Shown here in pieces: positions 1 to 64,000 of a DNA stretch of 64,000 nt. The translations under genes and the position numbers were made by a program. Every line of letters starts with the position of its first letter. Positions within the stretch are counted from its first letter, which is position 1. The notes below the pieces were generated by a model. It saw only the letters and a list, made by a program, of their open reading frames with translations. It was not told the DNA's origin and did no database searches. The stretch comes from Trachythela sp. YZ-2020. Taxonomy: Eukaryota; Cnidaria; Anthozoa; Malacalcyonacea; Clavulariidae. The stretch lies in assembly GCA_016169945.1 (NCBI GenBank), contig JADLSH010000190.1, positions 3,348,001 through 3,412,000 on the forward strand. The letters run 5' to 3'.

Positions 1-1028
1 CTGAAAAGAATGTTCTCTATAATATTTGTATATATAACGTTATATGCCTTCTGAATTCCAATGTTACTGTTCCAAATAGTGGTTTCAAAATTATATTAAC
101 TTGATTGCTATCCAATATCTGAACGTCGTGATCATTTATCTAAAAATTAAGAAATGTAGATTTAAATCCTTTTAAATCCTTTCAAGACGGCCGACCAACT
201 TCACAAACTGCCGGTGATCACATGCATGGTGATGGCATTTTCTGTTACAAGCAGCCATGCAACAATGTTGGAATTTAAAGCTTTCAGTAGACATAATCTT
301 TAATATATTGCATGATTAGATATTGTTATGGGACAGCACATGTTCGCAACGACGTAAAGAATTATAATCAAATATATAAAATTGGGTACTAATTATATAA
401 TATTTAAAGCTCGACTAGGAGTTGGTCGTTTTAGGAGTGCTTTGAATAGCTTCAAACACGACTATATAATCACTACAAACAATGTAGTGATTATACTTTA
501 AATGCATGACACCTACTTCGTGCATGGACAGCTTGCATGCTTGATGTAGCTTTTGTGCTAGACTGATTTTTATATATATTTACATTTATTTGTGGGAATA
601 ATCTAATCAAAACAGCGCCCGTAAAGAAATAGACCTCCACAGCTTCGTATGCAAACCATGTGATCCCTTTTGAGATATGTGATATTTTGATTTCTTTGTC
701 ATTCTAATCAGAATGCATTGATTCATACCTGAATATCATTAATTTAAATAGAAACAACAACATTACATGTTTCAAGTATGCACTAATCATTCTTTTAGGA
801 GGTTACACTGTTCGATGATGTCACGGATCTTTGCTCGCAACAAAATAATAATATTTAAAATTTTTATAGCGCAGATATACATATAAATATCATCAAATGC
901 CATTATATATATACACATATAAATATGATCAAAATTACAAATCTAATTACAAGCGCTACGAAATTACAATCGCTTCGTTAGCAGCATTAATGTAACAACG
1001 TAAAGAATTGAATAACATCAAACTGGAC

Positions 1029-1419
1029 CTTTATTAATTGATCTTCTGGTTTGACTTTTTCTGCAATGAAACTCTGTGCTTGAACATTTCGAACGAATAA
1101 GCCAGTAGTCTGTGTAGAAAAAGACAAATTCACAAATTGTAAGTCTATATAGGTAAAGGCTATCCAAAAAAAATGCTCCCTCACTTTATTTTGTAATTAA
1201 TAATATTTCAATACTTTACGTAGAATGGATTTTTTTGGCGAATGCGTACCTATCTTCTCTGAAACGTCAGAAACTGGACCACATCAAAATTTCTTTTTAT
1301 GCATAAAAGATTAATTAGTTAGCGGGAACGGAAAATGGCTGGAATTTGCTGTTTCCTAACCTTTTTGCCCCAAAACACACGTCGTAGATAGATCCCTTCT
1401 TTTTTTCTTTCTTTCTTTC

Positions 1420-1450
<31 letters not shown>

Positions 1451-1454
1451 TTTT

Positions 1455-1546
<92 letters not shown>

Positions 1547-2748
1547 TGTCAATATTGCATTAAAACGAATGTTACTTACCCCACGACTGTTTCTGCCAAA
1601 ATATAATTCAAAATCAAGTGCGTCGTTAACTTCCTTTTCAAATGCCACGCGTACTATTTCTTCCTAAAATATATTTATCAACAAGTCACGCCTTAAACTG
1701 TTTATAATGTTGTTGGAAAAATATTTAAGGTAATTATGGCAATACAGATTATTGATCAAATTTCATGTAACATTTATTATAGTAATATTAATTTTGCAAA
1801 AACTAATGAGAAATTCGGGTCAGTTCGATATTAACAAGCACAATTTAGGCACGCCAATTTAATAGTTCCCAACTATTCCTAAAGCCTCGTACAGACAAGC
1901 AAGTTTTCCTTAACAAGTTTTATTTGCCCGTGTGTACGGCAAAAAATTGACAAGTTTTCCTTGACAAGGAGCCTTGTTCAAAAGCTGGTAATGCCAGCTT
2001 TCGAACAAGGAAAATTATTTGTGTGTACTGTTGACAAGGAAGTTTGACAAGGAAATGCGCAGTACGCCACTGCACACTTATTTTCGATCTAGTCGAGCGG
2101 CCATTGCCACTACAAACATGAAGTATTCACTTGTGTCGTTAACACACGGGCTCGTAAAACTTGTCAAAGGAAAAATTGATCGAAAAAAACGTGTTTGCCA
2201 TACAAGCAAGTGAACCCGACAAGGAAAACTTGGCTTGCTCGTCTGTATACGGGGCTTAATACATCCAATCCTATCCTAAGCCTAATCTTATTCAAATTCT
2301 GACCTTAATCCTAACCCCAATCCAAATCTATGAAAAACCAATTATATGTAAATATAGAAAATTCTTGGTGAAATTTTGGTGAAAAATGAGGTGAAAAATT
2401 TGGTGAAAAATGAGGCGCAGACAGGCAGAAATTAAGGATATTTTTCCGCATATTTTCCTATATATATATATATACGCATGCATGCATGTCTGGTTGGACA
2501 GTGATTTAGGGACATACGCAAGTATATGTATGACACCTAAAAATGAAGAATACACTGCAGTAAAAGGCTACCTCCACAGTGAATGATTCTGTTTCTTGAT
2601 TCGTCCTGTTCTCAGATAAACCATATCTATCATTAGCAAAACTGCTTGTCCACGTACCAGGACTTGCCATCAGGCTCTCAAATCGTTTTTCCAAGTTAGA
2701 AACACTGACACTAGGTTTATTGAGGTCGTCATTTTCTGACGAAGCCAT
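1029..2748 (-). CDS. Gene D: 5' part of a fourth array member with a PDZ-like segment (runs off left edge)
   Basis: Three exons can be read on the minus strand: 2748-2572 (59 codons, starts MASSENDD, ends before a GTAGCC donor), 1663-1580 (28 codons, preceded by ATATTTTAG, followed by GTAAGT) and 1109-1029 (27 codons, preceded by CTACACAG). All join in phase 0. Exon 1 resembles the first exons of genes A, B and C, which also start MAS and end in Glu at a phase-0 donor, so D belongs to the same duplicated set. Exons 2 and 3 differ: the third reads GLFVRNV then KPEDQLIKV, which resembles the carboxylate-binding loop and the later GDxIL strand of a PDZ domain. The donor after exon 3 (GTCCAG) is weak, so the exon may run on. 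No coiled coil or kinase is visible; these would lie left of the window if present. Splice structure is fairly clear; the PDZ assignment is inference from a short stretch. Confidence 0.5.
1397..1547. repeat. (CTTT)n microsatellite
   Basis: About 150 bp of nearly pure TTTC tetranucleotide repeat lies in the intron of gene D, about 30 bp past the exon 2 donor. Its minus-strand translation is a run of Lys-Glu-Arg and is not a protein domain. Confidence 0.95.
1883..2256. mobile_element. PIF/Harbinger-type MITE with TAA target duplication
   Basis: The ends are inverted copies, AGCCTCGTACAGAC on the left and GTCTGTATACGGGGCT on the right, and direct TAA repeats flank them (1880-1882 and 2257-2259). 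Inside are repeated motifs related to ACAAGTTTTCCTTG. No open reading frame belongs to it. A 3-bp TAA target duplication is typical of the PIF/Harbinger superfamily. It lies in the first intron of gene D. Confidence 0.7.
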
Positions 2749-3618
2749 ACTGGTCTATCAGATTATTTAACGCGAAGACAATGGTTTGCGTTTTGATGAC
2801 ATGATGCCAGAGACTCTCAAAACTAATTGTTAAAATAATGATGAATTTATTTCATTTTCAATAAAACATGTTTTTAGAATCTACATTATAGAATCTCTTT
2901 AGAACCTCCTACCATGCGGGACTGATATGAGGCGTTCTTTTTGTATATAGTTTTAAAAATACAGTTAACTATCATTATCATTGCTATTATTATCATATAA
3001 TTACGGTAAACTTTCAGTTTCTTGTTTTTCGCGTTCTGAGAGGCTATAGAATTAAAATATGCATATCAAAGTATTCAACTGTTTGATCATTATTTGTGTT
3101 TCATGCACTTATTGCGACGATAAAACTATCATTAAATGCCCATATAATATAACTATAAGCATGTTTTGTCTTCTGTGTCAGATCATAGGTCAGATAAACC
3201 AAATTATCACATACTTGTGCCTTTATCAGGGCGATAACAGGGTGACATAAAAACGATATGTCACTGGTATCGTTTTTTGTCGCTTTGTGTCCCGCTCAAA
3301 ACATTCAAGATGGCCGCCGCCTTTGAGATTCAGAATGTGTCAGTAGACTAGTTTATTGCTGAAAAAAGAATTTCAAATACCAAAATAAGAACATCAGGGG
3401 TAGAATAAGAATAAACATAATGCAGAGGAGTGGAGGACGTCTTTTTCATGGCTTTTCATCAACACACGAAAACCAGACGGAGAGAAGTACAAACCTCTGT
3501 CTTTGCGGATAACTTCGCTCCTTTTAATCGATACGTAAAAAAAAAGGACTACCCCGGCTTAAATCCCCTTCACGTTGTTAAACAAAGCCCGAGAAGTGCT
3601 TAAAGCCAAGAAAAAGGA
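2749..3618. other. Spacer upstream of gene D exon 1
   Basis: AT-rich sequence without a supportable gene. The 3300-3620 part is slightly more GC-rich and contains short open frames, but no domain or consistent splice structure was recognised. Confidence 0.5.
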
Positions 3619-4291
3619 TCGGATCAATTGAAGTTAACGACCCCCCTGCCCCAAGGGAGTCGTATACTTCAATGGCCATTGAAGTATACGACCCCCCAAA
3701 AAATAGCTTTTTATCAAGATGGCATCGAACTTGTTTTCGCCGGCTCATTCTCACCACATAAATTTGTCAAGTTACGCGGGCAACATGTCGCGTCTTACGT
3801 CTCCCATTGTCTTTATTAATAATTTCACCTTGCTTCTATTCCAGTACGTCTCGATATTCTGAGTATGCACACCCGTCACTGGATCAACGAAAAATAGCGA
3901 GTGGTAGACCGTTCGGTGCTCCAAGCCAGGGATATTGCCGACGCGATTGTATGCAGCCCACTCGTCAGAATACACTAGTGATCCCGGTCGAGTATAGATA
4001 TTTACAAGATGCAGTTTGCTACCAAAACACGGAGACAAAATTGCAAAACAAAACACCTCATATTATTGGTCGTGAAAGTCTTTGAATTTGTTCCGTGGTT
4101 AAAAAATCAATGAACTGAGATGTAGACAATAGAAGGGAAGTCATAAAAATTCCTTTGAAACAGACACAAACACAAAAATCCGTAAATTTAACGATATAAT
4201 ACAAGGGGGGTCGTATACTTGAATCCGAAGATTTGTTATTGAAGTATACGACCCCATTGGCGTAGGGGGTCGTTAACTTCAATTGATCCGA
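3619..4291. mobile_element. Merlin DNA transposon remnant
   Basis: A 673-bp element bounded by inverted repeats: the left end reads TCGGATCAATTGAAGTTAAC and the right end is its reverse complement, followed inward by runs of C on the left and G on the right. Subterminal repeats (GAAGTATACGACCCC) occur near both ends. It encodes a piece of an IS1595/ISXO2-type transposase, the hallmark of Merlin elements. At this length it cannot encode a full transposase, so it is an internally deleted, non-autonomous copy. No clear 8-9 bp target duplication was found. Confidence 0.8.
3772..4056 (-). pseudogene. Merlin (ISXO2-like) transposase, C-terminal fragment
   Basis: The minus-strand frame carries the second half of an ISXO2-like DDE domain: GSLVYSDEWAAY with the second catalytic Asp, then HSLFFVDPVTGVHTQNIE with the conserved HTQN(I/V)E block containing the last acidic residue, then a Trp-rich stretch. 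It ends at a stop right after DMLPA, short of the usual DEFxWR end of the family. The N-terminal half with the first catalytic Asp is missing. It lies wholly inside the Merlin inverted repeats and is certainly inactive. Confidence 0.8.
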
Positions 4292-5183
4292 CACAAGTAT
4301 GTATAATAAACAGGTTATCACTCTCGTGACGATATTATACAATTGTCCCACAATTATGATAATTACGTCCCTCGAGCGATAAAACTGATATCACCTCACC
4401 TCTCAAGTGATAACCTATACATATACAGCATAAAGAAAGTGCACTTTATAACACATAATAATTCAGTATGATTCAATGTGACTCAACTGTGCGGAAACTA
4501 ATTGTTCTTTGAAGTTTGAGCAACGTTTTGCATAATGTTTTGCAAAATTGTTTATCGTTTATAAATAAATTTAACTGTTTGTAGTAAATATTAATGCCTG
4601 TTGCAGGATTAACTAGTGCCAATACACAAAAAATATACTACGATTACGAAACATTTCGGTGGCGGTATGTTATATATTATGTATAGAAGGACGGTGCTAA
4701 ATTATAACTACGCTCAGTGCGTTGAAGGCAAAAACTTTCCGGCTCAACAATAAGCGCAGCTTCGCGAGAGGAAAGTAATTTGTGTACTAGTGTACTGGTC
4801 CGAAAGTAATTTGAACGAATCCGAATTCCGAAAATCTTTCAAGTTTTGTGCATGGAATACGAATTGAATAGCATTTCCTGCTTACCCAACCGTTCAGTTG
4901 ATTTCGTGCTTACTTTTACTATTTCGCTTTATCATGGGCAATCTGTGTTTGTATAACGTAGTAAAAGATCATGACTGAATTACTTATATTAGCATATTAA
5001 GTTGTTGCATATTAGATTTTCTAAATGCCGAAGAGAAGAGACTATACAATAACTACAATAAATTGCGAAGCATGAACATCACGTACTTTCATTATCGAAA
5101 CCTGCATTAATAATGACCCATATTTCATATACTGGATATAAAAAATAACAAGAATGAAACACTCTGATAGTTGTGAAACATAC

Positions 5184-5345
5184 CTGACTGAAAATTCCAA
5201 TTAAAAACTTGAGAAGCTCGAACTGTTGAAGTTTTTAAGTTACATATCACATACACCTTATACATATATCTGAGAGACGAACAATAAAACGACAGTGTTA
5301 TTCTCTGTATAATTATATCCTGCTGTTTCAAAACATTTTTGCATA
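5184..5345 (-). promoter_or_regulatory. Conserved leader block of gene D (probable non-coding 5' exon)
   Basis: The sequence ends in TTTTCAGTCAG followed by the donor GTATGTT. Very similar blocks with the same donor lie 5' of genes A (ending 28285), B (45339) and C (50729). Reading frames through the four copies are not conserved, but the splice donor is, so it is best read as an untranslated first exon spliced to the MAS exon. The 5' limit is approximate and no TATA box was assigned. Confidence 0.45.
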
Positions 5346-6714
5346 ACATATGACCAACTGAATAAGTGCATGCATAGTGAGTATAGGCAATTGTCAGAGC
5401 GATAATGTATTAATTCTTTTTATTATATATATAGTAGTCTTCTATCTTTTAGCCAAAAAGTAGAAGATATAGAGATTTAGTTGACCACTATTAATAATAC
5501 CTGCTGCCTCATAACACTTACTGCAACCCAGAAAAAACCGGAATATTCACCTGTTTTTGGTACAGTGATTTAAAAAACAGAAAATAAATTTTGAAGCCGT
5601 TTCATTTGCTTTATTATACAGATGGAAGATATCGACCCAATGATACAGACCTAGTCATTTTCGGCTCTTGATTTTCTAGACATTTCTGCACAAAACCATG
5701 CAGTATATAATATATAGCATGATATTTGAAACAATTAGTTAATTTTCTAGAATGGCTAATTAAGGAGTTACCTTTTCCCAAACTTTAGCGACTCTTTTTT
5801 GTTTGGAAAGGCCGCGAAATTGTAATGTGAAGATATTAGTAGCAAGGAAGCCTAATATAGAGTCAATATATATATATATATTTAGGCTCCCTTTGAACAC
5901 GCATATGCGGATAATTAATGCAGGATTATTGTTGATGCTATTTAAATAACTTCGACAAACAATATGATCATCGATAAATTACGGCAAGTTTTTTCAACGA
6001 AGGGTTTCTATAAAACAAAACTGGCTATACTTATTGGCCGCATGCATGTCATAAACGTAGCCATTATAGGCCTATAAAGATGAGGTATTTTCTTAGACGA
6101 TCTCAACTAAAGTCTCGCCGTGACCCAAACTCGTAAAAGGCAATAAGCAACTTTACAAACTCGTGAAGCATCGAACAATTATGCAGTGAACCAGTGTGCA
6201 TTATGCGTGTTTTACAATAAATACAGATATCTGCAGTAAAATAATTACTATACCTATAAAGTTCAGGTCAATTTAAAGTTCAGGTCAATTTAAAAATCGA
6301 TTATGATGTATATATTGTGAGGTGTGCACTGTTATTCTTGGTAAGCAAGATAACATAAAATGTCCGTGAAGGGAAAAGACCTTTCTATACTAGCTGGGTG
6401 CCTGAGGTCGACCATAGCATGCAGGGGCGGACAATTGTTTTCATCAATGCATGAAAGCCATGAAAATACAGTGAATGAGGTTGGCCTACATATAGATAAT
6501 GATTTTTTGCGATTATTTATATAGATTCATTGCGATTTAACTGCGTAAAAAGGAGTGAACCTGGAGTTTACTTTAAAACGGAGCTTAAAACCAATGGTCT
6601 TACTATTTTCACCATGAAATTCTGATAGCATATGCTACGTTTTAGGGCTAACATTTACAACGATAAAGGGAGGGGATGTCATGTTGTTGAAGCATGCGGC
6701 AATGCAAACACTGT
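5346..6714. other. AT-rich intergenic stretch
   Basis: Contains sequence shared with the leader regions of genes A-C (for example near 5480-5530, matching about 45790-45830) and short TA runs. No coding potential was seen. Confidence 0.4.
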
Positions 6715-7095
6715 TAATTTCAGGGAGTAATTTTAACTCCAGCATAGGAGTTAATATAACTCCCTTTGGGGGAGTAAAAATATTGGAGTAAATTTAACTC
6801 CAAAACTAGAGTTAGAACTACTCCACTTTGGTTCATTTTAAAAATTCTACTCCACTGAGAGTCAATTTTACTCCACCGAAGGGATAAAATTTACTCTAGC
6901 AAAGGAGTAAAAATATCGGAGTAATTTTTACTCCTTTATTTCTACTCCAGGAGTCATCTTAACTCCAATCTTAATCCTCTGCGAGTCAATTTGACTCCAC
7001 TGAAGGAGTAAAAATTATCCCAAGAAAGGAGTAGAAATAACGGAGTAATTATTGTATTTTTACTCCTTAATTTTTACTCCAGGAGTACAAACACT
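6715..7095. mobile_element. Repeat element built of GGAGTAA / TTACTCC palindromes, copy 1
   Basis: About 15 units of the type GGAGTTAAAATTTACTCC, each close to a palindrome, follow one another. The left end reads CACTGTTAATTTCAGGGAG. The second copy at 12505-12884 ends with the inverted form of the same sequence (CTTGAAATTAACAGTG), so these are two members of one element family in opposite orientation. No protein is encoded. Confidence 0.7.
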
Positions 7096-7567
7096 CCGCT
7101 CCGCCTCGTATTTTCAACCTGCTTGTCTGTATTTAGAAATCAGAGGAAGAACACTTACAGTATACTCGTGTTTGATATATTTCTTAAAATATACCAGAAT
7201 AGGATTGCATGACAAAGGCAGCAAGATGAGACGCATTGAGATGCCAAGAAATGCGTCTCATTTCCCAACTTGGCACCATTCATCCTTTCGGCATTAATGA
7301 GCGCCTCTCTTACATTTAACTCCTATCTGTTTATGCCTGCCATCAGCAGATACTCTACATCTCACCTCCTCTCACTTATAGTTTCTTAATTTCTGTCTTT
7401 CTTGCTTTGTTCGCTTCTCCTGATATGCTAATATAGTTTGTGATGTGATTTCCATACTTTGTTTATAGTTTGTTTTGATTAAATCCATCAGATTGGTTTA
7501 TTTTTTATCACGTGATCGCTTTTGTATTCACTATAGAAGCACATGTTTTCCCACGACCCATTCTACT

Positions 7568-7607
7568 AACTTCCAGACGAAGGGCCTTTGCTCGAAACGT
7601 CGAAGTT
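7568..7607 (+). ncRNA. Hammerhead-like motif with a core substitution
   Basis: The stretch folds as a hammerhead. Stem I AACTTC/GAAGTT (6 bp) encloses CAGACGA; stem II is GGGC/GCTC with loop CTTT; then GAAAC, a two-pair stem III and a GTC cleavage site. The first core box should be CTGANGA; here the conserved U4 is A, so activity is doubtful. A very short stem III is known in hammerheads of Penelope-like elements. A degraded inverted pair of the same sequence lies at 10541-10710. Confidence 0.5.
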
Positions 7608-7609
7608 CT

Positions 7610-8988
7610 TATTGTATTTTCCAGGTAGTTTTACAAAACAGTCAACCGCCGTCTTTGATTTTTATAGAAATAATAGTTGTAGGAAATTTCGGATCGAAGA
7701 CGGAAATCGTCCCTCTTTTGAAAAAAAGCAGGGGACCACCTTAATATATATGTTAATAACCTTATACCAGAAATCCACATGTATGCCATAATATTTCTAC
7801 GAAAATATTGAAATATATCGGGCAATATATCGGTATGCTCAAGTTCGAAGGGCATTTCAGCGACTATCTATCTATTTCAGAACTCTATATGTAACACATA
7901 ATCTTAAACATTTACTGGTGATTGAAGTTTTGTCACTCTATCAAAGAATGAACGAAAAATGAATAAATTCCGCAATGCGCGCTGACTGACAGACTGGTGT
8001 CTAGTCTTCTTACTACACGCGCAAAGGTTCTCGGGATAGAGGCATCACACCTCCATATTTTAAAATTTTTTATTTTTGTTATGTTAATTGAATCGAGCTC
8101 GAAATTTTATATTTTTGACCCAAAATAAACTGGATTTTCAGAAGCAATACATCGGCGACTACTGAATAATATTCAGGTAAGGTTATTGTTATGTTTTATA
8201 TGTAATAGAGCAATTTTGTTAGGAAATATTTGCAATCTTCGTTCGTGAATGTTAAGCACTTAAGCATGTTGTCCCCGTTTAAAATTTGAATTTGTCGCGA
8301 CAATATATGAATTAAAACGCTGAAAATAATACAGTTCCAATTTAAAATTACTTCAGCAAATGCTATTATACAAAATCTTCAATTTTACTTGGGCTTTCAA
8401 GCCTTTCAATGTTTATATTTACCAACTGTGTTTGACAGATTGGCAGTTAAATACTCAGAGCCCATCTTGTCCTAGTATATAGCTTTATAAGATCATTTAA
8501 CCACTTCAAAAATCAGGTACAAATTTCATATAAGATTTTAAAATGGTGAAAAAACAAAGTATTGCCTATTTTAAATATATTATTTGAGTTCAAGAGATTG
8601 CATCCTTGTCATCACTAACTGGTATACTGTCAATCAGAGTCATGTATCTAAATTCTGCTGTATTTTGTAAGCTGAAATGTTTCATCGATACTAATAGGTC
8701 AGATTCGCCGAAACCTGTCCAAGAATGTAAAATCACTGAGCCCATTGTCCAACTATTTAATACTATCTCATGTAAATGTTCAAATGCCTGGTTGATATAT
8801 TTTGATTGTGAGAAGTTTATGCACCAGTCAATGTAAATCCATGATGCTATCATGCTGCCGATAAGTGGATATTTGGTAGTACCAGGAATATACTTTTACA
8901 CAAAAATAGCTTGCTTCAAAAGTTAATCATAGATGTTAAATTATATCATGCCTATGTTCCAAGAGTAGAGAGGACTAACACTATGCCC
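7610..8988. other. Intergenic sequence without recognised features
   Basis: Short open frames on both strands (for example 8590-8853) carry no recognisable domain and no consistent splice sites. Confidence 0.4.
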
Positions 8989-9252
8989 TACACACGTAAA
9001 ACGCACATCTTGTCAACAAGTTGTTATTTAACAAGCTTGTAGCAACTTGTTGAACAAGTTGTAACAAAGCTTGTTAATGTAGCAAGTTGATGTCAACAAC
9101 TTGCTACAGCATTGTCACGACAGCCTTGCTACAAGTCTGTCACAACAAGCTGTTATCGGCAGTGCGAAGACATCCTGTTGACAAGTTGTTGGAACAGCAT
9201 TGGTACAAGTCTGCTGCAGGTTTGTTACAACTTGTGCGTTTTTACGTGTGTA
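8989..9252. mobile_element. MITE with 18-bp terminal inverted repeats and ACAAGTTG-rich core
   Basis: The left end TACACACGTAAAACGCAC is inverted on the right (GTGCGTTTTTACGTGTGTA). The interior is a series of degenerate CAACAAGTTGT-type palindromes. Overlapping short open frames here are products of the repeat. Confidence 0.7.
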
Positions 9253-9258
9253 CTTATC

Positions 9259-9726
9259 CATGTATCAGCGGCTTCCCCCTGGGGACCCAGAGGCATTTGC
9301 CAAGTGTTTGCATCCCCTGGGGTTGGGGGACAAGTCAAATTTGGTTCTCAAGACGAAAGCCCACGGGACAGTACCCAGGCGATGTGGATATAGAAACTCC
9401 CGAAGGTGAATGTGACACATTGAATTTATTATGAATTTATAGGATTGGTCTAGGCCATTCATATTATACATTTCCTATCTTTTGCTACAAGTCATTGTTG
9501 ATGTTTTTAGTGTTGATAAGTCAGTCAATAAACGAGAGCTAATACCACTTGCAACTGGCTGTGTAACTTGATATAGGATTGAAAAAAAAGATACTGCCCT
9601 TGAGGGTGGGGGTTGTATTTAATACCTCTATCTTGTACCCAGGGGAATTTGCTAAGGTTTGACTGGGTGAAAAGACCAATCCCCTGCATCCCGGGGTCGA
9701 CCCCAGGGGAAGCCACTGATACATGC
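9259..9726. mobile_element. Second inverted-repeat element, 6 bp from the previous one
   Basis: The ends read CATGTATCAGCGGCTTCCCC on the left and GGGGAAGCCACTGATACATG on the right, with CCCCTGGGG-type palindromes just inside. No transposase is present. It sits almost directly against the neighbouring MITE, suggesting nested or targeted insertion. Confidence 0.6.
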
Positions 9727-10342
9727 ATTTCTAAGGGCAATAATGGCTGTGGTACAACATATCCATTTCTCACTCTACACTATGTGGTATCGACTAGTAC
9801 TTCCTTCCCACATTCTAATGGGGCCAGACAGAAGCAATGTGTGGATATGGATATGGAACTTATTGCCAGTGCCGGACACTTCGCGAAATATTGGGGGTGC
9901 GAACTTAGGTCGCCAACATATAACCATCCTTTGTTGCTGCAAATCTCCATTCTTAAAACCTTTTTCACTTAAATTTCATGCAAATTTACTTAAATTATAG
10001 CCTATCAAGGCTTTCGTGGTTGTAAAATCATTGATACAGCTTTGTTACACAGTTAACCAGCTATCATTCAAAGGCTTTGAGAAATTATTCGGGGGGGGGC
10101 GACTGTCCCCCTTGGCCCCCTCTATTGTCCGCCACTGCTTATTGCAAAATACTTTATTATTATATACTCTGTCTCAGTGATGAAGCTAGACATAGCAACT
10201 GGTTGTGCTATGCAAATTGTTGATTCTTTAATTATTAAAACCTTCAGAAATGCATTGTCTTTAGGCTATTTTAATGCGTGTTTATTTGAATAGTAAGAGC
10301 AGTTTCCATGGCTTGCTTTGCCAATGCTCTTTCTAACTCCAG
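9727..10342. other. Intergenic sequence, possible hAT-type fragment
   Basis: Short open frames here have no recognisable domain. Around 10100-10140 there is a G/C-run segment ending TGTCCGCCACTG that resembles one end of a hAT-type MITE; its partner end is not visible. Confidence 0.3.
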
Positions 10343-11551
10343 ACAATTTGAGTAATCAAAGGGAGAGTAGGAGACTGCTAGACATTATGTACAGGTAATG
10401 CCATTTTATAAGCTATCTCTCTTTGATGAGAAAAACCTCTGGTCGCATAATAGGGACTTACAAAATGACAATTAGAATTTTTGTATTTTTATGCAAAGTA
10501 ACATTTGATACAGTATGTAGTTAACTAATTCAAGGTTATGGCGGTTGACTGTTATGTAAAACTACCTGAAAAATACAATAAGAAGTTCGACGTTTTGGGG
10601 CGAAGGCACTTTGTCTGGAAGTTAGTAGAAGCCCAGACGAAGGGCCTTCGCCGGTCAAACATCTAACTTCTTATTGTATTTTTCAGGTAGTTTTACAACA
10701 GTGAACCGCCGTATTTGCTATACTCTACCCACACTGGCACTGCACGATCAAAATAATTCAAGGTTAACCGATTAATGTCCAATGCATTTTAAAATAGTGT
10801 ATTAATTTTTATTCTCCTAAGATTCTATTGCGGCCAGATGTTTTGCTTAATCCAAGAGAGCTAGCTTATAGCACTACATAATGTCCAGGCAGTCTCCCAA
10901 ATTTTAGGTAGTTTTACACAACAGTCGACTGCTGAGTATCCCACTCTCCTTATAATAACTCAAATAAAGGTTTCAATAATTTAAAAAATATATTTGCATA
11001 GCATGGCTAGTTGCTACAAAGACAAAGTATATGATCTAGCTTGCTTTCTGCAGGACATTTGATGTTTGGCAAGTGCTATTTACTGCGGGACATTTAATGT
11101 TGTGCAAGTGCTCTGACCTCAGACCTCATATTCTATGTTGGATGTGTAATTGTATTCTAGTTGAGTAGTTGTGTTTTACACCAATATCTACATTGACGCT
11201 CACAATATTTTTTTCCATAGCCCTCGTCAACAATGGAGTATGGTCCGGGACAAAATGGTCCAGTTTCGTGTACTGTGCACTGGGTGCCCGGAGGATGTAG
11301 ACCAGTTAATGGTTATTGGGGAGAACCAAGTGTTTGTTGAATGCCCTGGTACTGATGTGATCAACACTCTGATAGATGTCATATCCGCGTACTACCGTAC
11401 GTTTTCAACGTTTCCTACCCAGATGGCATGGTTGCGGCCTTATTCTTTCTTCAGGAAATTGTGTTGCGATAATGCATACAAAGGTACAAAGTACTCAGCA
11501 TTAATGACTGAACTAAAGAGTAGCATGTCAACAGCTGAAAACGAACCGTAG
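10343..11551 (+). CDS. 3' end of an unrecognised gene (two terminal exons)
   Basis: A small exon 10343-10394 (acceptor TCTAACTCCAG, donor GTAATG, reading NLSNQRESRRLLDIMY) joins in matching phase to a terminal exon 11221-11551 (acceptor TTTTTTTCCATAG, ending at TAG). The joined tail of about 127 residues has no stop. It contains CTGCPEDVDQL, then FVECPGTDVINTLIDVISAYY and a Trp/Pro-containing segment. This resembles poorly characterised metazoan proteins of transposon-rich genomes, but I cannot name a family. An AATAAA signal follows at about 11629. The intron between the exons holds an inverted-repeat element. Upstream exons were not found, so this may be the tail of a gene or a captured transposon-associated exon. 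Confidence 0.45.
10541..10710. repeat. Inverted pair of degraded hammerhead-like repeats
   Basis: Two arms run from GCGGTTGACTGTT to ACAGTGAACCGC. Each contains a worn copy of the sequence at 7568-7607 (CAGACAA...AAAACGTC and CAGACGAAGGGCC). Neither keeps a full hammerhead core. The hairpin lies within the intron of the unrecognised gene. Confidence 0.55.
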
Positions 11552-12504
11552 AACTATTCTGTTATACACACAAAATACCTACAAAATAGTCTGTACATTA
11601 TTTAATAGTCTTAACATTATTTTTTGTGTTAATAAATTGTTTAACAATTATTATAGTATTATGCTTTCTTATATAATGGTAAAACTAGATTCAAAAATCA
11701 TGGTTGCCACAGAGTAACTTGGAAAATACAAAGCACTGCACAATCTGGGAATGGGTATAACATTTAAATTCTGTGTTTCAATCTTGCAATCATTGAAACA
11801 TAGAATTAAGATGTCAACCGTTTTCGACGTGTCCATTGTTTTGTATGTTCTTAAGCCCGATTCAATTTGTGTGTTCTAAGTTGTGTTTTAGGAAAGGTGT
11901 GTAATAGAGCACAGGGTCAATGCATGTGTTGTCTAGCACAGCTTTAGCTGTGTAATAAAACACACCTTGGTGTGTTAGAAAACACACCTTTTCCAAAACA
12001 CACGTTTTTCCAAAACATGTGTTGGCGGTACTAGTAGTTTGCTATTATGTATTTAATATTGAATACCCCACATCAACCAGAAATGCATTCCTTTTTCTGG
12101 AAGCGGCAATGCTGGCGAAAACGAGCGAGATGAAAAAACGGGTTGTCATCAACAAGTTTTTGCAAGAACTTGAATGACATTGATATATATATAGACGTTA
12201 TATATTAAATATATATCTTCTTGTAATTATCTAAACATTCCATTTATTAAAAATTCCTTCCTTCATTTGTTGCAATTATTTTTTTATGATGCTTTAATAC
12301 TTTCCAGGAACATTTTGTTGCAAGTAATGCTGTTGTCCACTTCAACCATTTCGTGACGTATACCGTAGCGCTTATCCAGGTCATTCGTACTGTTCAAGTT
12401 TGCGGTTCAAAGAAATACGCTACCTACCGTGTGATATGGTTGAAATGGCAAACATGCCTAAATGAGGTTACTTTATATTTAGGCAGAGTAGTTTTTGCTC
12501 TAGA
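11552..12504. other. Intergenic sequence with a GTGTGTT inverted-repeat patch
   Basis: AT-rich. Around 11870-12010 there are inverted copies of AGGAAAGGTGTGT / ACACACCTTTTCC, probably a small foldback element. No gene is supported. Confidence 0.4.
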
Positions 12505-12884
12505 TTTGGAGTGGAAATATTACTATTCTTACTCCAATTGTAGAGTGATCTTTACTCCTATTGGAGTAAAGTTTACTCTAGTTTTGGCATATTATTTCCT
12601 CCGAAATGAGAGTAATTTTTAGAACTAGAGTAATTTTCACTCCCGTTAGAGTAAATATTACTCTAATTTTGGCATATTATTTCCTCCAAAATGAGAGTAA
12701 AATTTAAAACTAGAGTAATTTTCACTCCCGTTAGAGTAAATATTACTCCATTATAGAGGTATTAATTACTCTAAAAATAGAGTTAAAATTTGGGAGTAAA
12801 AATTACTCCCAAAATAGAGTCAACTGGTACCTTTTTTTTTTACTCCATTTTTGGAGTAAAATTAACTCCTTGAAATTAACAGTG
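12505..12884. mobile_element. GGAGTAA / TTACTCC repeat element, copy 2
   Basis: Same family as 6715-7095, in inverted orientation: tandem near-palindromes of the form GGAGTAAAAATTACTCC, closed on the right by CTTGAAATTAACAGTG. The left edge is diffuse. Confidence 0.65.
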
Positions 12885-12954
12885 AAGTGATAAAATGATA
12901 TCGATTATTTTTACTATCATTGCATGTGCATGGTCTAGTCCTGCATTTTGTAGC

Positions 12955-13298
12955 AAATAGATACATATACATATACATACATATATTATTCAGCTCACTC
13001 CCCGTCGGGGCTTTTCAGTGACCGATTACATCAAGTGTTTCGCTTACCTATATTACGTACTTAGCCTACACTATATATTTTTACAACAATTGTGATATTA
13101 CTTTCCTAATCTATATATCCTAACCCACCCAGTCAGCTTTCCCTGTGGGAGGAAACCGGAGTGCCCGGAGAAAACCCACGACTTTCGGTAGAGCGCTGAC
13201 TTACTCTTTTCACACGAGTAGAGTCCCCAGGGTGAATCGAACCCACAACTCAGAGGTGAAAGGCGCTTGCTCTGACGACTGCGCCACCGAAACCTCTA
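12955..13298 (-). mobile_element. tRNA-derived SINE
   Basis: Read on the minus strand, the head is tRNA-like: TGGCGCAGTCGTCAGAGC matches an A box and GGTTCGATTC a B box. A body with CTCCGGGCACTCCGG follows, then a tail with the hairpin CCCCGACGGGG followed by CTTTTCA-type sequence reversed and a (TATACA)n-like end. The tail resembles LINE-shared SINE tails; a fragment of a similar tail lies at 50960-51030. Confidence 0.75.
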
Positions 13299-14239
13299 AA
13301 TTAAAGATCTATTCGGAGATTTAGTTCGATTCTCTTACTTGTATAGTTCCAACAGTTCTGAAGTTGACCGCCATTAGTGCTACATTATACTTATATACAG
13401 AAACCCACAAATACTCGAAACAAATGGCCTTCATTTGCACAGTTGTTTGAATTAATTTTTGTTAGATACTGAGATGGAAGCTTTTTAGTGTTTGAGGTAC
13501 CAATCCTGTGATACCAACTTAGTGATTTCGGGGTATTTGAGGTTCTAAGACGTACATTTCTGTACAAAACCAGTATAGCGTATATAATATTTGTAAACAA
13601 TTAACGCCATTGGTTGATTTTCAACAATACCCGAACACACTTTTCAAACTTTGGCTTTCCTCGAGCTTCGTGTGGAAATTTAGTGAAGGTCTTGATTGTT
13701 TTGCCGACATGAGAATTCTTGCTGGACTAGCACTGTCTCCATGCAGAGAGAATAATAAAAAATGGCGAGTTTAATTGCGCTAAATTAGATTTCAGTAATC
13801 AGTACTAAAATAGAAAGGTTAATATTTTACTTTGGTTGATCGAAGTCATTTAATAGTTTAATTATTATGGTCAACCGAATAAAACTGAATTCGAAATCCT
13901 CAATTTTTAGGAGCAAGTCCTAGGCAGTGTTCAGGTTTTTGCTGGAACTGGTGAAAATATATGACCGACATCGAAAAATGAAAGAACTGTTAATGACTAT
14001 ATATAAAACTCCTTTTCATGCTTAAATCTTGAAATATTTTTACTGAAAACAATGAGTTATGTGCAATGTCAAATGTGCGTCAAACGAAATGAAGAGGAAA
14101 TTAAAACGTGAAAATAGAAAAAGATTACAACCCAAAAGTCATCTCAGTCAATCATCGCATGCTTATCTGTTATATTTGACAGCTACTGTATACTGCGCGC
14201 TTTGCGGCATGAGATTCTAATTTTAAACACACAAAGACT
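13299..14239. other. Remnant of the gene-array 5' region
   Basis: The stretch 13330-13470 matches sequence upstream of the gene B leader (about 45785-45900), including the CACAAATACTC segment. It suggests a decayed extra copy of the duplicated unit. No intact exon was found. Confidence 0.4.
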
Positions 14240-14365
14240 ATAATTAGTACAATGTTTGTTTATTTTCCAAACCGGTTTGACATGTTTTTACAAACAGCCA
14301 ATCACATGCGAGGTTCAGATTCTGAACCTAATTAAGTATGGAAGTGAGATTCGCAATCGATTTGA
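14240..14365 (+). promoter_or_regulatory. Inverted copy of the block upstream of exon 1 of genes A and B
   Basis: This block, with AACCGGTTTGACAT, AATCACATG and GAAGTGA, is the reverse complement of sequence at 24540-24645 (gene A) and 41640-41745 (gene B), roughly 300-450 bp upstream of each start codon. Conservation suggests a promoter or upstream element; this copy has no gene attached. Confidence 0.35.
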
Positions 14366-14499
14366 CCAGAGGCTCTTTCGCCTCGTATTTATTTCGCCTC
14401 GCCGTTATTTTGCCTCGCCGTTCTTTAAGAGCCTCTGGAACCAGGGTACTGTCTTGCATCACCCACTGGACAAAAAATTTAAATCGTACTATGGAAATA

Positions 14500-14672
14500 C
14501 AGTAGAATCACGCCATTTTGAACAGCCAAGGGAAACAACAAATTGTTCGAGATAGCGGGAAGTAATATGGGGGCAAATCCACGGGAAATGGGTTTAATTT
14601 TGAGATAGCGGGGAGTTCGAGATAAGTGAGTTCGAGATAAGCGAGTTCGACATAACGCACGGGGTTCTACTG
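14500..14672. mobile_element. MITE with CAGTAGAA ends and TA target duplication
   Basis: Inverted ends CAGTAGAATC and GGGTTCTACTG, flanked on both sides by TA (498-499 and 673-674), with GAGTTCGAGATAA repeats inside. A TA duplication and CAGT start fit a Tc1/mariner or pogo-type MITE. The GAGTTCGAGATAAGCGAG repeat is widespread in metazoan genomes. Confidence 0.7.
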
Positions 14673-15064
14673 TAGTATGAAAATGCTATAACCATACTAT
14701 TTCCATATCATTTCCATAGTATACCTATAGTGTTTTCATAGAATGAAAATCGCAATTGAATTAGTAAGGAATTACCATTTTTGTACCATTTCTAACCGAT
14801 TTCTAACTAGGATCCGTACTATTTCCATAGTAAAGATTTTGAAAACAATTTCCAGTCCCCTTCAGGCGCAAGCATATAGAATACGGTATAACGACGTATG
14901 TATTTTAATTGCTAGTTTCCATGTACGTGACAACTTTACTGTGTTTCACACAAGAAATCTTGTTCTGCAAAAATATATTTAATCATGAGTATTGTTTACA
15001 AAACTCAAGTCTGACGGTATGGGTTTACACGCCTTTCTGCTTTTCAGAATAATTACAATATATA

Positions 15065-15290
15065 CAAGGTGTATAAAAATTAAACGGAATTCATTTTTTA
15101 TGCTTAATAAGTTTCGAAATAACAAGTTTTATAACATGATTTTAGTCTTATTTTAAAGCTTGTTCTTTTCTCTTTTCAACGTGTGGTCATTTATATCTTC
15201 AGTGCAAGTAATGTACCGCATCGTTGGAAAGCTGAATGGCTTCTTTTCGAAAGTCACGTTTGAATCGATAATTCCTTTTTATACACCCTG
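15065..15290. mobile_element. MITE with GTGTATAAAAA terminal inverted repeats
   Basis: The left end CAAGGTGTATAAAAATT and right end TTTTTATACACCCTG are inverted copies. TA lies on the left flank only. No coding sequence. It stands 13 bp from the next MITE. Confidence 0.6.
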
Positions 15291-15303
15291 CATGCAGTAG
15301 ATT

Positions 15304-15716
15304 CAGTGGCGCCGTGGCCGGGGGGGCCAGGGGGGGCCATGGCCCCCCCTATCGTTGAGAGCCGTCGGAATATTGGAAATTTGTTATGTTGTCGGAATCT
15401 TCATGGTGAAGCATAGCTGCATATACGAATGCGAAAACATGTTGATGAAATATCGGAAATCAGACTCAGTTTACGTTTTGAGAATATAAGTGTATAGAAT
15501 AGCTAATATTTCATACATATTCATAGCTAATATTTATTCAATTCAAGAACATTAGGATGGATTGTCGGAATTTGCCTGTATAACCGGTATAGTCCGGAAA
15601 TTTTTTTTTAACGGTACACCCCCCGTCGACAACAAAAACAATGTTTTTTCCGAATATTGTCGGAAAATGCTGCGCTTGCCCCCCCCCCCTAAAACATGGG
15701 ACCCACGACGCCACTG
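15304..15716. mobile_element. hAT-type MITE with perfect 8-bp target duplication
   Basis: The ends CAGTGGCGCCGTGG and CGACGCCACTG are inverted, and the 8-bp AGTAGATT is repeated exactly on both sides (15296-15303 and 15717-15724). An 8-bp duplication and CA-starting short ends fit hAT. G and C runs lie just inside the ends. Confidence 0.85.
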
Positions 15717-15724
15717 AGTAGATT

Positions 15725-16373
15725 GTTTGCATGTTACGTAATTAACAGTTCATCCAGCGCGGCAGAAATTTATTTGTCTTTGTAGTCTTCAATGGTCGGC
15801 GTCGCGTATTTGTAAACCCCTATATCGAATTTACATGCAGAGGAAAATCTCATGCAAGCTTACATGCTTTAGACGCGTCATCGCGTCTGCCCGTCGGTCG
15901 GCTTGAAGGTTTTTCTGTCCGTCGGTCGTCTTGTTCCCACTTTACCCTAATATATAAAGGAAAATTCGAGTTTAATGTATGTGGAACCAAATTTGTATCA
16001 CTGAACATGCGCAGTTATGTCTCATTAGTATTAAGTACTTGTTTGTCTTACTTTCCTTTCTGTAGGAAACCTCCTTCACGCGTAAAGTGCCACTAACTTC
16101 AAATATGATTTTTGTTATGGGTAATATTTGTGTCATATTGATCAAGATGTTCGGCTATAAAAATGTATTACATTTCTTTTGGGAAATTTTTGAAACGCCA
16201 TCATAAACAAGTGGTATACTAATTAAAATACAAAAAATCGCTGCTTAATATATATATACATTATGCAAAAAGTGTTATAATACGACTTTAATACGATCCA
16301 ACATTACGCAGAACGCGACAACGACGTCCAAAAACAAACTCATGATCATTCGAATATATTATGTAATCATTAA
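15725..16373. other. Spacer downstream of gene A
   Basis: AT-rich sequence with no supported gene, RNA or repeat. Confidence 0.4.
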
Positions 16374-16424
16374 CTAGTAACTGTACCTCGAACTGTATAC
16401 ATTGTATACAGTTTGAGAAGTTTT

Positions 16425-16592
16425 AAAAAGGGGCTTTACAGTTGAGAACAGTTCTACTGAGCCAATTTTGGAGTACCACTTCTTGCGGCTTGAAATACAG
16501 GCGCGTTGTGCCCTGGAAGACGTTAAAATTTGTGGTTTGCCGTTGTAAACAGAGCGAGGACCACGCTTTAAACTCATATTAGAACTTAAACT
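16425..16592 (-). other. Conserved block in the 3' flank of gene A
   Basis: This block, containing GGAGTACCACTTCTTGCGG and GGTTTGCCGTTGTAAACAGAG on the plus strand, recurs downstream of gene B (28848-29010) and in shortened form downstream of gene C (about 46250-46305). It is probably part of the 3' UTR or of the duplicated unit. Its translation is not conserved. Confidence 0.5.
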
Positions 16593-16756
16593 ATTCATTT
16601 CTTCTCCGGCTACAGTTTATAAATTGCACTGTATTAATAGCAGTCATCGTCACGTTGTCGTTCTACATGCTTCAAGTATCTCTTTATCTCACTTGCAAAG
16701 CATCCAGGGTGGGGTATTTATAGTTAATTATATTTCACTAGCATATTTAGGTGTCA

Positions 16757-19700
16757 TTACTTCATGTGTTGCCAAAATCCAATTACATCCTGCATTGTTG
16801 GCCTTGTTTGCGGGTCTCCACTTGTACAATCTTCTACCAATTCTTTAATATCAGCTTTTGGAATTCTATTTATTTGATACTCTCTATCTTCAGGATCAGG
16901 TTGTTCACAAATGGACATCTCGCACACCAGTACGCCATAGCTGAAAACGTCGATCTGTGTTAAGAAAACAAGAATATTATATGACCTCTGAATTAATAAA
17001 CCGAAACGTGTACAGAATGAACTGCAGTTTCGATATTATATGCTATCGCGCGCATAATATTTGGTATATAGATTGACCGTTTTCAACGCAAATAAAGATC
17101 AGTTTCTTGCAGTCAAATGACACTTTTTTGTATCACTGCGATCAATAATGGCCCAATACGATCCGAGAAAACAAGAGTGTTCGAAAACACATTTTTCCAC
17201 CTTTGGGAATTAACGTCTTTCGGATTTTCGACAATTTTCCAAAATGATGGTTTCCTGTATTTGTGAAACGTTCAGCATTGCCAGTTTAGTGTGCAAACTT
17301 CCTGTTTTGTAAAATATTTTAACCACCAAATGTTGTTGTTAAATCGTGATTTTAATATTTTCTAAATTTACCAAGACTCGTTAAGTGGCCCTTGCATGGG
17401 TTACGCCATCTTATTAAAATTATTTAATTTGAGTCCGAAATTAGAATAATTTCAATAGACAGACAATAGCTTTGATCTCATCGTATCGTATTTGGCTATT
17501 TCTGATCGCAATTATACAAAAAGGTATCGTTTGAAAGCTAAAAGATTGATCTTGATTGGTATGAAAAAGTAAATATATAAACTAAATAGTAAACGCACAT
17601 TGGATTATCTGCTTGCCATATTCCTGCATTCCCCGTTTTAAAGCCAGCTTCCTTCAAGCTCAATCACAGTATATAGAGACGACCAGTAGGGCCACTCATT
17701 AGTTGAAATTTTGTGTGGCCGCTCATTACGCATTGGCAGCCAGTCAATTGCTTTTTCTGGCCAATAAGCAAGCTGGACTAACTTTCCTGGCCAGTAAACT
17801 GCATATTTTGCATAAAAAGCCGGCTACATGTTGCATCGCCGAGTGGCCCTACTGGTCGTCTCTATACTGTGGCTCAATGGCAATGCTGCTCGCCAAATCA
17901 AGAATATTTTTACATATATTAATACCTTCGGGTCTTGTTTAGCTTGAGTGGCTTCAGGTGCAGCGTAAAGTGCTGCTCCTGGATTCACTGTATTGCACAT
18001 TTGCATAAAATTAGCTGCCCCATAATCTGATATCTTCGCTCTTCTTACTCCACCATTTTCAATCCATAACAACACGTTGGCACTACTAATATCACGATGG
18101 ATTATTGGGCTTGGCTTTTTTGAATGAAGGTAGTTGAGGCCAAGTGCGACATCCAAGGATATTGATTTAACTTCCTGATAAACCAAACACGATTCGTCTT
18201 TTGCACATCGCTCGAGTAATGTACGCAAAGTCATATCCATCAGTTCTGTTACAATTAACAGACGATCTTGATCATTTTTCGTCGCGCATATAAACTGTAG
18301 TAAATTGGGATGCCGACATTTCGATGCGATATTAATTTCACGTTGGAGAATTCGTAAGTTATATGGAGATAAAATTATTTCGTGAAATTCTTTAACCGCT
18401 ACTTTAGTTCCGTGAAAGTCTCCCAAGTAAACAGCACCCCAAGCACCTCTTCCTAGCGCTTCATTTGAAACTACCACTGATCCACTTTCTGTGGTAAAGT
18501 TAGACAAGATATTTTGTTGAAATTGTTGAATTTCAATATTCAGGTCATCGTTTTCTTGTTGAAGTTTTTGCATCTCGCTATTCATGTTGTGGTTTTCTTC
18601 TCGAAGTTGCTGAATCTCGTTATTCTTGTTGCAGTTTTCTTGCCAAAGTTGCTGAATTTCGTTACTCATGTTAGTGTTTTCTTGTTGAAGTTGCTGAATT
18701 TCCTTGTACTTGTTGATGTTGTCTTGTTGAACTTGTTGAATTTCGCTCTTCGTGTTGGTATTTTCGTCTTGAAGTTGCTGAATATCGTTGTCCTTCTTGA
18801 TGTATTTTTGTTGAAGTTGCCGAATTTCGTTATTGTTGTTGGTGTTGGTTTTTCGAAGCTGTTGAATTTCGTTATTCTTGTTGATGTTTTCTTGACGTAG
18901 TCGCCGCATTTCGTTATTGTTGTTGGCGTTGTCTTTTCGAAGTTGTTTAATTTCGTTATTCTTGTTGATGTTTTCTTGCCGTAGTTGCTGCATTTCGCTG
19001 TTCTTGTTGGTGTTTTCTTGTTGAAGTTGCTGCATTTCGTTAGTCTTGTTGGTGTTTTCTTGTTGAAGTTGCTGAATGTCGTTATTCTTGTTGATGTTTT
19101 CATGTTGAAGTTGCCGAATTTCGTTATTTTTGTTGGTGTTTTCATGTTGAAGTTGCTGCATTTCGTAATTCTTGTTGATGATTCCTCGCCGAAGTTGTTG
19201 AATTTCGTCATCTTGGAATGTGTTTTCTTGTCGAAATTGCTGCAAATTAAACTCGATACCATAGGTATTATACATTTTCTCTTCTCGAAGTTCTTGCATT
19301 TCATAGACCACGCAATTCTTCTCTTCTTGAAGCTGCTGGATTTGGTTACTCATTGCATCCCTTTCTTGTTGAAGATTCTGCATTTTGCTATTCTTTTTGT
19401 TACTCTCTTCCAGAAGTTCTTGAATTTCATGTCTCATGATATTGATGTCTTTCTGAAGTTGCTGAGTTTCGTTGTTCAAGTGACTGTTTTCTTGTGAACG
19501 TTGCTGCGTCTTGTTAAAGATATCCAGTCCATGGGGCTGAGGCCATTTTTTATTGCTTATGTTATCTTCTTGAAGGATCTGATTAATTACTTTTAAGTTC
19601 ATGTTCTCTTTACAAATATCATAATTTTCTTTTTGAAGACGTTTATTTTCGGTAGTAAGATCAATATTCTCCTCTTTGAGCGTCTGGTTATCATTTTTCG

Positions 19701-22700
19701 GATTATCATTCATATCATCTGAATCAAGATTTCCACCGTCGTTTGTGTACTTTAGAAAAGACAGGATAAAACAAACTTAATTCAGAGTAAACTTGCCAAC
19801 CTCGTACCAAGGCTCTCTCCTCTACGCCCCTAGGCGAGGAGATACCCTGACTGGAGTTTGTCACGTGTCTCGCAGATTTTGGGTGCTAAATTCGAATTGT
19901 ACTGAAGGTGGGGTGGTCGAGAAGCGTGTTTATTGTCCTTCGAAAATTGCTACTTTCAGGCCTGCTCTGGGGCCTCAACTCGCCTTAAATCGTCTTAAAT
20001 CGCATAGCTTAAAAGTCCCAATTTTCCTTAAATCGCTTTAAATCACCTTAACTCGCCTTATTTCGCCTTAAATCGCCTTAACTCGCATTGCTTAAAGTTC
20101 CAAATTTTCCTTAAATCGCCTTAACTCGCATTATTTCGCCTTAAATCGCCTTACTGACTCGCATTATCTCGCGGCGAGTTAAGGCGAGTTACCGTCCCAG
20201 AGCAGGCCTACTTTCTGGTGTTACAATTTTGAAAAAAATATCAGACGTCTGAGGTAATAAATCTTGAGGAGATTAAGATTGAAGTACAAACTCTGAGATG
20301 TCTTTGAGTATAACTCTGCCATCTTGTCTTGAAAGCTGTGCTTTATAGTTTTTTCCAAGCTTAGTTTATTGTTATTTGTTTCAAAATAAGTGCAATATGA
20401 AGCTAAGATGATGTTTTAAACATTTATTCTAGTAAAACTAAAATATAGGTTGATATTTTCGAAAAATATCCTGAGGGATTATTCATACGCGAAAACAATT
20501 TCTACACGTTGAAAACCTGAAAATTTACCGCAAATTCGACCGCGGGAGTCTAGTCACGTGATCGCTAGCGGTTTGCGGTTTGAGGTATTCGTAAAAATAC
20601 GTCAATCTTAAGGTCTCTATTATTTAATAATATTACTTAATTTTGCTTCTTCTAATAGAACACATGGTATATTTGTACCTTGTAAAATAGAATATAGACA
20701 ACTCTAGCATGTTAATTCTCAACATTGAAATATGAGACCTCCATAAGCAGTGTATGCCACCTCGGACAAATTAAACATTTTATAAGTGCATTTAAATATA
20801 CATCAAGTGTCCAACTATTATCACTAGAGACATACATTCGAAATAAGACTTTAAAATGCCTATAAGAAACTGTGAATATTTTGTTAAGGCAGAGACTGCA
20901 AAGACAAAGTCATATAAATATATACTAACATAGCCAGGTCATATATATCTGCTATTGCAATTGAACTCACTGGTACAGTGTTAGTGTAAAGCCTGTAAGG
21001 CCTGCTCTAGGACGGTAACTCGCCGCGAGATAATGCGAGTTAAGGCGAGTTAAGGAAAAATTGGGACTTTTAAGCGATGCGATTTAAGGTGATTTAAGGC
21101 GAGTTGAGGTCCCAGAGCAGGCCTAACTATATCAATATTTTTGTAAAATTAATCTGAACTTATCCCCTCGCATATTTCTAGCGTGAGCCAAGTAAAAAAA
21201 AAGTACATAGTATATTGTATATAGTAGCTGATTAAGTCGTCTGACTTCGTCTTCTAGTTTACTTACCCGCTCTCTCGCATTCTTCAATTTCTTGCAATTT
21301 TCTGATTGAGGTTCCTTACTCCCCTTAGCATATTTTGAATCAACTTTTATAAGGTCTTCTGTGTGGTTGTGAGAAAAGAAAACAATACAAAATTGTTACG
21401 GATCAAACTTGTTCCAGATCGCCTGTCAATTTCACTAAAATTAGTTAAGGTTAGGGGACAGGTTGAAAAGGTCGGAAATCGTCATGTTTATATTTTTACA
21501 TGATTGTGTTCGTTAATTCAAAATCTATTTAATGGTAAAAACTGAACTTCTAGAAATTTTGAGAAATATCTGCGCGAAATGCAGGCATGTTTATGTTGGT
21601 AATGGCTTAGATTTGAAGATTCAATCTTAGGATTAAAGTACTCAATCTTTGGATTCAAGAATTCAATCTTTATACTAGTAGTCAAGGATTTATACATGTC
21701 TGTAATACTCGTCACGAGTCGTGAAATTAACTACACTAATTACAAATCAACACGATCCCCAAGGACGCGTTTGCGTTATTATATAATATTATACGGGTTA
21801 AATCACGTTATGGGTTAACTCATGCATGTTACCACCAGCTGCACTGACGAGCCGTTGAACGGCGAAACATGCATGTCTGCAGATTTGACTATATATATAT
21901 ATATGCTCCTTCACTTGTGTTGTTGAGCACTTTGTGATGTTAATTGGTGGCTATAAGCGATAATGCAAAAGCTCACTTCCCTTGTGGTCGTTTGAGCACT
22001 CTGGCCCAAAGACACTTCACGCATGTTTGGATGCACATGTGTCTGAGTATTGTACCACATGCGCTTGGTGAGAGCAAGAGTATGGTGTATAAATACGAAG
22101 TCAATCACATCTAGACTACATGCGTTACAAGCTGCACTGACGAGCCGTTGAACGGCGAAACGTGATGCATGTCTGCAGATTTGACTATATATATATATAT
22201 GCTCCTTCACTTGTGTTGTTGAGCACTCTGTGATGTTAATTGGTGGCTATAAGCGATAATGCAAAAGCTCACTTCCCTTGTGGTCGTTTGAGCACTCTGG
22301 CCCAAAGACACTTCACGCAGTTTGGATGCACATGTGTCTGAGTATTGTACCACATGCGCTTGGTGAGAGCAAATGAATGCAAAGCTCACTTCCCTTGTGG
22401 TCGTTTGAGCACTCTGGCTCCATGACACTTTGCGCATGTCTAGATGCGTTGATGTCACCGTGTTGTACCACATGCGCTTGGTGAGAGTAAGCTCATGTGT
22501 ATAAATACGGTTGACATCTCGTGTATAGACGTATACCAAGCTGCACTGACGAGGCGTTGGACGCCGAAACATGCATGTCTGCAGATTGTACTATATATAT
22601 ATATATATATATATAATATATGTAATGCCAAAGAGCGCTCGATATCATATAGACTATAGAGCAAATATAGCTTTCTTTTACCTCAAGGTATCCACTGCAG

Positions 22701-24246
22701 CCTGTTTCGCCATTCATATATGCCACTTGTTATTAATTAGGGTACTCCTACGTATACTCCGGCTTTAATTTATATTAATACCACAAAACGTCGTGAAAAC
22801 TTTCGCATTTTACCTTCAATTTTCTGTTCACTATTGATCCCTTGTTCGTCTTCTCTCTTCTCTGTACCTTTCTAAACGAATAACGCAGTAAACGTTACTT
22901 CCCAGATGCAAAACAACATGGACGACATGTCTATTTCAAAAACAGTTATCTGTGAATCTTAAAATTGGCTACGTACAATATAGCAGTTTAAGAATAATTG
23001 TCGTAATACTGTATAAAGTTGGATCTCATTCGATTACTTGATTCAGTTTTTTCTTAGATATACGATGATGACTTAAACTAGAAGTTACTATCGCAAGGAA
23101 AGCGCTGCCGAAGCCTGGCATCAACTTAACACCATGTGCTGTGCGTGACACCACATCGTGGCAAAAAATCACTTCAGAACTTGCGCAAAGGACAGCCATA
23201 CGATTACCCAATAATTCGACTATGTTGTACTGATGTTTAGGCTCTTTTAGCGGTATAAACCATTGCTAGCATTATAGTAGCAAAAGCCTAGAAAACCCAA
23301 CTGAATTTTGAGCACAATTTAGAAACATAATTATTCTAGATAGATTATGCGTGTTTACAACCAGTGCCAAGCTGATAGAATTACATTTGCCGCCTAGCGT
23401 ATAATTCAGAAAATATTTGGGCTATTTGCGCAATATCAATTCAGAAATTGCTTGGATTGCTTATAGAGACTCGACTATGCAGTACAGATATTTATGCTAG
23501 TTTTAGCGGTATGAAGCTTATTGAAAATGTGATATTTTATGATATATTCAAAGTACAATTTGGCGTCTCACTTTGAGGTTCACTTCATTCAGTTCTCGGT
23601 ATTCATGAAACAATTTGTGTAAAATCTAGACAACTTCGTACAAATTTTTATTTTTACGCTCTTTTGGCTGTATAAATTAAGAGGCATAGCTACAGTACTT
23701 GTCTTGTAAATTAATATATCAACGAATATAAAGTCATGCTATATAAACACAGCGCTTAATAGCTTTAAATACTCCTTCCCTTGCCGAAAAAAGCATTCGG
23801 AAACAAGATAAAATATGTGATTAAACTATCATGAATTCGTTTACAATAGTCCATCAACCGGTTTTCAAAAATGTCTTCGGTTGTTCAAATCAAAACACGT
23901 GGTCATAGAGCGAATTACTGTATATATATGAATGAAAGTTTGTAATATTTTGAGCACATGGATAAAAGGAAACATGCGTGCGCATGCACTTACAATATAT
24001 TGTTCACTCCCCCTAATTTTAAAAATGACTTCAAGCTCGATCGACCTTTTGCCCCGGAATTGGACAGACATCTGCACCGACGCGAAGTCGACTTCTCGAC
24101 TATACATAGATCCGCGAGAAAGACTGGGTCGAGTAAACTCTGGAGAAACCTTAGCACGTACATACCTCCATCCAGTCCTGAAATCGTTTTTTCAAACCAG
24201 AAACCCTGGCAGGTTCATTCAAACTATCATCTTCTGGCGAAGCCAT
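16757..24246 (-). CDS. Gene A: coiled-coil TKL-like protein kinase (750 aa, 5 exons)
   Basis: Exons on the minus strand: 24246-24166, 22871-22814, 21358-21267, 19749-17926 and 16954-16757. Every junction has GT-AG ends and phases match, giving 2253 nt with one stop. Residues 1-27 start MASPEDDS; about 110-490 are a coiled coil with some 15 tandem 14-residue units such as EIQQLQQENTNMSN; 508-750 are a kinase with glycine loop [13 protein letters not shown] lysine (about 530), HRD (628-630), NVLLW, DYG in place of DFG (652-654), APE, and a final-exon DVFSYGVLVCEM. All catalytic residues are present, so it is probably active in the cytoplasm; no signal peptide or membrane helix is seen. Unlike B and C it has an extra intron (19750-21266). 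Intron 2 holds the hammerhead array. TKL group membership is inferred from the kinase sequence; substrate unknown. Confidence 0.82.
17665..17871. mobile_element. MITE in last intron of gene A
   Basis: Terminal inverted repeats of about 30 bp start CACAGTATATAGAGACGACC and end in the matching GGTCGTCTCTATACTGTG. GCTCAAT is duplicated on both sides (658-664 and 872-878). The matching intron of gene B (about 30515-30535) shows the empty site, which confirms the insertion. Confidence 0.85.
18520..19500 (-). repeat. 42-bp coding tandem repeats of gene A (coiled coil)
   Basis: Units of 42 bp encode 14 residues (two heptads), consensus about EIQQLQQENTNKNN. One heptad has Ile and Leu at the core positions and the next has Asn/Lys. 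Units differ at several positions, so this is an old but still regular array. Opposite-strand frames read Leu/Phe/Val-rich and are artefacts of the repeat. Confidence 0.85.
19959..20208. mobile_element. MITE with GGCCTGCTCTGG ends (first of a pair in gene A intron 3)
   Basis: The ends GGCCTGCTCTGG and CCCAGAGCAGGCC are inverted. The flanks TACTTTCA and TACTTTCT are a near-perfect 8-bp duplication, as in hAT elements. The body is repeated CGCCTTAAATCGCCTTAACT. Confidence 0.75.
20999..21123. mobile_element. Second, shorter MITE of the GGCCTGCTCTGG family
   Basis: Same inverted ends and GGCGAGTTAAGG body as the element at 19959-20208, in opposite orientation, 144 bp 3' (genomically left) of the end of gene A exon 3. 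No clear target duplication. Confidence 0.7.
21839..21882 (+). ncRNA. Hammerhead ribozyme 1 (type I)
   Basis: Stem I CTGCA/TGCAG (839-843 with 878-882); core box CTGACGA (844-850); stem II GCCGT/ACGGC with loop TGA (851-863); GAAA (864-867); stem III ACA/TGT around TGCA; cleavage triplet GTC with the cut after 21877. All conserved core nucleotides are present. Confidence 0.85.
22132..22178 (+). ncRNA. Hammerhead ribozyme 2 (type I)
   Basis: Same stem I, core and stem II as copy 1. Three extra bases lengthen stem III to ACGTG/CATGT with loop ATG (five pairs including one G-U), so the insertion keeps the fold. The cut is predicted after 22173. Confidence 0.85.
22541..22584 (+). ncRNA. Hammerhead ribozyme 3 (type I)
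   Basis: Same core. Stem II is GGCGT/ACGCC with loop TGG: one base pair is swapped from C-G to G-C compared with copies 1 and 2, a compensatory change that supports selection on the fold. The cut is predicted after 22579. Confidence 0.85.
22591..22615. repeat. (TA)n microsatellite
   Basis: A TA run directly downstream of the third ribozyme; shorter TA runs follow the other two. Insertion into or capture of TA repeats is often seen with hammerhead-bearing retroelements. Confidence 0.8.
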
Positions 24247-24539
24247 GCTAGTCTATACCAATCAATTATAAACGCCGAGACAGTGCGTTTTTATGACATG
24301 ATCCAAGTGAACACATATTTCTAGAACTAGAAAAATATAAAAGTAAAGTACTGTTTATATTAATTGTGACAATGCATTGTAGATTTGTAGGAGAATGGAT
24401 TTAAATTCCTGTGTTTTAGGTCCAATATATTCTAACTTGCCCCATAAATTAAACTAATTCATATAACCCATTCTCAGACCAGAAAATATTTAACTGAACT
24501 TTGAAATAGTAGCAGGTAAAAAAAAGGAGCGGCTATATA

Positions 24540-24645
24540 TGAAATCGATTGCGAACTTCACTTCCATGCAGGGTTAGGTTCACAATCTGGAACTCGCATG
24601 TGATTGGCCATTTCTAAAAATATGTCAAACCGGTTTGGGAAACAA
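24540..24645 (-). promoter_or_regulatory. Conserved upstream block of gene A
   Basis: Begins about 295 bp 5' of the start codon. It matches 41640-41745, at a similar distance from gene B, and the inverted copy at 14240-14365. Shared words include GAAATCGATTGC, CTTCACTTCCAT and TGTGATTGGC. Promoter function is inferred from position and conservation. Confidence 0.4.
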
Positions 24646-25087
24646 ATATATACAGTTGCTAATTATAGCCTACCCGCACACGCTGCTCTTATCCGCACCC
24701 CGTTTCAAATCAAGACTATACCTCTAAAGCTCTATGTCCAGTCGTGAAATTTGCAAAAAGTGAAAATTTATTGCATCTTTAATTTAGCTAACTCGGCGAT
24801 TAATTGGAAAATAATGCATATATAATTTAACGATTAAATCACTGTGTTTCAGTATTTCTCTCTAAAAACAAGAAATTTACTATTAATTAGCTATTACTAT
24901 ATTTATTTACCACTATTATTATTATTATTATTTACAATATATACATGATAAATTATTGAAACCGCGCGAACAAGTGTTGTAAGAGAACTGAAGCTGATGT
25001 CCAACTCCAGATATATATAGAGCTCACGTACTGATCAACAATACTGAATCACTGATCTGGATATAGACTGGATAACGCATAATAAAT

Positions 25088-25624
25088 CACAGGAGGCCCA
25101 GGCTCTATTTGCCCGCGCCCGCCTGTGACTTCCTTATAACAAGGGAAGGAAGGAAACATTGAGACCAAAATAGCCCAGACTTGGCATATGTTACACGAAA
25201 CTATCCTCGATTTTTCGCCTTTAAATGCATTTCTTTCGAGATTAATCGATATCCCCTGCAATAATGATACCGTACAACTCTCAAAACAACGATGCTTTAA
25301 TCAAAGAGCTTAAATTCGCTCTAAAATCCGTGAGGGAATGACAAAATTTGGCAAAAATATATCCGCGTGCCAGGTTTGCTGTTAAAAAACCGGAAGTCGT
25401 TGAACAACTCAAAATACACTCAAACCTGATTGGACAACGAATATCAACAAAAGTTTCAAATTTCGATTAATCTCGAAAGAAATGCATTTAAAGACGAAAA
25501 ATCGAGGATAGTTTCGTGTAACATATGCCAAGTCTGGGCTATTTTGGTCTCAATGTTTCCTTCCTTCCCTCGTTATAAGGAAGTCACAGGCGGGCGCGGG
25601 CAAATAGAGCCTGGGCCTCCTGTG
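25088..25624. mobile_element. Element with about 170-bp terminal inverted repeats
   Basis: Two arms, starting CACAGGAGGCCCAGGCTC and ending in its reverse complement, are nearly identical over about 170 bp. AATAAAT is duplicated on both flanks (25081-25087 and 25625-25631). Open frames in the two arms are mirror images. No transposase was recognised in the spacer of about 190 bp. Confidence 0.75.
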
Positions 25625-25631
25625 AATAAAT

Positions 25632-27940
25632 CCGTGGCGAAAAGTGAAGCCGGAACCGGAAGTCATGCTGCCGCCACCCGACTCAGAGGTCCCAGTTTAC
25701 TATAGATTTGTATTACAGAATCACACTTTTCGCGTTTTTTCCCTTTTACACGTTTCTGATCGGACCAATTTTCTTATCACATGGATAGAAGTACACGAGA
25801 AGTATTTTGAGCAAAAAATTCCGGTTGTTTTGGCTTCATAATGTTGGAAAACGGGATTTGGAAGTTCGAAGGAGTGAACATCCACTGCTTGTATTAGCTT
25901 TGATAAACAACTTGTTCATTGCTTCTAGTTGCAAGTCTAACAACAGTGTTTGCAACCACTGGTTTGCAACAGATACTGCTTAAATTAAAACGTTTAGGTG
26001 GATTAAAGCACATCAAAGATAGCAAAAGATGAGAATATTATTTTAAAACAAGGTGTGTTATTTCAATGCTTACAACTGATCACTGATGCAAAATAATGGA
26101 GTGCAAATTCAACGTTTCATTTTTCAACAACAGTGAACAGGTTTTCCTAAATATCTTTGATAGTTACATGGTGCTGTACAGCGTTATTCAATTACTCCAC
26201 ATTTAGTAATTTACATATATTTATCATTAAGACATTATTCAGAATTAACATAGAATGATGTTGACAAACAGTATAAAATACACTATGATATGGCCTGGGT
26301 ATCTGAGTTAATATATTTTTTATGCCCTATCAACATTTCCTTTTTCTTCAAATGGTCCATATTTTTAAACTATCTATAAAACAAAACAAATATACTGTAG
26401 GGCAATTTTAATATTAATAATCTCAAAAATTCCCAATCCTTGTCAAAAGGTCAGAAAGAGGGGGCAAAATACCCAGTGCCACTGCCCAGGGATGTTAAAA
26501 GGGGCCAGGAAAACTTGGGTAAGGATGTGTTCATACCAAAGTGTGTGTGCACAAGGTTGAGGGGGGTGCACATTCACCAACTTGGCCCGGGCCTGTGTCT
26601 GGCAGGTCTTGATCCTTGTGGCATCACTTCAGGATCATAATATATTAAGTCACCCTAAACGCCACCCCATTTTTCATGAAATTGAGAAATTTATGTCTTG
26701 TGATGTGAACAATTTCTTAAATTCAGAATTAGCAAATACAGGAAAGTTACTAGGTTCCGACACTGGGCTAGATTCCAGCCATTGCATGGGGTTCTTGGCA
26801 CACACATTGTGGGGGATTGAGTGCACAGAACCGCAACAACTGAGCCTAAAAATCTACCAGCCAGTAATGTATAATATAGGACATATCGTGGTTTCTTAGA
26901 AAGTTTGGAAATCTTTGGACCAGAGCTGAGTTCATTTAATTAATGTAAGCAACAGTGATGGGGAACCTCCTGTTCAGACCTCTCAGGGTTCTGGCTAAAG
27001 ATCATATTCATGAGGTCAATTGATCACATTCACAACTTGGTTATAAATGGATTGACAAGTGTTGTTGTTGCAAGGTCAGTCTATATTGTCTGTGCAAAGA
27101 AGCCTGAAGCCACACAAGACCTCTGTGGCCGAGGGGCAAATCACTCCTAAAACTTAACATGGTTAACTTAATAGTTTACTTAGATGGACTGAACTTATAA
27201 ACCTGTTTGTTTACCATGCACCACATTACCAAAGCTATTTGCATACGAATATCTCGAAATCAATGAACCACCATGAAAAATTTGAATATGTACTTTGAAG
27301 ACTTACCTCAATTTCGCTTTTGTTCACAATGTAGTTGGTTCATTTCATCAAACTTCCAGGCTACTTTATTTGTGTAGCAGTTACTCCATGCCTTAAGTGG
27401 ATTTTGAATGAGAATGTCCTGTTATCTAGATCTGTTTCAGAACAACCTTGCTTATATGAGCGATTTAAAAATTTGTCAATTAAGATACTTGGAGTAAGAC
27501 GCACATCCCCAAACTTCTATGCCAAAGATTAGTATTGATAGAATGAGGCTATGAAAAAGAAGATCCAACTCTCTCCTGGAAAACCCGTAGTATTTACAAA
27601 TCCGGACAATGTACATTCTACTACAGGCTTTGGTCATAAGTTCATCAAAATTTTTAACCAGCTTTTACGAGATATCGTAGGTAATGGCTCAGGAAGTGGA
27701 CATGATATTTTTCCGTGTATAACCATCTCCCACGCCACGCGGAACAAGTCCGCGAAGCGCGACGAAATCTATTTGTCGACGGTCCCTAAATAACACTCGG
27801 ACCTGGAACAATTTAGATATTAAATCAGATTTATGCCTTGCTTGCCATATTTTACTACAGTGGTTTTCTCGTGTGAATTCGTGTTTGCTGTAAGGTTCGT
27901 ATGTTTTCAGAATTATATATTATTAACGGGGCCATTTTTA
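25632..27940. other. Long intergenic stretch without a recognised gene
   Basis: Short open frames at 26440-26899 and 27335-27793 (plus strand) show no domain or codon regularity. The second pair (KKIQLSPGKPVVFTNPDN) could be an old transposon fragment, but nothing supports a specific call. Confidence 0.35.
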
Positions 27941-28128
27941 CGAAGAAAATAAGACGCGTCCTATATAAGACGCGAACGGTCAAATTCTAGTAAATCGCGA
28001 CTTAAATAAAAACAGGGGTTCGAAATGGTCCACAATAAGTCGCGACTTATTAGAATTTGACCATTTATACGAGTATGTTCGCGTCTTATGTAAGACGCGT
28101 CTTGTGTAAGTCACGACTTATCTTCTCC
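27941..28128. repeat. Foldback element with AAGACGCG / CGCGTCTT arms
   Basis: The arms CGAAGAAAATAAGACGCGTC and GACTTATCTTCTCC, with inner AAGTCGCGACTTATTAGAA / TTCTAGTAAATCGCGACTT, form a long imperfect hairpin. No protein is encoded. Confidence 0.6.
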
Positions 28129-28284
28129 CATATAAATGACTCTATAATATCATGAATTAGGCTACTTTTAAAAACATTCAAATGGCGAAACAAGAAACTG
28201 TCTCAATATGATTCGCAATCAGACTATAATCTAGTGCATGAATATTGTCAATTATACTGCTCTTTGTTTCTTCCTATAACATAC

Positions 28285-28460
28285 CTGACGAAAATAGATC
28301 CAAATCAGAAATTTGAAAAGTATTCACTGTCCAAGGTCTTCGAGTTGCAAATAGTACAGACACATAATGTCATATTTATTAAACCAATACTTGGAAACGC
28401 GATCAAATGAGCAGATGCGATAGTGATTGACCTTTTCTGGTGGGGGCATTTCCGACGAAT
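28285..28460 (-). promoter_or_regulatory. Conserved leader block of gene A (probable non-coding 5' exon)
   Basis: Ends ...TTTTCGTCAG followed by donor GTATGTTA, like the leader blocks of genes B, C and D. It lies about 4 kb 5' of the first coding exon of gene A. It contains the segment ATTTGATCGC also seen in the B and C copies, but their frames differ. Confidence 0.45.
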
Positions 28461-28847
28461 CTGAGATACGAACAAACATGTGTCCTGCTGTTTCAGAAAA
28501 TTCCTTGCATAACTAACTTTAAAAGACAATTTATATACTATCAAGTGTGGTGCATTTGTGCAGCATGCAGATGATGATGAACAGGCAATTATCAGAGCGA
28601 GAAAATAATAATGATTCTTTTCATTATATGTAGTAGTCTTGCGTATTTTGTAGCAATTTAAATTCAGTAAAAAATAGAGATTTAGTTTACTGATTTTCTT
28701 GCTCCTATATAGGTCTATAAGTGTCAACAATTCTGAACACGTGGTCGAAGATCTTCCACTCGGTTTTTACCCCATAATTATGCTAATTTAAGGAAATATA
28801 TTTATAATACGGACCTTAAGCATGTGAATGATTATAATGAAACTTGT

Positions 28848-29010
28848 CGTCTATTATATAAGGGCTTTATGGTTGAGAAGAATTCTATACGGAGCCAATT
28901 TGGAGTACCACTTCTCGTAGCTTGAAATGCAAACATTTGCGCCCAAGACATGAAAATCTGTGGTTTACGGTTGTAAACAGAGAGAGAACCACGCCTTAAA
29001 CTCATATTAA
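28848..29010 (-). other. Conserved block in the 3' flank of gene B
   Basis: Homologous to 16425-16592 downstream of gene A and to about 46250-46305 downstream of gene C. It marks the 3' part of the duplicated unit. Confidence 0.5.
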
Positions 29011-29466
29011 AAGGCTCGCAGTAATTGGCTAACGCTGTTGCGAATCCCCTGTCACCTTTATTGTAATTCGTGATTTTTATTTTTTGGACTTATTGTCTGT
29101 AATTTTCCTTTTGGCAAAGCAAATAAATTAATTAAAATATGTTAAATTCAATTAATATAATCATTTTAATATATATAATCATTTTAACAGTACAGTAATT
29201 CAAATAACTTTTCCGAAGTTAAGATTATGCAACCTGCAAAAATATAGTGGGCTCAGTCACCCCCCTCCCCAAATAAAACGTCATAGTGGGCTCAGCCCCC
29301 CCCCCCCCCCCAATACACCCCTAAGACTCGCGACTTTATCGTGAGAGCTTTAGTTATCGCCGCAACTCACGTTTCCATTCAATCACAGTTTACATCGGAA
29401 TTTTACGTGTCTTTTAAATCGTTGCGACACTTGCGATAAATACGATTTAATGGAAAGTAGGCTTAA

Positions 29467-29617
29467 AGGCTCTTATCCACTCATCGCAAAACCAACTCGC
29501 AAACTCGCTGCGAGTTCTTGCATATGTAATTAAAATAAACTGCCGAGCATTGTGATTGGATGAAAGTACTCGCAGCGAGCTTGCGAGTTGGTTTTTGCGA
29601 CGAGTGGAAAAGAGCCT
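29467..29617. mobile_element. PIF/Harbinger-type MITE next to the gene B stop codon
   Basis: Ends AGGCTCTTATCCACTC and its inverted partner GAGTGGAAAAGAGCCT, flanked by TAA on both sides. Inner arms contain ACTCGCAAACTCGCTGCGAG. It begins about 85 bp past the stop codon, so it probably lies in the 3' UTR. It is absent at the equivalent place in gene C. Confidence 0.75.
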
Positions 29618-29702
29618 TAAGTCTTTATTTTATCTCACTTGCGAAGCATACAAGCTGAAAAAATGATAGTGAATTATATTTCACCAGCATATTTAGGTCT
29701 AA

Positions 29703-32700
29703 TTACGTCATGTGTTGCCAAAACCCAATTACATCTTGCATTGCCGGCCTTGTTCGCGGGTCTTTTCTTGTACAAGCTTGAACCAAATTTTTTATATGAG
29801 CGTTTGGAATTCTATTTATTTGATCTCTTCTTTTGACTTGATCAAGATTTGGTAGCTCACAAATAGATATCTCGCATACCAGTAAGCCATAGCTAAAAAC
29901 GTCGATCTGTGTAAAAAAACAAGATTATCATGTGACATTTATAGCACTCGAGCGTTGATTGGTCGAGAAGCGTGTTTTTATAACTGCATAGAAACACGGG
30001 AAATTTGGCGGCTTCAAATTTAAAAACGTAAACAAAACCATTTTAATACGCGCTGTAACCGAAAGAATGCACTGTGATTACAGATTTTTTGCAAGGTGAT
30101 CACAAATTTTTGCACTGTAATTACAAATGTTTGCACTATACTCTTTGGAATTAACTGCATTGGAAACTGCCAATCAAATTCGGCATGTTATTACGAGTTA
30201 TAGTAGACGCGTGTCTTGAGAACGTACTTACAATTCCTAGATCACTTTTTCCGTCCAATTATGGGCTTTGTTGCATGTGCTTTCAAATTCCTGGTGTGCA
30301 ATGGCTATCTTTAAAACAGGGAATGAGGTATTCGGGAATCTAGGAATGTTGTAAAAGACATGGTGATTGACTTTCTGAGAATTGGACTTAAAGTACAACA
30401 TGCAATAACCTAATTGATGTTTGTATAATAACCACCATGAATTATATATATTGGACTTCTGATTTCGCACTTTATAGAGTGGGTTACGGATTCCCCGTTT
30501 TAAAGCCAGCCTCCAGCAAGCTCATTGCTGCCCGCCAAATAAAGAACATTTTTAAATGTATTCATACCTTTGGGTCATGTTGAGCTCGCCTGGCTTCAGG
30601 TGCGGCGTAAAGCGCTGCTCCTGGATTTGGTGTATTACACACTTGCATGAAATTAGCTGAACCAAAATCTGATATTTTCGCTCTTCTTACTGCATCATTT
30701 TCAATCCATAACAATACGTTGGCACTGCTGACATCACGATGGATTATTGGGCTTGGTTTTTTTGCATGAAGGTAGTTTAGGCCAAGAGCAACATCTAAGG
30801 AAATTGATTTAATTTCCTGATAAACCAACGGCGATCTTTCTCTTGCACGTTGCTCAAGTAATGTACGCAAAGCCATATCCATCAGTTCTGTTACAATTAA
30901 CAAACGATCTTGATCATTTTTCGTCGCGCATATAAACTGTAACAAGTTCGGATGCCGACATTGCGATGCGATCTCTATTTCACGTTGGAGAATGTGCAAG
31001 TTATATGGAGATATAATTATTTCGTGAAATTCTTTAACCGCTACTTTAGTTCCATAAAAGTCTCCCTTGTAAACAGCACCCCAAGCGCCTCTTCCTAGTA
31101 CTTCATTGGAAACTACTACTGATCCACTTTCTTTAATCAAGCTGGGCATGTTGTCTTCTCGAAGTTGCGAAATTTCGTTATTCTTGTTGGCATTTTCTTG
31201 TCGAAGTTCTTGTATTTCATCGTTCATGTCATCGTTTTCTTGTCGAAGTTCTTGTATTGCATTGCTCATGTCATCGTTTTCTTCCTGAAGATGCTGAATT
31301 TCATTGCTCATGATATTTTGGTTTTCTTGATATTGTCGTATCTCGTTATTCTTTTTGGTGTTCTCCTCTCGAAGTAGCTGACTTTCGTTGTCCATCTGAC
31401 CTTCTTTTTCTCGAAGTCGCAGATTGTCGATGTGCGTCGCATTTTTCTCTTGCAGAAGTCGCTGATATTCCTTTTCCTTCTCATTTGTCTCTTGTCGAAG
31501 TTGCTGAATTTGGTTGTCAGTCACTTCTTTCTCTTGTCTTTGTTGCTGATTTTCGTTTTCCATCTGACGTTTCTCTTGTTGTAGTTGCCGAATCTTGTTG
31601 TTCTTGTCAATATTGTCTTGCTGAAGTTTCTGATTTTCGTTTTCCAAGTTACTGTTCTCTCTTCGAAGTTGGTGCGTCTTCTCACGGAACTCTGGTCCAT
31701 GGAGCTGCAAGTCTACAATTGACCTTATGTCCGCTAGTTTATCATCTTGAAGAAGCTGATCAATTGCTCTCAAGCAGTTGTTCTCTTTCTTTATTTCATC
31801 ATTTTCCTCTTGAAGGCGTTGCGTTTCGGTAGTCAGATCAATATTCTCTTCTTGAAAGCCCTGTGTATCCTTTTTTAGATTACCATTATCTTTCTTTACC
31901 CGCTGCTGTATTTCCTGATTAAGTCGCCTGACTTCGTCCTCTGATTGAGGTTCCTTACTCCACTTTGCATATTTTGAATCAAATTTTATAAGGTCTTCTG
32001 TGCGGTTGTGAGAAAAGAAAACAATACAAAATTATTACGGATTAAACCTATTCCAGATCGCCTATCAATTTCACTAAAACAGGTTGAAAAGGTCGGAAAT
32101 CGTGATGTTTATATTTTTACATGATTGTGTTCGTTAATTATATTCAAAATCTATATAATGGTATAAATTTTGACAAATATCTGCGCGAAATACAGGCATG
32201 TTTATGTTGGTATGTTGGCTTAGATTTAAATATTCAATCTTAGGATTGAAGTACTCAATCTTTAGATTCAATAATTCAATCTTTATAGTACTCAAGGATT
32301 CATACATGTGTATAATACTCGTCACGAGTCGTGAAATTAACTACACTTTACAAATCAACACGATCCCCAAGGACGCGTTTGCGTTATTATATATATACGG
32401 GTTAAATCACGTTTTGGGTTAAGTCATGTTACCACCAGCTGTACCTACAGTATAAGGGTTATCATGAGGTGCAAATGTATGATAGTTCAATTTTGATTGT
32501 ACATATATATGAGCGTGTTTTGGTTCACGAAATACCAAAGAGTGCTCGATATCATATAGATAGAGCACAGATGGCGACCCACTTGATGATCGCTTATTGC
32601 GTGAAACAGGCTGTATGTATATATATATAGGCCTATATATGTCGATATTTTTGTAAGTGTTTGTTTCACTCTCTGTGTTCTATTAGAAAATTATCATTCG

Positions 32701-35700
32701 ATTAATTCCGTGATTTAGGATAGAATGAATACGATCTAACTGGCTCACACCGTTTTCCCACAGTAGCATGGTTGTAGACTTAGAGTGCACAAGCCGAAGC
32801 GTGCAAAATATAGTATGGTATTTAGTGTTTGTTTCACATAATAATACAACCCCAATATACTCACCAAATATATGATATGTCCTTTCTCTTACCAGCTCTA
32901 CATTAATACAATGGCTTTGCATCAATATAGTCCAGGCAGGGCCGGATTAACCATATGGCAGAAGCGGCATATGCCACGGGTCCCGCGCCTTCAAGGGGCC
33001 CCGCGCTCACACTTTATTAAGAAAAAGTGACAGACCAAGTTTAGTTTAGTGAATGTTATAATATCAGATACGTTACTGTCATTACATCTTTCAAATTAAG
33101 ATTGCAATTCAACCATATATACTTAAAACGGGTTAAATTTTTCAGGTTATAGAGCAGCCTGAGGGCCCCGCGTGAAAAAAATGCCATGGGCCACGCGCTG
33201 CCTTAATCCGCCCCTGAGTCCAGGCCTTGAGACCCTGGATGGCGGTTTAAAAGGAGAAAGGACAACAATAAGATGTTTTTATTTTGTTTGAATAAAAACA
33301 TCTTATTGTTGTCCTTTCTCCTTTTAAACCGCCATCCAGGGTCTCAAGGCCTGGACTATATTGATGCAAAGCCATTGTATTAATGTAGAGCTGCTGAGAG
33401 AAAGGACATATCATATATTTTGAGGTAAGCGAAAATATATGTAATATATACAAACCGCACAAGAGGTCTTTATCAGATTTAAAACATCGAGGCGCAGCCG
33501 AGTGCTTTAGATCTGATAAAGGCCGAACTGTAAGGTTTGTATATGACTTCTAAAATGACTCGTTTTGTACGCTCACTGGCGTTGGAATTTTGAAGATTGA
33601 TGTTATCTACGCTGTAAAAATTGAAGGAGAAAATTTGAGCAAGTCTATATCAAATATATAGATCCGCTACGGGTCATGAGTTTCCTTTGTATTTTGCTTA
33701 TGAATAATTAATGAATTTTAGAAATATATATATATAGTATGAGGAATAAAGTGTGTAGGACGCGAACTTCAAGAAGATCTTTGAGTTGTTATAATTTATT
33801 ATTTACATGCAGTTCAGACGTTTCGCCCGTTCGGGCTTCCTCAGCGTAAAACATGCAATTAAAGTACCTAACGAGGAAGCCCGAACAGGCGAAACGTCTT
33901 GACTGTAAATAATAAAGGTATACTATTAGGCTTGGTATAAGGCATGTGTTTTCCACTGGTCAAATTGAGGTTTACGTCAAGAAAATCGACAGATTTCTTG
34001 TTGGCTTCGATAGTGATTTTGAGGCCGTGCTCTTGGAAAATTGCGCACAGGTCTTTCTTGATCATTTCAATCTGGCGTGATGATTTGTTGCTAATTCCGA
34101 GACCGTCATCTCTGTAAAGACCAAAATTGTGCCCGTGTTTCTTGGTTATTAGATCAAGTAGAAAAGAACCGACTAATTCACAAGATTCTGCGCCGTCATA
34201 GCTGCCCATAACCTTAAGTTTAGAAACGTCAACTGCAGTTTCCAGAACCAATTATATACTGATGCACGAGATATAAAGAAATCGAACGATCTCCTTATTC
34301 CCGCTGACAAAACAACCAACGTTTACAGGATGGAGAAAACTTCTTACAACGAACTTTTACATAAGAACGTGACAAAAACCTATAAGAAAGTCAACGCTAC
34401 AGCTATTGCCTCTATTGAAAATGAAACCAAGTCCATAGTAGAACAACTGAACCTTGATGATCGAGTCAATGTTACTGCTCAAAGAGTAGCCTTCATAACC
34501 TTGAAAGACCTGCACAAGTCAAACTTTTCCAACAACCCGACACGCCGCCTTATTAACCCTGCCAAATCTGAACTTGGAAAAATTAGCAAGCAAATCCTCG
34601 ACCGAGTTAACAAGAAAGTCACTGCCGCTAAAATTTGCCAATTAATACTGAAATCCTTATTGTTTTCTTTCAATGTCCAAATATATTTCGAAAGTTCCGT
34701 GTCGTTTGCATGCTTTTTGTGCTGAAAAGATTTAGTGTGGTTGGCCAATCGCTCTTTGAATGTGGTTGCAGTCATGCCAATGTACTAATTTTTGATCGTG
34801 TTTGTGTTGCTTACTGTGACTGTTTCTTGGCGTATGCCTGACGATGGAGTGACGTATTTACCGTACAACTAGCGTATGATTGTCGTCTTGCCATCGTATC
34901 CACAGCTTATATCCCGCGTTTTGAGAAAGTGTATATATAGGCTCCCATTTTTAGCTCTTCGTATCTTCTTGAACATCCGACGATAGAGGATGGAGTTAGC
35001 TCTTCTCCAACACCAGTATGATTTGATAGATTTTGCAATTCACCACATCCATGATAACAGAATCAGAAGAAAGAGGAGGAGAAGAAGAAGAATGCGTGCA
35101 CGTGAAGTCTGGGTGAGACCATGGATCGGTAGACGAAGGCAGTTTGGCATCTACGACCAGCTTCTGGTGGAGCTCCGAAACGAGGACCAACGATCCTTCA
35201 AGAACTTCATGCGGATGCCCCCGAGATGTTCGATGAGCTGCTAGCCAGAGTGAGTCCCAGGATCACCAAACAACACATCTGGTATAGGGAGCCCCTGGAG
35301 ACTGGCCTGAAGCTCGCACTGACTTTGCGTCATCTTGCCTCTGGAAACAAGTATTCAACCATGCACTACGGATGGAGGGTCCCCCGCAACACCCAGTCAC
35401 TCATCGTCATGGAGGTCTGCCAAGCCATCATCGACGAGTACATGCTCGATGTGCTGACCTGCCCCACCACTCCAGAGGGATGGCGTGCCATATCAGAGAA
35501 GTTCCTCCAGAGGTGGAACTTTCCTCATACATGTGGTGCACTAGATGGGAAGTACATTGCTGGCAAGTGTCCTCCAAAGAGTTGTTCCCAATACTACAAC
35601 TACAAAGGATTCTACTCTGTTGTACTCATGGACTTTGTAGACGCGGATTACAAGTTCATCCGGGCAGACCTCGGTGGTACAGGGTCATCATCAGACGCAG

Positions 35701-38700
35701 ATCTACAATAACTCTGAAATCAAGGAACTAGCTGAAGACGGCACCATCGGATTCCCTGCCCCTGATGCTCTACCCAGTGACTACCAGGATGTACCCTACT
35801 TCTTCATCGGCGATGATGCCTTCGCCCTCCGAGAGACCATGATGAAGCCATACAGCCTCCGGGATCTGGACAATGAAGAGAGGATATTTAACTACAGGCT
35901 TTCCCGCGCCAGGAGGGTGGTTGAAAATGCCTTCGGTATCCTGGCGAACCGCTTCCAGGTTCTACTGACTACCATGCAGCATCACCCCTCCACTGTCAAG
36001 CTCATCGTGAAAGCCTGCGTTGTCCTTCACAATCTGATGAGGTTACGGTACCCTGGACTCCAAAACCAGCATCTCGACCGTGCACAGAACATGAACCGTG
36101 ACTTCATCCCTGGAGCATGGAGACAGGACAGGAACTTGCAGGACACACATACAGTTGCTGGCAGAAACACATCCACCAACATGGAAAGAAACTGAGGAAC
36201 CTCCTGAAACACTGGGCCAACTCAGGTGCAGGTGCAGTTCCATGGCAAGACAGGATGATTTAAAGGACCTCAACACATCACCACCACCAGGAAAGATGTA
36301 GTGACTGTTGTTGTAGTTACTGTTGTTGTCGTGATTGTTGTTGTCGTGACTGTTGTATCACCCTAGAGACTGTGTTTTTGTAATGTGATAACGATGTACC
36401 ATTATTATCATGTGCAATTATTAATGAGCCGTTGTTGATTTGAATAAAAGTTTTCCTAACTTTATGCTGTGGTGTTTATCATATTTTTTTGTTTGTAATT
36501 GAAATTGACATTGTCAACTACACTACAATGAATTGATGTATTTATAACCCGCTACTTTAACACAACACTATACTTTGCAACAGATTTAAAATCAGTTGTA
36601 ATTTATAAGTACCCCTGACCCCTAGCCCCTACAATAACAAACTGCACTTGATAGTAGACTTTACACTCTACACAATGGTACAGTCTAAAATCAAGTGTAA
36701 AGTGCAGTTTAATATTCTAGGGGCCCTGGATCAGGGGTACTTATCAATCACATATGATTTTATGTATTATAAAAATATGACAAACACCACAAGAAAGTTT
36801 AAAAAAACTTTTATTCATATGATAAACTGATCATTAATAATGCCACATGGTACTAATGGTAATAATGGTACATAGTAATCACATTCAAAATACATAGTCA
36901 CTACAACAACAGTCACTAAAGAGTGAATACTTCTTTCCTGTTTGTGGTGGCGTGTTGAGTTCCACATCTTGAGAACCGAGATCAGGAGAAGATCCCATGA
37001 TGTCTCCAAATTCTGAGAGGCTGGATAGAGTGGATTTGTTCGGGAGGCTGTGCTCAAAGGCTAAGCCTGGACTGTGCTGCGTTGACCTGGGCTGTTTCCT
37101 CTGTACCTGTGCAGCAGACCACAAGGAGTCACAAACTGGGGCGGGGATGGGGTGCGCTGTTGCTGAGTTGTTGTTGAGGAGGCATCATGCTTATGTGCAT
37201 GCTGGAAGGGTTGCTTGTGGTACTGCTCCATGTACTCCATAGACTGTGAACCCCACACTGATGATGCTGGAGGCATGTTTATCCACATGTGGGGAGGTGG
37301 CTGATACTGATCGGAGATGAATGATGCTGAGGAGCCGAATGAACAGAGGGGAGGTGCTGAAATGGGGCGCGGTGGGTGAGGTTGTTGAGAGTGGCTTGCT
37401 TGCTGGGTTGCTTGGATGGGGGGAGCTTCCATGGCACTTGGAATATCATCATCGCTTCCCTCATCCATCAAGTCAGACAGCAACCTGTTGATGGTGGACC
37501 TTGTCTTCTTGTACTTGGGCTTGGACAAGGTTAGCAGGCTGTCTTTAACGTAGTTGGCAAAGGCTGTTCGGGCTGTGATGGGCTGCTTCTGGGATTCGGA
37601 GAGGTCCTTGAGGATGGTGCCGGACTCAGCAACTCTCTTCTGTAGGGACTCGAAGAGGTCGCTGTCTGGGTCCCGAGGTCGCTTGCGTGAGGATGGAGGG
37701 GTGGATAAGGAGTTAGGGGTGAGCTCATCCAGGCCATTCTGCATGTCAGCGCAGGCAGTCTCGGCAGCATCAAGGTCTCCTCTGTGCCGTTGGATGGTTG
37801 CCTTCACCTGCAAAGACAAATAATAACATCATAAGTACCACAAATGCAAAAATGAATGCAAGAAGTATTCCAAATTGTATACTTACATCCTGCATGGGCT
37901 CAGGTCGGTGGCGAATGACCTTCTTCAGGAAGACGAACTTGGTGATGATCCACTGCTCTCTCTCTCAGTCAGGTTTGGAGCACTGTCGCCGCTCTTCTTC
38001 TTGTCAAGGCGTGTGTGGGTGTCACGCAACGACCTGAACCAGCCCTTGAGGGTTTCGGCTGTCTTCTCCATCAGCTGGGCTTGGTCTTCCCAGATCTTGT
38101 CCTTCTTGTTCTACCGCCTGTACTCTGTCATCTTGATATTCCACAGCACAGGGTTGTCCAGAATGAACTCCAGCATCAACTCCTCCTCTGCGATGCTGAG
38201 GTTGCAGGGGTTCTTCTTGGCCCTTTTCTTCTTCTTCCTCCCCTTGTCATCAGCCAGGCGAGAGGAGGTAGAGACATCAATCGACACAGATGATGACACA
38301 GATGATTCACGGGAACGTCCACGAGGAGGAGTTGGGGACCTTGAGGGCTCAGGAACATGTCGCTGATCATTAGGAGGTGTCTCAAGAATACCAGCAGGTG
38401 TATCCAGTATGTCATCAGGTGGTTCAGGTATATCAGCAGGTACATCAACAGGTGGTTCAGGTATATCAGCAGGTACATCAACAGGTGGATCATCAGGTTT
38501 GGACGAGGATTGGGTCTTCTTCCCTTTTCCACGGCCACGGGTAGACGATGTCTTCTTCTTGTTAGTCATGTTGATAGCTGGACGTCTACAGCAATAATGC
38601 TGCAATGTTGATTGATGAACGACCGCCGCTTATATAGGCATAAAGTGTACATGTAACGTGATAGCGGTACTCTGGACATGTGCATTTCAAACGATACTCG

Positions 38701-41284
38701 TGCGCTACTCATACACTGGCCATACGCTAGCGATACGCTACTCGTAGGTTCAATAAGGTAAGTATACGCACAATTCAGTATTTTCAAGGGCTTTTTCGTG
38801 CGTATGAAAATTAATGAAACAATTTTCATACGCAATTCATACGCTTCGATCATACGCAATAGTGTGAGAGTAATAGTGTGGCCTTAAGTTCATGATTAAA
38901 GTTGCTATGCATAAGTGCGTTCTGATATATGGGTGCAGATTCCTGAAAAGTTTGCTCATCTGATGAAAGAAGTGCGAAGCGCTTGTTAATTGATGCAGGT
39001 AGTTGCCTTGTGATGCTCGGTGGGTGATTACAAATAAAGTCCCAAAGACAGGATAAATAGTATTTTTGGTGGATTTGTAACGAGTTAGGTCGCTCAACGA
39101 GGTAATACATTTTAATTAAACTTATAAGGAGGTATTTTGACAAATTTATTTTGAATTTTGCGGAAAAAAAATTCAAAAGCATCGCCAAAACTGAAAAGGC
39201 AAAATGGCAAATTTTTAAGGAACTGCTTCACTTTTTTGCCATATATGACTTAATAATTAGTTAACTCCTTCGTACCTCTAAGAAGGATCGATCGGCCCCA
39301 ATAATTATTTCTACCAAGAAACGTTGTGAAAAACTAAATCTTACATATCTTCCACATTCTATACCTTCAGCTTTTTGTTCACCTTTGATCCCTTGTTCGT
39401 CTTTCTCCTTCGTAACGTTCTAAACGAATGACGGAGCAACGTTATTTGCCAGATGCAAAGGAACATAGTGGAGCACTTACCTTATCTTAAGGTGGCTTGA
39501 TGCAGTTTCCGAAGAGTCCAAGTGTGCAACAGTTTGACATTTCTAAACTTCATATTTTAAAGTTCTATGCAACAGATACGGGGATGTTCATATATTTTAA
39601 TGTTTCTTCTTTCAAATTTTATTCGTTTTAGTACACATAGTTCGTTGCCATGGCAACATAAGCGTCCGAAATTCACCGCTCTAAAACACCATATTGCTTC
39701 GTGTAGTTGGAAAAGAAGCACGGTGCCCTCAAATATTATTCGTGTATTGTTTTACTTAGAACATAAACTAACAATAAGCGAAATTTTAAAAATATCTGTA
39801 ATGCCATTTTCTTTAAAAATGCAGAAATGTCGTTTCCTTCAATAAAATTATTTTGGCATCACAGATATTTTATTTTTGGTATAATGAAAGACTTTTGCAT
39901 TACAATACAGCGTGTAAAATTTGAACATAGGTCACCGGACAACATGATGAGATATTAACATGCAACACGCTATAAAACACGCGCAATGGCGATAGATGGC
40001 GTGAGCAACTCTCTACGTCATAGCCCGCGTGCAGGCCCACTGATGGAGAGGAATAGTGGGCCTGCACGGAAGACCGGGTATTTTATGTTTTCCGCGTTCG
40101 TACACGAACGCAGCATTCTGATTGGCTGTTTGAAACGCCGGTTGAAATTGCCGTTTGAAATTGCCGTTTGAAACGAGCAGGACTTTCAACATTCTCTTCG
40201 TTTGTCGTGTTCTTTACCAAATTGAATAATTGATACAAATTTCGTACTTTCCGCTCACAAGCATTGCACACACGATCTGATAAACGTGACGATTTATTTA
40301 TAACAATGCCGATGGAAGTGCAAATCAATGCTAATGTGGTACCACGGCTTCCCTCACGATTTGACGTTTTAAATATATTTTTTTGTCGAAATTCGTCCTA
40401 ACTTGCCTGTTCCGAATTTAGTTGAGAATGAGCACTTGCAAATTCGGCAAAAGTTATTTAAATCAGACTTGTTTGCTTGCTTTTTTGGAGTTGATATATC
40501 CATTCATACTTTATTTTTATTTTGGATACTCAGAGAAAATCCCGCAATGTTTTCATGCGAGTTTGTTTATTTTTTGCTTTGCTGTCATTGGTTATTTCTT
40601 GACACTTGACGCGCGAAGGGGGCGTGTTTAGAAAAGGGGTGTTTTAGATTTTACCCGGTCTTCCGTGCAGGCCCACTATTCCTCTCCATCAGTGGGCCTG
40701 CATGCGAGCTAGCTACGTCAGGTCATTTTTGGAAATTCGTTCGTTAATATTCCCGGGCAGACGAATGGTCACGTGCAAGGTTTCTAAAGTTTTGTTGTCG
40801 CGTCTATTGCATAAGGATTTTATGAGGATTAATATATCGAGCCACCTTAAATAGAATAATAAAGATACCTCCAAAGTGGGGTGGGTTTCTTCATCCGTTT
40901 CGTTCTTAGATATACCATGATTACCTAAACCAGTTTCATGCACCGGACCAAATAATCGATCTGAGAATCGTCTCATACCAGAAACCGCTGCGATACCATC
41001 ATATAGCAGTTTGAAAATAATTGACATATTACATTAATCCAGGTCTCATTTTGTTTCATTGTTTCAGAACTTTTGGTTTCGCGCGATATACGCATGCACG
41101 TTTGCATTTAGGTAAATGACATATATGTTAAAATGAAAATGAAAAATATAATTAATTACGATACCTCCAACGTGGGTTGGGTTCCTTGATTCGAATCAGT
41201 TCCCACCCAAAAATATTCGACAAATCGTCTCCATCTAGAAACCCTGTCAGGTTCACTAGAACCATCATTTCTTGACGAAGCCAT
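29703..41284 (-). CDS. Gene B: coiled-coil TKL-like protein kinase (602 aa, 4 exons)
   Basis: Exons on the minus strand: 41284-41165 (40 codons, MASSRNDG), 39419-39365, 31997-30568 and 29906-29703. All junctions are GT-AG with matching phases; total 1809 nt with one stop. Residues 60-345 are a coiled coil with looser 14-residue units than in A and C. The kinase is about 358-602: [13 protein letters not shown] Lys about 380, HRD 478-480 followed by [12 protein letters not shown] 502-504, APE, then [12 protein letters not shown] on the last exon. The kinase and last intron are nearly identical to gene C, pointing to recent duplication or gene conversion. Intron 2 is 7.4 kb and filled with mobile DNA; intron 1 holds another element and an alternative first exon (40869-41027). 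Probably an active cytoplasmic kinase; substrate unknown. Confidence 0.8.
31150..31700 (-). repeat. 42-bp-type coding repeats of gene B (coiled coil)
   Basis: Units such as [14 protein letters not shown] and [14 protein letters not shown] show the 14-residue period, less regular than in A or C. Length and sequence differ strongly from the other paralogues although the flanking kinase is conserved. Confidence 0.75.
32858..33424. repeat. Large palindrome in intron 2 of gene B, left arm split by a MITE
   Basis: Arms of about 130 nt (once the 32937-33216 insert is removed) are nearly perfect reverse complements around a 10-bp spacer near 33290. The inner 64 bp on each side look identical. Shared words include GGATGGCGGTTTAAAAGG and ATATGATATGTCC. 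Confidence 0.85.
32937..33216. mobile_element. hAT-type MITE inserted in the palindrome
   Basis: Ends CAGGGCCGGATTAA and TTAATCCGCCCCTG are inverted, and AGTCCAGG is duplicated exactly (32929-32936 and 33217-33224). Removing it restores the left arm of the palindrome, so it entered after the palindrome formed. Confidence 0.9.
33445..33545. mobile_element. Short inverted-repeat MITE
   Basis: TACAAACCGCACAAGAGG...CTTTATCAGATTTAAA is mirrored by GATCTGATAAAGGCC...GGTTTGTATA. No coding sequence. Confidence 0.5.
33795..33856 (-). ncRNA. Hammerhead-like motif of a Penelope-like element (minus strand)
   Basis: Minus-strand order: CTGAGGA (33844-33838), stem II GCCCG/CGGGC with loop AA (33836-33825), GAAA (33824-33821), then CGTC with the cut predicted after 33817. 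Stem III is only two pairs without a loop, as reported for Penelope-like elements, where it acts as a dimer. Stem I is weak near the core and closed by CATG/CATG further out. Confidence 0.55.
33868..33905 (+). ncRNA. Core-deleted hammerhead-like copy (plus strand)
   Basis: Inverted partner of the motif above. AGGAAGCCCGAACAGGCG, GAAAC and GTC are kept, but the CTG of the first core box is deleted and stem II has one mismatch. Expected inactive. Confidence 0.45.
33912..34251 (-). pseudogene. Penelope-like reverse transcriptase, catalytic part
   Basis: The frame reads [10 protein letters not shown], with the two catalytic aspartates, followed by [14 protein letters not shown], a block typical of the C-terminal reverse-transcriptase half in Penelope-like elements. 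Truncated at both ends. Confidence 0.7.
34255..34632 (+). pseudogene. Penelope-like reverse transcriptase, N-terminal part
   Basis: Contains [17 protein letters not shown] then [19 protein letters not shown], the conserved early reverse-transcriptase blocks. The KDHK of the family is altered to KDLHK, one sign of decay. It lies in the opposite orientation to its neighbours. Confidence 0.7.
34632..34790 (-). pseudogene. Penelope-like GIY-YIG endonuclease fragment
   Basis: Reads [17 protein letters not shown] then [11 protein letters not shown], matching the middle of the C-terminal GIY-YIG-type endonuclease of Penelope-like elements (substrate-loop Arg and the conserved Glu-Leu-Ser-Lys block). 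The start, with the GIY motif itself, is missing. Confidence 0.6.
34932..34939 (+). promoter_or_regulatory. TATA box of the Harbinger transposase gene
   Basis: GTATATATAG lies about 55 bp before the transposase ATG at 34990. The MADF gene has a similar arrangement on the other strand. Confidence 0.5.
34990..36195 (+). pseudogene. HARBI1-like DDE transposase with two frameshifts
   Basis: Frame 1 (34990-about 35220) encodes a basic N-terminus and [12 protein letters not shown] single-base loss in a C run near 35220 moves the reading to frame 3 ([13 protein letters not shown]...). A second shift near 35695, two bases short, returns it to frame 1 at [12 protein letters not shown]. Across the pieces the catalytic residues of the DDE_Tnp_4 family are present: CGALDGKYI, the Asp of the SSDAQIYNN block, and [10 protein letters not shown]. 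About 400 residues in all, the normal size for the family. Poly-A signal AATAAA follows at about 36441. Two indels make the copy inactive unless they are sequencing errors in homopolymer-like sites. Confidence 0.85.
36606..36743. terminator. Inverted repeat between the two convergent Harbinger genes
   Basis: AAGTACCCCTGACCCCTAG is mirrored by CTAGGGGCCC...CAGGGGTACTT, with an inner pair TGCACTTGATAG / CAAGTGTAAAGTGCA. It lies past the transposase poly-A signal, between the gene ends. A transcription-ending or insulating role is inference only. Confidence 0.35.
36885..38569 (-). pseudogene. Harbinger MADF-domain DNA-binding protein, broken
   Basis: Exon 1 runs from 38569 ([12 protein letters not shown]) to 37887 before a GTAAGT donor; exon 2 starts at 37807 after TTTGCAG. 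An N-terminal low-complexity region with a [11 protein letters not shown] repeat precedes a MADF-like domain ([16 protein letters not shown], then [19 protein letters not shown]). It is interrupted by an in-frame TAG near 38112 and a frameshift in a GA run near 37965; the C-terminus also changes frame near 37100 before [14 protein letters not shown]. In Harbinger elements this second protein carries the transposase to the nucleus and to the ends. AATAAA on the minus strand lies near 36815. Confidence 0.75.
38629..38637 (-). promoter_or_regulatory. TATA box of the Harbinger MADF gene
   Basis: CCTATATAAGC on the minus strand lies about 60 bp before the ATG at 38569. Confidence 0.5.
40021..40712. 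mobile_element. hAT-like element with 50-bp perfect inverted repeats carrying a gene fragment
   Basis: The 50-bp arms 40031-40080 and 40652-40701 are perfect reverse complements; each arm is itself a hairpin (GCAGGCCCAC ... GTGGGCCTGC). CTACGTCA is duplicated at 40013-40020 and 40713-40720, an 8-bp target duplication. The interior encodes part of an unrelated protein instead of a transposase. It lies in intron 1 of gene B. Confidence 0.8.
40083..40328 (-). pseudogene. Captured cysteine-containing protein fragment
   Basis: The minus-strand frame inside the element reads [26 protein letters not shown], with a CxxC pair in the style of a small metazoan zinc-binding domain, then a basic tail. 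No start context or partner exons; it ends inside the left inverted repeat side. Probably a host gene piece picked up by the element. Family not identified. Confidence 0.3.
40869..41027 (-). other. Possible alternative first exon of gene B
   Basis: An open frame from ATG at 41027 ([11 protein letters not shown]) to a GTATCT donor after 40869 ends HPTLE, exactly like the normal first exon (QPTLE), and shares the VS..RRF core. It ends in phase 0, so it could splice to the exon at 39419. An AG at 40988 would give an out-of-phase internal exon. A worn relative lies at about 23030-23110 in gene A intron 1. Confidence 0.4.
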
Positions 41285-41639
41285 ACTAGTCTACCAATCA
41301 GTTACCGCGGAAACAGTGCGTTTTCGTGACATGATCCAAGTCAAACATATTTCTACAACTAGAAAAATATTTGAAAATGAAATATTCAGAATACATCTTA
41401 AACTGGGCAACGGTTTTTGCCACAACTATGCAAAGTTCTTCATTAATTTCAAGTAAAGACTTTTTATATAAATTGTCAGAATGCACAATTAAATTCCTGT
41501 TTTTCCATTGAAAATTTTCTAGGTCCAATATATATTCTACTTGCCCGATAAATTGAACTAATTCATATAACCCATGCTCAGACCAGAAAATATTTAACTG
41601 GACTTTGAAATAGTAGCAGATAATTAAAAAGGAGCGGGT

Positions 41640-41745
41640 ATATGAAATCGATTGCAAACTTCACTTCCATACAGGATTACGTTCAGAATCTGAACCTCAT
41701 ATGTGATTGGCTATTTCTAATAATCTGTCAAACAATATATACAGT
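41640..41745 (-). promoter_or_regulatory. Conserved upstream block of gene B
   Basis: Counterpart of 24540-24645 at gene A, about 360-460 bp before the start codon. The corresponding region of gene C diverges near 50060 and lacks it. Confidence 0.4.
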
Positions 41746-42770
41746 TGGTAATTACAGCCTGCTCTTACTCGGTCCCTTCTTCAAATAGACTATCTCCTGA
41801 AATTTGCGAAAAGTTAAATTTCATTGCATCTTTCGCTAACTCGGCGAGTAATTCGTCATTCGATAATAATGCATATATAATTCAACAATTAATTCACTGC
41901 GTTTCGGTAGCGAGCGAGCGAAGTAGCAGATCTAATTTGTGTATATAGGGGATTATTATCTCAAACTTTTCTAACTCATTACATTGTAGTCGTGCGCTGT
42001 AGATGCTGCGCAGCGCACCAATTTTACCGAGTAATATGACACTACCAAGTAAGCAAATATTTTCGGACAACTTTTGTAGCGTGATACACTTGCGCGAAAT
42101 AAAAAGGAAAAAAATCATAAAAGTAAGGAAGAATCCTATAACTTTTTAGCATAGGAAGTGATTTACGTTATTGTCAGTGTGATTAAGCGAATGAAAAACA
42201 TGTATGGTCGTATTGGCAGAAAAATATAAGAATATATATAGCTACATACGCCGGAACATATAGCTACGTATGCGCGTTAAATTCTATCGGTGAATATGAA
42301 CCAACAGCAGAAAACCACCATTTTGGAACATCAATTGTCATTCTAAATGGAACATCGAAGGCAAAAATTTAAGATCGCAAGAATTACACGTTGAAAATCA
42401 GGACAAGACACTGACGACCCAGGCCAGACACTGGACAGCATGGGTTTATCCAGATTTGTCCGGCTCTTTTTTTGCATTTAGAAAGCTATAAAACGACACT
42501 GTCGTTCCGTCTTCCCTTTTCAACCTTGCTGGATATTGTGATAATGCTTATATTGTCCTGCCAATACGATCATACATTTTTTCGTTTGTTTAATGATACT
42601 GACAATAACGTAAATTTTCGAATATTGTCAGAGAAATTGTGAGCATGAATCTCGTTTCCTTTGCCGATATTTTTCTTGCTAAACATGCCCAGAAGGCAAC
42701 AAAGAAATGAATGAGAAAGATAATATCGGTGGAGTGAAACACAGGTGCGTACTCTGTGCGTACATTTCCA

Positions 42771-43084
42771 CATAAACGGGTGGCAGATGCGGTTAGCGCG
42801 CTGTCTCTTACCTCTGAGTTAAGCCGGCTATACAGCAGGTCGAGGGCATGGATTTACTCAGGTTGGGTAACGTCAGTGCGCTTGATAAACTCATGTAAGT
42901 TGAGATTGGTTGGTTCTCTCCTGTGCTTCAAGGGTTTTTTTCCGGGTTTTCCTCCCTCGCTGAAAACTAACCCTTAGGCACTAACCACTAACTAAACCTC
43001 GGAACCTTTGTCAATTGGGTTGCAAAACCTGTTAAGGCTTCCCGTCCACCTCAGAGTGGTAAACATATCAAACTAAACTAAACA
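42771..43084 (+). mobile_element. tRNA-related SINE
   Basis: The head GGGTGGCAGATGCGGTTAGC and CAGGTCGAGGGC resembles A and B boxes. The body includes GTTGAGATTGGTTGG and CTCCTGTGCTTC and ends in CACCTCAGAGTGG and repeated AAACTAAAC. Relatives lie at 53640-53836, 56637-56890 and, inverted, at 57538-57832. Confidence 0.7.
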
Positions 43085-44526
43085 TGACTCTGTGCAGAGA
43101 TTGCGTTGCACGTTGCAGCAAAAATTTCCTCGTTTAACATGGCCTTTAGTTTGTAAACAAGTTTTTCACTGCTGCTTTCTGATGTCTCATCCTGGAAAAC
43201 TATGCTAGAGTATGCACGTAAACACAGCGCAAACCAGCCCGCAGCCAGCATTCTAATAATGGCTGATAAATTCTGGCATACACACTGGGTCAATGCCAAT
43301 AATTTACAATCTACTGAATATATTTTGTGTTGCATAAACGTCATGTTTTAAGGGACCGTTCATTATTTATACCCTACGGTGGGGTGGGATATTCTTGATC
43401 ATATATAGAAATCTCATGGGGCCCCCCTTTTTGACGCTCTTAAAAATGAAGATCCCCTGAGAAAAACATTTAAAATTATACAACCCCCCAGGCATATATT
43501 GTGTGTTAAAGTAAAGTATAACATTCAAAATTCCTTTGCTACAATTCCTAGTATCGGCGGCGAAGGAAATTCTTACTTTGCTGGATATGTGAGTCACCTA
43601 CACGTAAAGCACAACTCATTTAAACTCATTGCCATTCGAATATTTGTCTTAGCGCACGCAGAACTGAGACCCTGTCTGTTCTGACAATAATATGCATAAG
43701 CTTATGTGTCCTTGCGAATACGACCATGCATTATTTCATTCGCTTAATGACACTGATAACGTAAATTACTTCCCATACTAAAAAATGATAGCCTTTCTAT
43801 TTGGCGCAAGTGTATATATTTCGAAGATCACGCTACAGAATTTGTACGAAATATGCACATTTGCTTACGTGGCAGACTGGCAGTGTCAAATGGGCAAAAT
43901 TGGTGTACTGTGCAGCACCAACTGCGCATGACCACAATTCCATGCGCTTGATGTTTTGAGATAAAAATCCCCTAGCTATTGGCCCTATATTGGGCTATAT
44001 ACACAAATTAGATCTGCTGCGTGCGCTTGCTCGCTTCAGGCTCGCTCGCTACCGCAGCAACTATATTCAAACGAAGCCATTGTGCTCGTTAAAATCAATA
44101 CATACGAAGAATTGTTGTGTCTGCTGGCTGTGAATCAGACGAAGGCATAATTGTTGTGTCTGTTGGCTGTGAACAAACAGAAAGTTACAACTGTACAAAA
44201 TACTGAACGAAGCGCTGTGCTTGTGAAAAATATTGAAACACAGTTAAGACAACCTTGTGGTGACTGTAGAGTGCTGTATAAATGAGGGTATAACAATTGA
44301 GCAATATCGTGCCCGAATAGGAGCCCATAATAATGTGGGAATAAAAAAGTATTCAACCCAACTGGAAGGTAACTTTAGTTATATAATGTTGATGTTATTT
44401 CAGCTGGTTATAAACATCATTGTATTAATAATATTGCGCAAGTATTTCACTTGTGTATACTTTATTTGCCAACACAAAAATTGGCAGAACCGCATATTGC
44501 ACGTTTTAGTCAAGCTATAGTGTCAA
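43085..44526. other. Intergenic stretch without a supported gene
   Basis: Short open frames at 43078-43344, 43367-43684 and 44135-44520 show no domain. The GGGG/CCCC runs near 43370-43490 suggest MITE remains. Confidence 0.35.
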
Positions 44527-44613
44527 ATGTCATGCTACATTGTGTATGTTCCACTGTTGTTGAGAATGGCAAATGATGTTGAGGAAAATCCTGGACCCAC
44601 AATAGCTATATGA
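44527..44613 (+). pseudogene. Short frame ending in a perfect 2A recoding motif
   Basis: From ATG at 44527 the frame encodes a hydrophobic N-terminus (MSCYIVYVPLLLRMAN) and then DVEENPGP (44575-44598), followed by TIAI and a stop. D(V/I)ExNPGP is the invariant core of 2A sequences, at which ribosomes skip the Gly-Pro bond. In invertebrates 2A occurs at the N-terminus of non-LTR retrotransposon proteins and as part of signal sequences in some immune-receptor-like genes. The frame shift just after the motif and absence of a long partner suggest a decayed transposon gene. Confidence 0.55.
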
Positions 44614-44614
44614 T

Positions 44615-44818
44615 GTGGTTGGCCCAGTGAAACAGTCTCTGCTGACTTTAACCAGGGCGATACGAAATTTCGACAAAATGCTGGTAGCCATGTCTTTGAC
44701 TTCAATGGTATATAGTCATATAACAAATGTGAATGCATGGGATTCATCATTATTGAATGACATATTGTGTACTGGAAATAGCTATAGGCAGCATTTCACT
44801 TGCGATAGTAACTTCTAG
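44615..44818 (+). other. Frame following the 2A motif, family unknown
   Basis: An open frame in a different phase reads RAIRNFDKML...NAWDSSLLNDILCTGNS. The VNAWDSSLLNDIL block looks like coding sequence and may be the continuation of the 2A-bearing protein after one frameshift. Not identified. Confidence 0.3.
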
Positions 44819-45338
44819 TAATAATAATATAATGACTAATGGTTTCGGTTTCGGTTTAAATGCTTTCAAATATTACAAACTGATTCTATATTTCTGTGTC
44901 CCTTACATGACACAACATCATTCGTATAGTTAATAGTTCTACATGATCCTCAAAGCGAATTGTACTACTCTGAGGATATAGAATAAGTTGCATTATATAT
45001 TTAATTATAAGTAACACTCGGAGCCGGAACAATTCAGATATTAAATCAGATTAATATGTCTTGCTTGCCATATTCTACCACAGTGATTTTCTCGTGTGAA
45101 TTCGTGTTTGCTGTACGTAAGGATCGTATGTTCTTGGAATTATATATAATATCATGAATTACTAAACAAACATGCATTCAAATGGCGAAACAAAAAACTG
45201 TCTTATGATTCGCAATCAGCAGGCTATTATATAGCGCATGCATACTGTCAATAATACTGCTCTTTGTTTCTTCCTATAAGGCTATAAATAAGATAACCAA
45301 AAGCAATGATACACTTGTAGTTATAAATGTGAACATAC

Positions 45339-45490
45339 CTGACTGAAAATAGAATCCCAATCAGAAATTTGAGAAGTACTCGTCTTCGAGCTGCTATGGT
45401 TACATAACCAATACTTGGAAATGCGATCAAATTTCTAAGGATCTTGAGCAGTGGCGGAAATTGACTTTTTCTAATGGGGGACATTTCCGG
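45339..45490 (-). promoter_or_regulatory. Conserved leader block of gene B (probable non-coding 5' exon)
   Basis: Ends TTTTCAGTCAG before the donor GTATGTTC, about 4 kb upstream of the gene B start codon. The same segment and donor are found before genes A, C and D. Confidence 0.45.
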
Positions 45491-46355
45491 CTAATCTGAG
45501 ATACGAACAAACATGCGTCCTGCTGTTTCAGAGAATTCTTTGCATAACTGACCGTATCAGACAACTTATACTAAGCACTATCAAGTATTGTGCATTTGTG
45601 CAGCAGACAGCACTGGACAGCGGGCAATTATGAGAACGAGAAAATAATTATGATTCTTTTTATTATATATAGTAGTCTTGTAGTTTTTAGAAAATAGATA
45701 TAAAAAGTAGAGATTTAGTTCAATTTAAATTCAATAAAGAAATAGAGATTTAGTTTAATTTTCTTGCTCCTATAAAGCTATAAATGTCAACAGTTCTGAT
45801 GTTGGCCACTATCTGCTGCCTCATAACACTTTAACCGGGACTCACAAATACTCAAAGTGGACAATTGTCTTTGGCACAGGCGCACAGTGTTTAAAAGACA
45901 ATTTATATACTAAGCACTATCAAGTATGGTGCATTTGTGCAGCATGTATGCAGATGATGATGAACAGGCAATTATCAGAGCGAGAAAATAATAATGATTC
46001 TTTTCATTATATGTAGTAGTCTTGCGTATTTTGTAGCAATTTAAATTCAGTAAAAAATAGAGATTTAGTTTAATTTTCTTGCTCCTATATAGGTCTATAA
46101 GTGTCAACAATTCTGAACACGTGGTCGTCTTTCCGTCGGAAAGATCTTCCACTCGGTTTTTACCCCATAATTATGCTAATTAAGGCAATATATACGGACC
46201 TTAATTTAAGCATGTGAATGATTATAATGAAAACTTGTCGTCTATTATATAGGGGCTTTATGGTTGAGAAGAATTCTATATGGAGGCAATTTGGAGTACC
46301 ACACTCAGCCCCCCCCCCCCAACATATTATATTTCACCAGCATATTTAGGTCTAA

Positions 46356-49300
46356 TTACGTCATGTGTTGCCAAAATCCAATTACATCTTGCATTGCTGG
46401 CCTTGTTCGCGGGTCTTTTCTTGTACAAGCTTGAACCAAATTTTTTATATGAGCGTTTGGAATTCTATTTATTTGATCTCTTCTTTTGACTTGATCAAGA
46501 TTTGGTAGCTCACAAATAGATATCTCGCATACCAGTAAGCCATAGCTAAAAACGTCGATCTGTGTAAAAAAACAAGATTATCATGTGACATTTATAGCAC
46601 TCGAGCGTTGATTGGTCGAGAAGCGTGTTTTTATAACTGCATAGAAACACGGGAAATTTGGCGGCTTCAAATTTTAAAAACAATTTTAATACGCGCTGTA
46701 ACCGACAAAATGCACTGTGATTACAGATTTTTTGCATGGTGATCACAAATTTTTGCACTGTAATTACAAATGTTTGCATCATACTCTTTGGAATTAACTG
46801 CATTGGAAACTGCCAATCAAATTCGGCATGTTATTACGAGTTATAGTAGACGCGTGTCTTGAGAACCTACTTACAATTCCTAGAAAATCACTTTTTCCGT
46901 CCAATTACGGGCTTTGTTGCATGTGCTTTCAAATTCCTGGTGTGCAATGGCTATATTTAAAACAGGGAATGAGGTATTCGGGAATCTAGGAATGTTGTAA
47001 AAGACATGGTGATTGACTTTCTGAGAATTGGACTTAAAGTTACAACATGCAATAACCTAATTGATGTTTGTATAATAACCACCATGAATTATATATATTG
47101 GACTTCTGATTTCGCACTTTATATAGTGGGTTACGGATTCCCCGTTTTAAAGCCAGCCTCCTGCAAGCTCATTGCTGCCCGCCAAATCAAGAACATTTTT
47201 AAATGTATTCATACCTTTGGGTCATGTTGAGCTCGCCTGGCTTCAGGTGCGGCGTAAAGCGCCGCTCCTGGATTTGGTGTATTGCACACTTGCATGAAAT
47301 TAGCTGAACCAAAATCTGATATTTTCGCTCTTCTTACTGCACCATTTTCAATCCATAACAATACGTTGGCACTGCTGACATCACGATGGATTATTGGGCT
47401 TGGTTTTTTTGCATGAAGATAATTTAGGCCAAGAGCAACATCTGAGGAAATTGATTTAACTTCCTGATGACTCAACTGCGAATTTTTTCTTGCACGTTGC
47501 TCGAGTAATGTACGCAAAGCCATATCCATCAGTTCTGTTACAATTAACAAACGATCTTGATCATTTTTCGTTGCGCATATAAACTGTAATAAGTTCGGAT
47601 GCCGACATTGCGATGCGATCTCTATTTCACGTTCGAGAATTTGCAAGTTATATGGAGATATAATTATTTCGTGAAATTCTTTAACCGCTACTTTAGTTCC
47701 AAAAAAGTCTCCCTTGTAAACAGCGCCCCAAGCACCACTCCCTAGAACTTCATTTGAAACTACTATTGATCTACTTTCTGTAATGGTATTTTCTTGAAGT
47801 GGTTGACGTTCTTGCTGAAGTTGCTGAATTTCGTTATTGTTTTCTTCACGGAGTCGCTCAATTTCGTTGTCCTTGTGGTTGTTGTCTTCTTGAAGTTGCT
47901 GAATTTCGTTGTTCTTGTTGATGTTGTCTTCTTGAAGTTGCTGAATTTCGTTGTTCTTGTTGTTGTTGTTGTCTTCCTGAAGTTGCTGAATTTCGTTGTT
48001 CTTGTTGACGTTGTCTTGTTTCACTTGTTGTATTTCCTCGTTCTTGTTGTTGTTGTCTTCTCGAAGTTGCTGAATTTCGTTGTTCTTGTTGACGTTGTCT
48101 TGTTTCACTTGTTGTATTTCCTCATTCTTGTTGTTGTTGTCTTCTCGAAGTTGCTGAATTTCCTTGTTCTTGTTGACGTTGTCTTGTTTCACTTGTTGTA
48201 TTTCGTTGTTCTTATTGTTGTTGTCATGTTCAAGTTGCTGAATTTTGTTATTCATGTTAGTGTTTTCTTGTCGAAGTTGCTGAATTTCGTCATTCTTGTT
48301 AGTGTTTTCTTGTCGAAGTTCCTGAATTTCGCTATTCGTGTTGGTGTTTTCTTGTCGAAGTTGCTGATTTTCATTATTCTTGTTAGTGTTTTCTTCTTGA
48401 AGTTGCTGAATTTCGTTATTCTTGTTAGTGTTTTCTTGTCGAAGTTGCTGAATTTTTTTATTCTTGTTGGTGTTTTTTTGTTGAAGTTTCTGAATTTCGT
48501 CATTCTTGTTGTTGTTTTTTTGTTGAAGTTGCTGAATTTCGTTATTCATGTTAGTGTTTTCTTGTTGAAGTTGTTGAATATCATTGTTCTTCCTGTTGTT
48601 TTCTTGTCGAAGTTCATCAATTTCATTCCTCATTTGGTTTAGAAGGCGTTCTATCTTGGTAGTCAAGTCATTATTCTTTTCTTGAAGGCTCTGTTTATCT
48701 TTTTTAAGATCGCCATTCTCTTCCTTCACCAGCTGTATTTCCTGATTAAGTCGCCTAACTTCGTCATCTAGCTTAATCACCCGCTCTCTCGCATTCTTCA
48801 ATTTCTCGCAATTTTTTGATTGAAGTTCCTTACCCCGCTCCTCACATTCTACATCCAGTTTGATAAGGTCTTCTGTGTGGTTGTGAGAAAAGAAAACAAT
48901 GCAAAGTTATTGCGGATTGAACCTATTGCAGATCGCCTATCAATTTCAATATTAATGATTTGAAGAATTACGGACAGGTTGAAAAGGTCCGAAATCGTTA
49001 TCTATCTTTTTACATGACTGTGTTCTTTCTCCGAAATCTATTGCAAGGTAAAAAGCTAAGAAAATACAAAACAATGGACACTCCGAAAACGGTTAACATT
49101 TTTATTCTACGTCTAATGACGTTACTGAAATAAAAACGGTTGTCTGTACAAGATCAAATGACATATGATACAAGTTCTTTAAAGACTTTACATCCGTACA
49201 TGCAGTACCCTATTTAATCTACCACATACACTATTTAATCTCAACAACTTTTACCTGCAGTGTTTTGTTCACCATTGATCCCTTGTTCGTCATTGTTCTC

Positions 49301-49888
49301 CGTAACGTTCTAAAGGAATGACGCAGCAACGTTATTTCCCAGATGCAAAGGAACACCAATAAGTTTGTAAAACTAATACTTTATAACATTTAAATACACA
49401 CTGCTATAAAAAGTTTTTGTTCAGTTACCGCTATGTGGAATGGGTGCAATAGTTTTATATACCGGTATAGTGGGCTTATATTCGGGGGGGGCTTATATTC
49501 GGGGGGACTTATATTCGGGGGGGGCTTATATTCGGGGGGGGGTTATATTTGGAATGGTGTGAACGTTAGTAATGTGATGGGCTTATAGACGGGGGGCGCT
49601 TATAATCGGAGGTTTACAGTATAATTGACATAATACATTAATCCAGGTCTCATTTTGTTTCATTGTTTCAGAACTTTTGGTTTCGCGCGATATACGCATG
49701 CACGTTTGCATTTAGGTAAATGGCATATATGTTTAAATTAAAATGAAACATAGAATTAATTACGATACCTCCAATGTGGGGTGGGTTCCTTGATTCGAAC
49801 CAGTTCGTACCGAAACAAAATTGACAAATCGTCTCCATCTAGAAACCCTGTCAGGTTCACTAAAACCATCATTTCTTGACGAAGCCAT
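46356..49888 (-). CDS. Gene C: coiled-coil TKL-like protein kinase (678 aa, 4 exons)
   Basis: Exons on the minus strand: 49888-49769 (40 codons), 49309-49255, 48872-47215 and 46559-46356. All are GT-AG, phases match, total 2037 nt with one stop, making this the most compact and best-supported family member. Residues 1-40 are MASSRNDG...HPTLE; 59-105 are charged; about 110-415 are a coiled coil of about 20 regular 14-residue units (EIQQLRQENTNKNN type); the kinase is 425-678: GSGAWGAVY, Lys 456 in VAVK, HRD 554-556 followed by [12 protein letters not shown] 578-580, APE, and final exon DVFSYG. All catalytic residues are intact. The coiled coil probably drives oligomerisation, which would activate the kinase by proximity (inference). 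Intron 2 is only 382 bp, against 7.4 kb in B. Confidence 0.85.
47815..48640 (-). repeat. 42-bp coding tandem repeats of gene C (coiled coil)
   Basis: The most regular of the three arrays. A higher-order 84-bp unit (EIQQVKQDNVNKNN plus EIQQLREDNNNKNE) is repeated about three times in the 3' half, showing recent local amplification. One unit carries an extra Asn codon, breaking the heptad by one residue. Confidence 0.88.
49474..49612. repeat. Tandem GGGCTTATATTCGGGG repeats in gene C intron 1
   Basis: Four to six copies of a unit of about 16-19 bp, with runs of 6-9 G on the plus strand (C on the gene C transcript). The G runs could form quadruplexes on the non-template side. Confidence 0.75.
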
Positions 49889-50728
49889 GCTAGTCTACCA
49901 ATCAATTAACGCAGAAACAATGCGATTTTATGACATGATCCAAGTAAAAACATATTTCTACAACTAGAAAAATATTTGAAAATTAATGAAGAGAGTTGCT
50001 TGCTGTACAATATTCAGAATACATCTTAAACTGAGCAATTGTATAACGGTTTTTATCACAATTTCCTGACGTCCAATTTCCGCCATCTTTGGTTTCACTT
50101 TTCCATGAAGTTCATACTCCAGCTATATATAGAGCTCACTGATCAACAATAAAGCAATAATCCAAGATGGAGGGACAACTCATTCCATATATAATGATTA
50201 ATGGTTACTTTCGGTTTAAACAATTTCAAATAGGACAGTCTGATTCTATATTTCCGTACCCATTAAACGACACAGCATTAATCATATAGTTAATAGTTCT
50301 ACATTATGATCCTCAAAACGAATTGTACTACTCCGAACAAGTACGAAGATATAAAATAAGGTGCATTATAGTTATAAATAAGGTTAAATAACACTCGGAG
50401 CCGGAACAATTCAAATATTAAATCAGATTTATGTCTTGCTTGCCATGTTTTTACTACAGTGGTTTTATCGTATAAATTTGTGTTTGCTGTAAGGTTCGTA
50501 TGTTTTTGGAATGATGTAATATCATGAATTACTTTCATAAACATTCAAATGGCGAAACAAGATAGCTACTATTTTGTGAGTTATGATTCGCAATTAGCTG
50601 AGCTGGCTATTATATGGTGCATGAATACTGCCAATAATACTGTTAATTCTTTGTTTCTTACCATAAATAAAATAACCAAAAGCAATGAAACAAAAGCAAT
50701 GAAACAATTGTGGTTAATGTGAACATAC

Positions 50729-50900
50729 CTGACTGAGAATATATTTGAGATGTTCTCACTGTCGAAGGTCTTCAAGTTGTTATGATACATAACCAATACT
50801 TGCAATGCGGTCAAATTTCGGGGAAATGCGGTCAAATGAGCAGTGCAGTGACGGAAATTGACTTTTTCTAATGGGAGATTGCGTGGAGTGTGGCTGAACA
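50729..50900 (-). promoter_or_regulatory. Conserved leader block of gene C (probable non-coding 5' exon)
   Basis: Ends ATTCTCAGTCAG before the donor GTATGTTC, 0.84 kb 5' of the gene C start codon. In this copy the frame through the block looks leucine-rich-repeat-like (LQVLVMYHNNLKTF), but the other three copies do not keep that frame, so a non-coding exon is more likely. Confidence 0.45.
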
Positions 50901-51784
50901 AAGTGCCATGAATACAGTGGATATCTGGATATAAAACAATTTACCATATATTCTCTCTCGTCCTATATACATGCATACATACAAATTTACTATCTTTCCC
51001 CGAAAGGGCTTTTCAAAGAATAAAACACAATAAAACTTACTCCCCTACTAATTACAATCAGTTAACCGTCCGGACCAAAATTTGTTCGGTGCCGTATAAA
51101 CGTTAACGTGTATTTTATGTACAAAATTACTTGTTTGTGCTTGCATTATTGTTGATTTTTGTTACTCTGCAACATTGGAACCTGACTCCATTGACTACAG
51201 CTCTGACACGACCATAGCTGATGACAGCAGAGTTTCAAAATTGAATGGCTTATATCTCGCAAAATAAAGAAGATTTGTTCTGATATTGCATGTTTCCTTA
51301 AAGTATACCGTACTCTAAATAGTGGTACGTGTAGTTCACTAGTTCACATTAAAAAATTATCTGAACCACTGTCCTCGATGCCTAATTCACTTCAACATAT
51401 TTACATAAGTGCGTGTATTTTTGTTGGATATATAGGCCTTAATGGACCATTTCCCCATTAGACTAACTTTTGAACTAGAAAATTGTATTAGTACAGCTGG
51501 AAAGAGCATCCTAAGTTTAGTAAAATTGCAAGGTTTGGTTGCGAAATGTTGGAAAATGTGGAAAATATAGCGCTGTGAAGTTGGTAAATTTTGTATGTTT
51601 TTGTATTACGCACGCAAAACGGTTACCACTTTTTTAAAAGTTATTTCTTAGCGTTTAATTATATATATTTACATCTTTAGTTTGGTAAACTTTGTAAGAC
51701 GACTTAATAAAGGTTTAATAAAAGCATTTCAACACACATGCATCATCTAAACAGCGGTTTGTTCTTAGCTGGAGCGGTATATAT
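50901..51784. other. Intergenic stretch with a SINE tail fragment
   Basis: Around 50960-51030 lies CTTTCCCCGAAAGGGCTTTTC followed by AATAAAAC, like the tail of the SINE at 12955-13298. Otherwise AT-rich and non-coding. Confidence 0.4.
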
Positions 51785-51896
51785 AGGCTCTTTATATAGC
51801 CCTACACGAAATGTATAATTTAACCGCCACTCTAACCCCAATCCTAACCCTATATATAATCACAGACATAACTCGTGTAGGGCTATATTCATAAAG
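51785..51896. repeat. Short foldback repeat
   Basis: GGCTCTTTATATAGCCCTAC is mirrored by GTAGGGCTATATTCATAAAG. The spacer contains TAACCCCAATCCTAACCC. Probably a small MITE. Confidence 0.5.
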
Positions 51897-52244
51897 AACC
51901 ACCCGCTTGAGCCGAGTCTTATATTTCTATAATATATTTTACTTTATCCAACTGACAAGTTTGGGAAATATTTTGCGTACGGACTTAAAACGGCGACAAT
52001 ATATTTGAGGTTGGAATGTTTGTGTTTAAAAACCGGAATAATGAATAACGGAATTATGGTGGAAACTGAATAATAAAGAGTAACCGCTTTCACCGTCGAA
52101 TATATTATTAAACCAACCTCGTTCCTTGCAGGGCTTTCTAGTCCCTATAGTCCCTAGTCCTCTATACGCGCGTTCTATATTTCCGTGACGTCCCCGAATG
52201 AAATGTCGCCTGCATATTAATGAAACGCTTAGAGGCCTAGGAAC

Positions 52245-52565
52245 TAACCAGCACTTGTGGTGTCGTTGTCACCACGCTTGCCTTTCAAGCTGGGAGACCC
52301 GGGTTCAATCCTTGGTCGGACCTCTCTACTCATGGTCTTAAAATAATTGAGGAGAAAGTGCTACCTTTACATTGACATCAGTGGTCTAAAAATAATTGAG
52401 GAGAAGTGCTACCTTCACATTGACAATGGTTACACTTTCGCGTCTTCTCGGATAAGGACGTTAAAATCGTAGGTACCTCGGATCCCCTATCAATTGGGCA
52501 ATAGCCTGTTGGGAAATCCGCTAACCAATGAGTGAGAAACTCAATAAACTCAAAACACAATAAAC
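52245..52565 (+). mobile_element. tRNA-derived SINE, second family
   Basis: The head is tRNA-like: a GTGTCGTTGTCACCACGC arm, an anticodon-like loop CTTTCAA, then GGGTTCAATCC (B box). A 50-bp segment (TAAAATAATTGAGGAGAA...) is duplicated in tandem inside it. Confidence 0.6.
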
Positions 52566-53197
52566 TGACTAGGCGGCCTAACACGCCTAGAAAGCACTGG
52601 GAACGAGGTTGTTACTTGTTACAATGTTATTAAACTTTATTTATTAAACTGTTTATTGAAAATCACTTCGCAGCCGAGAAAGCTGAATACATGATTTTTG
52701 CAAAGCAATAAATTATTTGAATCTATAAATATATTGTTCATCTTCAAAAAATAGGTCAGAATGTTTTCTAATTTAATATTTACAATTAGCATGCATATAT
52801 GTACCGATATCATTAAAAATCTAAAATATTTACAATATTTCATATTGAGAATATATTCAAATTATCGGCGTCAACGATAACTAATTATGTCTCATAGTTG
52901 TAGACCTTTAGAAATGTATCAGCATGAATCCTTTTCTGCCAATTGAATATTTTAGCGACATTGTTCGACAATCAATAAAAGAAACTTGCATGATGTCATT
53001 GTGTGCATGCAATGTTGTGTAATGTGCATGTTTATGTAATTGTCGGTGAGTTTCGTAGGAATTTAGATAGCTACTGTGAAATATAGCCTTTGATAGGCTT
53101 TAAGAACAGGCTATCGTTTGAAATGTATGACAAACAAGAATGATAAAGCCGTAAAATGAACAAGTAAGATTGAGTATATATTGATTTGTCAACGAAC

Positions 53198-56100
53198 ATG
53201 GCGACAGGAAGCCAAAGACGAAAAAACATTGATGGATTTCAGAAGGTATAAAATTTACTCGTATTTCTTGACTAATAAGTTAATAACTAATGTTTCGAGA
53301 CACGAGAAGATGGATGATCCGTTTGGTTGAACTTGGACAAAGAAAAGATAGTTCGTCTATTAATTCGTCTTTGTATCGACGCGGCTAACTACAGACTGAT
53401 CATCCGTCAAAGTATTTGTGTGTGTAGTTAGTCTGTACAGACGAATTTACGTGGGTAGTTGGTCTTGACGAATGATCCATCGATGAACTATGACTAAATG
53501 CGGCACTAAACGAACCATCTTGAGCCAAGTCAGCGAAAAACGTCAAAGCAAACTTCGCAACAGCTTGTATTAGAAGATCTATTTTCTAAAATTTGAGACG
53601 TGCAGAAATGCACAAACCACAAATGCCCGGGGCCAAATGCGGTGTCGAGGGCGGGGATTTACTTGGTTGGTAACGTCTCTGTGCTTGATAAACTCATGTG
53701 AGTTGAGATTGGTTGGTTTTCTCCTGTGCTTCGACGGTTTTTCTCCGGGTACTCCGGTTTTCCTCCTTCACTTGTAAAACCTGTTAAGGCTTTCTGCCCA
53801 CCTCAGAGTGGTAAACATGACAAACTAAATTAAACCAAAACAGCAGCAGGTACGCCGGAGATGGTATAGGGCAGGGGAGTCAATGCGAAAGTATGCCCTT
53901 TCGATCGGATTTCGCTGATTCTCAAATTTCGACTCATTAAATTAAATCGTTATGCCTCATCCTCAACCTATCCAGAAGTCTTGGCCGCCAGTAACCTTCC
54001 CACACTATACAATCGTAGAGACGCTCTAACAAAACAATTATTTAATGATATCTGTTCTAATGTAAACCATAGTTGCAGAGCTTACTACCCAAACCGAACA
54101 TAAATTATGTAACATTAATCTAAGAAATAAACGATTTTTTAACGTGCCCGTATGTAAGACCAATAGGCTAAAAAAGAGTTTTATATATAGTAATATTAAG
54201 TAGAATAAGTATAGCAACTTGCTTATAAAAGCAACTTGCTTATCTAGAGATACATTCTAATTTTATCTTTTTAATATCGACTGGTGTATAGTAATAGATG
54301 ACAATTTTTGACAATTTATGGATGATAACTATTCCACTATAATTGATGTAAAGTTCTACACAATGTAATGCTTAATAAACTATAACCATCTAACTGGGTT
54401 ATTAGAAAAGCAATAGGACATAAATTTTAACCTATGATCTGACTTGCAGGAAGCGGTGTAAATTCCCGTATATTTCGGTATCATTATAACTATTTTTCCT
54501 GGATGGGCCTCGGGAACTACGCCTTGAGGAAATACTTAATCTCCTCTATAATTTCATTTCGGCTACAGGGTCTATCATTAATTTTGGAAGCGAAAGAAGA
54601 GGACTCAGTAAAAAGAACAAGATTAGAACAGTTGCTGTCTGGAACTGCTGTCTGCTTAAATGGAATGGAAAGAAATGTTTTCTCAATTATAAATGAAGAT
54701 TTTCCTGATGTTCTGAAAATGTTCGAAGAACGCATCGAACGACTACAACACAGAGATTATTACATCCTGGTCGCTGGTAAGTAATGTCCTGCTAGAAAGT
54801 TATGCACGGGTGTATTGGGGTGGAGGATGAACCTTTTGTTAAGATATGTTTTGTTAAGATATGTGTTACCCCCTCCCCCCACTCCCCTTAGCTGAATAAG
54901 CCAGGGCCTTTTTTAACTAATGTACTGGAGGGGCCAAAGCCCCCCCAGCCCCCATGTTGGTCCCCCCAGTAAGCTATTTTGGCCCGCTCAGTGGAGGTCC
55001 CTTTTGTCCAAAATATAAGCAAAGTTTAGAGTTTAGAGGAAAGTTATGGTATTCTCACAACAAAGCCTGGCTCCGTTTAGATGGGATATATCAAAAATTG
55101 TTTCTGAAAATGCAGGAAATCAAGCCACAGAGACTCAAGAATACAAAAAATTTCTGGGGAGGACCCCCAGACCCCCCTTCAGCTTCCCACACCTGTAATA
55201 CACCACCTACTTGTTACGTCCCCTTTCGATGATGGCCCCCCCACTAACGATTTCTTAAAAAAGGCCCTGGTTCAATAAGCTGTACCAATGAGCCCGCGTT
55301 CAAAAGAGATATACTTCAATCAATTACTTGAAATATTGTTATAATTTATATAATCCGTGTTAATGTACGTATTTTATAGTGGGTTTCTTGTTTGTACTTT
55401 TGCAATTTCTCACATATGTTGTATATAGTTGCATTTCATTTAACTTCTACAATAAACCATAATTATTAATAATAGATCGAATACAACCGAAATTGAACTT
55501 AATTGGAGTATACATACTATGCAGCGACTCGATACCAATGCTTTGGTGTCTTCTTATTCCGGACAAGAATTGGATTGTATATTCCCGACAAGAATTGAAT
55601 TGACGTGTATTGAATTGTATTTTCGCTGGAGTGGCAAGCCCTCCTCAGCCCCCATGTCCCTCTCCCCTTCCCGCCCAAGTAAACCAACCCTCCCACACGT
55701 TAAGTTTCTTTTTTGTCTGAGATATAAGCAAAACAAAGGGGAAAATGACTTCAGAAGAGACTGAAGAGTGTTATGATATTCCCATAACAAAACCTTCAGT
55801 CCGTCTGGATGAGATATATTGTACTTACATCCGAAGTTCCAACCCTTCCTTGTATTATATTAACAGGGTTCGTGCAGGTCCTTAAACTCCTTGAAAAGTG
55901 CTTAATTTGAAAAATCAATTTCAAGGGCACTTGAAAAGTGCTTGAAAATCACACATAATGTTGATTCAAAATATAACATATCGTTCAGCCGCCATCATTT
56001 GTCAAAGTCCACTATATTTTTTCATATATTTAGATTGTGTTTTGTTTGCAAGATTTCATTTTAGTGCTTGAATAGTCCTTGAAAAGTCCTTAAATCGTCT

Positions 56101-59100
56101 TAGTGTGAACTTGCACGAACTCTGTATTAATTCGGTGATTTTAAAAACATAACTACAAAAGACAATTCATTCTCTAGGGGAAACTAGCTCAGGAAAAAGC
56201 TGTTTGATAAACTTGCTACTTGGTGTAGATCTGTTACCCTATTCAGCTCTCAGCACAACCTCAACAATATGCGAAATAAAGTATGGAAAACATCCAAAAC
56301 TTGTGGCGCACTTCAAAAATGATGGCGACAAACGAGGGCCATCTCTGCTACCAAAATCTGTGAGTTTGAAAGAACCTGACGTTTGTGGCAAGAGCTACCG
56401 AGATCAAATAGCTCCTTATGTACACAACAAAAAGAACAGGGAAGATGGATCAATCTATGAAAAAGTCGAGATACTCTGGCCACACGAATTGCTGCAGGTG
56501 AGACGACTAACAGTCGTTATGTTCGTTTATATTTTATTATTTATATTAATATGAATTATCGTGGTTTGAATACGGATGACGGTAGCTATCCAAAATAATT
56601 TCGACCTGTAGGCACAAAAATGGTTTCAAAGGGTAGCACGGGTGGCGGAAGCGGTTAGCGCGCTGCCTCTTACCACTGAGTTGAGCCTGTTTCACAACAG
56701 GTCGAGGTCACTGTTGGTACTCGCATGAGATCGGCAGTGTGCTCAAATAACTCATGTAAGTTGAGATTCTCTCCTGTGCTTCGAGGGTTTTCCCCGGGTA
56801 CTCCGGTTTCCTCCCTCTAATACTAACCCTTAGGAACTAACAATGGGGCCACAGTAATTGGCTGACGCTGTTGTGGACTCCCTGCCATTGAGGCGAAGTT
56901 GAATAATAAAAAAAATAAAAAAAATACACAACCAAAACAAAGAAAAATAGGCGTGGAAAGTTTGAATGCCCATCCACTCACGTTTCAACCACAACCGTTT
57001 AAGCACCAATCGAAATTTTTCCTGAAAATTCTAACTGTAGGTGAAACCGTGGTTGTAACAAAGAATTTGAGGTGTGCGAAACTATAATATCCGCTCTATG
57101 GCGAAGCTATATCGAACGCTCTCCAATATTTCACGTGAACTAAAACATTCGTGCGATCCCTGGACAAGTACGATCATGTACCGTTTTCATTATGAGTGAT
57201 CTGAAGACGCAACGTTGGTGAAGATACGTGTGTGGAAATCTCTCGAATATGCAATAATTAAATCCTATTATTGCATCTTTACATATCACATTGCTATTCT
57301 AGGTTGGTGTTGTGATTATCGACAGTCCAGGTGTTGGTGAATCCGAGAAAATGGATCAAATTTTGATGAGTTACCTGCCAAACGCTTTTGCTTTTATCTA
57401 TGTCATTAACAGTTCAAATGCTGGAGGCATTCAAAAAGACAGGGTGGGTATTACAGAATTATCTTCATTTCTGATATTGCAAAGATCAACGAAATATTCG
57501 TTCTCTCTAGTGGGATTATATTGTACTGTTTAGTTTATTATGTTTACCACTCTAAACAAGGCGGGAAGCCTGAACAGGATTTTCAACCCAGTACGTAGTT
57601 GCCAAAGTTTCTAATGGTTAATTTTTAGTGAGGTAGTTTTTAGTAACCGGAGTACCCAGAAAAAATACCTCGAAGCACAGGAGAGAACCAACCAATCTCA
57701 ACTTACATGAGTTAATCAAGCACAGAGACGTTACCCAACCTGAGTAAATCCCTGCCCTCGACCTGCTGTATAGCCGGCTAACTCAGAGGCAAGGGTCAGA
57801 GAGCTAACCGCATCTTTCACCCGTGCTTCCCTATGAAGGAGAGATTATTCCATGGGGAAAATTTTCCTTTATCTTTTTCAGTTGGTAAGAATCTTGGACA
57901 AGGTTCGCAGTCTTGAATCTGTAGATGAAATGAATTCTAATCATTTGGCCGAGTGCGCGCTATTTGTTGCCAATAAATGGGACCAGATTGATGAATATGA
58001 ACGGCCTGAGGTTAAACAACACATTGTTAAACAGTTGATGCAGTATTGGCCAGATGGAAATCCACTTCAGCAAACGATATGTATCTCAACGAAGGATGCT
58101 CTTGCAAAGCGAAGGCGTGGCGAAGTCACTGAAGAATATGATGTTTTACTGGAAGGAATAAAGTCCATGATTTTGAAAGCAATCAACAGCAGATTGAACA
58201 ACCATTGGGCGTAAGTGTACATACCTATACAGACATACAGGCATTGACACGCGCGATCAGGGGTGCGCCCAGGGGGGTTGGAAAACTAATCGGGTTTCTA
58301 ATGATTAGATTTCTAAGGTCTCTCAGAAACGGTATTTCGTTAATTCTGAGATGCATTCCAACTGAGGAACAGTGGCGCCGGCAAGGGGGGGGGGCGAGTG
58401 GGAGCGAGGGGGCGAGGGCGAGGGGCGAGGGGGCGAGGGGCGAGGGGGCGAGGGGCGAGGGGGCGAGGGGGCGAGGGGGCGAGGGGGCGGCCGGACCCCT
58501 ACAATTTGTTTGCCCCCCCAAAAATAAATCCTGGCGCCGCCACTGCTGAGGAAGAGCTAGCCACAGCCATGAAATAGCCACACTTCCCAAGTTTTGAAAC
58601 GTCAAGGTATTTTGAAATATATTTATTGATTACTATCGCAAGAAAAGTTGCAAAGAATAGTGTTCAAAAATAGTGTACTGCTTCGCGGGATAAACAAGTT
58701 TTAAATCCAAAATAGTAATGCCTTACAAGTTACAAGTAAGCTGGTGCTTCCTACGTAGGTTTTATGTCGAGAGAATCAGCAGTTGATTTGACAAAGAATG
58801 GCTGGGTGTTAATTCGGGTAGCTTACTGATTCATGTGACATGGGTAGTGTTTTGATTAACATATTTATACAGCACATTGTAAATAGATGACTAAATATAT
58901 ATTTTCCATTTTGGAATATTTTTTGTTTTAGGTGGGTAAATCTAGTTTTGGATCGAATAATATTCAGGATCGATGGATTCAATCTATCTATGTTACAAGA
59001 TCGTGAAACCCTTATCAAGCGAATGAATGCACTTCAGATGCAGATTTTGGTGCTGCAAGATGCACGTCAGCAGGAAATAGCTGAACTGGAAGCAATGTTT

Positions 59101-62032
59101 GTGGACGAAACGGAAAATCTCGTCAATGCCCTTTTTGATTACCTCCGTTCTCCAGAATTCGAAAATAAATTTACCTCATGGGAAGATTGGGAAATCCCTG
59201 ACGAAGAGGACACGTGGGTGTCAACGAAGGCCAAGATTAAAAAGGTCCTGGAGAAAAGATTTGAAACATTTTTGACAAAATGGGAAAAAACGAACGGCGT
59301 CCACGCTAAAGTACACGACGAACTTATCCAATGTTTTCAAACAAGGTAAAGCTTTCAGAGGCGTAGCCTCGGGGAGAATGGGGGGACGAGTCCACACCCT
59401 CCGCATACTCTCCTTCACGACCACTTGGCGGAGCGTGTGCACAATATATCACCGCAACTAGCAAATTGATTGCATATCCAGGACTCTAAGAGGCATTAGA
59501 TGTCAAAATGTTCCGGTGGAACATGCCCCGGACCCTCCCTCACCCTCCCCCCGCTAGCATTGCAATGCATTGCATTGCATTGTCATCAAAACCGCTATTC
59601 TTCTTGCTATTTTCAAAAGGTTTCGTCTCGCCGAAGCACAGATAAAAGATATAGAAGATGTCATACACAGTCAACATTCCCAAGCTAGTTCAGAATCCAC
59701 TGAGAAGGAAGAAAGACAGCTCCACTTTAATGTCCGCGCAAAAGTTATGCTCGGAGCTAAAAGTCCACTATGGATCACTGTTGGTGTAGCGAGTTTGATT
59801 GTATCGATTCCCGCGTATGCTGTGAGAAGGGTACGAAAGAGCATCGGAGGCAAGATGGAAATCGACACATATCAAAAGGATCGGAAGGAGTATTTAACAA
59901 AAAAATCCAAGAAGTTTTTAGCTTCCAGATCTGCGAGTAGAGATCAAGTACGCGACTTTGTTAAAGAGCAGATGCATCTAGCTGAAGCCATGTTGCGAGA
60001 GTATGTGTCCAGAATTCCTAGAATTCTCGAAGCAAACAGAAGAATGGCTTCGGAATTGATGAATGAAACTCGATCGAAGGATGATGTGTGGCGATCAAAC
60101 TTGCCCATATACAACAAATGTGTGGGATTACAAAATATGTTGTCAACATTTGGAATCCTCATCTGGCCCGAAACGATCAGCTCTAACCAACTCAATTGGA
60201 GTGAAGACGAACAGTCTTTCATTGGTGAGGGGGAATTTTCTTCAGTGTATTCGGGTATTTTGACCAGAAGTGACATTGAAAGTTCCGAAAATGGTTCCCC
60301 TACCATCGTTGCTGTTAAAGTTTTTAAACTACCTCTTGATTGTTCGAATGCGAACTTGTTTTTGAAAAACGAAACCAAGTTAAGGTAGGTTTAAGTGGAA
60401 TGGTAGCCATGGTCATTTGCATAGGGAGAAACATTCGGAAATAACATCCATTAAAGCTGGATTTTTGGGGAGTCAGTATATCATAAAACCAAATACAAAT
60501 TAGTCAGGCCGATCCGAAGTCGTCGCATCATAGCCCCCCTCCCCCGTTCCAACAGGCCGATCCGAAGTCGCCGCATCATAGCCCCCCCCCCCCGTTCCAA
60601 CACCTATGGTCTTAAGTAAACGGGCCGTGTGACAGTTATAGTCTCATCCTTTCTCGTATCTTTTACTTTTTTAGGGAGTTGCAGCACGAAAACATTTGCA
60701 AGTTCTTTGGTGCAGCCATACTGAAGGATAACACTTCACCAGAAAACAGCAGAGTCGTACTGGTCATGGGAATGTACCATCAAAGTCTCAGGAGTGTGAT
60801 TTTTCACGATGATTTTGCACCACCTGCCAATGCTGTTGCTACGAAACGTTCTGCAATCGTACGATTTCTCGAGTGGGCAACACAAATCGCGGACGCATTG
60901 ACTTACATACATTGCTTGAAGCTAGTCCACAAACATCTGAAACTCGAAAACGTATTGGTTAGTATAAGCATTTCGCGCATACAGCGCTCGGACACCTGAA
61001 AAGGACCATACAAAAGAAAGGGGCACTTTTTGTACTTTTTGTGGGTCTCGTATAACTGATTTGTGGCCTCCCCAAGCATTCCCCAGTTTATATGTGAAAA
61101 AATGACCCTGCTATACGAAACGTCGACGTTTGTGCTATATTTTTAGTAAGGTATTGATCTTTCGATATTCTGAATAACATGAAGCTACTGCCATCATACC
61201 TAATTTTATGCAATATTTATCACTGCACATTCCATAAGCAAATAGGGGGTCTGCCAGTCCAGAGACTGCTGGTACCCCCCAGGAAAATGTAACGGAAGAC
61301 ACCCTTTGAGGTGTCAATCTAGATTGACTAAAAAGGACTGCGGGAAGAGCAACCATGCCTGCCCAGTGCTGACAGCAATCCCTGACAAGAATTTTTTTAG
61401 CGAATGTGGCATTTTCATATAAAAATTGAAAATAGTCCACAACCAATGATATGGAAAGTGTCAAACTAAAATACTTAAAGTTTTATTCAATCTAGATTGA
61501 AACCTATATTTATGGGTATGATTGCCATTTCAAATTCTCAAACGGAACTGCTTATTGTTCGGGCTTGAAACACGATGAAGTCGTCATTAGTTCCGATTTG
61601 AAAAGCTGTATACCTTACATTTCTTTAAAGGTCGGTCCAGACGAATGCCTAAAGATGTCAGACATCGGAATTATGGGACAGAACGAAGTAACTGAACGAA
61701 GTATGATTTACGCAGCACCTGAAGTACTTCAAGCCAGCAACTACAGCACCAATAGTGATGTATACAGTCTTGGTCTCGTTTTCTGGGAAATGTGGTATGG
61801 AAGCCAAGTTTTCTCTGAAATTTTGCCGCTCGACAAACACGAGTTCTTGGAAAAAGTTGTCTCCGGGTATCGCCCGCAAAAACACGACTGCAAGATCACC
61901 TCGGCCGAAGTTCAAACAATCATTCACTACTGTTGGACTGGGGAGAAAGATATGCGCATGACAGCATCACGATGTTACAGTAATCTTGTCAGTGTACTCA
62001 AAGGAATTCAAACTAAGGAAAATAACGACTAA
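53198..62032 (+). CDS. DSTYK-like: DSTYK-like dynamin-type GTPase with C-terminal kinase (969 aa, 9 exons)
   Basis: Exons: 53198-53245, 54569-54776, 56178-56497, 57303-57443, 57882-58210, 58932-59345, 59620-60384, 60675-60957, 61631-62032. All GT-AG with matching phases; 2910 nt, one stop. The first exon is least certain. GTPase motifs: P-loop GETSSGKS (86-93), DSPG (199-202), NKWD (270-273). Helical, charged residues 350-530 are followed by one hydrophobic segment WITVGVASLIVSIPAYAV (538-555), a possible membrane anchor. Kinase: GEGEFSSVY (689-697), VAVK Lys 720, catalytic loop HKHLKLEN (827-834) where HRD should be, DIG (847-849), APE (865-867), DVYSLGLVFWEM. Size and order fit vertebrate DSTYK (about 930 aa). 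From memory, vertebrate DSTYK lacks a working P-loop but keeps HRD; here it is the reverse. Predicted role: GTP-driven membrane or scaffold protein with a pseudokinase. Confidence 0.85.
53640..53836 (+). mobile_element. SINE fragment in intron 1 of the GTPase-kinase gene
   Basis: Matches the body and tail of the SINE at 42771-43084 (GTTGAGATTGGTTGG, CTCCTGTGCTTCG, CACCTCAGAGTGG); the tRNA-like head is truncated. Confidence 0.65.
54902..55269. mobile_element. MITE with CAGGGCCTTTTTT ends in intron 2
   Basis: Ends CAGGGCCTTTTTTAA and TTAAAAAAGGCCCTG are inverted, with G and C runs inside. No clear 8-bp duplication. A plus-strand open frame inside (54954-55232) has no domain. Confidence 0.6.
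56637..56890 (+). mobile_element. SINE copy in intron 3 of the GTPase-kinase gene
   Basis: Head GGGTGGCGGAAGCGGTTAGC, B-box-like AGGTCGAGG, body CTCCTGTGCTTCGAGGG. Same family as 42771-43084. Confidence 0.7.
57538..57832 (-). mobile_element. SINE copy, inverted, in intron 4 of the GTPase-kinase gene
   Basis: Reverse complement of the same family: GAAGCACAGGAGAGAACC, CCTCGACCTGCTGTATAGCC, ending CGCATCTTTCACCCGTGC. With the copy in intron 3 it forms an inverted pair around exon 4 (57303-57443). Confidence 0.7.
58370..58545. mobile_element. hAT-type MITE with perfect 8-bp duplication in intron 5
   Basis: Ends CAGTGGCGCCGG and CCGCCACTG; CTGAGGAA is repeated exactly at 58362-58369 and 58546-58553. 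The interior is a run of GAGGGGCGAGGGGGC repeats. The ends match the family of 15304-15716. Confidence 0.88.
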
Positions 62033-62704
62033 GGTCATACGAGATAGGGGAAACTAATAGCAATTGAAGGCAAACTGAGAAAGTAAAGAAACATTATTGC
62101 AACACTGTCTTCTAGTTATATAGACAAACCAGGAAACAGTTTTGGCCTGTAGGCTGTAGAGTCAAGTAACCCCCCCCCCTCTCTCTCTCTCTTTCCCTAG
62201 GTTTTCTACTAAATCCCTCTTTTTCAGAATACATTGCTTCCCACGCCCAAATGCTCTTGGTAGTTTGGCCTACTTTAGTAGTTTTTGGTAAACGATATTT
62301 GGCTCTGAGCATGCGCCGTGACCGCAAATCTGAAATTCAACTGTAAATTCGTTGAACTCCCGTGTAAAATTTTGCAGAAAGATTTCAATATTTTTGAAGT
62401 TTAAAGAATATTTCAAGTGGTATGTACCTCGTTGTTTAAAACTTATATCATTAATGTTGAGTGTGATATATTTTATATTGAGAAATACTAAAGACAAACA
62501 TGAATTTAGTTGAAAGGAAATTGTCACAATTTGATGTGAGTATAAATATGCATGGTCGAATGAAGATTCAACGGCCATTTACGGCCCCAAATAAATTTAT
62601 AAAATTAGCGCTGTATTTGCTGCCTCGTTTTGTAAGAGATCCCGTTTTATTCTTTCATGAAATGGATTTAATTCATGCAGCAGATGGTGGTCAATTGACA
62701 AATA
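62033..62704. other. 3' flank of the GTPase-kinase gene
   Basis: Contains a C run and (CT)n at 62170-62195 and AT-rich sequence. AATAAATTTATAA near 62590 is a possible but distant poly-A signal. Confidence 0.4.
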
Positions 62705-63173
62705 GTAGGTGTGCAAATCTGATCCAAATCCGATCGAATTCGGACAAAAATTCACGCGCTCGCTCGGATCGGATTGGATTTTGTTGCTTTTCTGTCTGAT
62801 CGGATTAGATCGGATTTGTTTTTCCTTGCATTGGGTAACAATGGGTCTTATTTTGTCATTAAAATTCATTGCAACAATTAATTAAGGTATTGCTACATTC
62901 TACAACTGTCAATGAGGCTTCTCACTTTTCAGTGTTTTCACTGTTCTCCAATTTATTTGTCTTGGTTATAATATTAAAGTTAAGGAAGTTATAAAATATA
63001 AAGTGTTCAACTTATCAGTGTTCGGATCAGATGAAGACTTTTTAGCATCGGATTTAATATATATTTTTCGGATTGAATCGGACCGGATTACATTTTCCAG
63101 CTTCGGATTCGGATTGATAAGTAGACCAAACTCCGGATTCAAATAAGCCAATCCGATCCGACACACACCTCTA
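62705..63173. mobile_element. MITE with TAG(A)GGTGTG ends
   Basis: Left TAGGTGTGCAAATCTGATCC and right GGATCGGATTGG/CACACACCTCTA (as inverted forms), with GGATCGGATT words throughout. Ends of this type are common in hAT-type MITEs. Target duplication not clear. Confidence 0.6.
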
Positions 63174-64000
63174 GTTCATATGAGCCAGTGTCACACCGGA
63201 TAGTGTCATCTGCAGAAAGTGTTTCCCAGGACAATATCTGCTGCTAGCACATACTGTCTCCCCGAATACTATATGCGACGCGATAGTGTCCCCCCTTGCA
63301 GGTTTTGTTGTCCAAAAGAAGGGTGACACACAGGCAGCCCAAGCTCACATTGTTGCTATATTAATTTTTTTTTTTATTAATTATTTTTTATTATTGCTGT
63401 TTGTATGTTATGTGTATGTGTTATGTCTGTTATGCTATTTGCCAGAAATGGTATGATGGAATTAAATATATATTTATTATTGATGGTTAGGGTACTTCAT
63501 ATTAGCAAATTATAGTAGACTTAATAGTCAAATATATATTGTCAAAAAATTGCTAAAATATTGTGTCAAATGAAGAAATAAAGTTACTTACTTCTACTAC
63601 AAGTTGCAATCGACTTTTCGGTGTTGACTTGGTGTGATTTTAAATCCACTTTGAGGGGATGGTATTATATGTAATATTAAGGAGAAGGCAAGTAAATACA
63701 CCTCCAACGAACTCCCATCAGCTTCACAAATCCTTCTCGCGTCGCATAATAATTCATCGAATCGCCAAAAAAAAACCAGATCCATAAAGCCCATTACATT
63801 TCACATCACAATCATCGTCTTCAGCAAACACAAGAGATTTTTTGTCGGTGAAAATCCATAATTTGTTCGATTTTCTGACAATCTCAGGATGCGTGGCTGT
63901 CGATACCCGGGGATATTCAGTTGAGAGCTCGCGAGTTCGAATTACACTCTTTATTGTTATTGGTTCATTCGAATCGCGTTCACACGACAACAAATGTAAT
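63174..64000. other. Right edge, no supported gene
   Basis: AT-rich. A minus-strand candidate exon at 63794-63702 (MGFMDLVFFWRFDELL...SSLE before GTGTAT) has the right start, phase and donor for a first exon but no recognisable partner. Confidence 0.3.

Follow-up and report, generated by a model that had tools for sequence, protein, structure and literature searches.

Animal retrozymes were defined by Cervera and de la Pena (2020, PMC7229834), who proposed that their circles are copied by the enzyme of a Penelope-like element (PLE) or of a LINE, set out a primed-circle model, and named PLEs as a strong helper candidate; the portions of that report on which we draw hold no junction data. Metazoan non-LTR retrozymes as described there for Acropora, Mytilus and the axolotl are tandem repeats of 150-450 nt that carry type I hammerhead ribozymes and no LTRs, and the elements described below share these traits. 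Also common to metazoan retrozymes and to our elements are thousands of genomic copies and coexisting PLEs that bear hammerheads. Plant LTR retrozymes, as PMC7229834 describes them, are likewise non-autonomous and have circles made by hammerheads, but they differ in their type III ribozymes, their LTRs and their Gypsy-type helper. The hammerhead satellites of newts and salamanders are again tandem repeats with type I hammerheads, of approximately 330 nt, in which stem III is weaker and the ribozyme acts as a dimer, whereas stem III at the present locus has three base pairs (PMC7229834).

The PLE enzyme studied by Frangieh et al. (2024, PMC11167929) begins copying internally, downstream of its hammerhead and at AT-rich DNA; the same work explains the origin of the PLE ‘tail’ and reports that hammerhead mutants still insert. 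This element, Poseidon of Anolis, resembles the system described here in its hammerhead near the element end, the internal start of reverse transcription downstream of it, its two start sites, optional tail, AT-rich targets and GIY-YIG nuclease, and differs from the retrozyme in that the latter codes for nothing. By analogy, the retrozyme ends look like the anole PLE reaction run on the RNA of a parasite.

Unlike the metazoan retrozymes of PMC7229834, those described here have copy ends that are mapped to a (TA)n tract beside the ribozyme joint, and they include a chimera of two subfamilies and share their genome with a PLE that ends in a similar tract. This junction evidence, in which the copies examined cross the predicted ribozyme cut and end in (TA)n, is what is new here. 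A search by title and the first part of the abstract, confined to the openly licensed literature and hence weak as a negative, returned no earlier statement of TA priming. Such junctions make both helper and template directly testable in one genome, and they bear on how animal retrozymes move and by which enzyme.

The array lies in a 64,000-nucleotide stretch of the Trachythela sp. genome (hereafter the window), where sequence inspection revealed three complete type I hammerhead motifs in tandem on the + strand. Hammerhead 1 (21839..21882) was delimited by sequence, by unit alignment and by a strict, stem-aware finder in which all three stems (I, II and III) are required; it comprises a stem I of CTGCA (21839-21843) and TGCAG (21878-21882), a core at 21844-21850 and GAAA at 21864-21867, and unit alignment places it in a copy that is 5'-truncated at approximately unit position 238. 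Hammerhead 2 (22132..22178; core 22137-22143) has a stem-loop III that is longer by 3 nt, and hammerhead 3 occupies 22541..22584 (core 22546-22552). The predicted cuts fall after 21877, 22173 and 22579, and are thus spaced 296 and 406 nt apart. In all three motifs the core is CTGACGA, starting at 21844, 22137 and 22546, stem I is CTGCA/TGCAG, GAAA is present and GTC stands at the cut, so that the claim of the first-pass annotation that every conserved hammerhead element is present holds. Stem II is GCCG/CGGC in hammerheads 1 and 2, which we call the F1 type, and GGCG/CGCC in hammerhead 3 (F2 type); stem III is ACA/TGT around TGCA, that is, three pairs. The features of a type I hammerhead (CUGANGA, GAAA, an NUH cut site, three helices and an open stem I) are found in all three copies.

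A loose core pattern matches the window six times, compared with a mean of 0.51 and a maximum of 4 in 100 shuffles. Applied to both strands of the 64 kb, the strict finder returns exactly the three array motifs and no opposite-strand hammerhead in the array, and 30 resamples of the window by an order-1 Markov model contain no match. Other core patterns at 13272 (+), 33821 (-) and 55621 (-) fail this finder. A scan with the Rfam models yields no family at gathering score for the array; the type III model RF00008 (Hammerhead_3) coincides with two of the three motifs at sub-threshold scores (28.8 bits, E 0.051; 26.6 bits, E 0.22; gathering score 48.5), a shortfall that we attribute to the short stem III. 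When the isolated motifs are folded by minimum free energy, the hammerhead does not stand out (z -0.85, -1.34 and -0.53). The array RNA appears capable of self-cleavage and possibly of circularisation.

The two spacings do not reflect two unit sizes. The part of the array at 21834..22372 (+) holds a 296-nt unit, preceded by the end of another and followed by the greater part of a third, and the parts of units 1 and 2 are 96% identical to the F1 unit compared with 85-86% to an F2 copy. The following segment (22376..22621, +) is assigned by sequence identity to subfamily F2, is 5'-truncated and ends in the terminal (TA)n; its portion at 22376-22582 is 98.5% identical to an F2 copy elsewhere in the genome (L020:1857-2138) compared with 87% to F1. 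Thus, on these identities, the 406-nt interval is a joint (22373-22375) between two elements, an F1/F2 chimera rather than a second unit size, and this origin replaces the internal duplication that we had considered. The 296- and 406-nt spacing noted in the first-pass annotation is retained for the predicted cuts, and its reading of 406 nt as a unit is not. We prefer a template switch during copying to side-by-side insertions, because the F1 part has no TA end at the joint. Relative to F1, stem II of F2 shows a compensatory exchange at the second pair, and a mixed F1/F2 form is present at one listed genomic site.

Internal TA tracts at 21890..21904 and 22186..22200 (+) are both 15 nt long, compared with the 7 nt usual in the loci read, and the terminal (TA)n at 22592..22621 (+) forms the 3' end of the array and the proposed priming site. 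A possible internal promoter box, TATAAATA, precedes hammerhead 2 (22088..22095, +) and hammerhead 3 (22500..22507, +); it corresponds to unit position 203, and AAGCTGCAC lies at unit position 240. Together with the TATA box at 22088, hammerheads 2 and 3 could release a 406-nt chimeric RNA. We draw no support for a compact circle structure from folding, given that the 296-nt stretch does not differ from its shuffles (z 0.02) and the 406-nt stretch folds only slightly better than its own (z -1.38; 11 of 100 shuffles as good). The sole stop-to-stop frame of at least 120 aa over the array is one of 127 aa on the other strand, consistent with the earlier claim that no protein gene is present. The window copy has neither ORF nor LTR, and repeats within 21600-22800 comprise the tandem units and one 21-nt repeat.

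Searches of the assembly from which the window derives (578 Mb in 396 contigs) indicate that the array belongs to a large family. Scoring of 40 of the 956 candidates for the 296-nt query gave at least 84 matches. A hammerhead pattern that ignores stem II, so that a few of the sites listed have a broken pair, occurs at 3,808 sites (1,890 + 1,918; reversed control 0), and the 3' junction GTCTGCAGATTTGAC occurs 2,011 + 1,960 times (control 0). Approximately 729 + 674 of these junctions continue into a next unit, a split made with a shorter prefix and TA of up to 14 nt, which leaves roughly 2,570 terminal junctions. We read the 30 best-scoring loci with their neighbourhoods, a set chosen by score and not at random; in these, the usual unit is 281 nt, arrays have from one to more than 10 units, divergence is low and most copies are 98-99% alike. 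Neither the array nor two exact patterns matched a plasmid collection or viral contigs. Dispersed, multicopy tandem units within approximately 150-450 nt, each with a type I hammerhead, support the view that the array is a non-autonomous metazoan non-LTR retrozyme of a known kind, as the first-pass annotation had supposed. In the retrozyme cluster of L006 and L035, copies flank TA tracts in head-to-head and tail-to-tail orientation, the arrangement expected had a single TA cut been primed on both DNA strands.

The ends of these copies are the most informative feature of the family. With unit position 1 set as the first base after the ribozyme cut, the copies in the loci read end at approximately positions 12-19 past the predicted cut, in TA, instead of at 281/1. 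An end census of 26 fetched stretches plus the window, which cover all 30 loci (L024 was dropped because it overlaps L023), contains 93 instances of TGCAGATTTGAC, of which 43 continue into a further tandem unit and 50 are ends. Of these ends, 42 open onto an uninterrupted TA run of 6 or more and 40 onto one of 10 or more, compared with 0.53% and 0.09% of window positions, and with 0.58% and 0.12% outside elements in the fetched regions. A separate classification found TA at 46 of 59 ends (15/16 for selected matches, 31/43 for by-catch). Ends that fail the strict TA rule (8/50 in the census, 13/59 in the classification) include, on our reading of the flanks, some F2 copies, internal rearrangements and TA tracts with one change. 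Starts could be scored for 60 copies, of which 21 are full-length and begin in TA, two are full-length without TA and 37 are truncated, 19 of the latter with a TA-rich left flank.

At joints within arrays the TA tract measures 7 nt in 36 of 43 cases, and the others are of 15 (three, two of them in the window), 17, 21, 33 and 47 nt; the long terminal tracts therefore belong to the target DNA. Because the final 12 nt lie beyond the ribozyme cut, the template would have had a joint that was sealed or never cut. Metazoan retrozymes have target-site duplications of more than 4 bp where they have any; the present insertions sit inside (TA)n, where such a duplication is indistinguishable from the repeat. 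Because most copies read are 98-99% alike and the family has thousands of members, their ends can be read as a record of the reaction, which would start in TA, cross the ribozyme joint and stop in TA.

Units within an array are also more alike than units from different arrays. Divergence is 0.69% within arrays and 1.44% between them (82 units, 15 arrays; 0 of 2,000 permutations), and 0.83% and 1.49% when the long array is left out. Of 26 pairs of adjacent internal TA tracts, 23 have the same length, a value reached by 4 of 5,000 shuffles. In one array of L035 and in L046, L047 and L031 a variant is common to every unit, and others are mixed. The evidence from divergence, common variants and TA length leans to a single circle as the template for each array. 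Identity within arrays is imperfect, and several arrays are mixed, above all the long L023/L024, which forms one array of more than 10 units with mixed variants, unlike several short arrays.

The first-pass annotation had pointed to Penelope-like fragments with related motifs near the array. Penelope-like reverse-transcriptase fragments do lie between 33.9 and 34.8 kb of the window, among them one at 33868..34251 (-) in the frame listing with what we take to be a reverse-transcriptase motif. The accompanying hammerhead-like core (33821..33844, -) has nearly no stem III, is part of an imperfect inverted repeat adjacent to the Penelope fragment and fails the strict finder. A larger, enzyme-coding PLE elsewhere in the genome has a GIY-YIG domain, recognised as a GIY-YIG-like nuclease fold, and a hammerhead-like motif in its 3' UTR with a weak stem II and U-U at its base. 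A Pfam scan of this PLE found no RT domain; its YRDDGLAI motif is presumably that of a reverse transcriptase, and the protein has many homologues, some with PF26215.

In the loci read, PLE copies end at two internal UAUA sites, in (TA)n like the retrozyme; 6 of 19 and 3 of 25 ends fail the strict TA rule, and 8 of 64 PLE 3' copies stop at other places. The PLE resembles the retrozyme in the kind of tract in which it integrates and in the arrangement of its 3' end, the common order being a TATA-like box, a hammerhead or hammerhead-like motif, the cut, a UAUA start 12 to 93 nt downstream and an end in (TA)n. Since the PLE ends in TA repeats, as do most retrozymes examined, it is a likely engine for copying them. 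The earlier helper claim can be taken further, to a PLE of the same genome with a hammerhead-like 3' region and ends in (TA)n as the probable helper. At two loci (L016, L026), an inverted pair of PLE 3' ends encloses the retrozymes, so that the flanks mirror each other.

We consider it probable that the array is a non-LTR retrozyme of two subfamilies, F1 and F2, whose ribozyme-made circles are copied from (TA)n by a PLE; both the helper and the circular template are inferred. In this scheme, the array would be transcribed, its hammerheads would cut the RNA into units, and a host ligase would close these into circles. The PLE-encoded protein would cut a (TA)n microsatellite via its GIY-YIG domain, and the TA end released in this way would anneal to the UAUA tract that closely follows the healed ribozyme joint. 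Reverse transcription would then go once or several times round the circle, so that single units, tandem arrays or copies truncated at the 5' end are left flanked by TA. In the window, synthesis probably started on an F2 RNA before the enzyme changed template to an F1 RNA. Because an insertion of this kind would leave TA on both sides, the target would regrow and insertions could pile up tail to tail. Whether metazoan retrozymes in general are copied by TA-microsatellite-primed rolling-circle reverse transcription with a PLE enzyme, each turn adding a unit, we regard as an evenly balanced proposition. If true, a hammerhead beside a priming tract would be the common signature by which a parasite borrows PLE machinery. 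Against the explanation that we prefer, TA is missing at the left edge of the window array. In addition, the pairing proposed above involves start sites that match the (TA)n target in sequence, whereas the AC-rich loop at which the anole enzyme initiates has no homology to the DNA that is cut (PMC11167929).

The same element might instead be copied from an uncut linear multimer transcript, with the ribozyme cut incidental as in the anole PLE assay. Such a concatemer would yield junctions identical to those of a circle, some arrays have mixed units, and anole PLE hammerhead mutants kept their insertion activity in vitro (PMC11167929). However, thousands of sites still fit the hammerhead pattern and the units of some short arrays have variants in common; the uniformity of divergence and TA length within arrays, greater than chance, fits one circle and also local amplification. 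We treat a linear template as possible, if doubtful. The choice of helper is a separate matter. Our close examination covered PLEs only, and further reverse-transcriptase-like ORFs seem, by eye, to be present in the fetched regions, so that a LINE-type or other enzyme could be at work while PLE and retrozyme merely share AT-rich landing sites. The layout common to the two, down to the UAUA start 12 to 93 nt downstream and the (TA)n ends, makes this unlikely.

Two further readings were weighed. Ordinary satellite DNA, grown by unequal crossing-over or extrachromosomal circles with the hammerhead as a passenger, would be in keeping with the array of more than 10 units (L023/L024) and with homogeneity within arrays. 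Against it speak the dispersal of monomers and short arrays, the combination of 5' truncation and a 3' end that recurs in TA, the inverted pairs and the two-subfamily chimera, and we judge it quite improbable. An endogenised viroid-like or delta-like RNA agent is suggested by a hammerhead-bearing RNA of viroid size; with no opposite-strand hammerhead found in the array by the strict finder, thousands of genomic copies and a 296-nt unit that folds no better than its shuffles, this origin is barely credible.

From a splice-acceptor-like stretch that we read by eye and from alignment with the paralogue, the array likely lies within an intron of the neighbouring kinase gene A, as previously proposed, in antisense to it: the array is on the + strand and the gene on the - strand. 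Transcripts of the host intron would therefore carry the wrong strand, and so any circle would depend on antisense transcription or on a promoter of the element itself. At its left edge, which lacks TA, the array meets the flank at a short match, AGCTG(C/T)AC, that is found beside gene B too. The right edge is inside (TA)n, after which a decayed, inverted Penelope-like 3' tail (22629..22686, -; YX positions 83-139, 80%) faces the array across the tract. At the corresponding place beside the paralogous gene B (32437..32502), AGCTG(T/C)AC and GATTGTAC(AT)n are common with the two array edges, and approximately 50 unrelated nucleotides lie between them. A decayed hammerhead at this place was considered and rejected; the 51 nt examined there resemble the core of hammerhead 3 no more closely than shuffled sequence does (324/1,000), and thus gene B simply has no hammerhead, in accord with the original statement that its paralogous region lacks the array.

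In a protein search, the best named relatives of the window kinase protein come from Paramuricea and Dendronephthya, which are octocorals. Three similar ORFs on the - strand (17824-19776, 30562-32031 and 47209-48906) encode coiled-coil and kinase regions with 42-nt (14-residue) repeats, and Pfam confirms the kinase domain of the first of them (17824-19776). Beside gene A, inverted repeats rich in CCTTAAATCG units (19958-20210 and 20998-21125) bracket nearly 0.8 kb. A long, near-perfect hairpin at 33222-33352 gives sub-threshold matches to miRNA models on both strands and is foldback- or MITE-like. Elsewhere in the window are a DDE_Tnp_4 transposase fragment with adjoining ORFs (35133-36195, +, with 37061-38629, -), one of which had no Pfam match when scanned, and a dynamin-like GTPase piece with a kinase-domain piece downstream (56153-62032, +).
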